A DNA stretch of 64,000 nucleotides from Isoetes taiwanensis (Eukaryota; Streptophyta; Lycopodiopsida; Isoetales; Isoetaceae): contig JAJEKV010000063.1 of NCBI GenBank assembly GCA_021234155.1, positions 2,016,947 to 2,080,946 on the forward strand, written 5' to 3'. Under the pieces are notes generated by a model. That model was not told where the DNA came from, made no database searches, and saw nothing but the letters and a program-made list of their open reading frames with translations. A program made the translations under genes and the position numbers. Shown in pieces: positions 1 through 64,000 of the stretch (positions within the stretch are counted from its first letter, which is position 1; every line of letters begins with the position of its first letter).

Positions 1-900
1 TATTCAAAGAACGCACACCCATCATTTTCCTCAAAAACTGGACACGCCCCTTAATCCCAAGCAAGACCATTTTCGATTCTGAATTTTCATTTTCCTCAAA
101 AACTCGACACGCCCCTTAATCCGCCAAGACCATTTCGATTTCGGGCAAGAAGATCGATCACTTAAATGGCTCGATCATACCGGACTTGAATGCCACGGAT
201 ACACCTACAAGGAAATGTATGTGCAAAAAAAGCATTACGCCACACAAGAAGAAATCGAGTTTGTTTGGGGACCGAAAAGTATTAGGAAAATCCACTTACG
301 TGTGGGTTGCATTCTAGATTCGGGATGCCCATGATTCTCTCGTTGTTTAGAATATTGTTTTGTTTCATCATGCAAAAGTTGAAGAATCTGAGCAAGGAGA
401 GGTATAATGAATATATGTGCCTTTACAAAAAAATCACAAAGTGTGAAGTGTGCCTGGGAGGCATGGCCTCACAGACTATGGTCAAGTATGCATTACCTTC
501 ACACAAAAGGAAAAGAAATAAACCGGGTTGAGTTTCCGCAACAGCTTAAGAGAAAAAGGGTCCAAGACTCTCCATCCCAACGAAGAGGAAGCATGCAAGC
601 ATTTCAAATAGTGTGGAAGCAGAGCAACCCGCCACGATGATGCTTCCTCTCTTGAAATGACTAGGCCACAATTCAAGCCTCCTCAAGTCAGAAGAAGAAT
701 CTCGGGAAAATCATCAAAAAATAGGTACTTTTCAATCCTCTTCTTCTCGAACCACCATATGATGCAATTTAATATTGAACCGTTATTTTCCAAAGAAGGT
801 CTAGCAAGCTTGAACAATCGTGTACACCACTTACTTCTTCATTTGGGTGTGTTGTGAGTTATGTGTAGGAAATTTGTGCCGCTAGTTTCGAAGTTGTGGT
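1..900. other. intergenic, with a short tandem duplication at its left edge
   Basis: No gene can be supported here. A segment of about 65 bp containing TTTTCCTCAAAAACT and GACACGCCCCTTAATCC occurs twice in tandem (about 23-86 and 88-145). The second copy is shorter at a few CHG-type sites. A stretch near 150-300 reads on the plus strand as a possible protein remnant, but it is too short and too broken to name. Confidence 0.4.
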
Positions 901-931
901 AGATAATTTCAGTTCACAAGAGTATGTAGCT

Positions 932-1530
932 CCAAATGTGTTACAGACGTCATATGGTGCCAATTATATGTTAATAATGTAGTTTGTAGCATATGTAGTG
1001 TCACATATAGTACCAAACAATGGTACCTTATCCTAATAGTGAATTGGCTTCCATATGTTTCTATACTTAGTGTCATATGTGATGTTAGATATGGTGATAC
1101 TTGTGAATGGTGGATTGTCCGCCATATGTGGTGCCAATCGCCGCGCTTAAATATTGCACCACGCCATCCGCCACATATGGGGTGGTGGATGCCCCGCCGG
1201 ATGTGGTGCCTTCTTTGCATTGTGGTGCCACATGTGGGTGTTTAATGTGGCACCACTATGGATCTGACATTTTGCACCACATGTGGTGTCTTTGACGCCA
1301 TTTGTGGTGCGGGCAATGGATTGCCATATGTGGTGCCTTGGGTGCATTGTGGTGCCATAGGTGGTGTGTCATGTGGCACCAGTTTGGTGCCACATGCCAC
1401 ACCACATGTGGTGAATATGACGCCCCCGGTGCCACATGCCACACCACATGTGGTGAATATGATGCCATTTGTGGTGCAAAGTTTGTCATGATGGAATTTG
1501 TGGTGTGTAAAGTGGTGCCCGTTGTGTCAT
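932..1530. repeat. TGTGGTG array 1 (CACATGTGGTGCC-type minisatellite)
   Basis: About 600 bp of short imperfect repeats around GCCACATGTGGTG / GCCATATGTGGTG. The central CACATGTG or CATATG is palindromic, so every unit is also a small inverted repeat. A better conserved sub-block (GTGCCACATGCCACACCACATGTGGTGAATATGA split in two) is directly duplicated at about 1,389-1,460. The same TGTGGTG core returns in four more arrays to the right. The short open frames here are translations of the repeat, not genes. Confidence 0.85.
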
Positions 1531-1654
1531 GTGGTACTAACCTTGATTACTTTCCAGCTTGAATTCAACAGACACCGGGAGAATGGATCAACTCTACAAG
1601 ATCGAAGTGATTCAGTTGTAAGGCAAGATCGGTGATTCGCTGTAAGTCCGCCAG

Positions 1655-2805
1655 CCTTTGAGGTACTTCATAACAAAATTCCCGAAGTGCTTAGTATAAT
1701 TGTATTCTCATTGACAAATTTTATGCTCTCTTTGCGTGATTTGCAATCACCGTTGCATTGAGAATTGCTGTCATGAATTTTCTACAAAGATGGGTACAAG
1801 CCTTAGGTGTGAGTAGGGAGGATCAAAAGCAACTTCAAGCTACCGAGGCACTTACTGTGTGAGCACTTATAGGTAGCTTAGTTTACATGCTAAGGGCCTG
1901 ATGTAAGGGACGATGCCAATTAGGATTAGTGGACTTCCTAATCTTTTCACCCCGCTTAGTCTTTCGCTTGTCCCGCTTTGATGTGTCTAATTTGCCCCTA
2001 GGATGAGGTCGCCACTCATTTTAGGTGGCTTAATTAGATACATCAAGCAGAAACTCAAAAAAGAGAGTAAGTCTGGCTTAGTCTCCTTCGCTTTCTCGCT
2101 TGAGGTATCTAATTTGCCCCTAGGATGACATCGCCACTCGTGGCTTAATTAGATACATCAAGCAGAAACTCGAAAAGGAGTAAGCCCGACATAAAACAAG
2201 ATCCCGGCTGGCTTAGTCTCTTTTGCTTCTCCCCGCTTTGTGTATCTAAAGTGCCCCCGATTGCCTGAATGCGGATTGTGAATGCGCCACCAATACCATC
2301 TTCCATGTCCGCCAAATTTTGAGGTACTTCATAACAAAATTCCCGGTGCTTAGTATAATTGTATTCTCATTGACAAATTTATGCTCTTCTTTGCGTGATT
2401 TGCAATCACGTGCTGCATTGAGAATTGTTGTCATGAATTTTCTACAAAGATGGGTACAAGCCTTAGGTGTGAGTAGGGAGGATCAAAAGCAACTTCAAAA
2501 CCGAGGCATTTTTACTGTGTGAGCACTTATAGGTAGCTTAGTTTACATGCTAAGGGCCCGATAAGGGAGATACATCAAGGTGAAACTCGAAAAAGAGAGT
2601 AAGCCCCGGCTTAGTCTCCTTCGCTTTTTCGCTTGTTGTATCTAATTTGCCCCTAGGGATGACATCGCCACTGTGTGGCTTAATTAGATACATCAAGGTG
2701 AAACTCAAAAGGGAGTAAGCCCGACATAAAACAAGATCCCCGGCTGGCTTAGTCTCTTTTGCTTCTCCCCGCTTTGTGTATCTAAAGTGCCAAGTCAAGT
2801 CAAGC
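1655..2805. repeat. direct duplication with nested inverted TAATTAGATAC repeats
   Basis: A block at about 1,660-1,910 (GAGGTACTTCATAACAAAATT through TTTACATGCTAAGGG) recurs at about 2,320-2,560. Each copy is followed by several units of about 110-120 bp that carry both GTATCTAATTTGCCCCTAGG and the inverse-oriented TAATTAGATACATCAAG, so the region can fold back repeatedly. The copies differ mainly where one has CAG/CTG-like sequence and the other a deletion or a CCG. It looks like a mobile-element end or a foldback repeat. No coding region is evident. Confidence 0.7.
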
Positions 2806-3410
2806 TCCAAAGAGGGTGTCTAATCGACAACAACACCGCCGATCGCCAGATGCATTAAGTCATGCTCCACACCAATCGCCAAATCGCCAGATGCATCGTT
2901 ATGATCCAACAAATCGCTTGGTGAATGTAAGTCACAAGGTAACTTCCAACCTTTTGTGCCCGCTTCTTTTTAATTTGACCCATATAGTTACCGAACTGTT
3001 AAATTTTTGCAGCCGGAAGTGTCTCAGAAAAAGCAAGAGCAGTATTCCAAGCAAAAGACACCTCCAAGACATTTCAAGCATATATGTGTCTTGCTATATG
3101 TGTCTTTGTAAAGCATGTTGTGGCTGCGCAGAATAACGAGGCTTGGACATACTATCCCAATGCAAGGTGAGTTCAGAATTTGAAGGTATTACTCATCCAA
3201 TGTGAGGCCCGATATGTTTGTTGCGGTGGTGTACCAATTTCTAGTTGGCGAAGCCGCTGGACACGCTGTAATGATGATTGATGTTGTGAAGCACGCTTGT
3301 TTGAGAGTAATGAAGTCGAGGTTGATGATCAATAGATCTTTACTTGTAATCACATGTTTGTATTATTGTAACCAAAGAGGTTATTCTTGTAACCTATTCT
3401 TTCATTGACA
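2806..3410. other. unassigned spacer, weak plus-strand coding signal
   Basis: Several short plus-strand frames rich in His/Arg/Ser can be read (2,816-3,136 and 3,202-3,408), with no recognisable domain and no splice pattern I trust. The CGCCAAATCGCCAGATGCATCG text is repeated locally near 2,846-2,895. I would not call a gene. Confidence 0.3.
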
Positions 3411-3412
3411 CT

Positions 3413-4333
3413 CTAATGTACATTGTTGTATACTATTGTATACAATAGACTTTTTTTTCGGGCTGATGTTGAAAGCAACACTGTGGAGTTCAAATCTCCA
3501 GAAGAAATTGATGTATTCAAAGATTCATGACAATGTGGTGTTACATGTCGTGATAGATGTGGTGATGCAAATGGTGCATGTGGTGAATCATGTGGTGCAT
3601 TTGGTGAACCATGTGGTGAATCATGTGGTGAATCATAGGTGGCATGCTGGAGCTTACGTGGCATGTTGGAGCCTAGGTGGCATGTTTGAGCCACCTTGGC
3701 ATGTTTGAGCCTAGGTGGCATATTTGAGCCACCTTGGCATGCTTGAGCCTTTACATGACCTTTGTTACATGTTTGACTTTCATTGACCAACATGTTTGGT
3801 GATGCAAATGGTGCATGTGGTGAATCATGTGGTGCATTTGGTGAATCATGTGGTGAATCATAGGTGGCATGTTGGAGCTTACGTGGCATGTTGGAGCCTA
3901 GGTGGCATGTTTGAGCCACCTTGGCATGTTGGAGCCTAGGTGGCATATTTGAGCCACCTTGGCATGCTTGAGCCTTTACATGACCTTTGTTACATGTTTG
4001 ACTTCCATTGACCAACATGTTTGGTGATGCAAATGGTGCATGTGGTGGATCATGTGGTGCATTTGGTGAATCATGTGGTGAATCATGTGGTGAATCATAG
4101 GTGGCATGTTGGGGCTTATGTGGCATGTTGGAGCCTAGGTGGCATGTTTGAGCCACCTTGGCATGTTGGAGCCTAGGTGGCATGCTTTCTGGCCTATGTG
4201 GCATGCTTGACCCTTTATCGCGGGCATGTTGGAGCCTAGGTGGCATGCATGCAAACGCCCCTTTCCTCTTCTTTCTCGCCTTCATTCCTAAAATCGTATG
4301 GATGCCTACGATTTGCATCCCTTTTATTCCCAA
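3413..4333 (-). repeat. TGTGGTG array 2: 225-bp higher-order repeat, open for 306 codons
   Basis: Tandem copies of a compound unit made of GTGGTGAATCATGTGGTG-type and GGTGGCATGTTGGAGCC-type subrepeats. The landmark TTACATGACCTTTGTTACATG occurs at 3,751 and 3,976, giving a period of exactly 225 bp (75 codons). Because the period divides by three, the minus strand stays open for 306 codons, the longest open frame in the window, encoding Pro/His/Ser-rich repeats such as HDSPNAPHDSPHAPFASP. No signal peptide, membrane segment or known domain is visible. It is most simply a repeat whose frame happens to be open, but a repetitive protein cannot be excluded. Confidence 0.75.
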
Positions 4334-4431
4334 AATTTGCCCCCGCAGCCTTCATTCCGCCCCCATCGCCTATTCCACCATCTCCTTCACTCCTTCCCCC
4401 CATTCCGGCCCATCTCCTTCACTTCCGCCAT

Positions 4432-4735
4432 GGCTAAGTTCAAGACTACACCAAGCAGAACACTATCCCGCCATTGTGCTCGCTTCCTTCGCAGCCAAAG
4501 ACGGCCAGAACCGTGGCTTCCTCAAGGGAGGATCCGCGGTCTTCCTCCACCGCAGGAGGCCGCCTAAGCATGCTGGTGGCTAAGTTCACCCACCGCAGGT
4601 GGAGAAGCTCATCATGGATCATCAAGCCGCCGCCTCGCTATGGGTGCTCGAAAGTGGGTGCATGCAAAGTTATGATGACGCAGGAGCCACTCTAAATGAA
4701 GATGTATGCTCATGGAGGACCACCTCCATATAGAG
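4432..4735 (+). pseudogene. possible short coding remnant, unrecognised
   Basis: A good-context ATG (CGCCATGGCTAAG) opens a Lys/Arg/Ser-rich reading, MAKFKTTPSRTLSRHC, directly after array 2. The most protein-like continuation changes frame at about 4,460 and again near 4,565, passing through readings such as AIVLASFAAKDGQNRGFLK and VEKLIMDHQAAASLWVLESG. It then reaches a stop and a T-rich downstream stretch with repeats of TTGCAATAGTCCTTG. The frame changes are of the kind expected from sequencing errors. No domain is recognised. It could equally be the start of a mobile-element gene. Confidence 0.25.
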
Positions 4736-5305
4736 CTCAAGATGGCCCCCACCGATTAGTTTAGATTTGTATTGTAATCCCCGGTTTCAATTTTTTTGGC
4801 AATAGTCCTTGTGACTATTCTTTGTAAAGGCTTTTCATTAATGACGTAACTTGTTTTGCAATAGTCCTTGTTTTGCAATAGAACTTGTTTTGCTTTTAAC
4901 GTTTCTCGAAGTTTCCATCGTTTTTTTCGCTTAGAATGAACTTTTTGTCATTAATTATAAAATGCAAACAAGGAATTTGAAGGTGCGTAATCTATGATCC
5001 GCGACACTAACAAAATATGGTAAACCAGCTCAACAAATAGGAAAATATGAGATGGGTGGCTCGGGTTCAAAAGAAATAGAGTTCAAAAGAAACCGAAAAG
5101 AAAACACGTAATTCCCCTCAAGCAAAAGTTAGTGGCCTTGCAAGAATCTTTGCACAAAGCGTAGCTCAATGAATTTTGGCCTCATATCAATTCAGTGGAC
5201 CTAATTTGGGATCCATATATTGTCGCCACCAAAATCACCAAGATACTATCAGAATCGAGAGCCATTCCATTTTCTCGACCGGTCAAAATGGTCAATGCCC
5301 CCGGC
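4736..5305. other. AT-rich spacer
   Basis: Short direct repeats of AATAGTCCTTGT and TTGTTTTGCAATAG at 4,800-4,890, otherwise nothing I can name. Confidence 0.3.
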
Positions 5306-5309
5306 CGAT

Positions 5310-5376
5310 TATGGTGAAACTGTGGTGAAAGCTGTGGTGAAAAATGTGGTGAAAACTGTGGTGAAGCTGTGGTGAT
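5310..5376 (+). repeat. TGTGGTG array 3
   Basis: Five tandem units of about 12 bp, (A)CTGTGGTGAAA, with TGTGGTG facing the same way as arrays 1, 2 and 4. The minus strand reads SPQFSPHFSPQLSPQF. Confidence 0.75.
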
Positions 5377-5599
5377 GCAAACGTTGTTTTTATATTTCAA
5401 AGGGAGAAAAATACATATGGAAATCTACCACACCCGGTAGAATAGTTCATACTTCTTATGAAATGAAGTATGCGTAAAAATCGTGGAAAACTATAACCCC
5501 GAAGCTTCTAGTATTATCAAAATGCATTAGAGATATAATAATAGCTGTTTTGAAGAGGTTAATGATGACATACGCCATCGGGCCTCAATCGATCCCGTG

Positions 5600-7150
5600 A
5601 TTGTGAGATCTCAGAACTCTTCTTCTTCCAAGTATGTCCAAGATTTCATCAAGTTTTTTCTCGTTGAATAGTTGGTGAAATCCAAAGAACACTAAAACAT
5701 GAGCTTTCGCTTCTCGCCCCACTTATGATACAGATTCACAAAGTATTGTCTCAGGTTGTTGTGTCTCCATGCAGCTGGCCTGTTGAGCACTTTTTTAATG
5801 GCTGAAGCATGGATCATTTCCTGCTTTAGTTCGATGAACATATCCTCTTCCTCAAGCATGGGGAGAGAGCTAACTCATCCTCGTAATCATACGCCACCCC
5901 CGTAACCCCCCCGCCGGCCGCACCAGCCTCTAAGTCTCCCCGACCAGACCGTGGTAAAACAACATCATTAGTAATAAGAAAGGCAACCGCTTATCACCGC
6001 CTTTGGCTTCTAATTTTTAAGCCCATCAGAATTAACCTATGTTTTAAGCCTAGAATACCTCGAATTCATGGGTCCTCCGCCTCTAATATCCGCCTGCTCC
6101 TCGGGTTTATTTGCTCCAAAGATAGGTCTTACCGAGATGCGATCGCATTTGAACCGGGCGAAATTGTTTGTGCCCGTGTTCTCCTTCTCGCTTTCTTCCG
6201 CCATAGCCGGATCGGATAAGCCAATGTCCGCATGCAAAACTAGATTTAGGGTTTCCTCCAATCTTTCCCCGCATTTTTTGAATGATTGAACTTGCATTTG
6301 ATGTGACAGATTTCCAAAGTGGTGGGTTTCATCATGTGTTTCTCTCGTCCATTCCGCTCATCCTTAATGTAATTTTTTCAGGTGTCACTTTCACCCTCGG
6401 CCAATTAAACAAGAAAGATTGAAGAGTGAAGATTTATATTAAACATATAAAATGATTACATAAGGTTACATTTCAGATTATATACACTTGTTTTCATTCC
6501 CCGTGGGTCTATCAAAAAAGAGATCCGGGTCCAGCTCCTCCTCGCCATCTTCTATGATCACCGATCGCTGGCCACCGGGTCAGCTTTCCCAACCCTATTT
6601 GCTCCCATTCGAGGGAAAGCAAAACCATAATGGTGGAGTGTTACCAAACGTAATAGCATTTTCTCCATGTCCATCCCGCAAGGCCTTGTGATGATAGTAC
6701 ATATCCCCCAAGTGAAGGAATTGGTCCTCTCAGAAACAACCTATCATAACAAAAAAGAGGAACCTGTTTAGCGTGAAAGGCTTGGTAGCCATTAAGCGTA
6801 AAAGGTCTCAACCTTTGCGCATCCCGGTCAATAGTATGAGGAACGGGCCAAAGATGCCGGTGTGTAAAAATTTCTGGAGGCAGAGTAAGTTGAGAGGTCT
6901 GGGAGCTATGGTGTACAATTCAACCTCCTAGTGAGAGTTTTCAAAGATTTTCGCGGGTCATATTCTCATCCGTGAATAGAGTAATTTTCAGATCCCGAAA
7001 GCATGTCCATCCATTCTCGCATGGCTGAAAATCGGACAAAGACGCTTAGGTATTATGGGCTCTTCTTTTCTCGGGTCACATTGTCCCATTCCTAAGACTC
7101 CATCGTTTTGCAAAGATCCAAGAGGTGAAGTTGGCCATGTTCGCTGTAGT
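5600..7150 (-). pseudogene. degenerate minus-strand coding block, unrecognised protein
   Basis: Reading the minus strand from about 7,150 down, protein-like segments follow each other across frame changes. One at about 6,890-6,740 contains PPEIFTHRHLWPVPHTIDRD and then RLRPFTLNGYQAFHAKQVPL. One at about 6,730-6,610 contains HLGDMYYHHKALRDGHG. An acidic stretch EDGEEELDPDLFFDRPTG ends at a stop near 6,483. After a gap come a segment starting MAEESEKENTGTNNFARFKC (about 6,205) and one at about 5,860-5,700 with ELKQEMIHASAIKKVLNRPA. Codon-level coherence, not homology, is the support: I do not recognise the family. It lies between TGTGGTG arrays 3 and 4 and has the same orientation as the DDE transposase-like gene to its right, so it may be a second gene of one element. 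Confidence 0.4.
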
Positions 7151-7479
7151 AGCCGCCAGAAGTCAGAAATCAGAACCGCTTCCCACCCACCAAATCAGAA
7201 TCAGTAAACCGCTTCCCAAGGACCCGCCGCCAGAACCGCTCGCCCCGAATCGCTGTAATAAATCAGAACTCGGCCGGGAGCAAGAAGAATGGCATCTCGG
7301 CCTTTTGGGTTGCCCGAGGTCATTAATTTTCGCCATCCCATAATGATTTTCGGCACGGCCGCCAGCCCAAAGGATGATGAGAGGAATTGATGGGACCGAG
7401 AGAATTTAAGGAAAAGGAAAGCATTTCAAGAGAAAAGCTATTCGTAAGGATCTATCCGTGGTCGGGAGAAGAGACGTAA

Positions 7480-7575
7480 AGTGAAACACGGTGAAACATG
7501 TAGTGAAACATGTGTCACCACATGTGGTGTGGTGAAACACATGTGGTGAAACATGTGGTGAAACATGTGGTGAAC
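7480..7575 (+). repeat. TGTGGTG array 4
   Basis: Tandem GTGGTGAAACAT units, including the palindrome CACCACATGTGGTG at about 7,517-7,530. It lies about 170 bp beyond the last coding sequence of the DDE transposase-like gene (minus strand), in the orientation opposite to array 5 on the other side of that gene. Confidence 0.8.
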
Positions 7576-8024
7576 CCGGGGCATGTTACATCGTGGACAT
7601 CAAAATACAATTACATATTACATCAGAAGCAAAACATATTACATTGAAACAAGGGACATCAAAATACAATTGAGCATGGAATTGAGTTTTTATATTATTC
7701 CCAAACAAGGCAAGACACAACAACATATTCAAAATTTCTGAATCATTTCCTAACCCAGAAGAATGTGTTCGCCTATTCTTCATCGACATGCTATCTTCAT
7801 CGATCGGATAAAAACCCGGGCAAGTTTTCTAGAATCTTTTCCTCATCCGCCCGGGTCTAGCCTCAGAAACAGCTCGAAAGCACCTTTCTTGATCTCGGCC
7901 GCATGGGAACCGAATAGCACAAATTTGAGTAGAGAATACAAGTGACTTTGGCTCGCTTGTCAACAACTCATACATCACCTTTGACCGAGGCTTCTTTCTA
8001 TAGTAAATGCCCTCCACAACGGTT

Positions 8025-8555
8025 TCACCTCTCATAAACAAGTTTCCGCTCGCTTGAAGTCATTTTCAACTTCAAATTTTGGCTTGGTGCATAGCAACAT
8101 CCAAAATACGTAATCCTCCTCGCTCCCTTTAGGTGCAAAGAACCGCAAAGTCGTTTCCTTCTTCTAAGTGCTTCGCAAGTACATTTGCCAAGGTTGAGTA
8201 TAGTGGCCTGGTAGACTTTGCGGGTCTCTTCCACATCCGCATGAACATTGGAGGATGGTTCAACGACTACAAGGTCCCATTCATCTACATACAATTCATT
8301 CTCACACATGTCCCATTTTCCATCCAAACAATTGCCGCAAAAACATGATAGCTTTCTCGGTATGTAGTCGTGTTGGATTTCCCGCGGTCGAATCCATGGA
8401 CTAAATGAATTTGCCTCGGTTTCGAATTGTCTCTCGCACCCCAAGCCTTTTTCCCCGTTGATATCCTCGTGTTTTATTTCCCGTAAGTATCTCCGAACTT
8501 TTCTTCCATTTTCAGTCCACTCGATGTACCACATTGAAATTGTTTCTCTCCGCAA
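8025..8555 (-). CDS. longest intact frame of the DDE transposase-like gene (C-terminal zinc-cluster part)
   Basis: 176 codons without interruption, part of the gene at 7,745-11,060. It holds HDYIPRKLSCFCGNCLDGKW and DMCENELYVDEW, a C-x-C-x2-C...C cysteine cluster typical of the C-terminal third of this family. It then runs through VEETRKVYQ and a Lys/Arg-rich end, KRLCGSLHLKGARRITYFGC. The first Met at 8,555 is not a likely start, since homologous-looking sequence continues upstream in another frame (HGKGEHDG at about 8,680). I list it separately because it is the safest piece for a protein search. Confidence 0.6.
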   Translation of the reverse strand: MRRETISMWYIEWTENGRKVRRYLREIKHEDINGEKGLGCERQFETEANSFSPWIRPREIQHDYIPRKLSCFCGNCLDGKWDMCENELYVDEWDLVVVEPSSNVHADVEETRKVYQATILNLGKCTCEALRRRKRLCGSLHLKGARRITYFGCCYAPSQNLKLKMTSSERKLVYER

Positions 8556-9714
8556 TTTTCACCACATCATGGGCATTATCTAGTTTAATGTCGATGTTTA
8601 AGCCAGAGACCTCGTGATCCATCTTTTTCAATTTCTCGCGCCTTCCCATCATGTTCACCTTTTCCATGGTTTGATCCAAAGAAGTTCCACATCATGTTGA
8701 CCTCTCAGATCACAACCGTATCTTCCAACAAAATAAAATGATCCGGCCGCTTTGAATTGTGATGCAAAGACCATCCGAAAAATACATAGTGCCGTTTGGG
8801 GACATTGCCTTTTCGCTTTAAGTACTCAAAATGTTTCATAAAACAATGTTGAACAAAAAGTGTGTCATGTTCCCTATCATCCCACACATAGTAGTGTGTT
8901 TCCTTCTCAATGGTGTCTGCCTCGCGGATCAACCCGATAGGTTATTTGAACAAATATAGTTATCCGTTGTTGACCCAAAAGCATGGACCGAACTTCATTC
9001 TCGCTCCTTAAAAGTATAATTCTCGCTAAGTCAACCACGGATAGGTAAGCATCTCCGTGCAAGTTATCAAGGAGTTCTTTGTACGGCCTCGCCCGCCACT
9101 TATATCCGGTTGTGTAAAGGAAAATTTGGAAGCTTCTCCAACATTTTGTTCACCGCTGGAAGACTTGCGCTTTCATTGTGTTGGTGAACGAGCTTAGACT
9201 TCTTGCCGCCATCTCTCAATACGCTTTTTTCATAGTCTAGGTATTCCCACTTCACCATGCCACTATCACTAGATTGTTCATGTGGGCGCATAGGGAACTT
9301 CTTAATCCCACACTCTTTACACTCACCCGTAATGCATTCCCTCTTATGGTAAGGTTGGAAGCTAGTTTTTCACATAAAATTCCCCGCCATGCACTTCTTG
9401 TGCTACTTATTTTGTATTCAGACGCCCAAGATTCACCATATATGTCCGACCTGCAAAGTCGACAAGTGTACTGCAGCCTTTTGGGTGCTTAGTTCTCATA
9501 CTATTGAAGCCATCTATTAGCATCAGATTCTAACATGGTATATATAAAGCAAAGAACTATTGAAGTCCTTTAATTTTACAACAAACCATGGTTTCAGCTT
9601 TTCAAACATCCTCTGCTTGATCATAACACTAGGATGTTCCGCCTTGAATTTCCCCGAACAATTGCAACCGCAAGGAAGATAACAAGGTGATCAAAGATAT
9701 TTATTGCACACTAC

Positions 9715-10262
9715 ATTTTCCACCACACTAGGCACCACATAGCATATATTATGTATATTCATCTTACACCTCCTTATTCACCACACTAGGCACCACAACG
9801 CATATATTACATAATTTATTGTACACCATATTTTTCACCACACTAGGCACCACATAGCATATATTATTATGTATATTCATCTTACACCTCGCTATTCACC
9901 ACACTAGGCACCACATAGAATAATTCATTCATTTTACACCATATTTTTCACCACACTAGGCACCACACTAGGCACACACACTAGACACCACACTAGGCAC
10001 ACACACCATGTTATTCACCACACTAGGGACCACATAGCATATATTACAAAGATTTATTTTACACCATGTTATTCACCACACTAGGCACCACATAGCATAT
10101 ATTACAAAGATGTATTTTACACCATGTTATTCACCACACTAGGCACCACAAAGCATATATTGACAAAGATTTATTTCACACCCGGCCTCACCACAAAGAA
10201 CCACATATCACAAGCAATCACTAACCACATACCACATACCACATTAACAATAAAAATGTGGT
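9715..10262. repeat. TGTGGTG array 5 (inverse orientation): CACCACACTAGGCACCACA units of about 62 bp
   Basis: About nine tandem units, CACCACACTAGGCACCACATAGC plus an AT-rich spacer with CATATATTAC and ATTTTACACCATGTT. On the plus strand it reads CACCACA, inverse to arrays 1-4. By the protein layout it sits between the KRDHATHYLEES exon (ending near 10,285 in a GAG|GTTATT donor-like site) and the Cys-rich exon starting near 9,680, that is, in an intron of the transposase-like gene. Confidence 0.85.
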
Positions 10263-11060
10263 GAAGATGAAGAAATGAAATAACCTCGCGGATTCTTCCA
10301 GATAGTGAGTGGCATGATCCCTCTTACATTTCGCTCCAATCTTCTCGAACTTAACATCCTTTTGCATTTGAGAGACCCCCACTGCTTTTGGGTCCAAAAT
10401 TGTCGCACAAGTTCTATGACGTAATTGGGAATTGCATCCGCTTCTTCTAACTCTTTTGTACAAAACCCATTTCCCCTTTGCAATCTATCTCTTCCTCTTC
10501 AATTTTGCTTTGGTAAGATTCCTAGGATGAACACCCGCCAGCTTTACCAAAACCCCGAAAGCACCCGACAGATTAGCACTTTCGGTATTAATGCTTCCTC
10601 TTACGCCATAGCAAGGCAACTACTCTTGGTCGCTAAACCGCCATTGCTGTTAGACTTCTTCACAAGTTGAATGGAAGCCCCGAGGTTGTCGACCACAATG
10701 CTCTTGGCTTGCAAATCTTTCAGCTTCTTCGCCAAGTACGCTGGTCCATTGTGTCATCCCGCAGATAATCTAGTAAAACCTCTTTCTTATCGCTGTTCAG
10801 ACAAGCCTTTAGTGGTGCTATGAAATGAAGATAACAATTTTAATACCATCCGACGCCTAGTAGAGGCCGCTCGTGGATCCTCCTCTCGCTGATGCAATTT
10901 TTGCTAATTCTTCTTTAGCTTCCCTTTGTCTTTTTCCTTTTACGCCTTTTATGATCCCGCTCTTGTTCTCGAGTTCTTTTCTTACCCGCGGTTCGGTTTG
11001 AGATTTTAGGCAGATTTGCTTCCAAATTAAATGATTGAAGGTATGAACGGATTGATCCAC

Positions 11061-11370
11061 AACCGATTAAGCGCCATAGCCGTGCTTCGTGAAAGGCGCT
11101 GGTGGGTCGTGGGTTTAGAAATCGGTTCGGGTGGAGATTGGAATGGGACGGTGGCATGAGGGAAATTGGAATGGGACGGGTGGCATGAGGGAATTGGGTT
11201 ATTGCAGCTCAAGAAATGATTGAACCGGGCAAGACATGCACTAGGCGCCAAACAAACATTTAAAATCGCACCACAAATTTGATATCTCCCACCACATTTT
11301 TAGGGGGGACAGGGGGGACACCCAGGGTGTTCCACTACAACATGCTTTCACCCTGAGGCAAAATTGTAAT
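11061..11370. other. GC-richer upstream region of the DDE-like gene, with palindrome GGACACCCAGGGTGTTCC
   Basis: Upstream (minus-strand sense) of the transposase-like gene. GGAATGGGACGG(G)TGGCATGAGGGAA(A)TT is directly repeated at about 11,140-11,200. At 11,311-11,340 come TTTTAGGGGGGACAGGGGGG and then an imperfect palindrome around ACACCCAGGGTGT. This could be an element terminus, but I could not find the matching inverted copy on the left. A CACTACAACA string at about 11,332 resembles CACTA-type ends, without other support. Confidence 0.35.
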
Positions 11371-11374
11371 GTTT

Positions 11375-11900
11375 CTTAACTACCCCCGCCTAACCAATTG
11401 GCTAAAATATCTAGATGTTTATGGGAAATCTTATGGTGTGTCAGGGAATGGCATAACAAGATCTACCCAAGTGGTCTTCCATGGATCTGAGACAATCTTT
11501 ACCACTAGAGCTATGCTTATCCTTGAGCATCAGAAAACCATAAACCACACCATCCCCATGGTGTCGAAGACCAAGTCAAGTTTATCACGGTATCCAAGTC
11601 ATACATGGCTCCATGGAGACTCAAACTCGATCCCTCGCTCGAATACCAAATGTAATGTTTCTTAGTCACCATGTCTAACCAACTCTCCAAAACATCCAGG
11701 TGATTATGGGAAATTCGTCCGACCCTCTTACGGTGGTGTCAAGAAAGGGGTACTCGAGCGGTTTCCCATGGGTTTATTATAAAAGCTACTTGATACACCA
11801 CAAGAAAGAGGAAGCAAACGAAGGGGCTGAAGGCCTAGCAATTTCCTCCTGTTTCTCTTGCACCTCCTGATTAGACAGTACAGGACAAATAATAGTCTAT
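11375..11900 (-). mobile_element. LTR/TRIM-like relic with an initiator-Met-type primer binding site
   Basis: Two related segments start with TGTAATGTTTCTTA at 11,375 and 11,651 and stay alignable for about 120 bp (CTAACCAA..., ATTTATGGGAAAT..., ...CCATGG). On the minus strand the second ends in ACATTACA and is followed at once by TTTGGTATTCGAGCGAGGG. This closely resembles TGGTATCAGAGC, the usual plant retrotransposon primer binding site for initiator tRNA-Met, with the CAG of the motif altered. A TATA-like TTTTATAATAAA lies upstream of it on that strand (about 11,790). I infer two LTR pieces on the minus strand around a very short interior. No coding capacity is seen, and a clear polypurine tract is missing. 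Confidence 0.4.
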
Positions 11901-13848
11901 GGGACGAAGCTAGAGAAATCATCTGCAAAAATAGAATAGAATAGAATAGAATACAGTTATAGTCCTTAGTGCCATGAGGCCACTGGACTTATGTAGCATA
12001 TGTGAGCTCCCCTTTTGGGTCGTTACAAGCAGGACACACTGGTGTAATATAGCCCCTTTGTAGGCTTATCTTAGTCCTATATGATACCCGTACCCCGCTT
12101 ATATTTGGCTTCATGGCCATGCGAGAGTGCTTCGCTATCACCAGCTTTGAGCTGTACACATTGTGGGTTCCACTGTCCCCCCTTTAATAGTAGGTCAAAT
12201 TATGAATCCTTAGTTTTAGTGCACCAGAGCTCGAATATGGAGATGAGGCACCAGCCAGCAGGTTGTACCCGCTCTTTCCTGGTGGTCGGTCGGAGGTCCC
12301 CCTCACTGTCCCGACACTTAGCTCCTTTCCTTTTTCTACTATTAAGGCGCATAGTCTTGGTGCCCAATAATGATGTCCAGCGGCAACAAAGTCGCACTGA
12401 CCTGAACTACATTAGTGAGCCGATTACTATCAGGATTAAACAACCCCGTCCCGAAGGGTTTTCGAGGCAAAACCTTAATAGTAATGGGCTCACTAATGCG
12501 TAATTATTATCAGATCTTTTTTCCATCATTCTGGAGTTTGGATTTTTCTCGTCACCATTTATCCTTTTTCTATCATGTGGATTATGTGGATTTTGGATTT
12601 TTCTCGTTGGCACTCATCCTTTTCCCATCATTCTGGATTTTGAATTTTTCCCGATGCCACTTCCCCCTTGTTTGTTTCCTTCCTATTGTGCAGTATTATG
12701 GCCCCTCTATTTGTGGAAGTAACAACTGAATCATTATCCTTTATTCCTTTATCCTTCTGTACCCGCTGCGAAAATCTTGCTTTCAAATATTTCCTCTTTA
12801 AGATGGGTTGCACATATCACTCACCAAACTCCACAACATCTCTCTTCACAACCCCCCTGCAATATTTGTGCAGCTATTTCATCGTTTTATTGTTCGCTGC
12901 ATATATTTCTAACTCGTTGATCATTTACTAGGATAGCTTCTCAACGGAGCTGCTCACTTAATCACAGACGAACAACCATATAGGGATGTCGCAAGTACTT
13001 CCTATTGATCGCATGAAAGTCCTGGAAGTCCTCCCGAATCCGATGCCAGTGCCAGGGCGGAGCAGAGCTAATGTATCAAAATAGAATTTCAATGTTCTGT
13101 GAAATGTTTGTTCCCCTGTTTATGAGGTGCAAAGTGATCTCTAGCCTTCAGCGAGGAATGGGGCCTTCTGAATCTGCGGTTCCCTACTCAGGTGGCCATA
13201 GCTGTAGGCGTTAATCTCATCTATAAGCTCTGCAAAAAATTCCAGGTAATGCGGTTAGAAGACCACTGAACCCCTTACCGGACCTGGAAACAGAGTGATT
13301 AATTGGCTCAGAGAAGGACTCCAAGTATCCGGGACAAGCAATCAGAGGTAAGGCCACAGAAAACCCTATCAACAAAGAGACATAACACAGAGCCGAACCA
13401 AGCTCTATGGATGGGCAAACAGACTAGACTCTACTGAAACGTATATCCTGCAAACTCAAGAATAACCACTTTGCATCCTATCAACATATATATAAACTTA
13501 AACATGGCCATTTCGAACTCTTAATCAGAGAGACAGAGAATCAAACCCTCCAAGGATCGATGCCTCTAACCTAAAACAGAGCTAGGGTACGAACTTATTG
13601 GAGCTCTTGACACCTTACTCGAAAACTTCATGGGATCCTCCCAAAGCTGGGGTTGGATTGTAGCTTAGAGTGTGCCGATTTCAAACAGCCTTACCACATA
13701 ATTTTCACAACAGTGCTAGCAGCATAGCTCGATGGAGCTGGGCTATGGCAGTCGGCCATGGAAATGGCATGGAAAGCCCTTTTTCCCCTAAACAATCGAA
13801 GACCCGCGCCCATCCTGCGCCCATAGTTATTTATGACCATGGGCATTA
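11901..13848. other. spacer with short tandem repeats and a foldback
   Basis: No gene recognised. An inverted repeat, CATTAGTGAGCC.ATTACTAT at about 12,410-12,432 and its complement at about 12,474-12,500, encloses CCGAAGGGTTTTCGAGGCAAAACC. A close relative of that insert (AGAAAGGGTTTTCGAGGAAAAACC) occurs near 60,090-60,115 at the end of the LINE. A triplicated GGATTTTTCTCG.../TTTTTCCCGATGCC unit of about 60-70 bp lies at 12,530-12,665. The rest (12,700-13,848) is unremarkable. Confidence 0.4.
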
Positions 13849-14848
13849 TCTATATATAATAATAAAGGCGTTTTATGATAGTTTGTGCGCGTTTTGGGCC
13901 CTTGATTTTTTGCATTTCAGAACTTCCATTTTAGAGCGTCCGATTTAAAATCAGTTAGAAAGGTTTGTCTTTTCATTATTATGTGCCAGGGCTCCATTCC
14001 GGCATTCCCTTCCATAGTAATGCGTTTTGGATTTATCTACTGTTTAAACTACAATCCTAATTTTGTTCATGTTTACGTTACATCGTGATTTTTTCCTTCT
14101 GTGCAGTCTTAACCGTTTTTCTTTGAAGTCTTTCAACTATCGAATTTGGACGCTTTGCTTTGATTAGGTTTTGAAGTTTAACTCGAAATCCGTATGGGAT
14201 AGCTAATTTTCAAGTCTTCAAGGCAAGAAAATCATAGCTAAATGTCGCTTATGAGTAAAGGTAAATTGACCCTCTTCCTCTAGATTTTGTGATCGGCTGG
14301 TTTTTGGGTTGTGCATGTGTTCAATTGAAAGGAGATCAATCCTTCACAATATGTCCTTCTATTGCGGTTCTGGTATTTTTTTTGATCTCATATTATTCAG
14401 CATTTATCTAGAAGGATGCTTGGCCCAAATGTGGATGCTTGTCGAAAATTTGAAGATTAGAGGTCCTGTTTGGGGAGCTATATTTTTGAAGCAATGCTGG
14501 TTGAAGGGTATGACTTCATTCACATAGGGAGTGGAACATAGAAGTCAGAATTAGAAAGATGCAGTCAGTTGCGTGCATTGGGTAGCTTGGACCATGGCTA
14601 ATGTAATCGACCGAGGCGTAGGACGACTCGACTGTGTTGCAAGCGTAAACACCTAAGTCCCCGGGCTCAATGGTACATTCTCAACTTCTTGCATTTCAAC
14701 ATTTATAATCAGATAATATTGATCTCATTTTGCCTATTTGTGTTAGCCCATAATATTTAGAAGTGAAGTCTAAATACTGATGCAGGATAAAGATTGTAAA
14801 CTGCTGTGGATGGCTGTACAGACAAATTGATCGACAGAGGTTGTTTAC

Positions 14849-15240
14849 CTTTGCGCCTTTAGCAGCCTTGATAATTACATAAGGTACACGATCCCTGACT
14901 GTTGGGGCCGTTGCAGCATCTCTCTGAGATAATGAAACCCGGAAGTCATAAGAGGTTCAACAGTGTGAAAAAGGTACCCTTTGTCCACTGCCACATGTTC
15001 CGCATTCTTTCTGCAAGTTCCACATGAGCAGCTTTCACGGCATAGTCATCCCCCGTCTTTGTCAAGCCCTGCAATAGTTTTGAAGCCCTGCAATAGTTTT
15101 GTCCATACCTTTGTAATAACAAGGAGCGACAAATCCATCCTATTCATTAGCAGGTCAGAAATTGTATTTTTTACATATTGGACTGTTGCAAGAATGTCAC
15201 GGTCCAACAGTATTTTGTATAGGCATTCAGTATATGCTCT
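14849..15240 (-). pseudogene. POLD1: captured fragment of DNA polymerase delta catalytic subunit (three exons)
   Basis: Minus-strand exons A (about 15,240-15,109), B (15,068-14,978) and C (14,923-14,849). A holds VKNTISDLLMNRMDLSLL and ends ITK. B starts GLTKTGDDYAVKAAHVELAE. C holds RDAATAPTVRDRVPYVIIKA and ends in AAAG|GTAAAC. These are the contiguous conserved residues of the C-terminal part of the family-B polymerase domain of POLD1, the replicative lagging-strand polymerase of the nucleus. Introns are GT-AG: A/B is only 40 nt and has its 3' splice region duplicated in tandem (AACTATTGCAGGGCTTCAAA-like), B/C is about 54 nt. The fragment lies entirely inside the Helitron, in opposite orientation, and has no start or catalytic palm motifs, so it is a non-functional capture. 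Sequence at the end of B (RNMWQWTK) departs from the family. Confidence 0.9.
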
Positions 15241-15660
15241 AAAAGAGACAAAGCTCATTTATGAAGGCCACACTTTTTTGAAGCGTAATTGTTCATGTAT
15301 GTTTCATGCATATATGGTTCATATCATGATCCGCTGTATATTTTGAAGATCTTGGTCCCTTGTATATGTTGACGATCATGCCTTTCATTTTCATTGACGA
15401 ATCCATCCTATTCATTAGCGTGTCGAATTGTATTTTTTACATATTGGACTGTTGCAAGAATGTCACGGTCCAACAGTATTTTGTATAGGCATTCAAGATA
15501 TGCTCTAAAAGAGACAAAGCTCATTTATGTGTTTTTTGAAGCGTAATTGTTCATGTATGTTTCATGCATATATGGTTCATATCATGATCCGCTGTATATT
15601 TTGAAGATCTTGGTCCCTTGTATATGTTGACGATCATGCCTTTCATTTTCATTGACGATC
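15131..15660. repeat. 268-bp tandem duplication inside the Helitron, duplicating part of POLD1 exon A
   Basis: AATCCATCCTATTCATTAG begins at 15,132 and again at 15,400. Downstream text (ATATTGGACTGTTGCAAGAA, GATCATGCCTTTCATTTTC) repeats in the same order. The right copy lacks about 14 bases near AAGGCCACACTTTT. Where the left copy reads ATTAGCAGGTCAGAAATTG, the right reads ATTAGCGTGTCGAATTG, a difference limited to CAG sites. Confidence 0.85.
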
Positions 15661-17844
15661 ATGCCTTTGATGCCATACAAGAAGCTAAAAAAGGTCATTT
15701 AAACTCAATGCCCCCGGGTTGTATCATGTGCCACATTTTGGCTATAGAACAACAGTGAGATGCCGTTGTTCTTGTAAGCCATAACTTCTTGCAAGTGTTT
15801 TTGCTTCTCCATCTTTTTTATCTTGTTTATGTTTATCTCTATTCTTTACAGATCGGGGGTCCCGGGTTGGGATGTGCCAACAGAAGAAGAGATGGATTGG
15901 TTTCTAAAAAGCTTCCCTTGTAGCATAGGAAGACTACCATCCTTCTAATGGTGTTGACTATTTCCATCGCTTGCCCGTCAAAAGAATCGTTGCTTTTTTA
16001 CATTTTGGTCCACATATTTGTAGATAGACTAATGCAAGGCTCTCATACATGGTTGCCAAAGCACAAATACCCGAGCTTGATCCAAATCTCTGCCAAAGTA
16101 AGTATAATATTTATTGGCATGTATTTCTTCCTATAATTTATCCAAATCCCCCCCAAGGGATATGCTCTGCAGTAATGCCAAATGATGCTGGCCTTTGTCT
16201 CTGCGTTGCCTATTCGGGCATAAACATGTCTGATATTGAACAGTATCCCCAGTTTGTATATATTTGTATTCCCAATGTTTCCATTATCTTGTCAGGGCTT
16301 TTATGATTACGATATAGGATTGACATACTTGCTATATATCCTTGTTGTGTATCCTCTAATATGAATCCCTGAATCAATTACAAAAAACAATTACCATCAC
16401 GTTCTTGTCGAGAGTGCCTGCAAATTGTGGGACAACTGCAATGAAATCAAGACAAACTGGAGAGAACAATCATAATGTGTTTAACATGTAACTTAAGAAC
16501 AAAAAACTTACATATAACAGTTTTAAACCATATTTTCATTATTTTCATCGCAGAGGCTTCACGAGATATCGATTTCCTAGATAAATGATTGGATAAAGTG
16601 ATACAAAAGCTTATACAATTGGTTGCTCCTTTGATATTTAACTTATCAGCTCTTAAATCATGTTACATGCCAAACCTGAGACATGTAAGGAGTTTATCTT
16701 CCCTTTTGTTTGTTAAGCTATTATAATAAGTCTCAAACCCAACAAATAATAACTTATATAACTTTGTGATGTTTAAAAAGGGCAGTTTTTCCATGATGTA
16801 TGGGAGTCTATGTAGAAGATGCAGAATATATTTAAACTGCGTGTTTCGCACAGTTCAGGACTAGCATATTGCCATGTCCTCTCCCCAGAGGAAGGATTTA
16901 CATGCAGTACATGGAGCCTTTTATGGTCTTCAAGAATTCAGACATCTTTCTCTGATCCCCAAGTACCAAATAATCCACCTTTCTCCCTATATATTGCATG
17001 CAAGGTATGATTATTGTAAGCATTAGATACAACAAATATATGTATTTACTTTTAGTAGGGCATACACCTTTGTCATGCAAGTATCCAGCTCTTTGATAAT
17101 TAAAACAGAGATTGCAAGCAAGAGTTGTTCAAAGACCACATGATAGGTAGTTGCTGTACAAGGTCTATCTGTGATCTAGGATCAGATCAAAGATCTAATT
17201 TTGCAGCAGGGGAGCATTCTTGGATTAGGGACCATATGCAGATCATATATTTTATGGATTGAATTCCTCCATAGCATCCAAAGTTTATACAATTTATTTG
17301 AGTGTTGTGTTATTCAAACTTTTTGGAATGACATTTTAAATTATCATTGTACTAGGCTTTATCTAATAATAACAATGCTTGAGAGGTGCTTGCAGTTAAG
17401 CTCATTTGAGGTGTGGTTGACGGTGCATAATAGTACTTGAATGCCATAGATTTTTGGTAGTAATTCTTTTATTTGTATTGATCCACTCATAGCATGGAGT
17501 GCACTTGACTTTCTTCATTTGTTCATGACTCTGATTAAATAGAGCTTGTGGTGACTACATAACATTCTAACACTAACACGTGGGTTTTTGTACATTCATA
17601 TCTTTCTCTCAATCACCTGTGTTTGGGATTTTTAATATAAGATGGGAACTTATAAGATGAGTAAACATTATAGCGACTTAAAGTCCAGTCACGTTGAAAT
17701 ATCCTGCATGAGATGTCTATTCATGCAAGAAGTTTTCTGGAAATTGTGCGGTGGATTCAAACGATGTAGTGTTTGTCTAATCCCTGGGGTTGATTTATAT
17801 GCCTTGCATTCTCCATATATTCATATGTTGTTACGATATGTTAT

Positions 17845-17945
17845 GGCAGTAGATGTAATAATAACCTGTGAATGTAGATGTAATAATAAGTTATGGCAGT
17901 AGATGTAATAATAACCTGTGAATGTAGATGTAATAATAACTTGTG
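17845..17945 (+). repeat. 49-bp tandem duplication
   Basis: ATGGCAGTAGATGTAATAAT with AACCTGTGAATGTAGATGTA is present twice in tandem within the Helitron. No coding role is apparent. Confidence 0.8.
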
Positions 17946-18360
17946 ACTACATTCTTCATGTGCTACATGCATGGAAATAGGGATGGTTTTTTGCTTGTTA
18001 ATAGTTCAACCACATTACCGATCTAATTTTGCATGCTAATTTTCTTAATATATTGCATCAAAAATAAATGGGCTCTTCTAAATACTTTCTAGGGTTTGTG
18101 GGAAATAGGTTTACTCGTAATTCACATTCTATATGTAACATAACTTTATTTACATGCGAATAACAAAGCCAAAGTCCATAATTTCAAGGCCAAATAAAAT
18201 GAAAACAATCAAGATGTAATGCGGCTCTCGCCATGCTCCACACAAATACCATGATTGTATCTTTCCATTAAATTGAGATTAAATAAAAAAACATGCAAAT
18301 ATACCCACAACACTCTAGATGCCCAATGAAAAGCCCAGCATCGCTGGGCACTTTTTCTAG

Positions 18361-19080
18361 TACAAATATAAAACAAAGAACAGTGGGCATTGACCATTGG
18401 GCATCTATATATATCTATATACAAGTTTTTGTACTTTAAATGGGTCTATGAACTATGGTTTACGAAATCTGGGAACAAAATCCAAGATTAAGAGTGACAG
18501 GAATGGTAGCATGCATCCAGTCCAAAGTCATGAAGTTTTAAGCTAAACCCTTTGCTTTATTCGAGGTGTCTTTGGCTCAACGAAATTAAATTGCATCTCC
18601 TCTAACAATGAGCATAGATATTTGGTAAACAGTCTACATGCATCCACACACGTCATTGATAAACAAACTCTGATAAATATTTTGTTCCCTGCTTATGAAC
18701 TTCATTTATTGTCTTATTCTTGATGCGTATCCAATTTTGCAAATTCAACAATCGTACCAAATGTACAAACAAAAAGCTTGTCCTTGACTCCTGGGTCACT
18801 CGATGATAGACATTTCTGTATAGTTATACACTATTTGTAGTTGGAAGGTGCATTTTGTACTATAAATGTGTCCATGAACTATACGAACATCTGGGAATAA
18901 AATCCTCTACCTATATTAACATGCGTTGTAAGGCCCCAGAATATCATGCCTTACAATTTTGACAATGCTCTAATCCTTGCTTTATGATTACTCTACCACT
19001 GGGTCTTCTCAACCAAGTCCCTTCGCCATTATGCTTTTGATACCTCAAGCTCTTCCATATACCGACAATTCAATCCTCCC
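18361..19080. other. spacer with a possible second Helitron 5' end
   Basis: Directly beyond the Helitron, GGGCATCTATATATATCTATATACAAG occurs at about 18,398-18,424. It resembles the Helitron 5' end at 13,849 and the minus-strand ends at 28,108 and 36,241. No matching 3' end is identified nearby. The remainder is AT-rich and empty. Confidence 0.3.
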
Positions 19081-19920
19081 ATCATCTACCATGTGGGAAG
19101 GAAAGCCACCAACTGGCTAGACCAACCCAACAAGCAACCGTCCCGAGTAGCCGTCGAGCCGAGCAAGAGTGTTGGCCATGTTCACGGCTAAAAGTCTTGG
19201 TCAGACGCCAAGGCCCCGTCGAGCCAAAACGAATGCCAAGGACCAACACCACCCGACAAGGACCACCCACCTTGCCCAAAACCGCTTTCAGAAGTTCACC
19301 ATGTCTCCTCCGACTCGCGGAACCACTTCGGCCAAGACAAGGGGAAGCCGAGCAACCCGGTTGGGAAGCAAAACCACCAATTAGTACAAATCGCGGATCA
19401 CCGAGCCCGCCATCGGGTAACCAGCCGCACTCAGCCCTCCGCCTAAGATCATCGCCGGGCGATGGCGATCCTACCAAAAAGCCTTGAACCAACCGAAGCC
19501 GGCTACCAGCCATTTAGTTCAAACCAACAACCAGCCCAACTAGCCAAGGCTAAGCCGCGCCGATGCCGTCGCACCAACTATCCGCCCTGGGCTAACCGGG
19601 ACAAGCCACCAGCCAAACGTTCCCTCACACGACGTGCACATCACCAACCAACCAACAATGCGAGCCAAACAGACCCGAGCCAACCAACCGTGCCGAAGGA
19701 AGGAGCCAACCAGTCGGGCACAACCCAAGGAGGAACTTGAGTCAGTCACCGGGATGACCAAGCCAAGAAACCAGAGGTGACCAAACCGGTGGAGCCAGCC
19801 AAAACGACCAACGGAACCAACAGGTCGGCTGGGGAGCCGACTAACCGAAGGGACCGAGGGAAGGGGAACCGACCAGTCTTGACCAACCCAAGTTGGGATC
19901 TTAAGTGGGCTTTCTCTCAT
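19081..19920. other. GC-rich low-complexity block (AACCAACC / GGTTGG texture)
   Basis: Abrupt rise in G+C and loss of stops on both strands, with many CCAACC, AGCCAA and CCGA words. Plus frames give Pro/Thr/Asn/Gln-rich peptides, minus frames Gly/Trp/Leu/Val-rich ones. Neither shows a domain. The open frames follow from base composition. It ends as sharply as it begins at TTCTCTCATAATTAATT, suggesting an inserted fragment such as a retroelement piece. Confidence 0.4.
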
Positions 19921-20224
19921 AATTAATTAAAACTTTGTTCAAATATTACTTAAGCTTTGTGTAAACATTACCTCAACAATTTCTTAGAGTAAGATTCTTA
20001 AATATTCTATTCCTGCAAATAGAAAAATCTTTGATGATTTTTCATAGTCGATCGATTATATAAGCCATCATTTTTAAGGCCAATAACATTGCGTGGAAAG
20101 ATTCATTAGATTATCAACAATTTACTTCTCTATTTCACTATATTCCACAGAGGTTTGTTGAAGATTGATCAAAAGTCATTATATTGTATAGGATTGTATC
20201 AAGTTTTAGAGAAAAGAAGAAAGA

Positions 20225-20580
20225 GACAATTGGTGTTGCACAATGCAAAGGCTTAAGTTACTCGAAACTATGTTCTAAAGGGTTGTATGAAACTATAACA
20301 AAAAGAAGAAATAAACATGAGACAATCGCGAAAATGCAAAGGCATAACTTACTCGAATTCATGATTTGAATGCACATCACCAAGTATGGATTCTAGCAAA
20401 GAAAATGCCATCTTGGTGTTGCACAATGCGAAGGCTTAACTTACTCGAAACCACGTTCCAATGACTATATGAAGCTATAGCGAAAGAAGAAAGAAAAATC
20501 TGACACAAAATGCAAATGCATAACTTACTCGAAATCATGTTCTAAATGCACACAAATTATCGGTTCTTGCAATGAAAATG
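20225..20580 (+). repeat. tandem repeat, period about 184 bp with half-units of about 92-100 bp
   Basis: AATGCAAAGGCWTAACTTACTCGAAA-like blocks at about 20,240, 20,332, 20,424 and 20,510. The first and third share TTGGTGTTGCACAATG, the second and fourth share ATGATTTGAATGCAC/ATGTTCTAAATGCAC. No coding potential is apparent. Confidence 0.75.
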
Positions 20581-20839
20581 CCAGCTTGAACAACTCATGC
20601 TACTGAATGATAATTATCTCAAATAGACCTCGACAAATGCCGGGTGAACTTTAAGTGCACTTTTTAGTAAAACAAAATCTCAAGAATTCAATTGCTAGCA
20701 TTCTAGTTTACATTTTCTTTTAGGACATATTCTTTTTAAGAGTTCTCTTTTCAACCGCAACCAAACAATAATGTAGTATAACCGCAAATTTTTTTCATGA
20801 ATGGAACATGCTCGATCTTACTTATCTTCCCCGTATATA

Positions 20840-21055
20840 CCCCAACATAGATTATCTCCATGTTACCTTTACTATATCCTATGGTGTGCAGTTTGCCACT
20901 AGTGTTACAGGAAAATTATATAAGTTCATCTCTTCAATGTGCTAAAGTGTTATATCCCAATACGGATTATCTCCATGTTACCTTTACTATATCCTATGGC
21001 GTGCAGTTTGCCACTAGTGTTAAAACGTTTGCCACTAGTGTTCATACAACCTCCT
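20840..21055 (+). repeat. about 100-bp direct duplication
   Basis: GATTATCTCCATGTTACC with TTTACTATATCCTATGG and GTGCAGTTTGCCACTAGTG occurs at about 20,849-20,905 and 20,957-21,021. A third partial GTTTGCCACTAGTGTT follows at 21,027. Confidence 0.8.
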
Positions 21056-21089
21056 CTTAGTGTGCTAAGTGTGTGCATGTTAGGATTAT

Positions 21090-24000
21090 AGCTGGTTGAC
21101 ACACTCCCATCTTTTATCTAAGTTCAAAAATACAATACTTTTTTTAACCTAGACCTTATCATAAAACGACACCACTACACGATCACAATAAGTGTGCTCT
21201 CTTTTTTCTGAATGTTCCTTTTACAACACCAAGGCTATTAAGACCTTGGGCAGACTCATAGATAGTAAAAGAATGACTATCTATAAAGGAGACACATTCA
21301 CCAAAGGCAATTGGCATGGCCCGTCCTGTGGGCCAGGAGTGCTTCCTTAAACGTTCTGTTATCTTACTAATTTTGTCAAATATCTACATTACTGACCCTC
21401 GCAATTCCCCGCAGAACTTGAAATGGCACTTAGGTGAAATTAGGGCACATCATGGAACACTGAAGGAGCTCCATTAGCTTGTGTTTGTGCCTCATATCTG
21501 CCTTCATTATCATGTTGAAGATTGGATACATGTATTGTGAAGGTACATATGGATGTTGCCATCAATCCCAACTTTCAAACTTCTTCCAAACTAAGGAGAA
21601 TTATCACCAAAACGTAATTGAGCAAACTGCATAGGCAAAAAGTGGAATTCATGGTGCACATATGATGGATGGGTTGAACACCCGTTTTTTCATGTAAAAT
21701 CCACTGTTCTATAAGATATGAAGCTTGTTCATTTGCCAATATGGCACATCATTATCTCAACTAGTCAGGTCAAACCACAAATGTGTAAAATTATAGATCC
21801 AGAAAATAGATTGAAGTTGATAAAAAGACAACTACAAAGAAATTGTCTAGGAGCAAAGTGTGAAACAAAAGATGGCAAAAAGTCCAGATATGTTCTCTAT
21901 GCAGTCCCCAACAAATATAAGTAGTGTCTTCCTTTTCTCCAAATGATACCCCTATGAGCAAAAGGCATAAGCCACCTAGAGAATCTTACCCGCCCATTTG
22001 TCGGGCTGTCCATGCATTTGTGCCCTACTTCAGATTGGTTCAAGTTTCTTCTGAGCTGCCTGGATGAATGCAATCTATTAATATTATCCATATAAAATTT
22101 CCCTAAAATAATCTACCTACATGCTCTGTTTAACAACACTGTTTGTTGGCTCCAGCTCCAATGCTGCAAAAAAACAAAAGTCTTTCGCTTCCATTATGAG
22201 AGCAGCTGCAACTGCTTCCACCATATTTGGAGGCCATTAAAAACCACAGCTACAATATACCCAAGAAATCTTGCCTATTCTGCTTACAGATAACATATTG
22301 CACAGCCACGAAATAATCAGATATTAAAATCTTATAACCTGACATTTTTTCGCAGATGTGCAGTCTATAAAAGGTTGTGCTTTCTTACAATCCCCAATTG
22401 TTGCATAATAGTTCCTGGCGTTATGAAAGAAAAAGGATTGAAAGCTACTTGCCTTGAGTAGTATGAATTCTTACGTCAAACTATGTGATACCGTTTAGCC
22501 CAGATCCTATCCAAATACATGATATTGATCAAGAAATCCCGAGCAACGGCTTGAGCCCTTTCAGATACGGAAACAAAAACTCAAATTGTCTTTGCCATCA
22601 GGTCCTTACCCGAGGGATCTGCAAAACAGAGGTACAGAAGGTAAGAAAGCCTCGAATTGGAACAAAATAGCCCAGAAGCATGCAAATAGGCTTCACATCC
22701 CATCTGGAAAAACAATTTGAAAACGAAGGCAACAGGAAGATAACAGTCTATGGATTGTGATTGCTCCTCAATGGAGATTGTGAAAGCAAAATAAGGGTAT
22801 GACAAAATGGACGCAAAAATACAAAAAGGCTAGAAAATGCATTGAGCTCCAACGTCAAGATTGGCGCCGTCATGGGACTTCTAAACCTCATGGGACTTCT
22901 AAACCTGTATGAATGGGATATTTCTAAAATTCAGAATGCAAGTCGATGTTGCAAGGCAAATTTTAATTTTGGATTGAATGCAAACCTTTTGCCATAGCAC
23001 AGGTTTATCGTCCCCAGGACCTTGGCCATCTGGGATGTTGTGCGACTCCATTGGAATCCAAGTTCATTTGTCAATTGATGCGCCTTTAAGATAAATAGTT
23101 TCTGGCTGCTTCTGGTGCTAAACCAGAGTGACACACATGTTAAGATCAGCTTCCAGCCTCGATAATACTTGCTGCAAATTATCAAAGAAATAACTTAGCA
23201 TAAAGTATAGCTTAAATACAATGAGAACATGGAAGAGCAAAGACAAACTAAACGAAATCTCACTACACAAAATAACCGCAAGAACAGTGAGCAAACACGG
23301 GCTTTGGCTAAAGGAGCAAGAATAAAAGCAGGTTTCGAGATATTCATCAGAAGACAGAGACCGCTTCTAATACCCTCTTCTCTGCTTTCGATCCGAACCG
23401 GTGGAACAGCCACCACCAAAGGAAAAAATCGTGGTAAAAAATTTGGAGGGTTTTTTGGTGTTTTTTTCTCTCCATCAACCATTGCACGACACCTACCTCA
23501 TGTGTGACATTTAAGAAATTAAATGATTAGGCTTATTGCCACCGTTATCATTAAATAAAATTAGATATGACACCTTAGAGATCTCCTTTTGGAATTGTGC
23601 AATTCCCCGCATCAAATACAACAATTGATTTATTACCAAATGCAGAACTATCGACATAATGGGAAAATACAACGATAAATACCTTTAAAATAGTTTCGCC
23701 AAAGCTGGCCTCCCCCTTCTGCTATTATCTCGCTTATTTTCTTTTCGTTCTTTGATAGCTCGGGAAATACTTCGCCCATTATGGATACAACCACTCCAAC
23801 TAGCCTATTTAAAATAGCAATTAACATATAGTTCCATCCGACATAGTGTCTATCTATATTCGTATTGTATGTTTGCTTTGTTTTGCTTGGGCCAATAAAT
23901 AATAGAAATCACGCCACAATGCCATAATAGCAACATTTTTGCCTTTAAATACTTCCATGGGCAAGGGCAAATGAACAACCCATTCTCTCATAAGTCAAAA

Positions 24001-24800
24001 CAAAGGCACATGAACTGAATCATCCGATAAAAACTCGAATATGCTAGAAAATATGCATCCTCTGGCTGGAAAATAGCTTCACGTCGCCTTATTCTCTATT
24101 TTCAAAGGAGGTTCATCCTCAAACATGAAAGGATGAAGCGCAGACATGAAGCATAGGCAGATTCAATCACTTCTAACCGATGGTCACAGATCGGCGGTCT
24201 ACATGTCGGCATGGCCTTAAGTCAGCAAGGTTTAGCATGGCCTTAAGTCGCCAAGGTTTGATATAAGTATTTATTCATTCCATTTCGCGGTCATAACAGA
24301 AGCAAGCGCTTTGAAAACGTGGAAAGAGCCAACCCGGACTTTGTGATTCTTTTTGTTTCACCGGAAATGCCATGGAGCATCGATTTAAATACTCAAGTCC
24401 AAAGAGGGCTTCCAATCGCCATTGTACACAGTTTGCAAACAAATTTTAAAATAACAACGATATTTTGACGTAACAAATTACTATGGAAAAAACGAAAATT
24501 ACCCGGCCGTACGTAAAGCCACCATTTTCTCGAGCGCGCGCCCGCAACAATATTATAATCCGTGAGGCTGGCCTTTACTAGCAATGCATATCCTATACCA
24601 AAGGGGAAGAGCTTTTTTAGCTGAATTTCCAAGGAAAATTTGATAGCCGGAAGAATGTTGTTTATAAAGAATAGACGTTGCAGACTGAAATGGCAAGCAT
24701 TAATATAGCCATTCTTCCTTTCAAGGATGCCAATATCGTATTTTCTGTCATAAGATGAACGACCGGAAATCACCAAGCATGTGGTAGATATTTGACGATG
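21090..24800. other. no recognisable gene in this part of copy 1 (and 29,254-32,960 in copy 2)
   Basis: AT-rich DNA downstream (minus sense) of the receptor exons. Protein-like minus-strand frames exist at 22,931-23,185 and 23,195-23,482, but I cannot match them to LRR, membrane or kinase sequence. They may be receptor introns or unrelated. Confidence 0.4.
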
Positions 24801-24825
24801 AACTAGACATGTCACTTGTTTGCAC

Positions 24826-25855
24826 TATGAGAAGGTTACAGCCGTGGTTTTGGCTGGTGGATTTATTTGGGCATACCACATCCGATCATATGGATCGTCC
24901 CGAGTATCCGGAAAAACAGGGAAAAATTTCAAGTTCCATAAAAGAGATTATATATTGAACATTCAGAGCTTGTTAGAACTGAAAAAAAAAAAACGCATAC
25001 GTAACGCTACCGGATGAAAACCCAAATCGTAAAACGCACAAATCTATATATGTGTACCATGCTAAAAAACCCAAAACAGAGAACTAATAAAATGAGAAAT
25101 GCGAAATTCTTTCTTAGGTAGAAAACCTTTACCTCACATTAGATTTTGCAAAAATCCCTGCCCGTATTTCAAATATAAAGGATTGTTTCCAATCTCATTA
25201 TAGGAATAATTCCCCGGGGAAGGAGCCTTGATTCTAGAGCAGAAATGAAGGGCACATTAGATGGATTAGAGCCGCTTAGACATACGCTAATATTGCTTCC
25301 TTGAGAACCGACAATTGCTTCATAAACAGAGTAGTCGCTACTATTCTCCCGCAGACTGCCGGACACATTTTGCCAAAAACCCCATCGATTTGGAGCTGGA
25401 AAGAGGCCGGAAAGATTTGTTATCATAATTGCCATACTAAAAGGATGCCCTCAATAGATGCCTTCTGTTTATCATAGCATTTAGTGTGAAATATTGCAGA
25501 GTTTTTAAATATTTAGGAAGGGATGAATCCTTGAGAGTTGCATTCGCTCCTCGATGATATTAATCCCCATCATCGATATCCAAGAAATGCCCTTTTCTTT
25601 GTAGTCGCTACTCCCCGCCACAATCAAGGCTTGTGAATCCTAAAATCGGCAAAAAAAATGTTGAAAAGAAATCTCGGATCACATATTGAAGATCATTTTA
25701 GGATAGCCTAATGCAGCAGAGTTGAAACTTTTAACATATTTAGCTACATTGCAAAGGAAAAAGGAAGACGTAAACAGAGACATACCTTCCCGCGACAAAA
25801 CTAAGAGAAAGAAGGCGCAGAGAGTGAGGAGGAGGAGTTGCTGGGATGCCGCCAT
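24826..25855 (-). pseudogene. malectin-like receptor kinase, 5' exons (copy 1)
   Basis: Exon 1 (25,855-25,786) begins ATGGCGGCATCC and encodes a signal peptide, MAASQQLLLLTLCAFFLLVL. Donor is GGAAG|GTATG. Exon 2 (about 25,639-25,135) starts GFTSLDCGG, the usual opening of plant malectin-like ectodomains, and holds SSGANATLKDSSLPKYLKTL. After one or two frame slips come GFWQNVSGS and YEAIVGSQGSNISVCLSGSN, then VPFISALESRLLP, with many N-glycosylation sequons. Exon 3 (about 24,907-24,826) holds RDDPYDRMWYAQINPP, the conserved linker between the two malectin subdomains. No LRR, membrane segment or kinase follows inside the repeat, so each copy has only the secreted N-terminal half of a cell-surface receptor. 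The acceptor of exon 3 reads CGG instead of CAG. The family is certain, the subfamily is not. Confidence 0.85.
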
Positions 25856-27035
25856 AGCCAGAGCTTCAAGAAATGCTCTGCTTTTTGCATTATTCAAGAG
25901 TCGAGTTTGACAGCCTTTCTCGCCGTGCTTGCTTAACATTAGTTTGATATTCTTCTCGAATACCATCGCCAAACCATATTTGGGACTACCGTAAGGGAAA
26001 ATCCGCTATTGGGAACAACAAAGAAGCGGGCCACAAAGATGTGATCCGGGTGCATTTGCACACCGGCAAGATGCCGATTCATAGCCAAACTCGTTTCTAT
26101 CTCCGGATATACCCACCGAGATGAATCGATGTGCAAAGAACTGACCTGTGGATTGCTGGTTGCTCAAGATATATGCAAAGAAGATATTTAGCTGGAGATC
26201 AATCTCCGAATCGAAAAGCCCTGTCCGAATCAAGCCCTCGTCTGATTGCATAGCCAGCCAAGCGCCAAAACAAGAAAAGAAAAAGAAATCGTGAAAAAAA
26301 AATGTGAGATTCTCTCCTATCCTCAATGTGTGACACGTATTCACATGGCAATAATAGGCTTGTTAGAATTTTATTAGGAGTGAGCATTGCCACCTCACAC
26401 AAGACATAAATTTTCTATAATGTCATTTTATGGGTTATATTGCATCTTTCAATTCGGACCTTTGATTTGGCGAATATTCTATGTTGGATTGTAAATCAAA
26501 GCCTATTAGAATTTTGAAAAGAGAACTCCATTTCAGTGTCAATGGTGCAGATCGGACGTATGGTTGAAGCCAAAGAAAAAAGCCAAAAAAAAACCCAGCC
26601 GTGGCCTGCTGGAATGAATCCTGACAATCAGGAGCGGATAGCACTCTGCATAGTTTCCATTTTCAGTCTATTTTTAAACGACTACCGTTGATAGCAAAGA
26701 TGCAAAGCCAATCCATAAAAGCGGCAAATTTCTCATCCCCGGAAGGCGGCTATGGCGGAAAAGGATCCCCAATTAGCTGCTTCTACCACTAACAACTGCG
26801 ATTCTATTCCTTTGCCAGAATCCCCAATTGAAAATAATGAGCCACGCGGCTTTCGCAGCTTCCTCGCCATTTTAATTTGCCTTGGAGCTATGCATTTTAA
26901 TACTATGCATGGTTCATGAACGGATCTCAGCGCGGCCAGGAGTCTGGAGTGAATCCTGTGCCAGTCCTAGCGAGGAATCAAAGCACAGAGGAGATGGATG
27001 TGCTGTGCCTGGAGGATTTGAAGCCCAGTCCTTAT

Positions 27036-27050
27036 GGGATTTGAACCCAC
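27036..27050 (-). promoter_or_regulatory. tRNA-like B-box (GGGTTCAAATCCC) within copy 1
   Basis: The minus strand reads GGTGGGTTCAAATCCCAT, the T-arm form shared by tRNAs and tRNA-derived SINEs. The same site is in copy 2 at about 35,165-35,180. No acceptor stem, anticodon arm or A-box could be fitted with confidence, so this is a SINE or tRNA relic at best. Confidence 0.35.
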
Positions 27051-27839
27051 CATCACCAACCGACAAACCGAAAGATTCAAGAAATACAAGAGCAATTTCT
27101 GAAATATGGAACAAAGAAAATATGCCCTAAGTTGCCTAATGTATGGCTTCTGTCCTAAATCGGATGATTCCGGCCAGAAGAACACAGCCCGGAACTCCAT
27201 GCTCGCTCCACCACCCCTACTAATGCCTGCAAATCGGCTTGCAAATCGGCTGCAAACCGGCCTGCTGGATCCCATTCTCTTCCTCCACACCAGAACCCCT
27301 CCTTGCTCGCCTGCCCCACTGAAACGCATTGCCGCCCCCGCTCAAAAAAGGAAAGCTCTAAATTTCCTTCCTCAGACCATTGAGTTCACTTAAACAAACA
27401 CACCACTGAAATAGAAACTTGCCCCTCAAAACAAAAAAGCAGCTCAAACATGCACAAACATACGATTCTCTATACAATACAATACAAGAATCATAGTTTC
27501 CACCATTGCGAGAATACCTTCCCCCAATACCAAACGAATTGGGTAAACGTAATGGATGGCTATGCATTAATGCTTTCCCATCATAGTTTGCACTATAAAA
27601 TTAATAATGGCCAGACTTTTTAAACGGTCTAGATTAAATCCCTTAGTTTGAAGGGCATAGATTAAATGCCCCAAAAATTGCATCTTCTATGCAATTTCCC
27701 TAAAACAATTGACGGCTCAGATTTCTCCTTCCCCCCTTGATCCGAGGGTCCAGAGGAATGGTGTATGCCCCATGCATGCCCATGCATGCCCCCCATGAAG
27801 ATCCAATGGCTATAAGTTTGCCACCTCACCTTCTTTCAA

Positions 27840-28000
27840 ATAAACGGACCGTCTGGATTAAAAGCCCCAAATCAGGGGGATGCTTGGGGTAAAACCCTAA
27901 ATCTGATGGTCTAGATTAAAAGCCCCAAATCAGGGAGATGCTTGGGGTGTTACGAGGTGGCACCGTTTGGACCGTCCATCTCACAGATGGACGGCCGAGA
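27840..28000. repeat. 66-bp tandem pair and adjacent hairpin (copy 1; also about 35,975-36,130 in copy 2)
   Basis: GATTAAAAGCCCCAAATCAG with GATGCTTGGGGT is repeated twice. It is followed by the hairpin CCGTCCATCT-CACAG-ATGGACGG near 27,972-27,996. It lies just inside the minus-strand Helitron 5' end at 28,108 and may be subterminal Helitron structure. Confidence 0.5.
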
Positions 28001-28074
28001 TCAATCTCTACCAACATTTTGTGGCATAATCTCTACACCATTTGAGACATCTACATCATTTGTGGCACAGACTA

Positions 28075-28108
28075 TCACGCCTTTATTATTATATATTATA
28101 TATATAGA
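28075..28108 (-). mobile_element. Helitron-type 5' end, minus strand (copy 1)
   Basis: The minus strand reads A|TCTATATATATAATATATAA followed by TAATAAAGGCGTGATAG. It matches the Helitron 5' end at 13,849 (TCTATATATAATAATAAAGG, then CGTTTTATGATAG). The element would extend leftward through the receptor exons, so the receptor piece may be a Helitron capture like POLD1. I could not find a hairpin-CTAG 3' end before the duplication breakpoint at 21,090. Confidence 0.6.
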
Positions 28109-31100
28109 TTATTACTAAAAAAAACCGGTTACAAAAGTGGCATTTTGGAATTAGCTTGTATTAAAGCAAAATCGCATTTGTTTAAGCCTGAATAAAATTT
28201 CGCCTGCCGTACCTTCTTTCACTGCCTATGCTTCCCCGTGTTGAATTCCTCCTGGAAACGCCGCCCTACCTACCCAGAAAAAACTATGGCGGTCACGTTA
28301 ACTTGAAGGCTCTAGCTAGCACTGAAGCCGTTCGCTATTCTTCAGTTTTTTTTGTAAACAGGTGCTTTTCTCATAATGTATGCATTACCTCTGCAAATGC
28401 CGAATCAAGACAAATACCTCTGTTGTGGCTATAGTCGAAAGATTTCCGCATGATTTCTTCAAAACCACAAATGCTAGATCCCTCTTTGACCGCAAGAAGA
28501 ACCTCTAAGAAGCCTCCTCGGACAGTGGGAAGGAATAAAGCAAGAAGCAAATTAAGCAATCAAAGATAGATGGGTCCTCAAAGGGGATGGATTTTTCTGC
28601 TGGAGTGCCGGATATCGACTTTCAAGCCCCTTTAGTTGCTACTCCACTAGATGGCGCGCCGAAGCCTGAGTAAACATACCTCTTTTTTGGAAAAGAATAG
28701 CCGCAGGCATGGTTTGAAGTCAGAACGACCATTTTCTTTGTGCTAGAGTTACCAGGGAGAGCAATCTTAAAACCCTAAAGATAAAAGAAACGGAGAAAAG
28801 ATATTTTGTGGCCCTAGCTTTTGCCTGTATGACCTCAAGGCATCCACCCGGCACCAAAGTTGAGCAGAGACTCCGCTGACCTGCAAATTTGTTGGAGCCT
28901 TAGACTTGAGCTATTTCGTGTAAACTTAATTAGGAGGCTTAATCAGGACAATCATATCCGGTGATCATGCTCGACACTGTAGCATGATGAACTATGATAG
29001 ATTTTATGGCAAGGTTCTGGATTTCCTAGGCACTTGCAGAGAGTAGGATACTCTTGCCGAAAGTGCAGCTGAAGCACTATAATCAGTTTGCAGGAACAAC
29101 TGTGAGGTGCCGACAATCTCCGCCATCACCGTTGAGCTGCCTGCTGAAGCACGAAGTGTTGTAACAATAAGCTTCTAAGCTCTAGCCTCTAAGCAAATTC
29201 GGTTCTTTCCCTTTTGTTTTACCACATTCAATCGCATGTTTCGTCTTGATCTTAGCTGGTTGACACACTCCCATCTTTTATCTAAGTTCAAAAATACAAT
29301 ACTTTTTTTAACCTAGACCTTATCATAAAACGACACCACTACACGATCACAATAAGTGTGCTCTCTTTTTTCTGAATGTTCCTTTTACAACACCAAGGCT
29401 ATTAAGACCTTGGGCAGACTCATAGATAGTAAAAGAATGACTATCTATAAAGGAGACACATTCACCAAAGGCAATTGGCATGGCCCGTCCTGTGGGCCAG
29501 GAGTGCTTCCTTAAACGTTCTGTTATCTTACTAATTTTGTCAAATATCTACATTACTGACCCTGCAATTCCTGCAACTTGAAATGGCACTTAGGTGAAAT
29601 TAGGGCACATCATGGAACACTGAAGGAGCTCCATTAGCTTGTGTTTGTGCCTCATATCTGCCTTCATTATCATGTTGAAGATTGGATACATGTATTGTGA
29701 AGGTACATATGGATGTTGCCATCAATCCCAACTTTCAAACTTCTTCCAAACTAAGGAGAATTATCACCAAAACGTAATTGAGCAAACTGCATAGGCAAAA
29801 AGTGGAATTCATGGTGCACATATGATGGATGGGTTGAACACCCGTTTTTTCATGTAAAATCCACTGTTCTATAAGATATGAAGCTTGTTCATTTGCCAAT
29901 ATGGCACATCATTATCTCAACTAGTCAGGTCAAACCACAAATGTGTAAAATTATAGATCCAGAAAATAGATTGGAAGTTGATAAAAAAAAGACAACTTCT
30001 GATAAAATTGTCTAGGAGCAAAGTGTGAAACAAAAAGATGGCAAAAAGTCTCTGCATATGTTCTCTATGCGGTCCCCAACAAATATAAGTAGTGTCTTCC
30101 TTTTCTCCAAATGATACCCCTATGAGCGATTGCATAAGCCACCTAGAGAATCTTACGCCCATTTCATTTGGCTGTCCATGCATTTGTGCCCTACGCCAGA
30201 TTGGTTCAAGTTTCTTCCGAGCTGCACGGATGAATGCAATCTATTAATATTATCCATATAAAATTTCCCTAAAATAATCTACCTACATGCTCTGTTTAAC
30301 AACTTTGTTTGTTGGCTCCGGCTCAATGCCGCCAAAAAAAAAAAGTCTTTTCGCTTCCATTATGAGAGCAACAAGAACTGCTTCCACCATATTTGGAGGC
30401 CATTAAAACCACAGCTACAATATACCCAAGAAATCTTGCCTATTACGCTTCACGGATAACATATTGCACTGCCACGAAATAATCGGATATTAAAATCTTA
30501 TAACCCGACATTTTTTCGCAGATGTGCGATCTATAAAGGTTGTGCTTTCTTACAATCCCCAATTGTTGCATAATAGTTCTGGCGTTATGAAAGAAAAAGG
30601 ATTGAAAGCTACTTGCCTTGAGTAGTATGAATTCTTACGATCAAACTATGTGATACCGATTTAGCCCGGATCCTATCCAAATACATGATATTGATCAAGA
30701 AATCCCGAGCAACGGCTTGAGCCCTTTCGGATCTGAGGAAACAAAAACTCAAATTGTCTTTGCCATCAGGTCCTTGCAGGGGATCTGCAAAACAGAGGTA
30801 AGGTAGGTAAGAAAGCCTCGAATTGGAACAAAATAGCCCGAAGCATGCAAATAGGCTTCACATCCCATCTGGAAAAACAATTTGAAAACGAAGGCAACGG
30901 GAAGATAACAATCTATGGATTGTGATTGCTCCTCAATGGAGATTGTGAAAGCAAAATAAGGGTATGACAAAATGGGACTTAAAAATACAAAAAGGCTAGA
31001 AAATGCATTGAGCTCCAACGTCAAGATTGGCGCCCGTCATGGGACTTCTAAACCTCATGGGACTTCTAAACTGTATGAATGGGATATTTCTAAAATTCAG

Positions 31101-32969
31101 AATGCAAAGTCGATGTTGCAAGGCAAATTTTAATTTTGGATTGAATGCAAACCTTTTGCCATAGCACGGGTTTATCGTCCCCGGGACCTTGGCCATCCGG
31201 GATGTTGTGCGACTCCATTGGAATCCAAGTTCATTTGTCAATTGATCGCCTTAAGATAAATAGTTTCTCCGGTGCTAAACCAGAGTGACACACATGTTAA
31301 GATCAGCTTCCAGCTCGATAATACTTGCTGCAAATTATCAAAGAAATAACTTAGCATAAAGTATAGCTTAAATACAATGAGAACATGGAAGAGCAGTACA
31401 AACTAAACGAAATCTCACTACACAAAATAACTGCAAGAACAATCGGAGCAAACCGGCGCCGGCTAAAGGAGCAAGAATAAAAAGCGGGTTTCGAGATATT
31501 CATCGGAAGACGAGACCGCTCTAATACCCTCTTTCTCTTTCGATCCGAACTGGTGGAACAGCCACCACCAAAGGAAAAAATCGTGGTAAAAAATTTGGAG
31601 GGTTTTTTGGTGTTTTTTCTCTCCATCAACCATTGCACGACACCTACCTCATGTGTGACATTTAAGAAATTAAATGATTAGGCTTATTGCCACCGTTATC
31701 ATTAAATAAAATTAGATATGACACCTTAGAGATCTCCTTTGGAATTGTGCAATTCCGCGCATCAAATACAATACTTGATTTATTACCAAATGCGGAACTA
31801 TCGACACACGAGGAAAATACACCGATAAATACCTTTAAAATAGTTCTCGCCAAAGCTGGCCTCCCCATACGCTATTATCTCGCTTTATTTTCTTTTTTCG
31901 TTCTTTGATAGCTCGGGAAATACTTAAGCCCATTATGGATACAACCACTCCAACTAGCCTATTTAAAATAGCAATTAACATATAGTTCCATCCGACATAG
32001 TGTCTATCTATATTCGTATTGTATGTTTGCTTTGTTTTGCTTGGGCCAATAAATAATAGAAATCACGTCACAATGCCATAATAGCAACATTTTTGCCTTA
32101 AATACTTCCATGGGCAAGGGCAAATGAACAACCCATTCTCTGCGAGAAGTCAAAGCAGTGCACATGAACCGAATCATCGATAAAACTTCGAATATGCTAG
32201 AAAATATGCATCCTCTGCTGGAAAATAGCTTCACGTCGACTTATTCTCTATTTTCAAAGGAGGTTCATCCTCAAACATGAAAGGATGAAGCCTTGAGACA
32301 TGAAGCATAGGCAGATTCAATCACTTCTAACCGATGGTCACAGGTCGGGCGGTCTACATGTCAAGATGGCCTTAAGTCAGCAAGGTTTAGCATGGCCTTA
32401 AGTCGACAAGGTTTGATATAAGTATTTATTCATTCCATTTCGTGTCATAACAGAAGCAAGTGCGTTTGAAAACGTGGAAAGAGCCAACCCGGACTTTGTG
32501 ATTCTTTGTTTCACGGAAATGCCATGGAGCACCGATTTAAATACTCAAGTCCATTAGGCTTCCAATCGCCATTGTACACGGTTTGCAAACAAATTTTAAA
32601 ATAACAACGATATTTTGTGAACAAATTACTATGGAAAAAACGAAAATTACACGGCCGGGCATGAAAGCCACCATTTTCTCGATCGCCTGCAACAATATTA
32701 TAATCCGTGAGGCTGGCCTTACTAGCAATGCATATCCTATACGGCGGGGAAGAGCTTTTTTAGCTGAATTTCCAAGGGAAAATTTGATAGCGGGAAGAAT
32801 GTTGTTTATAAAGAATAGGCGTTGGGACTGAAATGGCAAGCATTAATATAGCCATTCTTCCTTTCAAGGATGCCAATATCTGTATTTTTTACGTCATAAG
32901 ATGAGCGCGACCGAAATCACCAAGCATGTGGTAGATATTTGACGATGAACTAGACATGTCACTTGTTTG

Positions 32970-33985
32970 CACTATGAGAAGGTTCACAGCTGGTGGTTTT
33001 GGCTGGTGGATTTGGTGGGCATACCACATCGATCATATGGATCGCCCGAAAGTATCTGGAAAAACAGGGAAAAAAATTTCAAGTTCCATAAAAGAGATTA
33101 TATATTGAACATTGAGCTTGTTAGAACTGAAAAAACGCATACGTAACGTTACGGATGAAACCCAAATCGTAAACGCACAAATCTATATATGTGTACCATG
33201 CGAAAAACCCAAAACAGAGAACTAATAAAATGAGAAATGCAGAAATTCTTTCTTAGGTAGAAAACCTTTACCTCACATTAGATTTTGCAAAAATCCTGCC
33301 AGGTATTTCAAATATAAAGGATTGTTTCCAATCTCATTATAGGAATAATTCCCTGCGGGGAAGGAGCCTTGATTCTAGAGCAGAAATGAAGGGCACATTA
33401 GATGGATTAGAGCCGCTTAGACATACGCTAATATTGCTTCCTTGAGAACCGACAATTGCTTCATAAACAGAGTAGTCTGCTACTATTCTCCCCGCAGACC
33501 GGACACATTTTGCCAAAACCCCATCGATTTGGAGCTGGAAAGAGGCCGAAAAGATTTGTTATCATAATTGCCATACTAAAAGGATGCCCTCAATAGATGC
33601 CTTCGTTTATCATAGCATTTAGTGTGAAATATCGCAGAAGTTTTTAAATATTTAGGAAGGGATGAATCCTTGAGAGTTGCATTTCGTTCGATGATATTAA
33701 TCCCTCATCGATATCCAAGAAATGCCCTTTTCTTTGTAGCTGCTACTCCCGCCACAATCAAGGCTTGTGAATCCTAAAATCGGCAAAAAAATGTTGAAAA
33801 GAAATCTCGGATCACATATTGAAGATCATTTTAGGATAGCCTAATGCAACAGAGTTGAAACTTTTTAACATATTTAGCTACATTGCAAAGGAAAAAAAGG
33901 AAGACAAAAAGAGACATACCTTCCTGCGACAAAACTAAGAGAAAGAAGGTAGAGAGTGAGGAGGAGGAGTTTGGGATGCCGCCAT
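32970..33985 (-). pseudogene. malectin-like receptor kinase, 5' exons (copy 2)
   Basis: Second copy of the gene piece at 24,826-25,855. Exon 1 starts at 33,985 and ends at 33,920, with a frameshift in the signal peptide. Exon 2 is about 33,773-33,272, with the same ISVCLSGSN-type segment readable. Exon 3 begins at 33,055 after an intact TTTTTCCAG acceptor. The frameshifts fall at different places from those of copy 1, which argues that at least many are sequencing or polishing errors and not shared ancient damage. Like copy 1 it stops short of any kinase domain. Confidence 0.85.
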
Positions 33986-36204
33986 AGCCGAGCTTCAAGA
34001 AATGCTCTGTTTTGCATTATTCAAGAGTCGAAGTTTGTGACCGCCGTAGTGCTTGCTTAACATTAGTTTGATATTCTTCTCGGAATACCATCGCCAAACC
34101 ATATTTGGGACTACTTTGTAAAGGAAAATCCGGCTATTGGGAACAACAAGTAGGCTGCCACATGTGATCCGGGTGCATTTGCACAATTGGGACAGATGCC
34201 GATTCATAGCCAAACTCGTTTCTATCTCCGGATATACCCAACCTGAGATGAATCGATGTGCAAAAGAAGCCCACCGAGGGATTGCTGGTTGCTCAAGATA
34301 TATGCAAAGAAGATATTTAGCTGGAGATCAATCTCTGGAATCGAAAGCCCTGTCCGGAATCTGAAGCCCTGTCTGATTGCATAGCCAGCCAAGCGCCAAA
34401 ACAAGAAAAGAAAAAGAAATCGTGAAAAAAAAATGTGAGATTCTCTCCTATCCTCAATGTGTGACACGTACTCACATGGCAATAATAGGCTTGTTAGAAT
34501 TTTATTAGGAGTGAGCATTGCCACCTCACACAAGACATAAATTTTCTATAATGTCATCTTTATGGGTTATATTGCATCTTTCAATTCGGACCTTTGATTT
34601 GGCGAATATTCTATGTTGGATTGTAAATCAAAGCCTATTAGAATTTTGAAAAGAGAACTCCATTTCAGTGTCAATGGTGCAGATCGGACGTATGGTTGAA
34701 GCCAAAGAAAAAAGCCAAAAAAAAACCCAGCCGTGGCCTGCTGGAATGAATCCTGACAATCAGGAGCGGATAGCACTCTGCATAGTTTCCATTTTCAGTC
34801 TATTTTCGAAACGACGGCTGTTGATAGCAGCATGCAGGCCAATCCATAAAAGCGGCAAATTTCTCATCCCCGGAGCTGCGGCTATGGCGGAAAAGGATCC
34901 CCAATTAGCTGCTTCTACCACTAACAACTGCGATTCTATTCCTTTGCCAGAATCCCCAATTGAAATAATGAGCCACGCGGCTTTCGCAGCTTCCTCGCCA
35001 TTTTAATTTGCCTTGGAGCTATGCATTTTAATACTATGCATGGTTCATGAACGAATCTCAGCGCGCCCAGGAGTCTGGAGTGAATCCTGTGCCAGTCCTA
35101 GCGAGGAATCAAAGCACAGAGGAGATGGATGTGCTCTGCCTGGAGGATTTGAAGCCCAGTCCTTATGGGATTTGAACCCACCATCACCAACCGACAAACC
35201 GAAAGATTCAAGAAATACAAGAGCAATTTCTGAAATATGGAACAAAGAAAATATGCCCTAAGTTGCCTAATGTATGGCTTCACGTCCCTAAATCGGATGA
35301 TTCGGCGGAAAGAACACGGCCCGAACTCCATGCTCGCGCTCCACCACCCCTACTAATGCCGCCCAAATCGACACAAATCGGGTGCAAACCCAGGCCTCTT
35401 TGGATCCCATTCTCTTCCTCCACACCAGAACCCCTCCTTGCTCGCCTGCCCCACTGAAACGCATTGCCGCCCCCGCTCAAAAAAGGAAAGCTCTAAATTT
35501 CCTTCCTCAGACCATTGAGTTCACTTAAACAAACACACCACTGAAATAGAAACTTGCCCCTCAAAACAAAAAAGCAGCTCAAACATGCACAAACATACGA
35601 TTCTCTATACAATACAATACAAGAATCATAGTTTCCACCATTTGAGAATACCTTCCCCAATACCAAGCGAATTGGGTAAGCGTAATGGATGGCTATGCAT
35701 TAATGCTTTCCCATCATAGTTTGCACTATAAAATTAATAATGGCGGACTTTTTAAAGCGGTCTAGATTAAATCCCTTAGTTTGAAGGGCATAGATTAAAT
35801 GCCCCAAAAATTGCATCTTCTATGCAATTTCCCTAAAACAATTGACGGCTCAGATTTCTCCTTCCCCCCTTGATCCAGGGTCCGGAGGAATGGTGCATGC
35901 CCCATGCATGCCCATGCATGCCCCCATGAAGATCCAATGGCTATAAGTTTGCCACCTCACCTTCTTTCAAATAAGCGGACCCGTCACGGATTAAAAGCCC
36001 CAAATCGGGGGATGCTTGGGGTAAAACCCTAAATCTGATGGTCTAGATTAAAAGCCCCAAATCGGGGAGATGCTTGGGGTGTTACGAGGTGGCACCGTTT
36101 GGACCGTCCATCTCCGCGGATGGGACGGCCGAGATCAATCTCTACCAACATTTTGTGGCATAATCTCTACACCATTTGAGACATCTACATCATTTGTGGC
36201 CTGA

Positions 36205-36241
36205 GACTATCGCCTTTATTATTATATATTATATATATAGA
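36205..36241 (-). mobile_element. Helitron-type 5' end, minus strand (copy 2)
   Basis: Copy 2 counterpart of the site at 28,108. TC starts at 36,241 on the minus strand, preceded by A, with the same TAATAAAGGCG interior. Confidence 0.6.
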
Positions 36242-37409
36242 TTATTAAAAAAAAACCGGTTACAAAAGTGGCATTTTGGAATTAGCTTGTATTAAAAGCA
36301 AAATCGCATTTGTTTAAGCCTGAATAAAATTTGCGCTCTTAGGTACCTTCTTTCAAGCGCCTATGCTTCCCGTGTTGAATTCCTCTGGGAAACGCGCCCT
36401 ACCTACCCCGAGAAAAACTATGGCGGTCGCGTTAACTTGAAGGCTCTAGCTAGCTTTGGAAGCCGTTCGCTATTCTTGAGTTTTTGTAAGCGAGGTGCTT
36501 TTCTCATAATGTATGCATTACCTGCGCAAATGCGAATCAAGACAAATACCTCTGCTTTGTGGCTATAGTCGAAAGATTTTCGCATGATTTCTTCAAAACC
36601 ACAAATGCTGGATCCCTCTTTGACCGACAAAGAAGAACCTCTAAGAAGCCTCCTCCGACAGTGGGAAGGAATAAAGCAAGAAGCAAATTAAGCAATCAAA
36701 GATAGATGGGTCCTCAAAGGGGATGGATTTTTCTGCTGGAGTGCCTTGGGATATCGACTTTCAAGCCCCTTTAGTTGCTACTCCACTAGATGGCGTAAAG
36801 AAGCCCTGAGTAAACATACCTCTTTTTTGAAAAGAATAGCCTTGAGGCATGGTTTGAAAGTCGGAAGCGACCATTTTCTTTGTGCTAGAGTTACCAGGGA
36901 GAGCAATCTTAAAACCCCAAAGATAAAAGAAGCGGAGAAAAGATATTTTGTGGCCCTAGCTTTTTTGCTGTATGACCTCAAGGCATCCACCCGCACCAAA
37001 GTTGGCGAGAGACTCCATTGACACACGCAAATTTGTTGGAGCCTTAGACTTGAGCTATTTCGTGTAAACTTAATTAGGAGGCTTAATCAGGACAATCATA
37101 TCCGGTGATCATGCTCGACACTGTAGCATGATGAACTATGATAGATTTTATGGCAAGGTTCTGGATTTCCTAGGCACTTGCAGAGAGTAGGATACTCTTG
37201 CCGAAAGTGCAGCTGAAGCACTATAATCAGTTTGCAGGAACAACTGTGAGGTGCCGACAATCTCCGCCATCACCGTTGAGCTGCCTGCTGAAGCACGAAG
37301 TGTTGTAACAATAAGCTTCTAAGCTCTAGCCTCTAAGCAAATTCGGTTCTTTCCCTTTTGTTTTACCACATTCAATCGCATGTTTCGTCTTGATCTTAGC
37401 TATTATGCA

Positions 37410-38000
37410 TGTTGAACAATGAAAGGACAATTGGAGAAAGAGATCCCTAACATGCTGGTTTCTATAAAGGAGCTATGGAAAGATAATTTCAAGCCAGAAG
37501 GGATACTCCACTGTTGCCTTGGGAGCCTCCATACCAGGGGAGTGAGTAATCAAGTCCTCTGCCTCATCTAGCCATCCAACTTGACCAAAAAGATTGACCA
37601 TGCATCCAAGTTGCTCTCATATAGGTCTATGTGTTGTATTTTTTGACAAGGGAGAGGAAAGCATGGAAGCCCTGATCAACAATCAAGCCTGCATGGCTGC
37701 AAGGAAACATAATGCTGACATAAGACACACTATTTCGTCTTACGTGTTTAAACTGCATATCCTGAAAAAGATCAAAAGCATCTTCTACATGTCTATGTTG
37801 AGCAAATGCAACAATGATACACGTTAGTATCTGTTTTCTGCATTTTATTGAACAGTAAGCATGCCTTTCCTAGATTTCCACATTTTACATACGTGCTAAT
37901 AAGTGCCATCTTAATCATAGGATCTAATTGGTGACCATTGCAGATTATATGAGCATTAATTAGACGGGCCTCCGCCAATGCTGCAATGCCAGAACATGCA
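37410..38000 (-). pseudogene. pentatricopeptide repeat (PPR) protein fragment
   Basis: Minus strand. A segment near 37,978-37,810 reads AEARLINAHIICNGHQLDPM and then ALISTYVKCGNLGKACLLF with NKMQ. After a gap (37,790-37,500) come EDAFDLFQDMQ, SVSYVSI, CSHAGLI, GCMVNLFGQVGWLDEAEDLI. These match successive motifs of plant organellar PPR proteins of the PLS/DYW type (the LSACSHAGLVDEG and YGCMVDLLGRAGRL blocks). PPR proteins bind organelle RNA and act in editing or splicing. There is no start, no C-terminal DYW domain and several frame breaks, so it is a remnant. It ends where the 8.15-kb duplication begins. More divergent minus-strand sequence to 38,320 may belong to it. Confidence 0.75.
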
Positions 38001-38599
38001 TCAAGAATGCGTCCTCATGAGACTTGACGCCCTCGTTTTTGCATTTGGGCTGTTTTTATAGGTAGACCCTTTACTTTATTTTTGTCCTTTTGGTATACAA
38101 CTAAGTGTGCATATTTAAAAGTTTCGTCCTCTTAAATAACTTCTAAGAAAGATCAGAGCCAATGTGCTGATGAGCTGATGTCCCAATTTCAAAAATGGTT
38201 GATGTCCATAGCTGCTACTTGCCTTTGCAAAATGGAGCTTTGCTCTCTCAGATAGTCCATGGTTTGTCGTGCACCTTATGAGTTTTGCATACATTTGGCC
38301 TTTTGTTCTCAACTATGACAACAGATGAGCTATTCTGCCTATCAAAGAATCATAAGCTGGTGCAAAATATATAATGGAAGCCATAATAAGTTTATGCAGC
38401 CAATTGGAAAATGATTTCTTTAGTTTTCACCTATTTTTTGCAGACCCTAGCAAATGTTGAGGTCAGCTCGATGAATGCATGATGCATCATGGCTGGAGCT
38501 TGGCAAATTGACTTGCATTGGCAATGCCCTTGCCTCTAAAAACTTAAATCCTAGAGATATGGCAACATGAACATACTAATATATCCTGGCAGCTTTAGT

Positions 38600-40390
38600 G
38601 GTGCTAGATGTGTTTCATTGCATACCATTTCAAATTTGTTATTGCAGTATCATTAGAGTTTTTTTGAGATCAAATAAGGGCCCTTACTCGATGCCACGTC
38701 AAAAAGCTCGCGGCCAATGGGGAGCCGAGCTTGTACAGAACTTTTTCACCGAGCCTTGGTTTCGCGTTTCCAGGTGTCAACTGCACGTAGCTTCGGTAAT
38801 GTCCGTGCCTCTAGCTTCGGGTGTCAGATTACACACGTGGCAATTATAACCGTTAGCTCCCGCCCTCAATTCCATTTCGGTGTTTTCCACAACGAGTTTT
38901 TGGCGAAGATCGATTGCAGCGCCAAGGGAGCTTGGGTTCACTTTCGGGAAGCTGCCGACTGCGCTAAAGGGAGTTTCGACCCGCAGAAAAACTTCGATCA
39001 AGGTAAAATCGCGTAGCCTTTCCTAGTATTTCGATTCAGCTCCACATTCTGATTTGAATTACGTGACTAGATGGCTATAAGCTCTATCCGCGATCGGAAA
39101 TGAGTTTGAAAGCCCGTGGTGTCGTAGGGGGCTTTGTTACACTCCAACCTGCAAATGCGAGGTGAATGGCGAGTCAAAAGATGCGAGGAGAAATGATGTT
39201 TACGCACATTGGAAGGCTTTGGTGGTCGGTTCGATCGGGCAAAGAGATATTTGTACAAGTAAGGCATGTATACACTCCAGCGGATATGGCAAAAGAAAAA
39301 ATAAAGCAAGCGGCGAACTTTCCCACGGTTAGAAGCAAATTGTGAGTATGTAATTCTATGCAATCCATATTCAAATTAGTTGAGTTACTTATCCGGTTCC
39401 TTCCCATTCTCTCGGGTTTGTGTATATCGATGTGGAGAACAACGTCTCTTCACACTTTCGATAGCGGTGTTTTCCATTGCTTTCACCAAGATATGGGCTG
39501 CTTGTTGTTCGAAGGTAGCACACGATGCATTTTCGAGAAAGGGGTATATGGTTACGGAGGTATGAATACTCTCCACGAAGATCCAAGCTAAGCGAGCTTC
39601 CATTGCCCGACTGTCCAGATTTATCTGCGAGGCCTCGGATGCCACTTCTATCTTATTAGCGCGGAGTAAGTTGTCGCGAGGAAATGTTCCGCGGCATTGA
39701 AGGAGAAGGGAGGAGTCTGCGGGCATGTGAAGATAAATTTAGGAATTGATCTGTTCATTTCCATATTCAAAGCCGCCGACAATGTAAAGAAGACCTTGAA
39801 GATGTTTCGGTTTTAACGGTCGGCCGGATTGTTTTTTTAGATAGTGTATTTCTTGAAGGTTGGAGTGCTTTCGACTTCGCGATGGAGCTGAATGTCTTGA
39901 ATGCGGGATAAGTCGAGACGGTTCGGTTCAGATATTGCATTAGGAAGCAAACTACGTATGTCACTTTTAAGTATAGGAGATGGCGAAATGTAAGTGAAGA
40001 AGAAAGAAATGCGTCACGGATTCTGTCGAACAAGATGACAATGATGGCACTCATTCCGTTGTCATAGACTTGAACATTCATAAGGATAATCAATTTGTTC
40101 AAAAGTCGAGGCGGAGGCGAGTGGTCTCTATTCGATGTTAAAGCCAATGGAGTTGAGGCGGACTTAAACTTCTTCCATTTCATGATAGATGGCGAGGAAG
40201 GTGGAAAGCCTTGAGAGAAGAATGCTATAAATTGGGGTCATGCATGCCCCCAAAGTCATATCGTATATGAATCTATCTAATATAAATATAAGTGATTGTT
40301 TAGCTTGTAGATCTATTGTATATTAATTGCAAACATTTGCTTTCATTGGGATATAAGACTTAAAGTAGCCATGTTATGTACAACTCGATT
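38600..40390. other. unassigned region with weak plus-strand coding signal
   Basis: Plus-strand frames at 38,717-39,016 and 39,358-39,591 and a segment near 39,695-39,815 (ALKEKGGVCGHVKINLGIDL) look somewhat protein-like. The minus-strand frame at 39,767-40,183 is longer but of odd composition. I cannot identify a product. The region runs up to palindrome array A. Confidence 0.3.
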
Positions 40391-40394
40391 GTGG

Positions 40395-40775
40395 ATGTGT
40401 TTTCACCGTACTTACGGTCGCGAAATTGTGGCTCTCATAAAATATGGAAGGGCCATTTTCACCGTAGCCCACGGTCTTGAAAATAATGCATAGCATAAAA
40501 AAGAAAGGGGTATATTATGCGAAGTAGCCCGCGGTGGGAGTTATACATACAATAAGATATTGAAGTGTTGTTTTCGCTGCGTAGCCCGCGATGCGAAAAT
40601 GTACCCTGAATAAAAAATGGAATGGGTATTTTCGCACCATAGCCCGCGGTGCGAAATTGTGAATAGAATAACTTATCGAAGTCTTGTTTTCGCACCCGTA
40701 GCCGCGGTCGCGAATTTGTCATATAGCATAAATTAAGGAAGTGTTATTTTTCGCATCGTTGCCGCGTTCTTAGTC
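40395..40775. repeat. palindrome array A (TTTCGCACC..GGTGCGAAA)
   Basis: About six units of 60-70 bp. The clearest is TTTCGCACCATAGCCCGCGGTGCGAAA at about 40,629-40,655. Linkers are AT-rich and end in variants of GGAAGTGTTATT/GAAGTGTTGTT. Other units are imperfect, mostly by loss of C or insertion at CCG. Confidence 0.85.
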
Positions 40776-40989
40776 TCTATTGCAAATCAAAGCGCTACAA
40801 AAAGCTCACATTCTAAGTGTCATAAATCGGTTTATTTGCTCCGCGAGAATGGCAAATAGCGGGTCGGATAAGGCATGGGGAATTTGTTTTAGCACATGGT
40901 ATGACAAAATAGTGGAGAAAGAAGCGGGATTTTAAAATCCGGAAACATCGAAGAGTTCGAGGAGGAGCTAGAGGGCGGTGGATGCAACC

Positions 40990-42312
40990 AGCGTGTATAA
41001 TAATTTTTACTGGCGTAGACATTATGGCGAGTGTAGCGAGGTTTCTTGATGCATATGGCGGCATCCTTCATAGCTTCATGGCTGGAGCTGGTCACGGCGT
41101 GAAACCATGTCCTGTGGTTGGTTTGCCTTCACTAAGCATCAAGCTTTTCTTAAGATGTTTCGAAACGATCATGACCCGAATAAGAAGGTTCTTGAAGAAA
41201 CTACCGCGAAGCTGTATGCGGGCAAGAGGGAAGGAAAGTTTTTGGCCTAGATATCATGTTCGGCACATACATGATTTACACTAAGCCAAAGCAAAGATGC
41301 GGTTCTTCTTCAAGTGCAGTCATTTGAAAGCAGAGCGCCCGCCTCACCGATGAGGAGGCCGATAGATCACGAGGAAGAAGCTTCGTCTTGGAAAATGAGG
41401 AGATCGAGGTTGTGGAACAAGAGGTCTCAGAAAAAAGTTATCTACTTGGGGGGCTATCAGAAGCATATCCCATCCATGTAGGTGGGAAACCATACTTGTT
41501 CTTTTGGGACATATCTCTGAAGTGGCAAGGGTTGAGAGAAGGCGAGATATTGGGCGGATATATGCCCATGTTGTAGGCACAGGAGGACTTATAGACTTTG
41601 AGGCTGATGTCCCCGGACAAATGATGGAGGCATGTGACTTATGATGGATCCTCAATACCTCGGAGGATGCATTTGAAATTGTCATGCAACAATTTGAAGG
41701 GGGTATGAAGCGGTGAAAGATGTCAAATTTGAAGCTGCTAGCTCTTCAAAACCGCTTACGAATTCATAGAACGTGGTTTGTCGAAGTCCGCTTTCAAAAT
41801 AACAAACCATTTGTTGTCGAGCGGGACAAAAGAGAGGTATTTATCTGGTTTCATTTTCTATTTCTTCTTGAATCGATGTTTCTTTTATGCGGGGAGTTAT
41901 TTATTGATGACTTACATTGCAAGGCATCGAAGAGTCACCCTAGGTAGGGGCCTTGATGTGCACATTATATGGGCTACCTTCACAAGGGGAAATTATTGTG
42001 TTTCACAATAAATATAGTCCATCGAGTATGAGGGAGGTCCTCAAGCTTAAGGCTCTGTCATTATCGGGCAAACCCGTGCCCCTAGCCTCAAACTATGATC
42101 AAGTGGTAGCGATAGATAGGGCTATCGCAATGTATGTCTTCGGGGCTTCAAAATGTACTTTGTCCTTGCAAATAAAAGCGACTCTAGGCTTGGGTGGAAG
42201 CGGACAAAGGAAACAACTAGCGCTTGTCACATTGCCTGAAGGACCACGACATATTGTATCATTAGATGCAATTGGGGCTGGAGTAAAAAGAAGAGGACTT
42301 AGAAGATTTTGA
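40990..42312 (+). pseudogene. degenerate plus-strand coding block, unrecognised protein
   Basis: Protein-like segments in changing frames. FLDAYGGILHSFMAGAGHG occurs near 41,045-41,095 and KPYLFFWDISLKWQGLREGE near 41,490-41,550. GLIDFEADVPGQMMEACDL falls near 41,587-41,643 and YEAVKDVKFEAASSSKPLTN near 41,705-41,760. The longest intact part is 41,953-42,312 (119 codons: GEIIVFHNKYSPSSMREVL, VPLASNYDQVVAIDRAIAM, LGLGGSGQRKQLALVTLPEG), ending in a basic tail KRRGLRRF before a stop. No family is recognised. It lies between palindrome arrays A and B, and its stop is about 230 bp before array B. Confidence 0.45.
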
Positions 42313-42540
42313 TTCGGGTACTCTGAGGCCCGATGCCAAAAAAAAGGAAATGTACTTAAAAAAACTTATGTATGAATATAATGTCTTTTCTATAAATTGT
42401 CTTTTCTATAATGTATCAATTGTTTTCATATGACGAAATTGCTTTTGTATGAATGTTCATTTATGATATTCATTAATTGTTAGACTTCAATGTGAGCAAT
42501 AAATCCTTGTTAGATGTATATGTTAGGTATTCTTTAATGG

Positions 42541-43275
42541 TGGCTCTGTCGCGAAAGCGGGATGTCGGCGATTTTAGTGCAGGCGATTTACGCCTGCCGA
42601 GTAGCTCTGATCGCGAAAAGCAGTGATCGGCAATTTTTGGACTACCCTATGGGTAAAAGCATGTTAGGGTGTACCACTTTTGGAACCTGCAAAAGTACAT
42701 ACACTAGGTACTTCAGAACTGGGTACTTTCTCATTTTTCTTTTCATTAAAACTAATACAAAAATCCAAAATAAAAGTCAAGGACATGGTAATATTCAAAG
42801 TTAAGATAAAGATAATGCTATTGGAGACCAATATATATATAAAAAGTTCTAAAACATACCTTATATTGAGATATTATACAGGTACCCAGTACCCAGTCCT
42901 GGCTACCTTTTTAGGTACCTTTTTAGTCACTAAATAATACTTTTTAAGGGACACCCTAACATGCTTTTACCCCTATTTCGCACCGTGGCTACGGTGCGAA
43001 AACATGATGTCGGCAGTTTTTGGGTGCCGATTTCACCGCCGGCTCACGGTCGAAAGCAATTGTCTGCCGTTTTGGACTGCCCTATTTCGCACCGTGGCTA
43101 CGGTGCGAAAACAGGATGTCGGCAGTTTTTGGACTGCACGATTTCGCATCGTGGCTACTGGTCGAAAAACAGTATCTGCGATTTTGGACTGCCCTATTTC
43201 GCCTACCGTCTTACGGTCGCAAAGATGGCTATGTCGGCGATTTTATTTTGCCGATTTATACCGTGGCTACGAGAA
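42541..43275. repeat. palindrome array B, period about 55 bp, split by a MITE
   Basis: Units contain TTTCGCACCGT-GGCT-ACGGTGCGAAA (perfect at 42,976-43,001 and 43,085-43,110) and a linker ATGTCGGCAGTTTTTGGACT plus GCCCTA. The linker holds a second inverted repeat (GGCAGT/ACTGCC). Seven or so units can be seen, two of them left of the inserted MITE (42,541-42,650). Imperfect units differ again at CCG and CAG sites. Confidence 0.9.
42651..42972. mobile_element. MITE, 322 bp, 25-bp terminal inverted repeats, CTAT target duplication
   Basis: Left end GGGTAAAAGCATGTTAGGGTGTACC, right end the complement with one mismatch (GGGACACCCTAA...GCTTTTACCC). It is flanked by CTAT at 42,647-42,650 and 42,973-42,976. 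Removing it restores the array B linker GGACTRCCCTATTTCGCACC. The interior is AT-rich and non-coding, with further inverted copies of AGGTACCTTTTT/AAAAGTAC. Four-base target duplications occur in a few DNA transposon superfamilies (Sola among them). The superfamily cannot be fixed from this copy alone. Confidence 0.9.
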
Positions 43276-43299
43276 CATTTTTCGGTGTAGGGGTTTATG

Positions 43300-44335
43300 G
43301 GATCGGGGCGGGACAATATTGCTTAATTGAATTTCTTCTCCTTGCTAAAATCCGCTCATGTCCATGGAAGGCTAGCTCTGAAATCCCACAAAATGAAACT
43401 TGACCCATAGCTTGAGAATGTTGATGAGGTCATTACTAGCGTAGAGAGACTTCTATTCAATCCACGAGAGGGAGGCGGTTATTCCCATCACAAGCCCGGT
43501 GAGATGGGCGTAGAGGAGGTTGTCCCTTCTGAAGACCGGGCAAACACTTGGAAATGTCGTCCACACTATTAGTAATAGTGTGGGCCGAATATTCGAAAAC
43601 CAGCCGTGCTTCCTAGTCGGGTCACCTTCTTTGGTGGTAAGGTTGTTGGGGAAGGAGTTTTCGTGGCCTTGCTATGCGCCACAATATTCGGTTCGGATGG
43701 CGTATTGTGGTAGCGGTGGAATGCGACTACGGATCAACGGCCCGACTGCCGTTCCCCACCACAGGAGGCGGAGACATTGGAGGAAGCCCGTCGGGTCATC
43801 ACGTCGTGTGGCCCGAGGTTGATGTCATCCATGTCGGACCGGAGTCGCGGCCATTCAGTTCTTGTGTAATGAGCTGGATTGCGTGTTGAAACCACCGGGG
43901 GTCTACGCGGCAGTGCTTTGGCGGTTGACCCGGGGCTATGGTGCGGCTCATGAATCGAGCTATCTCCTCGTCTCAGGGCGTTGGAACCACTATTGCATTC
44001 CCAAAGCGTTTGGCGGTGGTGGGGGAGGAAGAAGCTGCGGACTATGGAAGTGCGGCATGACCCGCATCGGCTGGTCCGGCATGATCGGCGGGGATCGGGC
44101 GGGCGGCAAAGATCGGCATCGGCTGGTCCGGCAAGATCAGCCGGATCAGCCGCCCGGCAAGATCATCAGGTGGACGGCATGTTGATCCGGGAACCCTAGT
44201 TCGAGTGGAAAAGGTTCTAGGAAGCCCCCGGAAAGCTGAAATCGGTAGAAGAAATCCAAGCCGACAAAGCCTCTAGGCTTGTTCCTAGTCTCTTGAGACA
44301 AATTTGAGAGAGATGCGAGGGCAAGGAGGCCGATA
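43300..44335 (+). other. GC-rich plus-strand coding-like block upstream of the H3-like gene
   Basis: Frames at 43,520-43,822 and 43,862-44,185 are open and read as protein-like (GRIFENQPCFLVGSPSLVVR, ELDCVLKPPGVYAAVLWRL). They have no recognised domain and a frame change between them. Around 44,050-44,160 a GATCGGC/GCTGGTCCGGC motif is repeated, giving Arg/Gly/Gln/Pro-rich sequence. It may be the N-terminal part of the gene that ends in the H3-like domain, or a separate relic. Confidence 0.3.
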
Positions 44336-44338
44336 AGC

Positions 44339-44771
44339 TTGGTAATAAAGCGGAAGCCTAAGGAAGGGGAGCCTATTGTTAGATATGGTGGCCACGAGAA
44401 GATGAAGGGTGCTCCTCCGGCACTCGGGGCTTTGAGGGAGATCCGAATGTCTTGGCGGTGCACGCACCGGTCTACGATTCCCAAGCTTGCCTTCGCTAGA
44501 ATGGTCGAGTTTGAGATGCAGGAAATTATTGAGAGGAGGAAGGAAGCAAGAAGCAAGAGGAGGGGACAGAGCACGGACTTCGTCCGATGGTGGAGGAGGA
44601 GGTGAATAGAATCAGGCGAGGCCTTGGACATCTTGCAAAAAGCGTGAGAGGCTCATCTAATTAGCCTCTTTGAGGAAAGTGTCCTTTGTTGTGCACCCGA
44701 AGGGCGTGTTCTTGTCTTGAGGCCAACGATTATGCTTTAGCTAGATACTTAGTGGATGCCTCCCTTAGCAT
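44339..44771 (+). pseudogene. divergent histone H3-fold protein (H3/CENH3-like), frameshifted
   Basis: A basic tail (KRKPKEGEPIVRYGGHEKMK) leads into GALREIR, the signature of the H3 alpha-N helix. IPKLAFARMV follows, matching H3 IRKLPFQRLV (alpha-1). After an unusually long Arg/Glu-rich stretch and TDFVRWW come EALDILQKA.EAHLISLFEE and LCC..EGRVLVLRPT (H3: ALQEAAEAYLVGLFED, LCAIHAKRVTIMPKD, the alpha-2 helix and loop 2). After a one-base slip follows DYALARYLVD (H3: DIQLARRIRG). The order and spacing fit an H3 fold except for about 20 extra residues in the alpha-1/alpha-2 connection. The internal TGA (44,634) and two frame slips may be sequencing errors or real decay. It lacks the normal H3 tail and is far too divergent for a canonical H3. 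A centromeric variant or an element-borne copy are alternatives. Confidence 0.6.
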
Positions 44772-44892
44772 CCTTTTGTAACACTTTTGTTTCTTAATAT
44801 ATGAGTGTTTTAGTATTTATCGTCATGAGTGTTTTATATTTATGTAATTATTTGCAATTCTATTTATTTGCGGCCGGTGCATTTATATACTA

Positions 44893-45100
44893 GTGTTGAC
44901 CGTAGCCACGGTGCGAAAATGACTATTCCATATTACGTGGGAAGGTCTATTTAGCAGGTAATACCTATCTTAAAATGACTATTCCACATTCTTTGGGAAA
45001 GTCTATTTCGCACCAAATTAATGCAGTGCGAAAATAGTGGTTCCAAAGTTTTTTTAGAGAGCAATTTCATGCAAGAAGTGACTACGGATCGAAAGCGAAC
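44893..45100. repeat. palindrome array C
   Basis: The core GACCGTAGCCACGGTGCGAAAA occurs at about 44,899-44,920. Linkers are ATGACTATTCCACATTCTTT plus GGGAAAGTCTATTTCGCACC, in two copies. A half unit CGCACCAAATTAATGCAGTGCG follows. It lies between the end of the H3-like block (plus) and the end of the minus-strand block at 45,238-45,960, that is, between converging 3' ends. Confidence 0.75.
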
Positions 45101-45237
45101 TATTCCACACATTGCGAAGAGAATCTTTGAACGAATTTAGAATCTACGTAAGGAAAATGGCCAAGAGCTTTCCAAATTGAAAATGTGCGGTAAATAGGCC
45201 GGATCACATGTATCACTTATGGTTACATACTTATAAC

Positions 45238-45960
45238 TCATATAAGAGGCATAGCATGTACATAGAACTCATATAAGAGGCATAGCATACATGAATGAAG
45301 AAGCTTATTAGCGATCGGGATCATCATGAAAAGGTAGTTGGTGATGCGATTAATCTCATAGGCATGCGCTCTGGAACCCTCAAAGGTGGATAATAACACG
45401 ATAAAACCCTCAGGAAGAGCGATTTGCCCCTCTGCTACTCCTTCCAACCCGGGGATCAAGGGGATACCCCTCACGAGAACATCTATGAAGATCATTATAT
45501 GTCATAGTGCAAGTAATGGAGTCCATATCTTGGGACGAGGAGGCCGAGAGACATAGCAAATGGGGCATATACGCATTGAGTGGAACCCTACTTATATCGA
45601 ACAAAATTATTGACATGCCTTTGTAGCGGCATTATTGGTTATACATCGAGCATAATGTACAAAATACACATGTATATAATATGCATTATATAAGCGTATA
45701 TACATTGAGTATTGAGTTAGGGGGACTCTTCCGAGTCATTGTCACGAGCACCCGGTGATCTTTTCTATCATGTACATTTGATGCTCTCTATTCCATATTA
45801 GATGGATGATAACATCGAAGGGATCGGGATAATAGCGAGGATTGAAGCGGCGGTGGTCATCGATCTTCCATGGGTATTTCTCGCTCGCGACCTTTGCTTG
45901 AAATTTTAAGTGATTCATCTTGCGGTAATGGAATCACGTTCGGGACGAGAATGAGACCAC
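45238..45960 (-). pseudogene. minus-strand coding block, unrecognised protein
   Basis: Upstream part (about 45,935-45,730): YRKMNHLKFQAKVASEKYPW then RRFNPRYYPDPFDVIIHLIW and MYMIEKITG. Downstream part (45,495-45,238): IFIDVLVRGIPLIPGLEGVA then LPEGFIVLLSTFEGSRAHAY and RITNYLFMMIPIA. Both read as globular protein in the same orientation, with an acidic ARDNDSEESP between, but no family is recognised. It ends about 140 bp from array C. Confidence 0.4.
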
Positions 45961-46299
45961 ATGGCTAGGCGGAGGCCAATATTGCTGCACTTTCGGCAAT
46001 TTGATGTATATTTATACCCAGCAAAATTATTGATGGTATATACCCGGAAAATTATTATTGGTATATACATAGAAATTATTGATGGTATATACATACCAAA
46101 ATTATTATCATATACATACTTGTATGGTTTTCGTATGCTTCGTGAGCTACAATATCTTATATTATAATGTTATTGTGTAAGTGTTGGACCCGACCCTAAT
46201 TTGGCGGTTGATTTGATGAAATCAATGGAAGAGATGATGCCACGTAAGATTCTTTAAAATAACATGGTTTTTGCTAGGGTTAGCGAGGCGGCGATTACC

Positions 46300-46530
46300 G
46301 GGGAAGTCAGGCATGCACCTTGATGGGCGTTTGAGGTTTTGATCTTTGCGGACTTCCTTTGATGTTCCCTTTAGTGCGAAAGTAGTCTTGGCGGTAGAGA
46401 TGTGCGAGTTTGAATACATTCCGGTCCATGCCTCACCCTCACGGCTTGGCCATCATATCGAACCGAACTTCGGATGGTTGGTATCGTGGCTACGATATCG
46501 CGGCGGCGGCGGAATTCCGCCTTCAAGGTA
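46300..46530 (+). other. possible exon end with consensus donor TTCAAG|GTAAGT
   Basis: A GC-rich plus-strand stretch ends at about 46,527 in AAG|GTAAGT, a perfect splice donor. The preceding frames (TATCGTGGCTACGATATCGC and GGCGGCGGCGGAATTCCG) give short Ala/Arg-rich peptides. It could be a 5' exon of an unidentified gene or mobile element. Confidence 0.25.
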
Positions 46531-46657
46531 AGTGGATTTTGCCATTTTTTTGCTCTTCTTCTTGCTCTATGCGGTTTGATAGTCGGTTGCTCGGAGGCCA
46601 GTCTCTTGCCGATTTGCTTTCCTAAGGGGCTATGGAGGCGGCGAGAGGCTATGGCAC

Positions 46658-47200
46658 TTGATCCGTTTAGGGAGCGAAAAGGAAGAAATTTGTATAGAAC
46701 TCCGTCTGGAGCATCATCTCCTGAGATCACCATGGGCAAACCCCCGCATCACGGAAACCTCTGTTATCATATCTGCGAGGAAGGAGAGGGCTTACAATAT
46801 TAACATACCACAGTTTGCAATGATTCGAGCAATAATACCACGGTTATCGTGCCACGGTAATATTAACATACCCGGTTATCGTATTAAGAGCTCTTTCAAA
46901 GGCGTACACGAAGGCCGAGGGAAGCCCGTCAAAACACTCAATGGATCGACCTTCTTTAGTTTTGGTATGCCACTTATCGTATCAGCGTCTATGATGTGGC
47001 AAAATAATTCTTCTTTTATTCCCTTGATGTCGTGGAGCAAAAGCGAAGCATACTCTTTGGATGTCTGCGGTCGAGGCGAGAACTTTTTGATTTTGTGTTG
47101 TCGATTCATTCGGCAATATTTCACAAAGCTTGATTTCGAACATGATTTGCCTCTTGCTATGATCTACCCAGATTCAAAGCCTTTGCCCAAGGATGGCTAA
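46658..47200 (+). CDS. 180-codon open frame, doubtful
   Basis: Open on plus from an ATG at 46,658 to a TAA at 47,198-47,200. It contains a direct repeat (AATATTAACATACCACAGTT / AATATTAACATACCCGGTTATCGT). The minus strand of its right half (47,124-46,876) is also open and looks at least as protein-like (EYASLLLHDIKGIKEELFCH, SGIPKLKKVDPLSVLTGFPR). I cannot decide which strand, if either, codes. Confidence 0.25.
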   Translation: MIRLGSEKEEICIELRLEHHLLRSPWANPRITETSVIISARKERAYNINIPQFAMIRAIIPRLSCHGNINIPGYRIKSSFKGVHEGRGKPVKTLNGSTFFSFGMPLIVSASMMWQNNSSFIPLMSWSKSEAYSLDVCGRGENFLILCCRFIRQYFTKLDFEHDLPLAMIYPDSKPLPKDG

Positions 47201-49810
47201 AAATGCGGTTCATAGCTTTGTCGGAGTTGAGTTCTTGAGGAGGATTTTTCGTTGGCGGGTAATTGCTACATGTAATTATTTTTACTATGAATTGTGCTTT
47301 AAAGCTGTAGTTGTTTTGATCTTAGCTAGCTTATAATATAGAGATCCACTCCACGAACATGTGCTTTTAGAGCTGGGTCTCTATCTACGTCGACTTATAG
47401 TTAGATATTGCCCTTAGAATTGAGTGCGATTGAAATAGGACATGGCGAGTTAGTTTGCGGATCATTATGTGTTTTCATTACGTCTAAAAGCGAGAATATA
47501 AAGATTTTGTCTTTAAGCTTTTAGGAATTCGGCTTGTGTCCAACGACCATGTACAAATGCACAAAAGGGATCGCCATTTCGTCAATTCTCTATTCCAAAT
47601 TGTTTTAAGCTTGGTGGGACAAAACTTGGTTAGAAACATTTGCATTGGTTGCTATTTTGATTGAATTTCTTTGGTATATGATTGTGAATTTTGCGGAGTC
47701 TTCAAGCGGCCATATGTTGACCTTCCATCGAGAATGTGCATGGCGTGAGACATGTTTTGTGATGAATACCATCACATCAAGCTAAAGATATGAGGTTATG
47801 TCTCGGCGTCCTCCGGAGATATATCGAAAATGTTTATTGTAATTCAACAAAGAATCTGTTGTTTTCAACAAAGGATATGTTTATTTGCTTTGGATTTGAT
47901 AGGGATTGAAATGTTTTTTTTGCTGCTAGAATAGTTGGGGCAGACATAGTCTTATTTCTTGCATGGTAGTCGAGGAGACCCAAGGTGTACAAGAATAAAA
48001 TCCTATTTGACTACATGTGTGCTACACGCAAAAGACCATTTCGTCCATGTCAAGAATCATATGAGGGATGCCTTTCGGTGATATTCAAGCAGGTAAGATA
48101 GCATGCAAAGTTTGAGATGATGCACGTAGACTAAATGTTCATTTTCTAACATTAAAGCACATCAGGCTTTGTCAGCATTTTAACATATTTAGCTTCATCG
48201 GATAAGGAGTTTCGGCCACACTTACAAATATTTACCTTCTACAATAGCAACATGACACAAATGTTTAGATGTCCCTAGTACATGTCAAATTCTGCAATGG
48301 ATTGCCCAATGTGACAGGGCATGTATAAAGAAACATAATACAAAGATTTACATTAACCCAAATGTGCCTTGCAGTGTCAATTTGTTGTATCATGTATAAA
48401 GATGCGCTATATTTGTCTAGATCCTTAAGCAGATTAGGTCTTTCTAAAGAACCTGTAAGCATATATCAGCATTGCCCTGTGCCAGAAGTGTAATTTATAT
48501 TTTTTCAAATAATCCTCTTATGGAGTATGCTGATCTATAAGAAAGACTCTAAGTTCATGTAACAAAGCTAGCATGACATGGAATATTGTGCAAAGACAAT
48601 GTCAAATGTAATTAAAATGTAATTACTGCATATATAAAATATACAGTAGTTGTTTCAAAAAATCATCTTTGCATATACAATAGTCATTTCAAAGAACTTG
48701 ATAAACCCAATAAACAAAGCTCAAAGGGCCCATCGGCTATAAAAAAAAATATGCAAACAGATAATTAATTAAGCTAGGCAAAAAAATGGCCGTTGAAATA
48801 GCTCAAAAAAGAAGTTGGGATACAAATTAAAGACAACATAAAATACGCTCCCACAAATAATTATATGGCCAACAAGTTTCCAACATTTATGGTTACCAAA
48901 TTACAATTATATGGCAGGCTTTGGGTAAATTTGTAAAATGCTCCAGTGATGTTTGGAGACAAAGGCTGTCATAGATTAATGGGATGCCCGGACTTTGTTT
49001 ACTTTGTGCACTTTTTGAGGAATGATTTTATATTTTGAAAAGACTTTGGTGTTTGTTCCTTTATATACTTACATAACTCTAATGCCATGTTCGTTTCCAA
49101 CAACTACAACTTTATACTTTAATAACTGTATTGCCATGTCCTTTTCTACAACTATGCGCCATGTCATTTTTCAACAACTACAATTTTATACTTAAATGAT
49201 TGTATTGTCATGTCCTTTTTTAACAACAACTACAAGGGTTATACGAAACGAAAGGGGTATGGTAAAATGGCGTGTGACGTGGATAAAAGGCCCTTTTTAA
49301 AGAACTTTCTCTTAAAATTCTCCCCTACAACGAAGATGGAAGACAATAAGGAACACACAACTTAGGTATCGAAAGATCTTGGCATTGTTATCAACCCTAG
49401 GATAAGACATAATATATCAATTAACGTCATGCTTTTTTGTTTCTGAGGGCATCGAGGAAAAATGTATCAATTAGCATCATGCTTTTGCTTCTGAGGCACC
49501 TACAAAAATGATCGCGGGGCGATGTGCTTTCGAACACATTGCTCATTTGGAGCAATCAACCAGATGATTTATATGGTTCAATGACGTTATTCGATGTGAA
49601 CTTGAATGAATGAGACATCACCCTCCTACAATTGAAGGTATTTCAAGCTATACTTTGCCAACATTTTAATGAACGAATCCAACAACATATTCTTGGCACC
49701 CGTTCATTTTTTATCCTTTGTACAGAAATTACGAGAAAAGAGTACAAATATTAAATTGATACTGTGTAATTTTCTCATTGCAGCTAGAACTTTCATAGGC
49801 TTCCAAATTA
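47201..49810. other. AT-rich region without recognisable genes
   Basis: Only short frames. Weak direct repetition at 49,090-49,230 (GCCATGTCCTTTT.CAACAACTACAA, three copies about 60 bp apart). The stretch leads up to the Helitron 3' end at 49,839, so part of it may be Helitron interior. Confidence 0.4.
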
Positions 49811-49839
49811 TGCCCAGCAACGCTGGGCACCATTACTAG
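49811..49839 (+). mobile_element. Helitron 3' end
   Basis: Hairpin TGCCCAGC-AAC-GCTGGGCA (49,811-49,829), then CCATTA, CTAG (49,836-49,839) and T. The same hairpin family ends the Helitron at 18,360 (GCCCAGC-ATC-GCTGGGC). No 5' end of this element could be assigned upstream. Confidence 0.75.
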
Positions 49840-49904
49840 TGTAAATATAATGTACGTATATAGCATATATACCTGATTTCTCTTTAAATAGGCATCTATG
49901 CCTT

Positions 49905-50540
49905 GTCTTTGTCTGCTTCTTGTTTGCATGCTCCTTGCCTCCCTGTCCGCTTCTTGTTGCTCTTTGCCTGCCTGTCTGCTCCACTAGTTTCTTGCAAATG
50001 GTAACTTTACAAGAACATCCTCGCTGGGCTGATCCGGAATACCTGCAAGCGTGCGGTAGAGTTAATACATGCACTTTTGATGATTTTTAACAACTTTTTG
50101 GGAGCATCGATGGCGTCGCGGTCCAACCACGAGCTTGCAAGGCCCCTGATCAACCGTTATCGTCGCTATACTCGTCATCTCCCTCCCTTTGGAGGAGATC
50201 AATTCGAGTCAAGCAAGGTTCCTCTAAGTGCTTTGGGACTTCTTGAACCCCCTCGGATTTAGAAGATAGGCTAGAGCGGTTGAAGGACATGCTTTTCCAT
50301 GGTTTCATGGCCTACTCTACGGATCGATTATGTGCCTCGGTCATTCCTACTAATGAGAAGAATAGGATTTATATCCTCATTGAACTTTCGACTTCCATTA
50401 CAAATCTTTTGTGGATATTGGTAAGCTCTATTAGTTCCCTTGACTTCAACATCCTGTGGTTCTTGTCTAGATTCCCCACACGGGATACAATTCCTTGGGA
50501 TACCGTGACCTATGGCTACATAGCACCTGACACATAATAC
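49905..50540 (+). pseudogene. unrecognised gene unit, copy 1, behind a CT-rich tract
   Basis: A pyrimidine-rich tract (GTCTGCTTCTTG, CTCCTTGCCTCC, 49,905-49,985) leads into TTGCAAATGGTAACTTTACA with a reading VTLQEHPRWADPEYLQACG. Frames at 50,077-50,262 (NHELARPLINRYRRYTRHLP) and 50,280-50,537 (DMLFHGFMAYSTDRLCASVI, LSTSITNLLWILVSSISSLD) follow with slips. The same opening motif recurs at 51,361 (NPPWATPEGLQAC), so this is one of two diverged copies. No domain is recognised. Palindrome array D follows 220 bp after the last stop. Confidence 0.4.
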
Positions 50541-50757
50541 ATTACATATCACGGTGAAGATACTCCAACTGGATTTGGTATAAAGATTTTCATAGAAATT
50601 AAGTATATAAGCAAGTGATTTCCGTGTAATTAAATGCTTGACCTCATATTATCATGTATTATGTTGGCAATCTTACACTTTTAGTGTAATTGAATGGTTT
50701 CTTCTACCATTTTCCTTGTATTTTCTCATGTGAATGTTTTATTTGTGGTCATATTAG

Positions 50758-50850
50758 GGACCGTGGCCCGCGATCTTGAAATCGCCTCACTTAAAAAATT
50801 ATTGAAGGGCCTATTTCGCTTGCAGTAGCTCACGATATTAGTACTTCAGC
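50758..50850. repeat. palindrome array D
   Basis: GGACCGTGGCCCGCGATCTTG and, after a linker AAAATTATTGAAGGGCCTAT, TTCGCTTGCAGTAGCTCACGAT. The linker TTATTGAAGGGCCTATTT is the one used in array E, 1.3 kb away. Confidence 0.6.
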
Positions 50851-51039
50851 GGTATTCACAGCTCTTTGTGGTATTATACTTCAACGATATTAGTATTATA
50901 CTTCAACATTATTGGGTCGTAGCTATAAATTCTTTCACCTTGCTTTCACTTCCCACCTTTGTTCCATGTTTTCACATTGCTTTCACTTCTCGTGTTCTCA
51001 CCTTGCTTTCGCCGCACCTTGTGTTAAAGGTGTTCTTTG

Positions 51040-51360
51040 CTAATTGATCTTGATCCTTGCTTCTTGCTCCTTCATCTTCGTGCTACTTCATGCTACTTGG
51101 TCTTGTTCCTTGCTCTTGATCTTGCTACTTGATCTTGTTCCTTGCTTCCTTGTTCCATGATCTTCCTTGTTCCTTGCTACTTCATCTACCTGGTTCTTGC
51201 TATTTGGTCTTCCTTAATCCTTGATCTTCTTGCTCCTTGATCTTCCTTGTTCCTTGCTTCTTCCTACTTGATCTTGATCCTTGTTCCTTGCTACTTGGTC
51301 CTCTTCCTTGCTTCTTGCTCCTTGTTCCTTGCTCTGCTCCTTGTTCCTTGCTTGCTTGTG
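51040..51360 (+). repeat. CT-rich low-complexity tract (TTGCTCCTTGTTCCTTGCTTC)
   Basis: About 320 bp of interspersed CCTTG, CTTGCT and TTGATCTTG words. The minus strand gives a Lys/Glu/Gln-rich translation (ARNKEQSKEQGARSKEED), which is repeat-derived. It directly precedes the second copy of the gene unit, just as a shorter tract precedes the first. Confidence 0.8.
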
Positions 51361-52045
51361 CAAATGATTGGACCCAATCCTCCCTGGGCTACTCCAGAAG
51401 GACTGCAAGCATGCCCCATGCATTCTGTGCGGCCTGGAATGGATGAGCTATGGGACCATTTCTTAGAGTGGAGGTTGCGCCACAGTCCCACCAAGGAGCT
51501 TACAATGGAGTTGATCAACTTCATTACAGGCGATTTGATTGTGGTCATGAGCCTTGAGGGAAATTAATCCATCGAGATGTTATAGGAGACTTGGAATGGG
51601 GAATGCTTGAACCCCCTCCTTATCTGGCCGAGATGCTCACGACAATTGAGGCCTCTTCTTCGTCTTTGGATATTTAGCACACTCACGGATGCATACATAT
51701 CGAGTTCATTCATGAAATTTGTAAAGGGACACATGTATGGCCTTATTAGGGTGTACTACAAGCGTGTACAGCGGTTTTGTGGAGTTGGGTCCGCTCTTCT
51801 TCCGTGAGTATCATCATCACGGAATTACTTTTTCTAATGACTAGGTACCCCATATGGTGGGAAGAATCGAAATTTTGGGATGGCGTGAGCTCTTGATTCC
51901 TAACCGGATGCATGGGTTACACCTCATGGGAAGGGGAAGGGAAGGGGAAGGGGAAGGGGTTAGGAACCTAGGGGAGGCGTTACTAGGGACATCTTTGCCG
52001 TGGTCTCTAGTAACCTTTGCTATCTATCATAAATATTTCATATGA
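51361..52045 (+). pseudogene. unrecognised gene unit, copy 2
   Basis: Starts GTGCAAATGATTGGACCCAA. The reading MIGPNPPWATPEGLQACPMH continues to MDELWDHFLEWRLRHSPTKE and TMELINFITGDLIVVMSLEG. Later pieces are LIRVYYKRVQRFCGVGS and RIEILGWRELLIPNRMHGLH. The P-x-WA-x-PE-x-LQAC opening matches copy 1 at about 50,008. A GGGAAGGGGAAGGGGAAGGGG microsatellite lies at 51,929-51,959. It is enclosed between palindrome arrays D and E, which share a linker. No family is recognised. Confidence 0.4.
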
Positions 52046-52132
52046 TACTGGTGATAATATGTTCTATAAATATTCTCTAATATGTTAATATGTTCTCTAA
52101 TATGTTAATATTCTCTAATTCTTGGCCCATAT

Positions 52133-52440
52133 TTACCCGTAGCCCGCGATTAAATTATTTCAGTACAAATTATTGAAGGGCCTATTTGCACCGTATGCGC
52201 CCGCGAAAATCGGCAGTTACAAATTATTGAAGGGCCTATTTGCATGCGGTAGCCCGCGGTGCGAAATCACATTCGATTACAAAATTATTCAGGGCCTATT
52301 GGCCGTAGCCGCGGTGCGAAAATCACTCGATTACAAATTATTGAAGGGCCTATTTCTTGGTGGCTGCGGTTAAATCGATGGATCGGTTTGAATTCGGGCC
52401 CATATTTTCGCACCGTGGCCCACGATGCCAATACATCATC
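52133..52440. repeat. palindrome array E, period about 57 bp
   Basis: Five units with linker TCRCTCGATTACAAATTATT then GAAGGGCCTATTT and cores such as CGGTAGCCCGCGGTGCGAAAT (about 52,250) and TTTTCGCACCGTGGCCCACG (about 52,408). Most cores are damaged at CCG/CGG sites. It lies about 90 bp from both the plus-strand block ending near 52,045 and the minus-strand block ending near 52,532. Confidence 0.8.
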
Positions 52441-52531
52441 AATTTACTTACAACCACGACATTTGCTGCGCGAGCACTATCGGTGATAAATAAACCAACT
52501 CTTTACACGGTAGAGGCGTTATCGGGAGCTC

Positions 52532-54760
52532 TCAATCTGGACATAACCTTTGCCTTGCCACCATCTCATTGATCTCCACTCCCTTGATGCGGCTCAGCAT
52601 TTGCGGACTTATACCAAGCTGCCCTCTTTTTTCATTTGGGTTTTGTCTAAACAACTTAGCAAGTGTTGATTCACTCACGGTTCGTGATTTCTTCACCCAC
52701 TTGCACCACGATCCTACGTAAAACCATTGACACATCTGCTGCAAGGAATTCCCCAACTGAACCTCGTGTTGAGTGAAGCGGAAGAATGCATTCTTTGCTT
52801 GCTTATGGGACTTCTCCATTCCTGTGTATTCCAAATTCCGGGCTTCCATACTCACGACAAACCACCGCCATGTGCGAGCAGAATATGGATATAGTGAGTC
52901 AAATTGGCCTCACCCCCCATGCCGTCGGGGAAAGACTTAGTGAAGTTTGTATTTGCCTCACGGAATTTGGCAACATCATTTTCTGCACTACCTTTTTTGC
53001 ATTTCCTTTACCGGTCTGGAGAAATCACCGCCATGCCTTGATTTTCTTGGTGATCGCCACGATCATTTCGATCATCCTCGGCTGCAATAAGATCCTTGTA
53101 AGCTTCCCAAACACCGGATAAGTTCTCTTTCGCGGGAGGCAAAACCTCTTAGCCTTTGGACCACCCATCTTGGGTTTTGGGGAACCTTGCGGATACCTTT
53201 GGATCTTGAAGTATTTTGTAGTGCCCACCATGAAGTCCCACATTAGATAGCACCTTTTCAACTTCATGCATGGCAGCTTCCCTAGAGCTTTGGGGTGATT
53301 TATTCCAAGCAAGCGGGATACTCATGTAAACCATCTTGTCTATGATTCTCAAGAAAGCATGAAGGGTGCATATGTGTACTCTTCTTAGCGAATTGGAGAA
53401 TTGGCATCAAGGTTGTGTCCTTCTCCTCTCTATTTGGTGGCTCATCACGGACCGCGGTCTAATGTACTCTTGTCCAATCGGTGAATCTCTTCTTGCATAG
53501 AGGCGGTAGGGACAAGCATGAGTAGTCTTACCCGGCACCATGCTTCATTACGTACATGCATTTTATTGTCTTCAAATCTGCGACAAGATGCCATTCAACC
53601 TCGTACTCACCATATCCGGGAGGCGCAAGTTTTTCTCCGATTAGTGAGAGGCAATCATTGTGGGAATGGGTGTTTGATCAAAAACCCATTTTCAGATTAT
53701 CTTTGTGATTTTCCTCACGGTACTGAAATAAACCAACCCACCAAATGTGATCTTGATTTGGGCCGGAAAACTTATCATCTAGATTTGACTCTTCATTCCA
53801 CTGTATTCAAAGCTACGTTCATTAGACTCGAAACCCTCTCGTTACTTCTAGCCTTTCACCAATTCCATTTCATCCGGCTTCAAAACAATTCTTAGTTTGC
53901 GGTAGCACTCTTCTACCTTCATATCATAAAAAATCGAACCAAAAATTTTGAAGCATTCTAGTTAAGTCTATCCAGCAATTGTTATTTTCATTAAAAGGCG
54001 AAAGTATCACCAAACCGACTTCTTCTTACCTTTGGTATAGGATGCCAATGTATCAAGTTGATTGCTATTCGGTCGGTGATACATATCACCAAGCTCTTGC
54101 ACTTATGCGTTTCTCGATGACCTACAAGTCATCCGCTAGTCATCCTTGGTAGTAGAATAGTTTTGGTAATGCCTTGTTGTTTAAAGCCATCCTCAAACAT
54201 CACGAACAAAGCAATATAAGCTTGCCTACTTATTCGGACATTGTCACGGTTCTTTGCGATTAGAGGTTTATTTGTTTCCCCAACTCACACAGCTTGAGGT
54301 TGATGTACTACTGACTTTCCTAAGTTGAATGCTACGGGAAGCTTTAACATTCTCAATACATCATCTTTAGTAACTAATTTCTTTAATAAACCGGCAATAT
54401 TAGCGGGTTTTCTCTTATTACCTATTACGCAAGATTTGGATCAACAAGATTTTTAATAGCCATGACCCTTTTTTTGAGCCTCCACCCCGAGGGGGCTAAT
54501 ATATTTATGGGCTTCAGGTTTTGCCCTCTCCACGATCCCGGTGGAGTTCTTTTTAAGCGTTTGACCAGCTTGTGAAGGAATCATTTTCTTGCGCAACCCT
54601 CTTCATTCCTTGCTGCGGTGCATTCATCTCGATCACTAATTTCTGATTTTCTACCTCAATTCATTGAGCTTGCGGCATTGTTGAGGCAAAGTAGTTACTT
54701 TGTTGGGACTGATTAACATCGATAAAACTTTGCAATTGAATCCATACAAGTGGTTATACA
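52532..54760 (-). pseudogene. large degenerate minus-strand gene, unrecognised, next to array E
   Basis: Minus-strand protein-like segments in a consistent order but changing frame. A coiled, Gln-rich start (about 54,660-54,590: VENQKLVIEMNAPQQGMKRV). Then about 54,410-54,170: LLKKLVTKDDVLRMLKLPVA, KNRDNVRISRQAYIALFVMF, FKQQGITKTILLPRM. Then about 54,080-54,020, INLIHWHPIPK, and 53,352-53,149, MVYMSIPLAWNKSPQSSREA with EVEKVLSNVGLHGGHYKILQ. Then about 53,140-52,870: WEAYKDLIAAEDDRNDRGDH, TNFTKSFPDGMGGEANLTHY, YIHILLAHGGG. Finally 52,855-52,532: KSHKQAKNAFFRFTQHEVQL. The total would be over 600 residues. I do not recognise the family. Conserved-looking Trp, Asp and His are present, but no DDE, RT or helicase signature. 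It ends about 90 bp before array E, suggesting that gene and array belong to one mobile element. Confidence 0.5.
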
Positions 54761-56090
54761 TGCGCATAAATGTGGATCGGTATTACCATTAACCAAATTA
54801 TTACGGTAACCTAGTAACCCTTGCTGTCCCTTACAAAAGCAAATTCAATAAGACCCGGATCGCAGTGGAAGTTTGGATGGGCTCAGTGAAAGGATCACAT
54901 GGATCTGATTGGCCTTTAGCGAGGTCTATATTCATGGCTCAAGCTTCGCGATGCATCTTCATCTATTGGTTGCTTCAAGTGAACTTATTCTGTAAGGCAG
55001 GCATTCTTTTGGCACTTGCACTCTAAATTGACCCTCGGAATTAGTTTGATCACGAAAGCAGTATTAGAAGGAAGAACACTCAAAGGAATGCAATGGCGAC
55101 TTCGGAAACCAAATACCTTTGCCATTGGCGTTGCAAAGACCGAGAAACCCGGGCGGAGATTAAATTAGGAAGATTCTTGCCAACAAAGCGGAGGCGAAAT
55201 TGAAAAATTTGCTCTATTCTGGCAAAAGAATCACCTCTGTCAAAATTCAAAAGCGCACAGGTGCGATGGCAAGATCGTTATTTCGATGAAGCGATGGCAA
55301 AAGGTCGATGGGCGAGGGCAAGCTCGATCGATGGTCTTTGGCTTCGATGGCATAAGCTCGAAGGTGGGAAAAGCGAAAATCCTAGATATAATCATCAAAT
55401 ATTCAGTCGTTAGGAAATAATGATTGTGGGGTTAGGTTCGGGGGTTAGGTTTGGAGGTTAGGTAGTTAGGTTAGGGGAGAGTGAAATTTAGGTATGGAGG
55501 GGGGAAGCTAGGTTCGGCATCCTACGTGGCGGCCCCCCTAATATATTCTTAGGAGGCCCTTATTTGACCTCAAAAAAACTCTAATGTGGTAGAGCTACAC
55601 GTGTTCGTGCTATTGGGTAGTGAATTCCAATGCCACAGACCTTAATACATGTCCAACAACTTAAAATTGCGGGGGACAAAACGGTTGGAATAACAAAAAA
55701 GTTCGGCCACGTCTATGCCGTGAACTTTGGTATTTATGAGAAGATGGTCTATCAAATCAGTAAGAGAACTATCCCCACCACTACACATATTGCATTAAAT
55801 TTGACCTATCTAATATTCAACAACAAACATGCGTATTCTCCAAACAACCTATAGTAACATGTTTATCAACGTATGAATAGTTATATACACTCCATATCCA
55901 AGCTGATAGGCTCAATAGGCTCAATATTGCATATCTGACCTAGGGAATTGACCAAATAATTGACCACTGATTTGACTAGGCTTCATAAGAGATATCACAT
56001 GCGAGCAGAATTTGGCAATGAAAAAACCAAGCAAGATATATGAAATCAACGTTTTCATTCCATATATATCTTCATAGATGCGATGCACAA
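54761..56090. other. unassigned region
   Basis: A GATGGCAAGATCG / CGATGGCAAAAGCTCGA-type repetition at 55,265-55,370 and a GGTTAGGTT-rich stretch at 55,430-55,480. A plus-strand frame at 55,630-55,854 (HVQQLKIAGDKTVGITKKFG) is weakly protein-like. No gene is called. Confidence 0.3.
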
Positions 56091-56126
56091 GGCGCCGGCT
56101 CCGCCGGCGCCAAATTCTTGTATAGA
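56091..56126 (-). mobile_element. possible Helitron 5' end with 9-bp-stem hairpin GGCGCCGGC-TCC-GCCGGCGCC
   Basis: The minus strand starts A|TCTATACAAGAATTTGGCGC and enters a perfect hairpin at 56,111-56,091. The TCTATAC start and the preceding A fit a Helitron 5' end. The matching 3' end was not found. Confidence 0.4.
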
Positions 56127-56274
56127 TATGTTATTATTATAGAATAGCGAAATTATGGAATTGTGGCTTTAAAAAAAGAAAAGAAAAACCCAAATCCTCG
56201 TGGGGAAAAAAAAAACCCCAAAACTTCCTTCCTCTGACCTTTTACCCTAACCACCGGTTTCGAGCCAAGAGGTC

Positions 56275-56495
56275 TGTCATCAGCTTCCAAGAGCCAAGAG
56301 CCAAGAGCCAAGAGGTCTGTCATCAAATGGGTCTGTCATCAGCATTTGAATGCTTTGATCGAATGCAACAATCAGCAACTATTTACATTTGTTTGTCTCT
56401 GTGTGCAGATTGCAAGTGGAGATAACTATTCTTACATCAGCTTTGCTCTTTGCTCTTGCTTCGAAGAGCCAAGAGCCAAGAGGTCTGTTATCAGC
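56275..56495 (+). repeat. AAGAGCCAAGAGGTCTGTCATCAGC repeats
   Basis: Units of AAGAGGTCTGTCATCAGC and GAGCCAAGAGCCAAGAGG at 56,266-56,345 and again near 56,463-56,505. They interrupt sequence that may belong to the hAT relic. Confidence 0.7.
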
Positions 56496-56611
56496 ATTTG
56501 AATGCAGCTTCGAATGCACAAAGTGAAAATGCTTCGGCATATGCATTGCTATCTCATATCTTTGTTGTGGGCAATATAGCAAAAACTGAGTAAACGTGCA
56601 TACAAGACAGC

Positions 56612-57210
56612 TTGTATGCACATGCTCTTGCACATACGAAAACTAGAAATAGACTAAAACCAGCACAACTTGAACGATTGGAATTTGTGCGAGAGAACTT
56701 AAGGCCCGTGCGCAAGTTTGAGACAGTGAATACATCTCCTATACAGGTATTGTCCTTTTTAGTTCTTATTTTTTTCTTCTTATTTTTGTGGTCATCGATT
56801 TTAGATGTACATTTATTGTGTGATTGTTTGTAGGTGAATCCAAATGAGATAGATGTCACAAAGACTCCTGATCTTCCACCTCCTAGCCATTGATAGAGAG
56901 ATTTATGAAACATATTTCCAAGAGACTATGAGCATGAAAAGAAGGACGAGGAGTATGACAAGAGATGTAGCATCTTCATCACAAAGACCTTCTACAAGCC
57001 GAATAGGTAGGTGAAGACGAAGAAGAATTTCTACTCGTAGTAGACGTGTGACACGATCAATCTCAGCGGTGGGTCTACCAAATGAAGATGAGCTTGACAT
57101 GATTGAAGAAGAAGAGGTTGGGAGTGAGGATGAGCTTACGGAAGAAGAGCATTTATGGAACATCAGAAACAGAGTCTGATGATGAAGAGGACGAAGAAGA
57201 AGGGTGATTA
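56612..57210 (+). pseudogene. hAT-family transposase, C-terminal part
   Basis: HTKTRNRLKPAQLERLEFVR followed by ENLRPVRKFE matches the conserved C-terminal dimerisation region of plant hAT transposases (the HxKxRNxL...LVYVxxNLRL pattern). The exon ends at 56,746 (CAG|GTATTG). The intron 56,747-56,833 ends TTTGTAG, and the next exon continues VNPNEIDVTKTPDLPPPSH to a stop at 56,893. The following 300 bp in shifting frames gives an Arg/Ser-rich then very acidic tail (LPNEDELDMIEEEEVG, SETESDDEEDEEEG), usual for such proteins. Upstream (56,280-56,600) only fragments are readable, and an AGAGCCAAGAGG repeat interrupts. The catalytic part is absent, so it cannot be active. Confidence 0.65.
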
Positions 57211-58025
57211 TTCATGGATTTCATTTATAAAATATTGTTGTTGTAAAACTCTTTATGTTTTTTATTTTGTGGTTGAAGTAAAACTAGAATTATGAGAAGA
57301 TTTAACTCTTAAATAGACATATTTCGATTTCAAAGCTTTGAGAAATACTTATTTTTCTAGAGTAATATATTTTGGTTCAATTATTTAAAACTTGAAGTTC
57401 TTCATATTAGTTGTTATTGCAACTATTTTAAATGCAATACAAGAATTTATAGTTTTAAAAATTACACGAAGTATTTAACGTACTATACGTATACATATTT
57501 TACGTATTTAATAAGTATTTATAATTTTAAAAAACGTATTTAAAGTACTTTTTAAATGAGAGGTATGCATACGGTATTAATACGTTAAGTATGTATAATA
57601 CCCGTCTGCGTGCCGCGTGCGACAACAACTTTGGAACTGGGGAAACCCACGTAGCATTTGTTGCTCCCGAAACTCTGTGTGAAGCCCTGTTAGGAAACCC
57701 ACTGTAGCCCAGCAGCAAAGACTCTTTTTGTAGCTGCGGAATCCACAGTAGCCAAGACTCTGTGCACATGCTGCGAGAATCTACGCCATGGCGGCCCGAA
57801 ACCCCTGTTGCTATCTGCTGTATCTCCGGGCTCTCATCAGACGACTCTGAATCCGACAGCCCCAGCCCATTTTTATTTGCAGCTATTGCTTTCTCTGCTT
57901 TTTTTTTAAGCTTCTTTTATCTTTTAAGTCTCCGGGCCCACATCCTTCACCTTTGTTCTTGACACGGAGGTTGATGAAGACCAGCCACCTCCCCTTCTTT
58001 GCCCCTTGTTTTATCATCGCCCGAG
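57211..58025. other. AT-rich then GC-rich spacer
   Basis: 57,211-57,600 is very AT-rich (ACGTATTTAA.. words). 57,600-57,960 has repeated GGAAACCCAC.GTAGC and AAGACTCTGTGC phrases suggesting a diverged tandem repeat. No gene is supported. Confidence 0.35.
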
Positions 58026-58028
58026 GAG

Positions 58029-58050
58029 AGAGAGAGGAGGAGAGAGCCCC

Positions 58051-58142
<92 letters not shown>
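58029..58142 (+). repeat. (GA)n microsatellite, about 114 bp
   Basis: Nearly pure GA with a few GG or CC interruptions at its left part and a pure run of about 25 units at the right. The minus-strand Leu/Ser frames across it are repeat translations. Confidence 0.98.
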
Positions 58143-58146
<4 letters not shown>

Positions 58147-59960
58147 ATTGATATTTCCCACATGTTAGCTTTTTGTGGGAGATGATTAGAGATGATGAGA
58201 GTTCGCGAGAGGGGTGAGAGTGGAAAACCCACTCACCTTTTATAGCTCGAGAGGCAATATTTAAGCAAGCGGCCGGATGGGTCGTTTCCCATCGGGTTGT
58301 GCGATTAAGCTTCACCCTTAGGAATGTTTTTGCCTCCCTAATTTGGCCTTCCTTGAATCTCCCTGTTCTAGCTTGTGTTCTTTGATCTTCTTGGCACAAA
58401 CCCAAAGCTGGATCAAGGCGATTGAGGGCCAAGTAAGCATTATTGTTCAGAATTTCACATTCTTGCATTCCATTTTGCATAATTCAATTTTCTCTTTTGG
58501 AATGAAGAAGATTTCATGAACCCGATTATCTTCATTTTGGCGGTCTTGTTAGATCCTAGACTTGCTAGTATGACAAAGGGCTTGGATCATTCGAAGGCCT
58601 TTGTTCCTCAAGGCGTGAAAAGGAATTTCAGCCAAAAAACCAAGGAAAATGACGGATCGATTATGCGCCCTGTAATTCAAGCACTTGTTGCTTCAAATGA
58701 ACCAAAGAGGACAAAGTAGATTAAATTCCTCGATAGTTTGTGCTAGAAGGACAAACTTTGAGGAGCAAGTAAGAAAGTACATTTACCGCGATGTCACATA
58801 GCGGCAAATTCATGTGGGCAAGGACTTACATGCTTTGCATGGAGCATGTGATATTAAGCATCTAATTACTACGGATAATAACAATTTGATGCAAAAATTG
58901 AAACATTTTGTGGTCTACTATGGAAGCGTGAAGGCTGCGCCTTTCATAAGCAATGAGGGAATATGTTGCACCACGGGGAAAAATTAATTTGTCCGACACA
59001 CAGGTGTTTCTTTTGAATACCGCTTTCATTTCTTTGGATCGTGTGAAAGTGACATGGAATATAATGTTGAACCAGAGTCGTGCAGATATAAAGGCGTTAA
59101 GATGGCTCTTTTGGGTTTTTGACTAGGAATTGTACCGTTGAGCGTGTTGGTCGAAGGAGGAAGAGACATTGGGATCGGTGACATTTATGAGGAGGAAATA
59201 GGGAGTGAAGAGAAGGAGTAGTGAGGATGACTTTCACGATTGTCGACTATGGATTGAAGAAGGCGTTCCCTGTAATGCAGAGCCTTTTAGTGATTTCATT
59301 TCTTTAAATATTTATGATGAAACTATGGATGCAGGTTTTTCGTAGTGCATGCAAAATACTGCTCTTATTTTAGCCATAGCTTAAAGCTTGCATCTGTTAT
59401 TACAATATCTGATTGTCATTCTCTTGTTATATTCTTGTAGAATTTGTACAAACTGGTGTAAGCAATGTGGAGCAGCAAAACCGTCTTATTGGTGCTCCAG
59501 AATTCGTAATTATTGATGAGAGTAGCGAAGATGGTGACAATGCTGCCACAATCATTAGAAGAATGCTCGACATACATAAGGGACAGATAGCTCAGACTTG
59601 ACCGATTTAGAATTGATGTGGTGAACCGTTTTCGTGCAGTGCCGCAACTAACACATTAAGTATCCCGCCTGGGGAGTACGTTCGCAGTTTAGGGTCCATT
59701 CTTTTTCACATAGTTTATGGTCCATTGTGGGCTATCATGAGCTTCATACTTGAAGTTTGAAATTAGGTAGCAATGAAAAATTGTTGTAACAATTTTCTCA
59801 AACTTGTGTTCCATTGTCTTGTATCCCTTTAGGATTATTCTAAAGATGGCGCTTCCCTTAACGGTTGTCAATGATTCTAACATGCGCTTGTTTGGATTAG
59901 CTGCAACTAAGTAGACCATTTGCTACTATGCCCACATATCAAGATCAACAAACATGTTGA
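58143..59960 (+). other. weak plus-strand coding traces
   Basis: Short protein-like pieces: IIFILAVLLDPRLASMTKGL (58,516-58,719 frame), KHLITTDNNNLMQKLKHFVV (about 58,850-58,920), GVKMALLGF (about 59,090-59,120) and NRLIGAPEFVIIDESSEDGD (59,413-59,601 frame). They do not join into a recognisable protein. A mobile-element relic is likely. Confidence 0.3.
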
Positions 59961-59963
59961 TGG

Positions 59964-60003
59964 ACATTACTTAGAATAAGAATAAGAATAAGAATAAGAA
60001 TGA
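59964..60003. repeat. (GAATAA)n microsatellite, candidate LINE 3' tail
   Basis: Five AGAATA units. On the minus strand this is (TTCTTA)n just after GATAAAAAATCA, at the downstream end of the LINE sequence, as expected for LINEs that end in a short tandem repeat instead of poly(A). Confidence 0.6.
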
Positions 60004-60782
60004 TTTTTTATCGTCCACTGAGGCCAATCGGCCTATGGGACCCATAAGGGCCTTGACAAACTTATTCTTGTATGGGTTAAAAACCCAGCCAGAAAGGGTT
60101 TTCGAGGAAAAACCAGTGGCGATAATAAGAATGTTGTCAAAAGCTGTACAAAGTATACATCAATGTATATATACATGTCAAGTGTGTGTGCAGGGACATA
60201 GCTGATCTCGCATGTCCATAACCTCACGAAGATATGATCCGACATCCGATACGGATCTTTGTGCTCAATGTCACATGTAGCGGTGGCTGAGGGCTGACCA
60301 ACTCGACATATCGTGTCGAATTTGATCATATCTTTGGGCAACTTTGAAGGGTATGAGATTCATCCTCAATGACTCCCATTTGGCGACATTAGCCGAGCAC
60401 GTCTGGCGTGGCTCACCAATCCATCTGCCGTCTCAATTCGAAGAAGATGATGTGCCTTTGTGGCGAATGGAGGCAATGAGTGCGCCTTTTCATGGGCAAG
60501 TGGAGTGCCTGCGGTAGCATTGCGGGCCTCGTTCAATGTGGGATTTATGTGTAGAATTTGGTAGTGTCTTTGTCTTGACTTTGTTCAAGGGCATTGGCAT
60601 CCCAAAGCTTCTTTGAGGAAGCAAAAGCGTCAAGATATTACCTCAAGCTATGGCGATCTGCCTCTGTTTGCACATGTATGCTGTGCTCTGCACATTCCAT
60701 CTAGCCAACCATTGAGCTCTCTTTTCCCTCCAGCCCGAGGGCCTTGGTGGCTGCGGCTTTCGCTACCATGATATAAGCTAGT

Positions 60783-61058
60783 TTAGGGAGAGAGCATAGT
60801 CCATATTGACCACCCTCTAAAATAGACAATGTGGCGATCAAGGGCAGCCCTCACGAAGAGGCAGAATCCGTCTCTGTAGTAGAATTTGATATGGAATTTT
60901 GTGGACTTCACCCTAGTGCTCGTACTAAGAGGCTTTACGGACTGCTCCAAGTCATTCAAGTAGCAAGTGATACTCTTGGGCCCCATACTTCCACCCATAT
61001 AAAGGACATGCTCCACTAAGACCTTGAGCAGGGTGTGGTGATGGGCCCAATCATACAA
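60783..61058 (-). pseudogene. LINE C-terminal region
   Basis: An intact 91-codon frame, HTLLKVLVEHVLYMGGSMGP then CYLNDLEQSVKPLSTSTRVK and KFHIKFYYRDGFCLFVRAAL, downstream of the RT fingers-palm-thumb region. This C-terminal extension belongs to the same ORF in related LINEs. No Cys-His nucleocapsid motif or RNase H is seen. Confidence 0.6.
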
Positions 61059-61112
61059 CTCCAGCTCTATGACTATTGTTTTTGCATTGCATATAGTGCC
61101 TTCCGACTGCCG

Positions 61113-62431
61113 TCACTTCGTGGCTGTATGGATATGTCCCGGTGCATAGTAGAAGGAAACTCCACTCCCAAATATTTGTATGTGGATGCAACTTCCACAT
61201 TTTGGCCTCGATAGCGGAAGGAGGGACCCTCGGTTGGCGTGAAGATGATATGAAAACCACCTTAGTCTTGGCGGGTTGGCGCGCATATCGGTCGCTTGGC
61301 GAGAATGTGTCGGGGGCATCGAGATAATGCGTTGCATATGCGCTGGTGTGTAAGCTAGGAGGTCCACATCATCGGCATATATTAAGCTGTCGATGATCGA
61401 TAGAAAGGTGAGCTCCATCGCCCCATTATCAACAAGCTAGCTCTCCAATTGATCAATGTAAAGCCCAAACAATGTTGGGGGGAGGGGCATCCACTGGCGA
61501 ACAGATACTACTATCAAATGGTTGGCTTATGCTTACCGGCCCGAGCATCTTTCATTATAGCACATGCCTTTGCATTGCGCAAATCTGGGAGCGCCGGTAT
61601 TGCGGTCTTGCCCATAGTTTTTCGAGAGTACGGTGTCAAAGCGCCCGCCAAAATCCACAAAGCAACAATATAGATCACGGCCGGTTCTGCTTTCTTCAAT
61701 CGAGTTAAGCAATGTGAAGATGTGGTCAATGGTTGAGTCTTGGGAATTGCGAATCTGCACGGGTGAGGGCCGCACCTCTCTTTGCCTCTGCCCGACACAT
61801 CAGCTGCTGCTTTCGAGAATCGGCAAGCAATTTTGCAAACTTGAAGCCCCGACCATGATTGTTGGTGGTGGCTAAGGCGGTGTGGGTCACGCCTTATATA
61901 TGGGAACAACTCTGCTATTAGTCCCGCTGCGGGGAAACCTTCTGTAATGCCTTGTTGAACAAAGGCGTCGGCCTTAGTATTATGGGCGGCCACGCCCACT
62001 TAAGCAATTACGCGCATACCATCCAAGTCACGGGGCTTTCCCATTGGCAAGGCAATTTGCAAGCCTTGTTCCGCGTCAGAATCTGTGATTTCCGCCTTTG
62101 GGCCTTCTTGCAAGGGTAATCTTTGCATGTGCACCGAGGGGTCGTTATTTATTGCAAAGTATTGTCTCCACTTTCGGGAGTGATATTCCATATAGGAACA
62201 TCGCGGCTTTCTAAGAACCCTTTGCTAGAAAGGTTTTGGGATGGCGTTCGGGAGGTAAAACATTTCCCTTTGATCTTGTTGCAATGTACACGGCTTTCTT
62301 AGCTTTAAGGAAGATCGCGTGTCTTCATTTACATGTGGGCGTAAAAGCGAGTGCGTGACTTGGCGAAACCCGGCGTTTGTGTTCCTTGCACTCGCATCAA
62401 ACCATTGATTACGTGGGAAGGTTGTGTTCAC
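61113..62431 (-). pseudogene. LINE linker and reverse transcriptase domain
   Basis: The linker segment NQWFDASARNTNAGFRQVTH (62,415-62,355) is the usual start of the region between EN and RT. At about 61,749-61,650 come STIDHIFTLLNSIEES and LYCCFVDFGGRFDTV, the RT box with FVDFxKAFDTV. GCPSP..LFGLYID-like text follows (about 61,480-61,440), then IYADDVDLLAYTPAHMQRI (61,383-61,327) with the catalytic YADD. SRQPRVPPS and KMWKLHPHTNIWEWSFLL follow. Stops and frameshifts interrupt each part. The FVDFRKAFD type of box points away from plant L1 and towards other non-LTR clades. Confidence 0.9.
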
Positions 62432-62850
62432 GGAGGTCCGTCGGCGAGCTTATCCCAAAGCACCTCTGCTTGCTTGATCCCTAAGCACATCGGTCGGTAG
62501 GCACATGCATTTGCTCTAGTGTAGGATATTGTAAAATTTCTGCCGGGTCATCTATAAGCATCACGGGCATAAGCCCCTGCATGTTCATAATCTAATCTTG
62601 GTGAGGGCATGTGAGGAGTTGTTTGCAGGGGTTAAGCACAACTTGCCAAGCCAACTTCAAGTAAAAGTGGTAAGTGGTGCGAGTCGATCTCTTCATCCCT
62701 ATTAGTTTCCCACACGAAAGTGCTTGGCGACATGCATATCTGCTTTCGGGCACTAGCACATAGTCCACCACACTAGATCAGCCCCACGGTTTTCACGCCT
62801 ACAAGTGCTCTTGCGGGTGGAAGGCCAGCGTGCTGCTAGTCCATTGCAGA

Positions 62851-63473
62851 TTACGGGTCAAAGATCTTTGCGAGCAAAAGCAGCTGTCGACCATGGCGTG
62901 TGACCTGATTGTCATCGATGTAAAGGTGGCCAAGCTCCTTACTGCGGGGATGCAAGCGCAATATATCATCGGTCAAGGGATCAAATCTCATGGGTTGTTC
63001 TACCCGGTGCGGCGCATTGAAGTCTCCAAAGTATGACCTTTGCAAGCTGCTTATCTTTCTTTGTATGTCATCATATAGATCGACATAGGGGGTCCAGCCT
63101 ATCCACATCAGAGTGGGTGTGATAGAAGTTGCTTTACGCATGTGGAAAGTAGCGGGCTGCCACAAAAGGGGTTTGCTACTGCCCGGTTTTGCTGCGCACC
63201 CACAGTGCAGGTTGTGCTTGCTGTCTTGAACAAGGAGATTGATTGTGCCAAGGTTGTTCGGTAGTAGCGGGCAACCCCCATGCCCCAGCTTTCTGTGCAA
63301 TCATTGAAGATTGAGTAGTCTTTGGTATCGGCAAGTCCCGGGTATCTGTGTCTGCATGCTCCCATGTTTCCATGAGGAAGATGAGATCCATGTCTGCGGC
63401 AAGCCCGAGTTGAGACTATCTCCCTTACGCCATGGGAAGCCCGACAATTCGGGGAGACCATGCGGAGGCACAA
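62851..63473 (-). pseudogene. LINE apurinic-type endonuclease domain
   Basis: The N-terminal motif DLIFLMETWEHAD (about 63,391-63,353) matches the catalytic-Glu METW/TETW motif of APE-like endonucleases, which nick target DNA for target-primed reverse transcription. GVARYYRTTLAQSISLFK follows, then MWIGWTPYVDLYDDIQRKIS, then GDFNAPHRVEQP with the GDFN metal-binding motif (about 63,030), and DDILRLH.RSKELGHLYIDD. Frames change between METW and GDFN. The domain order and spacing are normal for the family. Confidence 0.85.
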
Positions 63474-63660
63474 TTCCTATTTGTTGGTAGGCGGCGGTGG
63501 AAGATGGCCGGTGGGGGTGTGGCGGAAGTGGAAGCGGCGAGATGTCGCGAGCAAGCGAAGGTGAAGGCAACTTGGGCGTGTGGCTGTAGCGAAGCCGAAG
63601 CCGGTGCTTTGGCGGAGAGCTGCTGGAGGGTTAGCAAAGATTAAGTAGCGGCATTGGCTG

Positions 63661-64000
63661 AAGATTTGCATCTTGCCCGAATCCGATCCTGCGGCTCCTC
63701 CTGTGCTGCGAATGCTTTTAACTTTGGTCAACTTCGTGCTGCGGTCATCTTGTTGGGCGGGGTCGAGGTCTCGGTCAACATACAGGGCGGTTCCTTTAGG
63801 CGCCTACCAGCGGCGCGAGGATGGCTGCTTTCACTAGCATCTCAAATGCGTGAGCGTGACCACCCGTGGGCGTGCGGGTCTTTGGGCGCCATGGCATCTC
63901 GCCCTAATAATGTTTACCGGCATGGGGAAAGTCATTCGAGCAGAATCAACACTTGGAGCGGTTAATGAGGGTCCTCCCCTGCCTCTTCGATAGGGGCCAC
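63661..64000. other. GC-rich window edge, unassigned
   Basis: A plus-strand frame (63,654-63,965) is open and reads GQLRAAVILLGGVEVSVNIQ and further. A minus-strand frame overlaps it. Without more sequence to the right no call is possible. Confidence 0.25.

Follow-up and report, generated by a model that had tools for sequence, protein, structure and literature searches.

Palindrome arrays in the gene gaps of a many-copy DNA transposon of Isoetes taiwanensis as candidate protein-binding sites

The palindrome arrays found in a 64,000-nucleotide stretch of the Isoetes taiwanensis genome (hereafter the window) occupy the intergenic gaps of a dispersed, many-copy, multi-gene DNA transposon of about 13 kb, probably of the cut-and-paste kind. 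An earlier sequence-only reading had proposed checking whether such arrays occupy set positions within a repeat family, and in the aligned transposon copies they do. We tentatively favour the reading that the arrays may be clusters of sites bound by a protein that the element itself encodes and that acts over its full length, by analogy with the VANC/VANDAL system. Transposon escape from silencing has been worked out in few cases, and this family from a seed-free plant, with its many copies, candidate address sites, array-free relatives and a histone-like gene apparently under constraint, makes self-encoded chromatin directly testable.

The element and the palindromic core

The window copy is delimited by terminal inverted repeats (TIRs), and its features are collected in Table 1. 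The inner 27-mer of the TIR, searched with at most two mismatches, occurs 390 times in the genome (188 + 202) versus 0 + 0 for the control, and ten other TIR-paired copies, picked for spacing near 13 kb, are 12.3–13.0 kb long. The greater length of the window copy includes a nested insertion, at which the aligned copies stop (about 46096–46158 in window coordinates) and then resume (about 49838–49880); within array B a further small insertion seems to occupy about 42630–42970.

Table 1. Features of the transposon copy in the window (window coordinates).
Feature	Position	Strand	Remarks
Whole transposon copy	38651..55586	.	16.9 kb including nested insertion; inverted 32-nt ends, same ends in other copies
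Left TIR CATTAGAGTTTTTTTGAGATCAAATAAGGGCC	38651..38682	+	32-nt inverted end
Gene 2	39070..40277	+	tblastn with L010:3353-4282 and L012:350-1144
Array A	40399..40769	.	AT-rich linkers; gap between genes 2 and 3
Gene 3	40774..42480	+	tblastn with L010:1892-2854 and L011 ORFs
Array B	42545..43275	.	gap between genes 3 and 4
Gene 4	43314..44751	+	histone-H3-like domain at the C-terminus, other sequence at the N-terminus; reading frames disrupted in window copy
H3-like domain of gene 4	44285..44716	+	C1071:2061231-2061662; 58% identity to P0002; 3 TGA
Array C	44900..45119	.	gap between genes 4 and 5
Gene 5 region, first part	45235..46096	+ (tentative)	tblastn with ORFs of L011, L013, L014, L016
Nested insertion	46097..49840	.	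absent from aligned copies
Gene 5 region, second part	49841..50542	+	gene 6 paralogue; tblastn
Array D	50762..50835 (about)	.	degraded in window; confirmed by aligned copies only
Gene 6	51345..51904	+	paralogue of gene 5 second part; tblastn
Array E	52134..52434	.	linker common with D; arm clusters and aligned copies
Gene 1, transposase-like	52700..55076 (approximate limits)	-	broken in window copy
Right TIR	55555..55586	-	32-nt inverted end

The claim that five arrays share one 26-nt palindromic core was confirmed, for array D through the aligned copies alone. The common dyad is TTTCGCACCGT-NNNN-ACGGTGCGAAA, with linkers that differ by array position; where the array is regular, its period is 57 (26 of core and 31 of linker). 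With up to three mismatches allowed, the full 26-mer was found at two places in the window, 42976 and 43085, each time as a perfect match, and not once in 100 shuffles. Its arms, with at most two mismatches, number 23 in 38651–55586, the mean of 30 mononucleotide shuffles being 3.8 and their maximum 7; with at most three mismatches they cluster at 40399–40759 (A), 42976–43223 (B), 44908–45119 (C) and 52184–52490 (E). Elsewhere in 38651–55586 there are six lesser groups of two or three weak arms each, which look like chance. Among 105 units, chosen by core similarity, 98 have a 4-nt loop; within this group the left arm invariably carries its central A, and on each side 97 of the 98 units conserve the arm base that adjoins the loop.

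In copy c930 (L071 and L072 together) every one of the five gaps holds an array, with two good units in the D gap; in copies c937 and C16 the D gap has one arm and the other four gaps have good units. In a second subfamily (L013, L014) an extra gene is likewise flanked by palindromes on both sides. The number of units differs among copies, and some copies are without one array.

Exact arms are spread across the genome (3464, as 1721 + 1743, versus 657, as 324 + 333, for the reversed control), so that a local satellite was rejected and the core is not confined to one recent duplication, an outcome the earlier reading had named as fatal to its proposal. Nor did the core match a known repeat as far as paper titles show, none of those listed for the core letters being on a plant repeat. 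A pattern search for the 26-mer in viral and genome collections found nothing. The transposase-like protein P0001, compared with the viral contigs, gave two candidate stretches and no confirmed relative; a viral source thus found no support in either the P0001 or the 26-mer searches.

Core and linkers

Core and linkers were compared in 104 of the 105 units and 58 linkers, with array positions assigned by hand and array B represented by two linkers only. Between different copies, core identity is 0.84 at the same array position and 0.82 at different positions, whereas linker identity is 0.68 and 0.52, respectively, with 0.46 for shuffled linkers. The suggestion of selection on the core is borne out in the sense that the constraint falls on core and not linker; the sameness of cores across positions could come partly from gene conversion between arrays and from the unit-finding method, which by relying on core similarity favours core identity. 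The companion suggestion, repeated seeding from the hairpin as an independent process, found no support, as the arrays travel inside one transposon family. The exception among different positions is D versus E, whose linker identity of 0.70 agrees with the earlier observation that these two arrays have a common linker. This fits a duplication of a gene-plus-array module, because the genes beside the D and E arrays (gene 5, second part, and gene 6) are 40% identical over 182 aa (E = 1.6e-38).

These data bear on the reading that the arrays are a plain minisatellite expansion, hitch-hiking in the transposon and functionless. The variable unit number and the loss of an array from some copies agree with it; however, the dyad is unchanged between positions with unrelated linkers and in two subfamilies, and chance minisatellites arising in five gaps would not be expected to have a common 26-nt dyad, which makes this the least probable of the explanations considered here. 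The linkers themselves have weak palindromes in array C only (p of about 0.03 in two of nine linkers tested, uncorrected).

We give a role in RNA a somewhat better chance, while still considering it unlikely: a transcribed hairpin at the 3′ end of a gene, acting in termination or RNA stability, or a source of small RNA. The arrays lie between genes and therefore at the 3′ ends of upstream genes, and they fold far better than shuffles do (DNA z of −7.1 for 42971–43111 in array B; RNA z of −12.2 for array A of c930). Against this stands the count of paired changes on both arms, 8 observed versus 8.9 expected with 3 complementary, a weak test as the core varies little. The window gave no Rfam match at gathering thresholds, and a known RNA family was rejected on this ground.

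Transposase, target sites and array-free relatives

In copy c930, gene 1 has an open frame of 797 aa (P0001). Its protein has the CMCT-type (CACTA-like) motif order D..D..CxxC..H(3-4)H..E, assigned by eye, with the blocks KLDEMEL/M, ADLKTIKCM, CPYC, HICTLH and GMEKSHK in both P0001 and the distant relative L074; relatives L073 and L075 have matching blocks within the extent of their open frames, L075 with CIYC and HVCTLH. The termini are likewise of the 5′-CA..TG-3′ type, CATTAG..CTAATG in nine of ten full-length copies, the tenth having TATTA at its left end. According to the available text of PMC12730594, such ends, together with CxxC and HxxxxH between the second D and E, are common to CMCT elements, whose members make target-site duplications of 2–5 bp. 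The element here, in contrast, shows a duplication of 0 bp in four of the five copies with readable empty sites and of 1 bp in the fifth, so none in the 2–5 bp range; in relative L073, 3 bp were lost at the target. The CMCT-like elements thus gain a member whose insertions mostly leave no target-site duplication. Insertion without duplication is a likeness to Spy, described in the accessible part of PMC4482050 as having no duplication, an AAATTT target preference and a PHIS-type transposase; AAATTT is, however, not common to the five targets here, and the order of transposase motifs differs.

A canonical Transposase_21 was rejected: Pfam PF02992 had no match above cut-off in P0001, L073 or L074, in contrast to Transposase_21 CACTA elements, and among the matches listed of the 167 that this family has in the genome, none overlaps the places of the transposase-like gene (compared by eye).

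Three distant relatives (L073–L075) were sampled. All three carry genes 1 and 2, at 50–52% and 45–50% identity, respectively, and all three are without the core; tblastn of genes 3–6 gave no match in them (best E 0.67). The sole delimited one has the termini CATTAGGGTTTTTTTGAG, nearly the same as those of the element. As these core-free relatives have genes 1 and 2, and the delimited one has near-identical termini, the arrays are unneeded for end function; as the same three relatives lack both the arrays and genes 3–6, the arrays go with the accessory genes.

The comparison weighs on the possibility that the arrays are transposase-binding repeats needed for transposition, as in CACTA/EnSpm. 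Besides the CMCT-type motif order, a 7-mer of the TIR, AAGGGCC, recurs in the linkers of arrays A, D and E (3, 3 and 5 forward copies inside the arrays of c930, c937 and C16, versus about 0.1 expected from base composition, counts that are non-independent since the linkers are repeats). However, the arrays lie at least 1.7 kb from the element ends, and the relatives have the same transposase family without the core, with nearly the same TIR where one was located. Position and this absence in three of three relatives led us to reject the array as a subterminal CACTA repeat, and we consider the wider possibility very doubtful.

A histone-H3-like gene and candidate address sites

Gene 4, between arrays B and C, encodes an H3-like protein. 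The better copy, P0002, matches Pfam Histone (PF00125) with 67.1 bits (cut-off 26.4, E = 2.2e-18), and the c930 piece has H3 as its best matches in the PDB (E = 2e-5), in line with a core histone fold and H3 signature. In Pfam the c930 piece (14.1 bits) and P0003 (11.2 bits) are each alone below the cut-off. The protein is strongly diverged and fused to other sequence, with a run of basic residues separating helices 1 and 2. The gene has 150 scored matches in the genome, of which 22 are near end-to-end over the query and stop-free by hand count. On sequence evidence, it shows what appears to be constraint: the median dN/dS of the fold is 0.38 over 14 copies, taken with no neutral control and from loci mostly chosen as stop-free. 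Genes 2, 3, 5 and 6 had no Pfam match above cut-off and no recognisable DNA-binding domain; a BAH domain in gene 2 and a plant-transposon domain at the start of gene 4, both suspected by eye, were dropped for want of Pfam support.

The reading of the arrays as protein-bound sites may be put as follows. A dimeric protein would bind the dyads, and it would most likely come from the accessory genes 3–6 that accompany the arrays, with the H3-like protein, or one that partners it, as a candidate. Once bound, it could act on chromatin across the element and keep the element or its genes open, the outcome being sequence-specific anti-silencing or coordinated promoter control. As the element carries its own H3-like gene, the palindromes may dock a protein that manages element chromatin. 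One of the options raised earlier, a protein-binding site of a mobile element, is supported to this extent, as a candidate site in transposon gaps.

VANDALs are Mutator-like, in contrast to the CMCT-like transposase here, and Pfam scans of pieces of genes 1, 2, 3, 5 and 6 gave no match above cut-off to a Mutator-like transposase or a VANC homologue. What the element has in common with the VANC/VANDAL system of Arabidopsis is that a DNA transposon with several genes carries a short motif in tandem arrays outside its coding sequence (PMC5735166, PMC10398659, as far as their available text goes). In the excerpted text of PMC5735166, short motifs that stand in tandem outside the coding regions of VANDAL21 are bound by VANC21, which also removes methylation; there the VANC protein is known and the motif, YAGTATTAY, is nine letters long, in contrast to the 26-nt dyad here.

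It is improbable, in our estimate, that the element goes as far as making its own chromatin, with a private H3 variant that an array-reading protein guides into place all along the element, so that the element escapes host CHG silencing. If true, this would be, as far as we searched, the first mobile element known with both address sites and a self-encoded histone. Fungal DNA transposons that carry H3 have H3-like sequence and high copy number in common with it; in the available portion of PMC6710886, many amplified H3 copies of Pyrenophora tritici-repentis are potentially active and all transposon copies of P. fijiensis are inactivated by RIP, and both concern amplified housekeeping H3, in contrast to the diverged, fused and apparently constrained gene here. 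Transposons with TET/JBP dioxygenases, in the accessible text of PMC12730594, likewise carry their own chromatin or methylation gene with a proposed escape from silencing, an oxygenase in place of the histone-like gene.

The window copy looks CHG-methylated, which gives no sign of anti-silencing at work there. Nanopore miscalls at CHG sites seem to account for part of its divergence, and many of its imperfect arms seem to have arisen in assembly and not by evolution. A deleted middle base was not borne out as the main CHG error, most altered sites being classed as ‘other’. Conserved CAG/CTG sites are altered in 11 of 29 cases within 300 bp of arrays versus 56 of 126 farther away, which is not clearly fewer. 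CHG context may corrupt nanopore assemblies of such repeats.

Palindrome arrays inside a transposon

The five clusters of one palindrome described in the sequence-only reading are present in the window, and the proposed split between a core common to all arrays and linkers bound to array position was confirmed. Only two perfect 26-mers occur in the window, and array D is recognisable through other copies only. In the assembly searched (1,658,258,908 bases, 1110 contigs), the exact 11-nt arm of the dyad was counted 1721 + 1743 times, compared with 324 + 333 for a reversed control. All five arrays are bracketed by a 32-nt inverted repeat (97% complementary) whose end bases are the same in other copies. 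The inner 27-mer of this terminal repeat, with up to 2 mismatches, was found 188 + 202 times in the genome versus 0 + 0 for the control, and the matches listed repeatedly include two that face each other at a distance of about 13 kb. The ends were inspected at ten facing pairs selected for this spacing, and two copies were read whole: c937 (loci L069 and L070) and c930 (L071 and L072). The window copy is longer than the others because of a nested 3.7-kb insertion without counterpart in the aligned copies; the one ORF fragment of it that was scanned gave no Pfam match above cut-off.

Features in the window and in other loci of the genome
Feature	Location	Strand	Description
Transposon, window copy	38651-55586		arrays A-E in gaps between genes 1-6
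Terminal repeats	38651-38682 and 55555-55586		inverted
Gene 1	right part of element	minus	single 797-codon open frame in c930 (P0001)
Insertion in array B	42630-42970		~340 bp, own inverted ends (TTAGGGTGT / ACACCCTAA); similar letters near gene 2 in L074
H3-like domain	44285-44716		in gene 4
Nested insertion	46097-49840		46.1-49.84 kb
Recurring tandem repeats and ORFs	~22870-36000		~8.15 kb spacing
ORF fragment with YADD motif	61113-61436	minus	LINE-like reverse transcriptase by eye
Inserted frame, copy L016	L016:4940-6892	minus	651-aa open frame with RVT_1 + zf-RVT, directly left of array D
Extra gene, second subfamily	L013:4292-4945 and L014:3800-4534		an array of palindromes on either side
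Empty paralogue of L073 site	C1101:1068223-1068400		host sequence a PPR-like gene copy by eye

No direct flanking repeat of at least 3 bp was seen at the ends of the ten copies checked; where flanks have anything in common it is one base or, once, TA, which is chance level. When the joined flanks of eight copies were compared with the genome, junction-spanning matches for five of them were among the 40 listed; seven of these sites were read. Four copies have joined flanks identical to the empty site over the 30 bases compared per side, except for one mismatch in one of the two empty sites of copy L049; the fifth copy, also with two empty sites, showed one extra C. For L073, a distant relative, the empty counterpart of the site is 3 bases longer.

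Accessory genes and the possible action of the arrays

Three array-free relatives (L073, L074 and L075) were read over 9 kb each. Compared with array-bearing copies, their identity is 50-52% for gene 1 and 45-50% for gene 2; within these 9-kb stretches no arrays were found, and queries with genes 3-6 gave a best match of only E = 0.67, while the same queries do match L013, L071 or L072. Since the relatives without arrays also give no match to genes 3-6, the two occur together in the copies sampled, three relatives being few; only L073 is delimited (ends CATTAGGG..CCCTAATG), and L074 and L075 could hold further genes beyond 9 kb.

The 26-bp dyad, with its constant arms, would suit recognition by a dimeric DNA-binding protein as a candidate partner. 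From copy to copy the dyads occupy the same gaps around accessory genes. Such placement suggests that their action would extend over the entire element and not be confined to a single promoter or to the termini. Of the cases worked out in detail, the closest is that of the Arabidopsis anti-silencing protein VANC on VANDAL elements. The arrays may instead act at the RNA level: they form strong folds, and the core is too invariant for covariation to decide. A link to the transposase is possible because AAGGGCC, a 7-mer of the terminal repeat, recurs in the linkers of A, D and E. Arrays D and E also have a linker in common and adjoin the second part of gene 5 and gene 6, which are paralogous to each other, with 40% identity over 182 aa (E = 1.6e-38); together these likenesses fit the duplication of one gene-plus-array module.

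The gene 1 frame P0001 has 72 genome matches including itself, 62 of them with at least one stop (hand count). Read by eye, P0001 and the frames from L073-L075 contain blocks D, D, CxxC, HxxxxH and E, the order given by Kojima for the CMCT clade; some of the frames end ahead of the last block, and L075 has CIYC. P0001 gave no PDB match, and neither the three transposase frames scanned nor the scanned pieces of genes 2, 3, 5 and 6 gave a Pfam match above cut-off.

The gap between arrays B and C holds gene 4, whose C-terminal part is a histone-H3-like domain. The fragment P0002 from copy L016 matched Pfam Histone at 67.1 bits (cut-off 26.4, E = 2.2e-18); the same region in c930 matched PDB H3 chains at 2e-5, yet stayed under the Pfam cut-off. 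As read from translations, a basic stretch lies between core helices 1 and 2. Among 150 scored matches listed in the genome, that of the window included, 22 by hand count are stop-free with nearly end-to-end query coverage, two of which (L092 and L093) contain shifted stretches. Eighteen loci were fetched for absence of stops or for divergence; five (L091-L095) were left out as shifted, truncated or diverged, and the other 13 were compared together with L016. Median dN/dS, raw and with no neutral comparison, was 0.45 for the whole, 0.38 for the fold and 0.50 for the tail, over the 84-90 of 91 pairs with dS >0.03. These values suggest that the gene has been under constraint in source copies, and do not demonstrate a present function. 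In the second subfamily, L013 carries a diverged relative of gene 4 (43% identity over 106 aa), and the extra gene is weakly H3-like, under cut-off (P0004, E = 0.002; P0005, E = 0.005).

CHG-context changes in the window copy

Using 13-mers on which c930 and c937 agree, grouped by their central triplet, we scored the window copy for the central 11 bases. These were kept at 5/55 CAG, 11/60 CTG and 8/31 CCG, as against 102/148 CAT and 146/208 CTT. The commonest single outcome, CAG to CGG (45/82), is not deamination. On small numbers, c937 is milder (CAG kept at 3/8, CTG at 11/21) and c930 little affected (3/3 and 10/13); CAG + CTG density per kb is 29 in c930 and 18.8 in c937. According to PMC8566536, the published I. 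taiwanensis assembly (1658.30 Mb, 204 scaffolds and 909 contigs) was made from nanopore v9.4.1 data with Guppy 3.1 and Illumina polishing. The simplest reading is that CHG-methylated cytosines would have been miscalled by nanopore in a repeat beyond short-read polishing. If so, the decay of arrays and genes in the window would be partly technical, methylation would differ among copies, and the altered CHG bases of the window copy relative to L069-L072 would serve as a usable rough readout of methylation per copy.

Related literature and the rest of the window

An element of such kind was not found in the full-text literature, judged by titles and abstracts and with subscription papers mostly outside scope; covered were the core letters, transposon-borne histone genes, Isoetes with CACTA, and superfamilies without target-site duplication (TSD). 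What did come up were H3 amplifications in fungi and, in the PHIS/Spy paper, elements with no TSD. Elsewhere in the window, the fragment with the YADD motif gave no Pfam match, and the recurrence of tandem repeats and ORFs left of the transposon suggests a segmental duplication.
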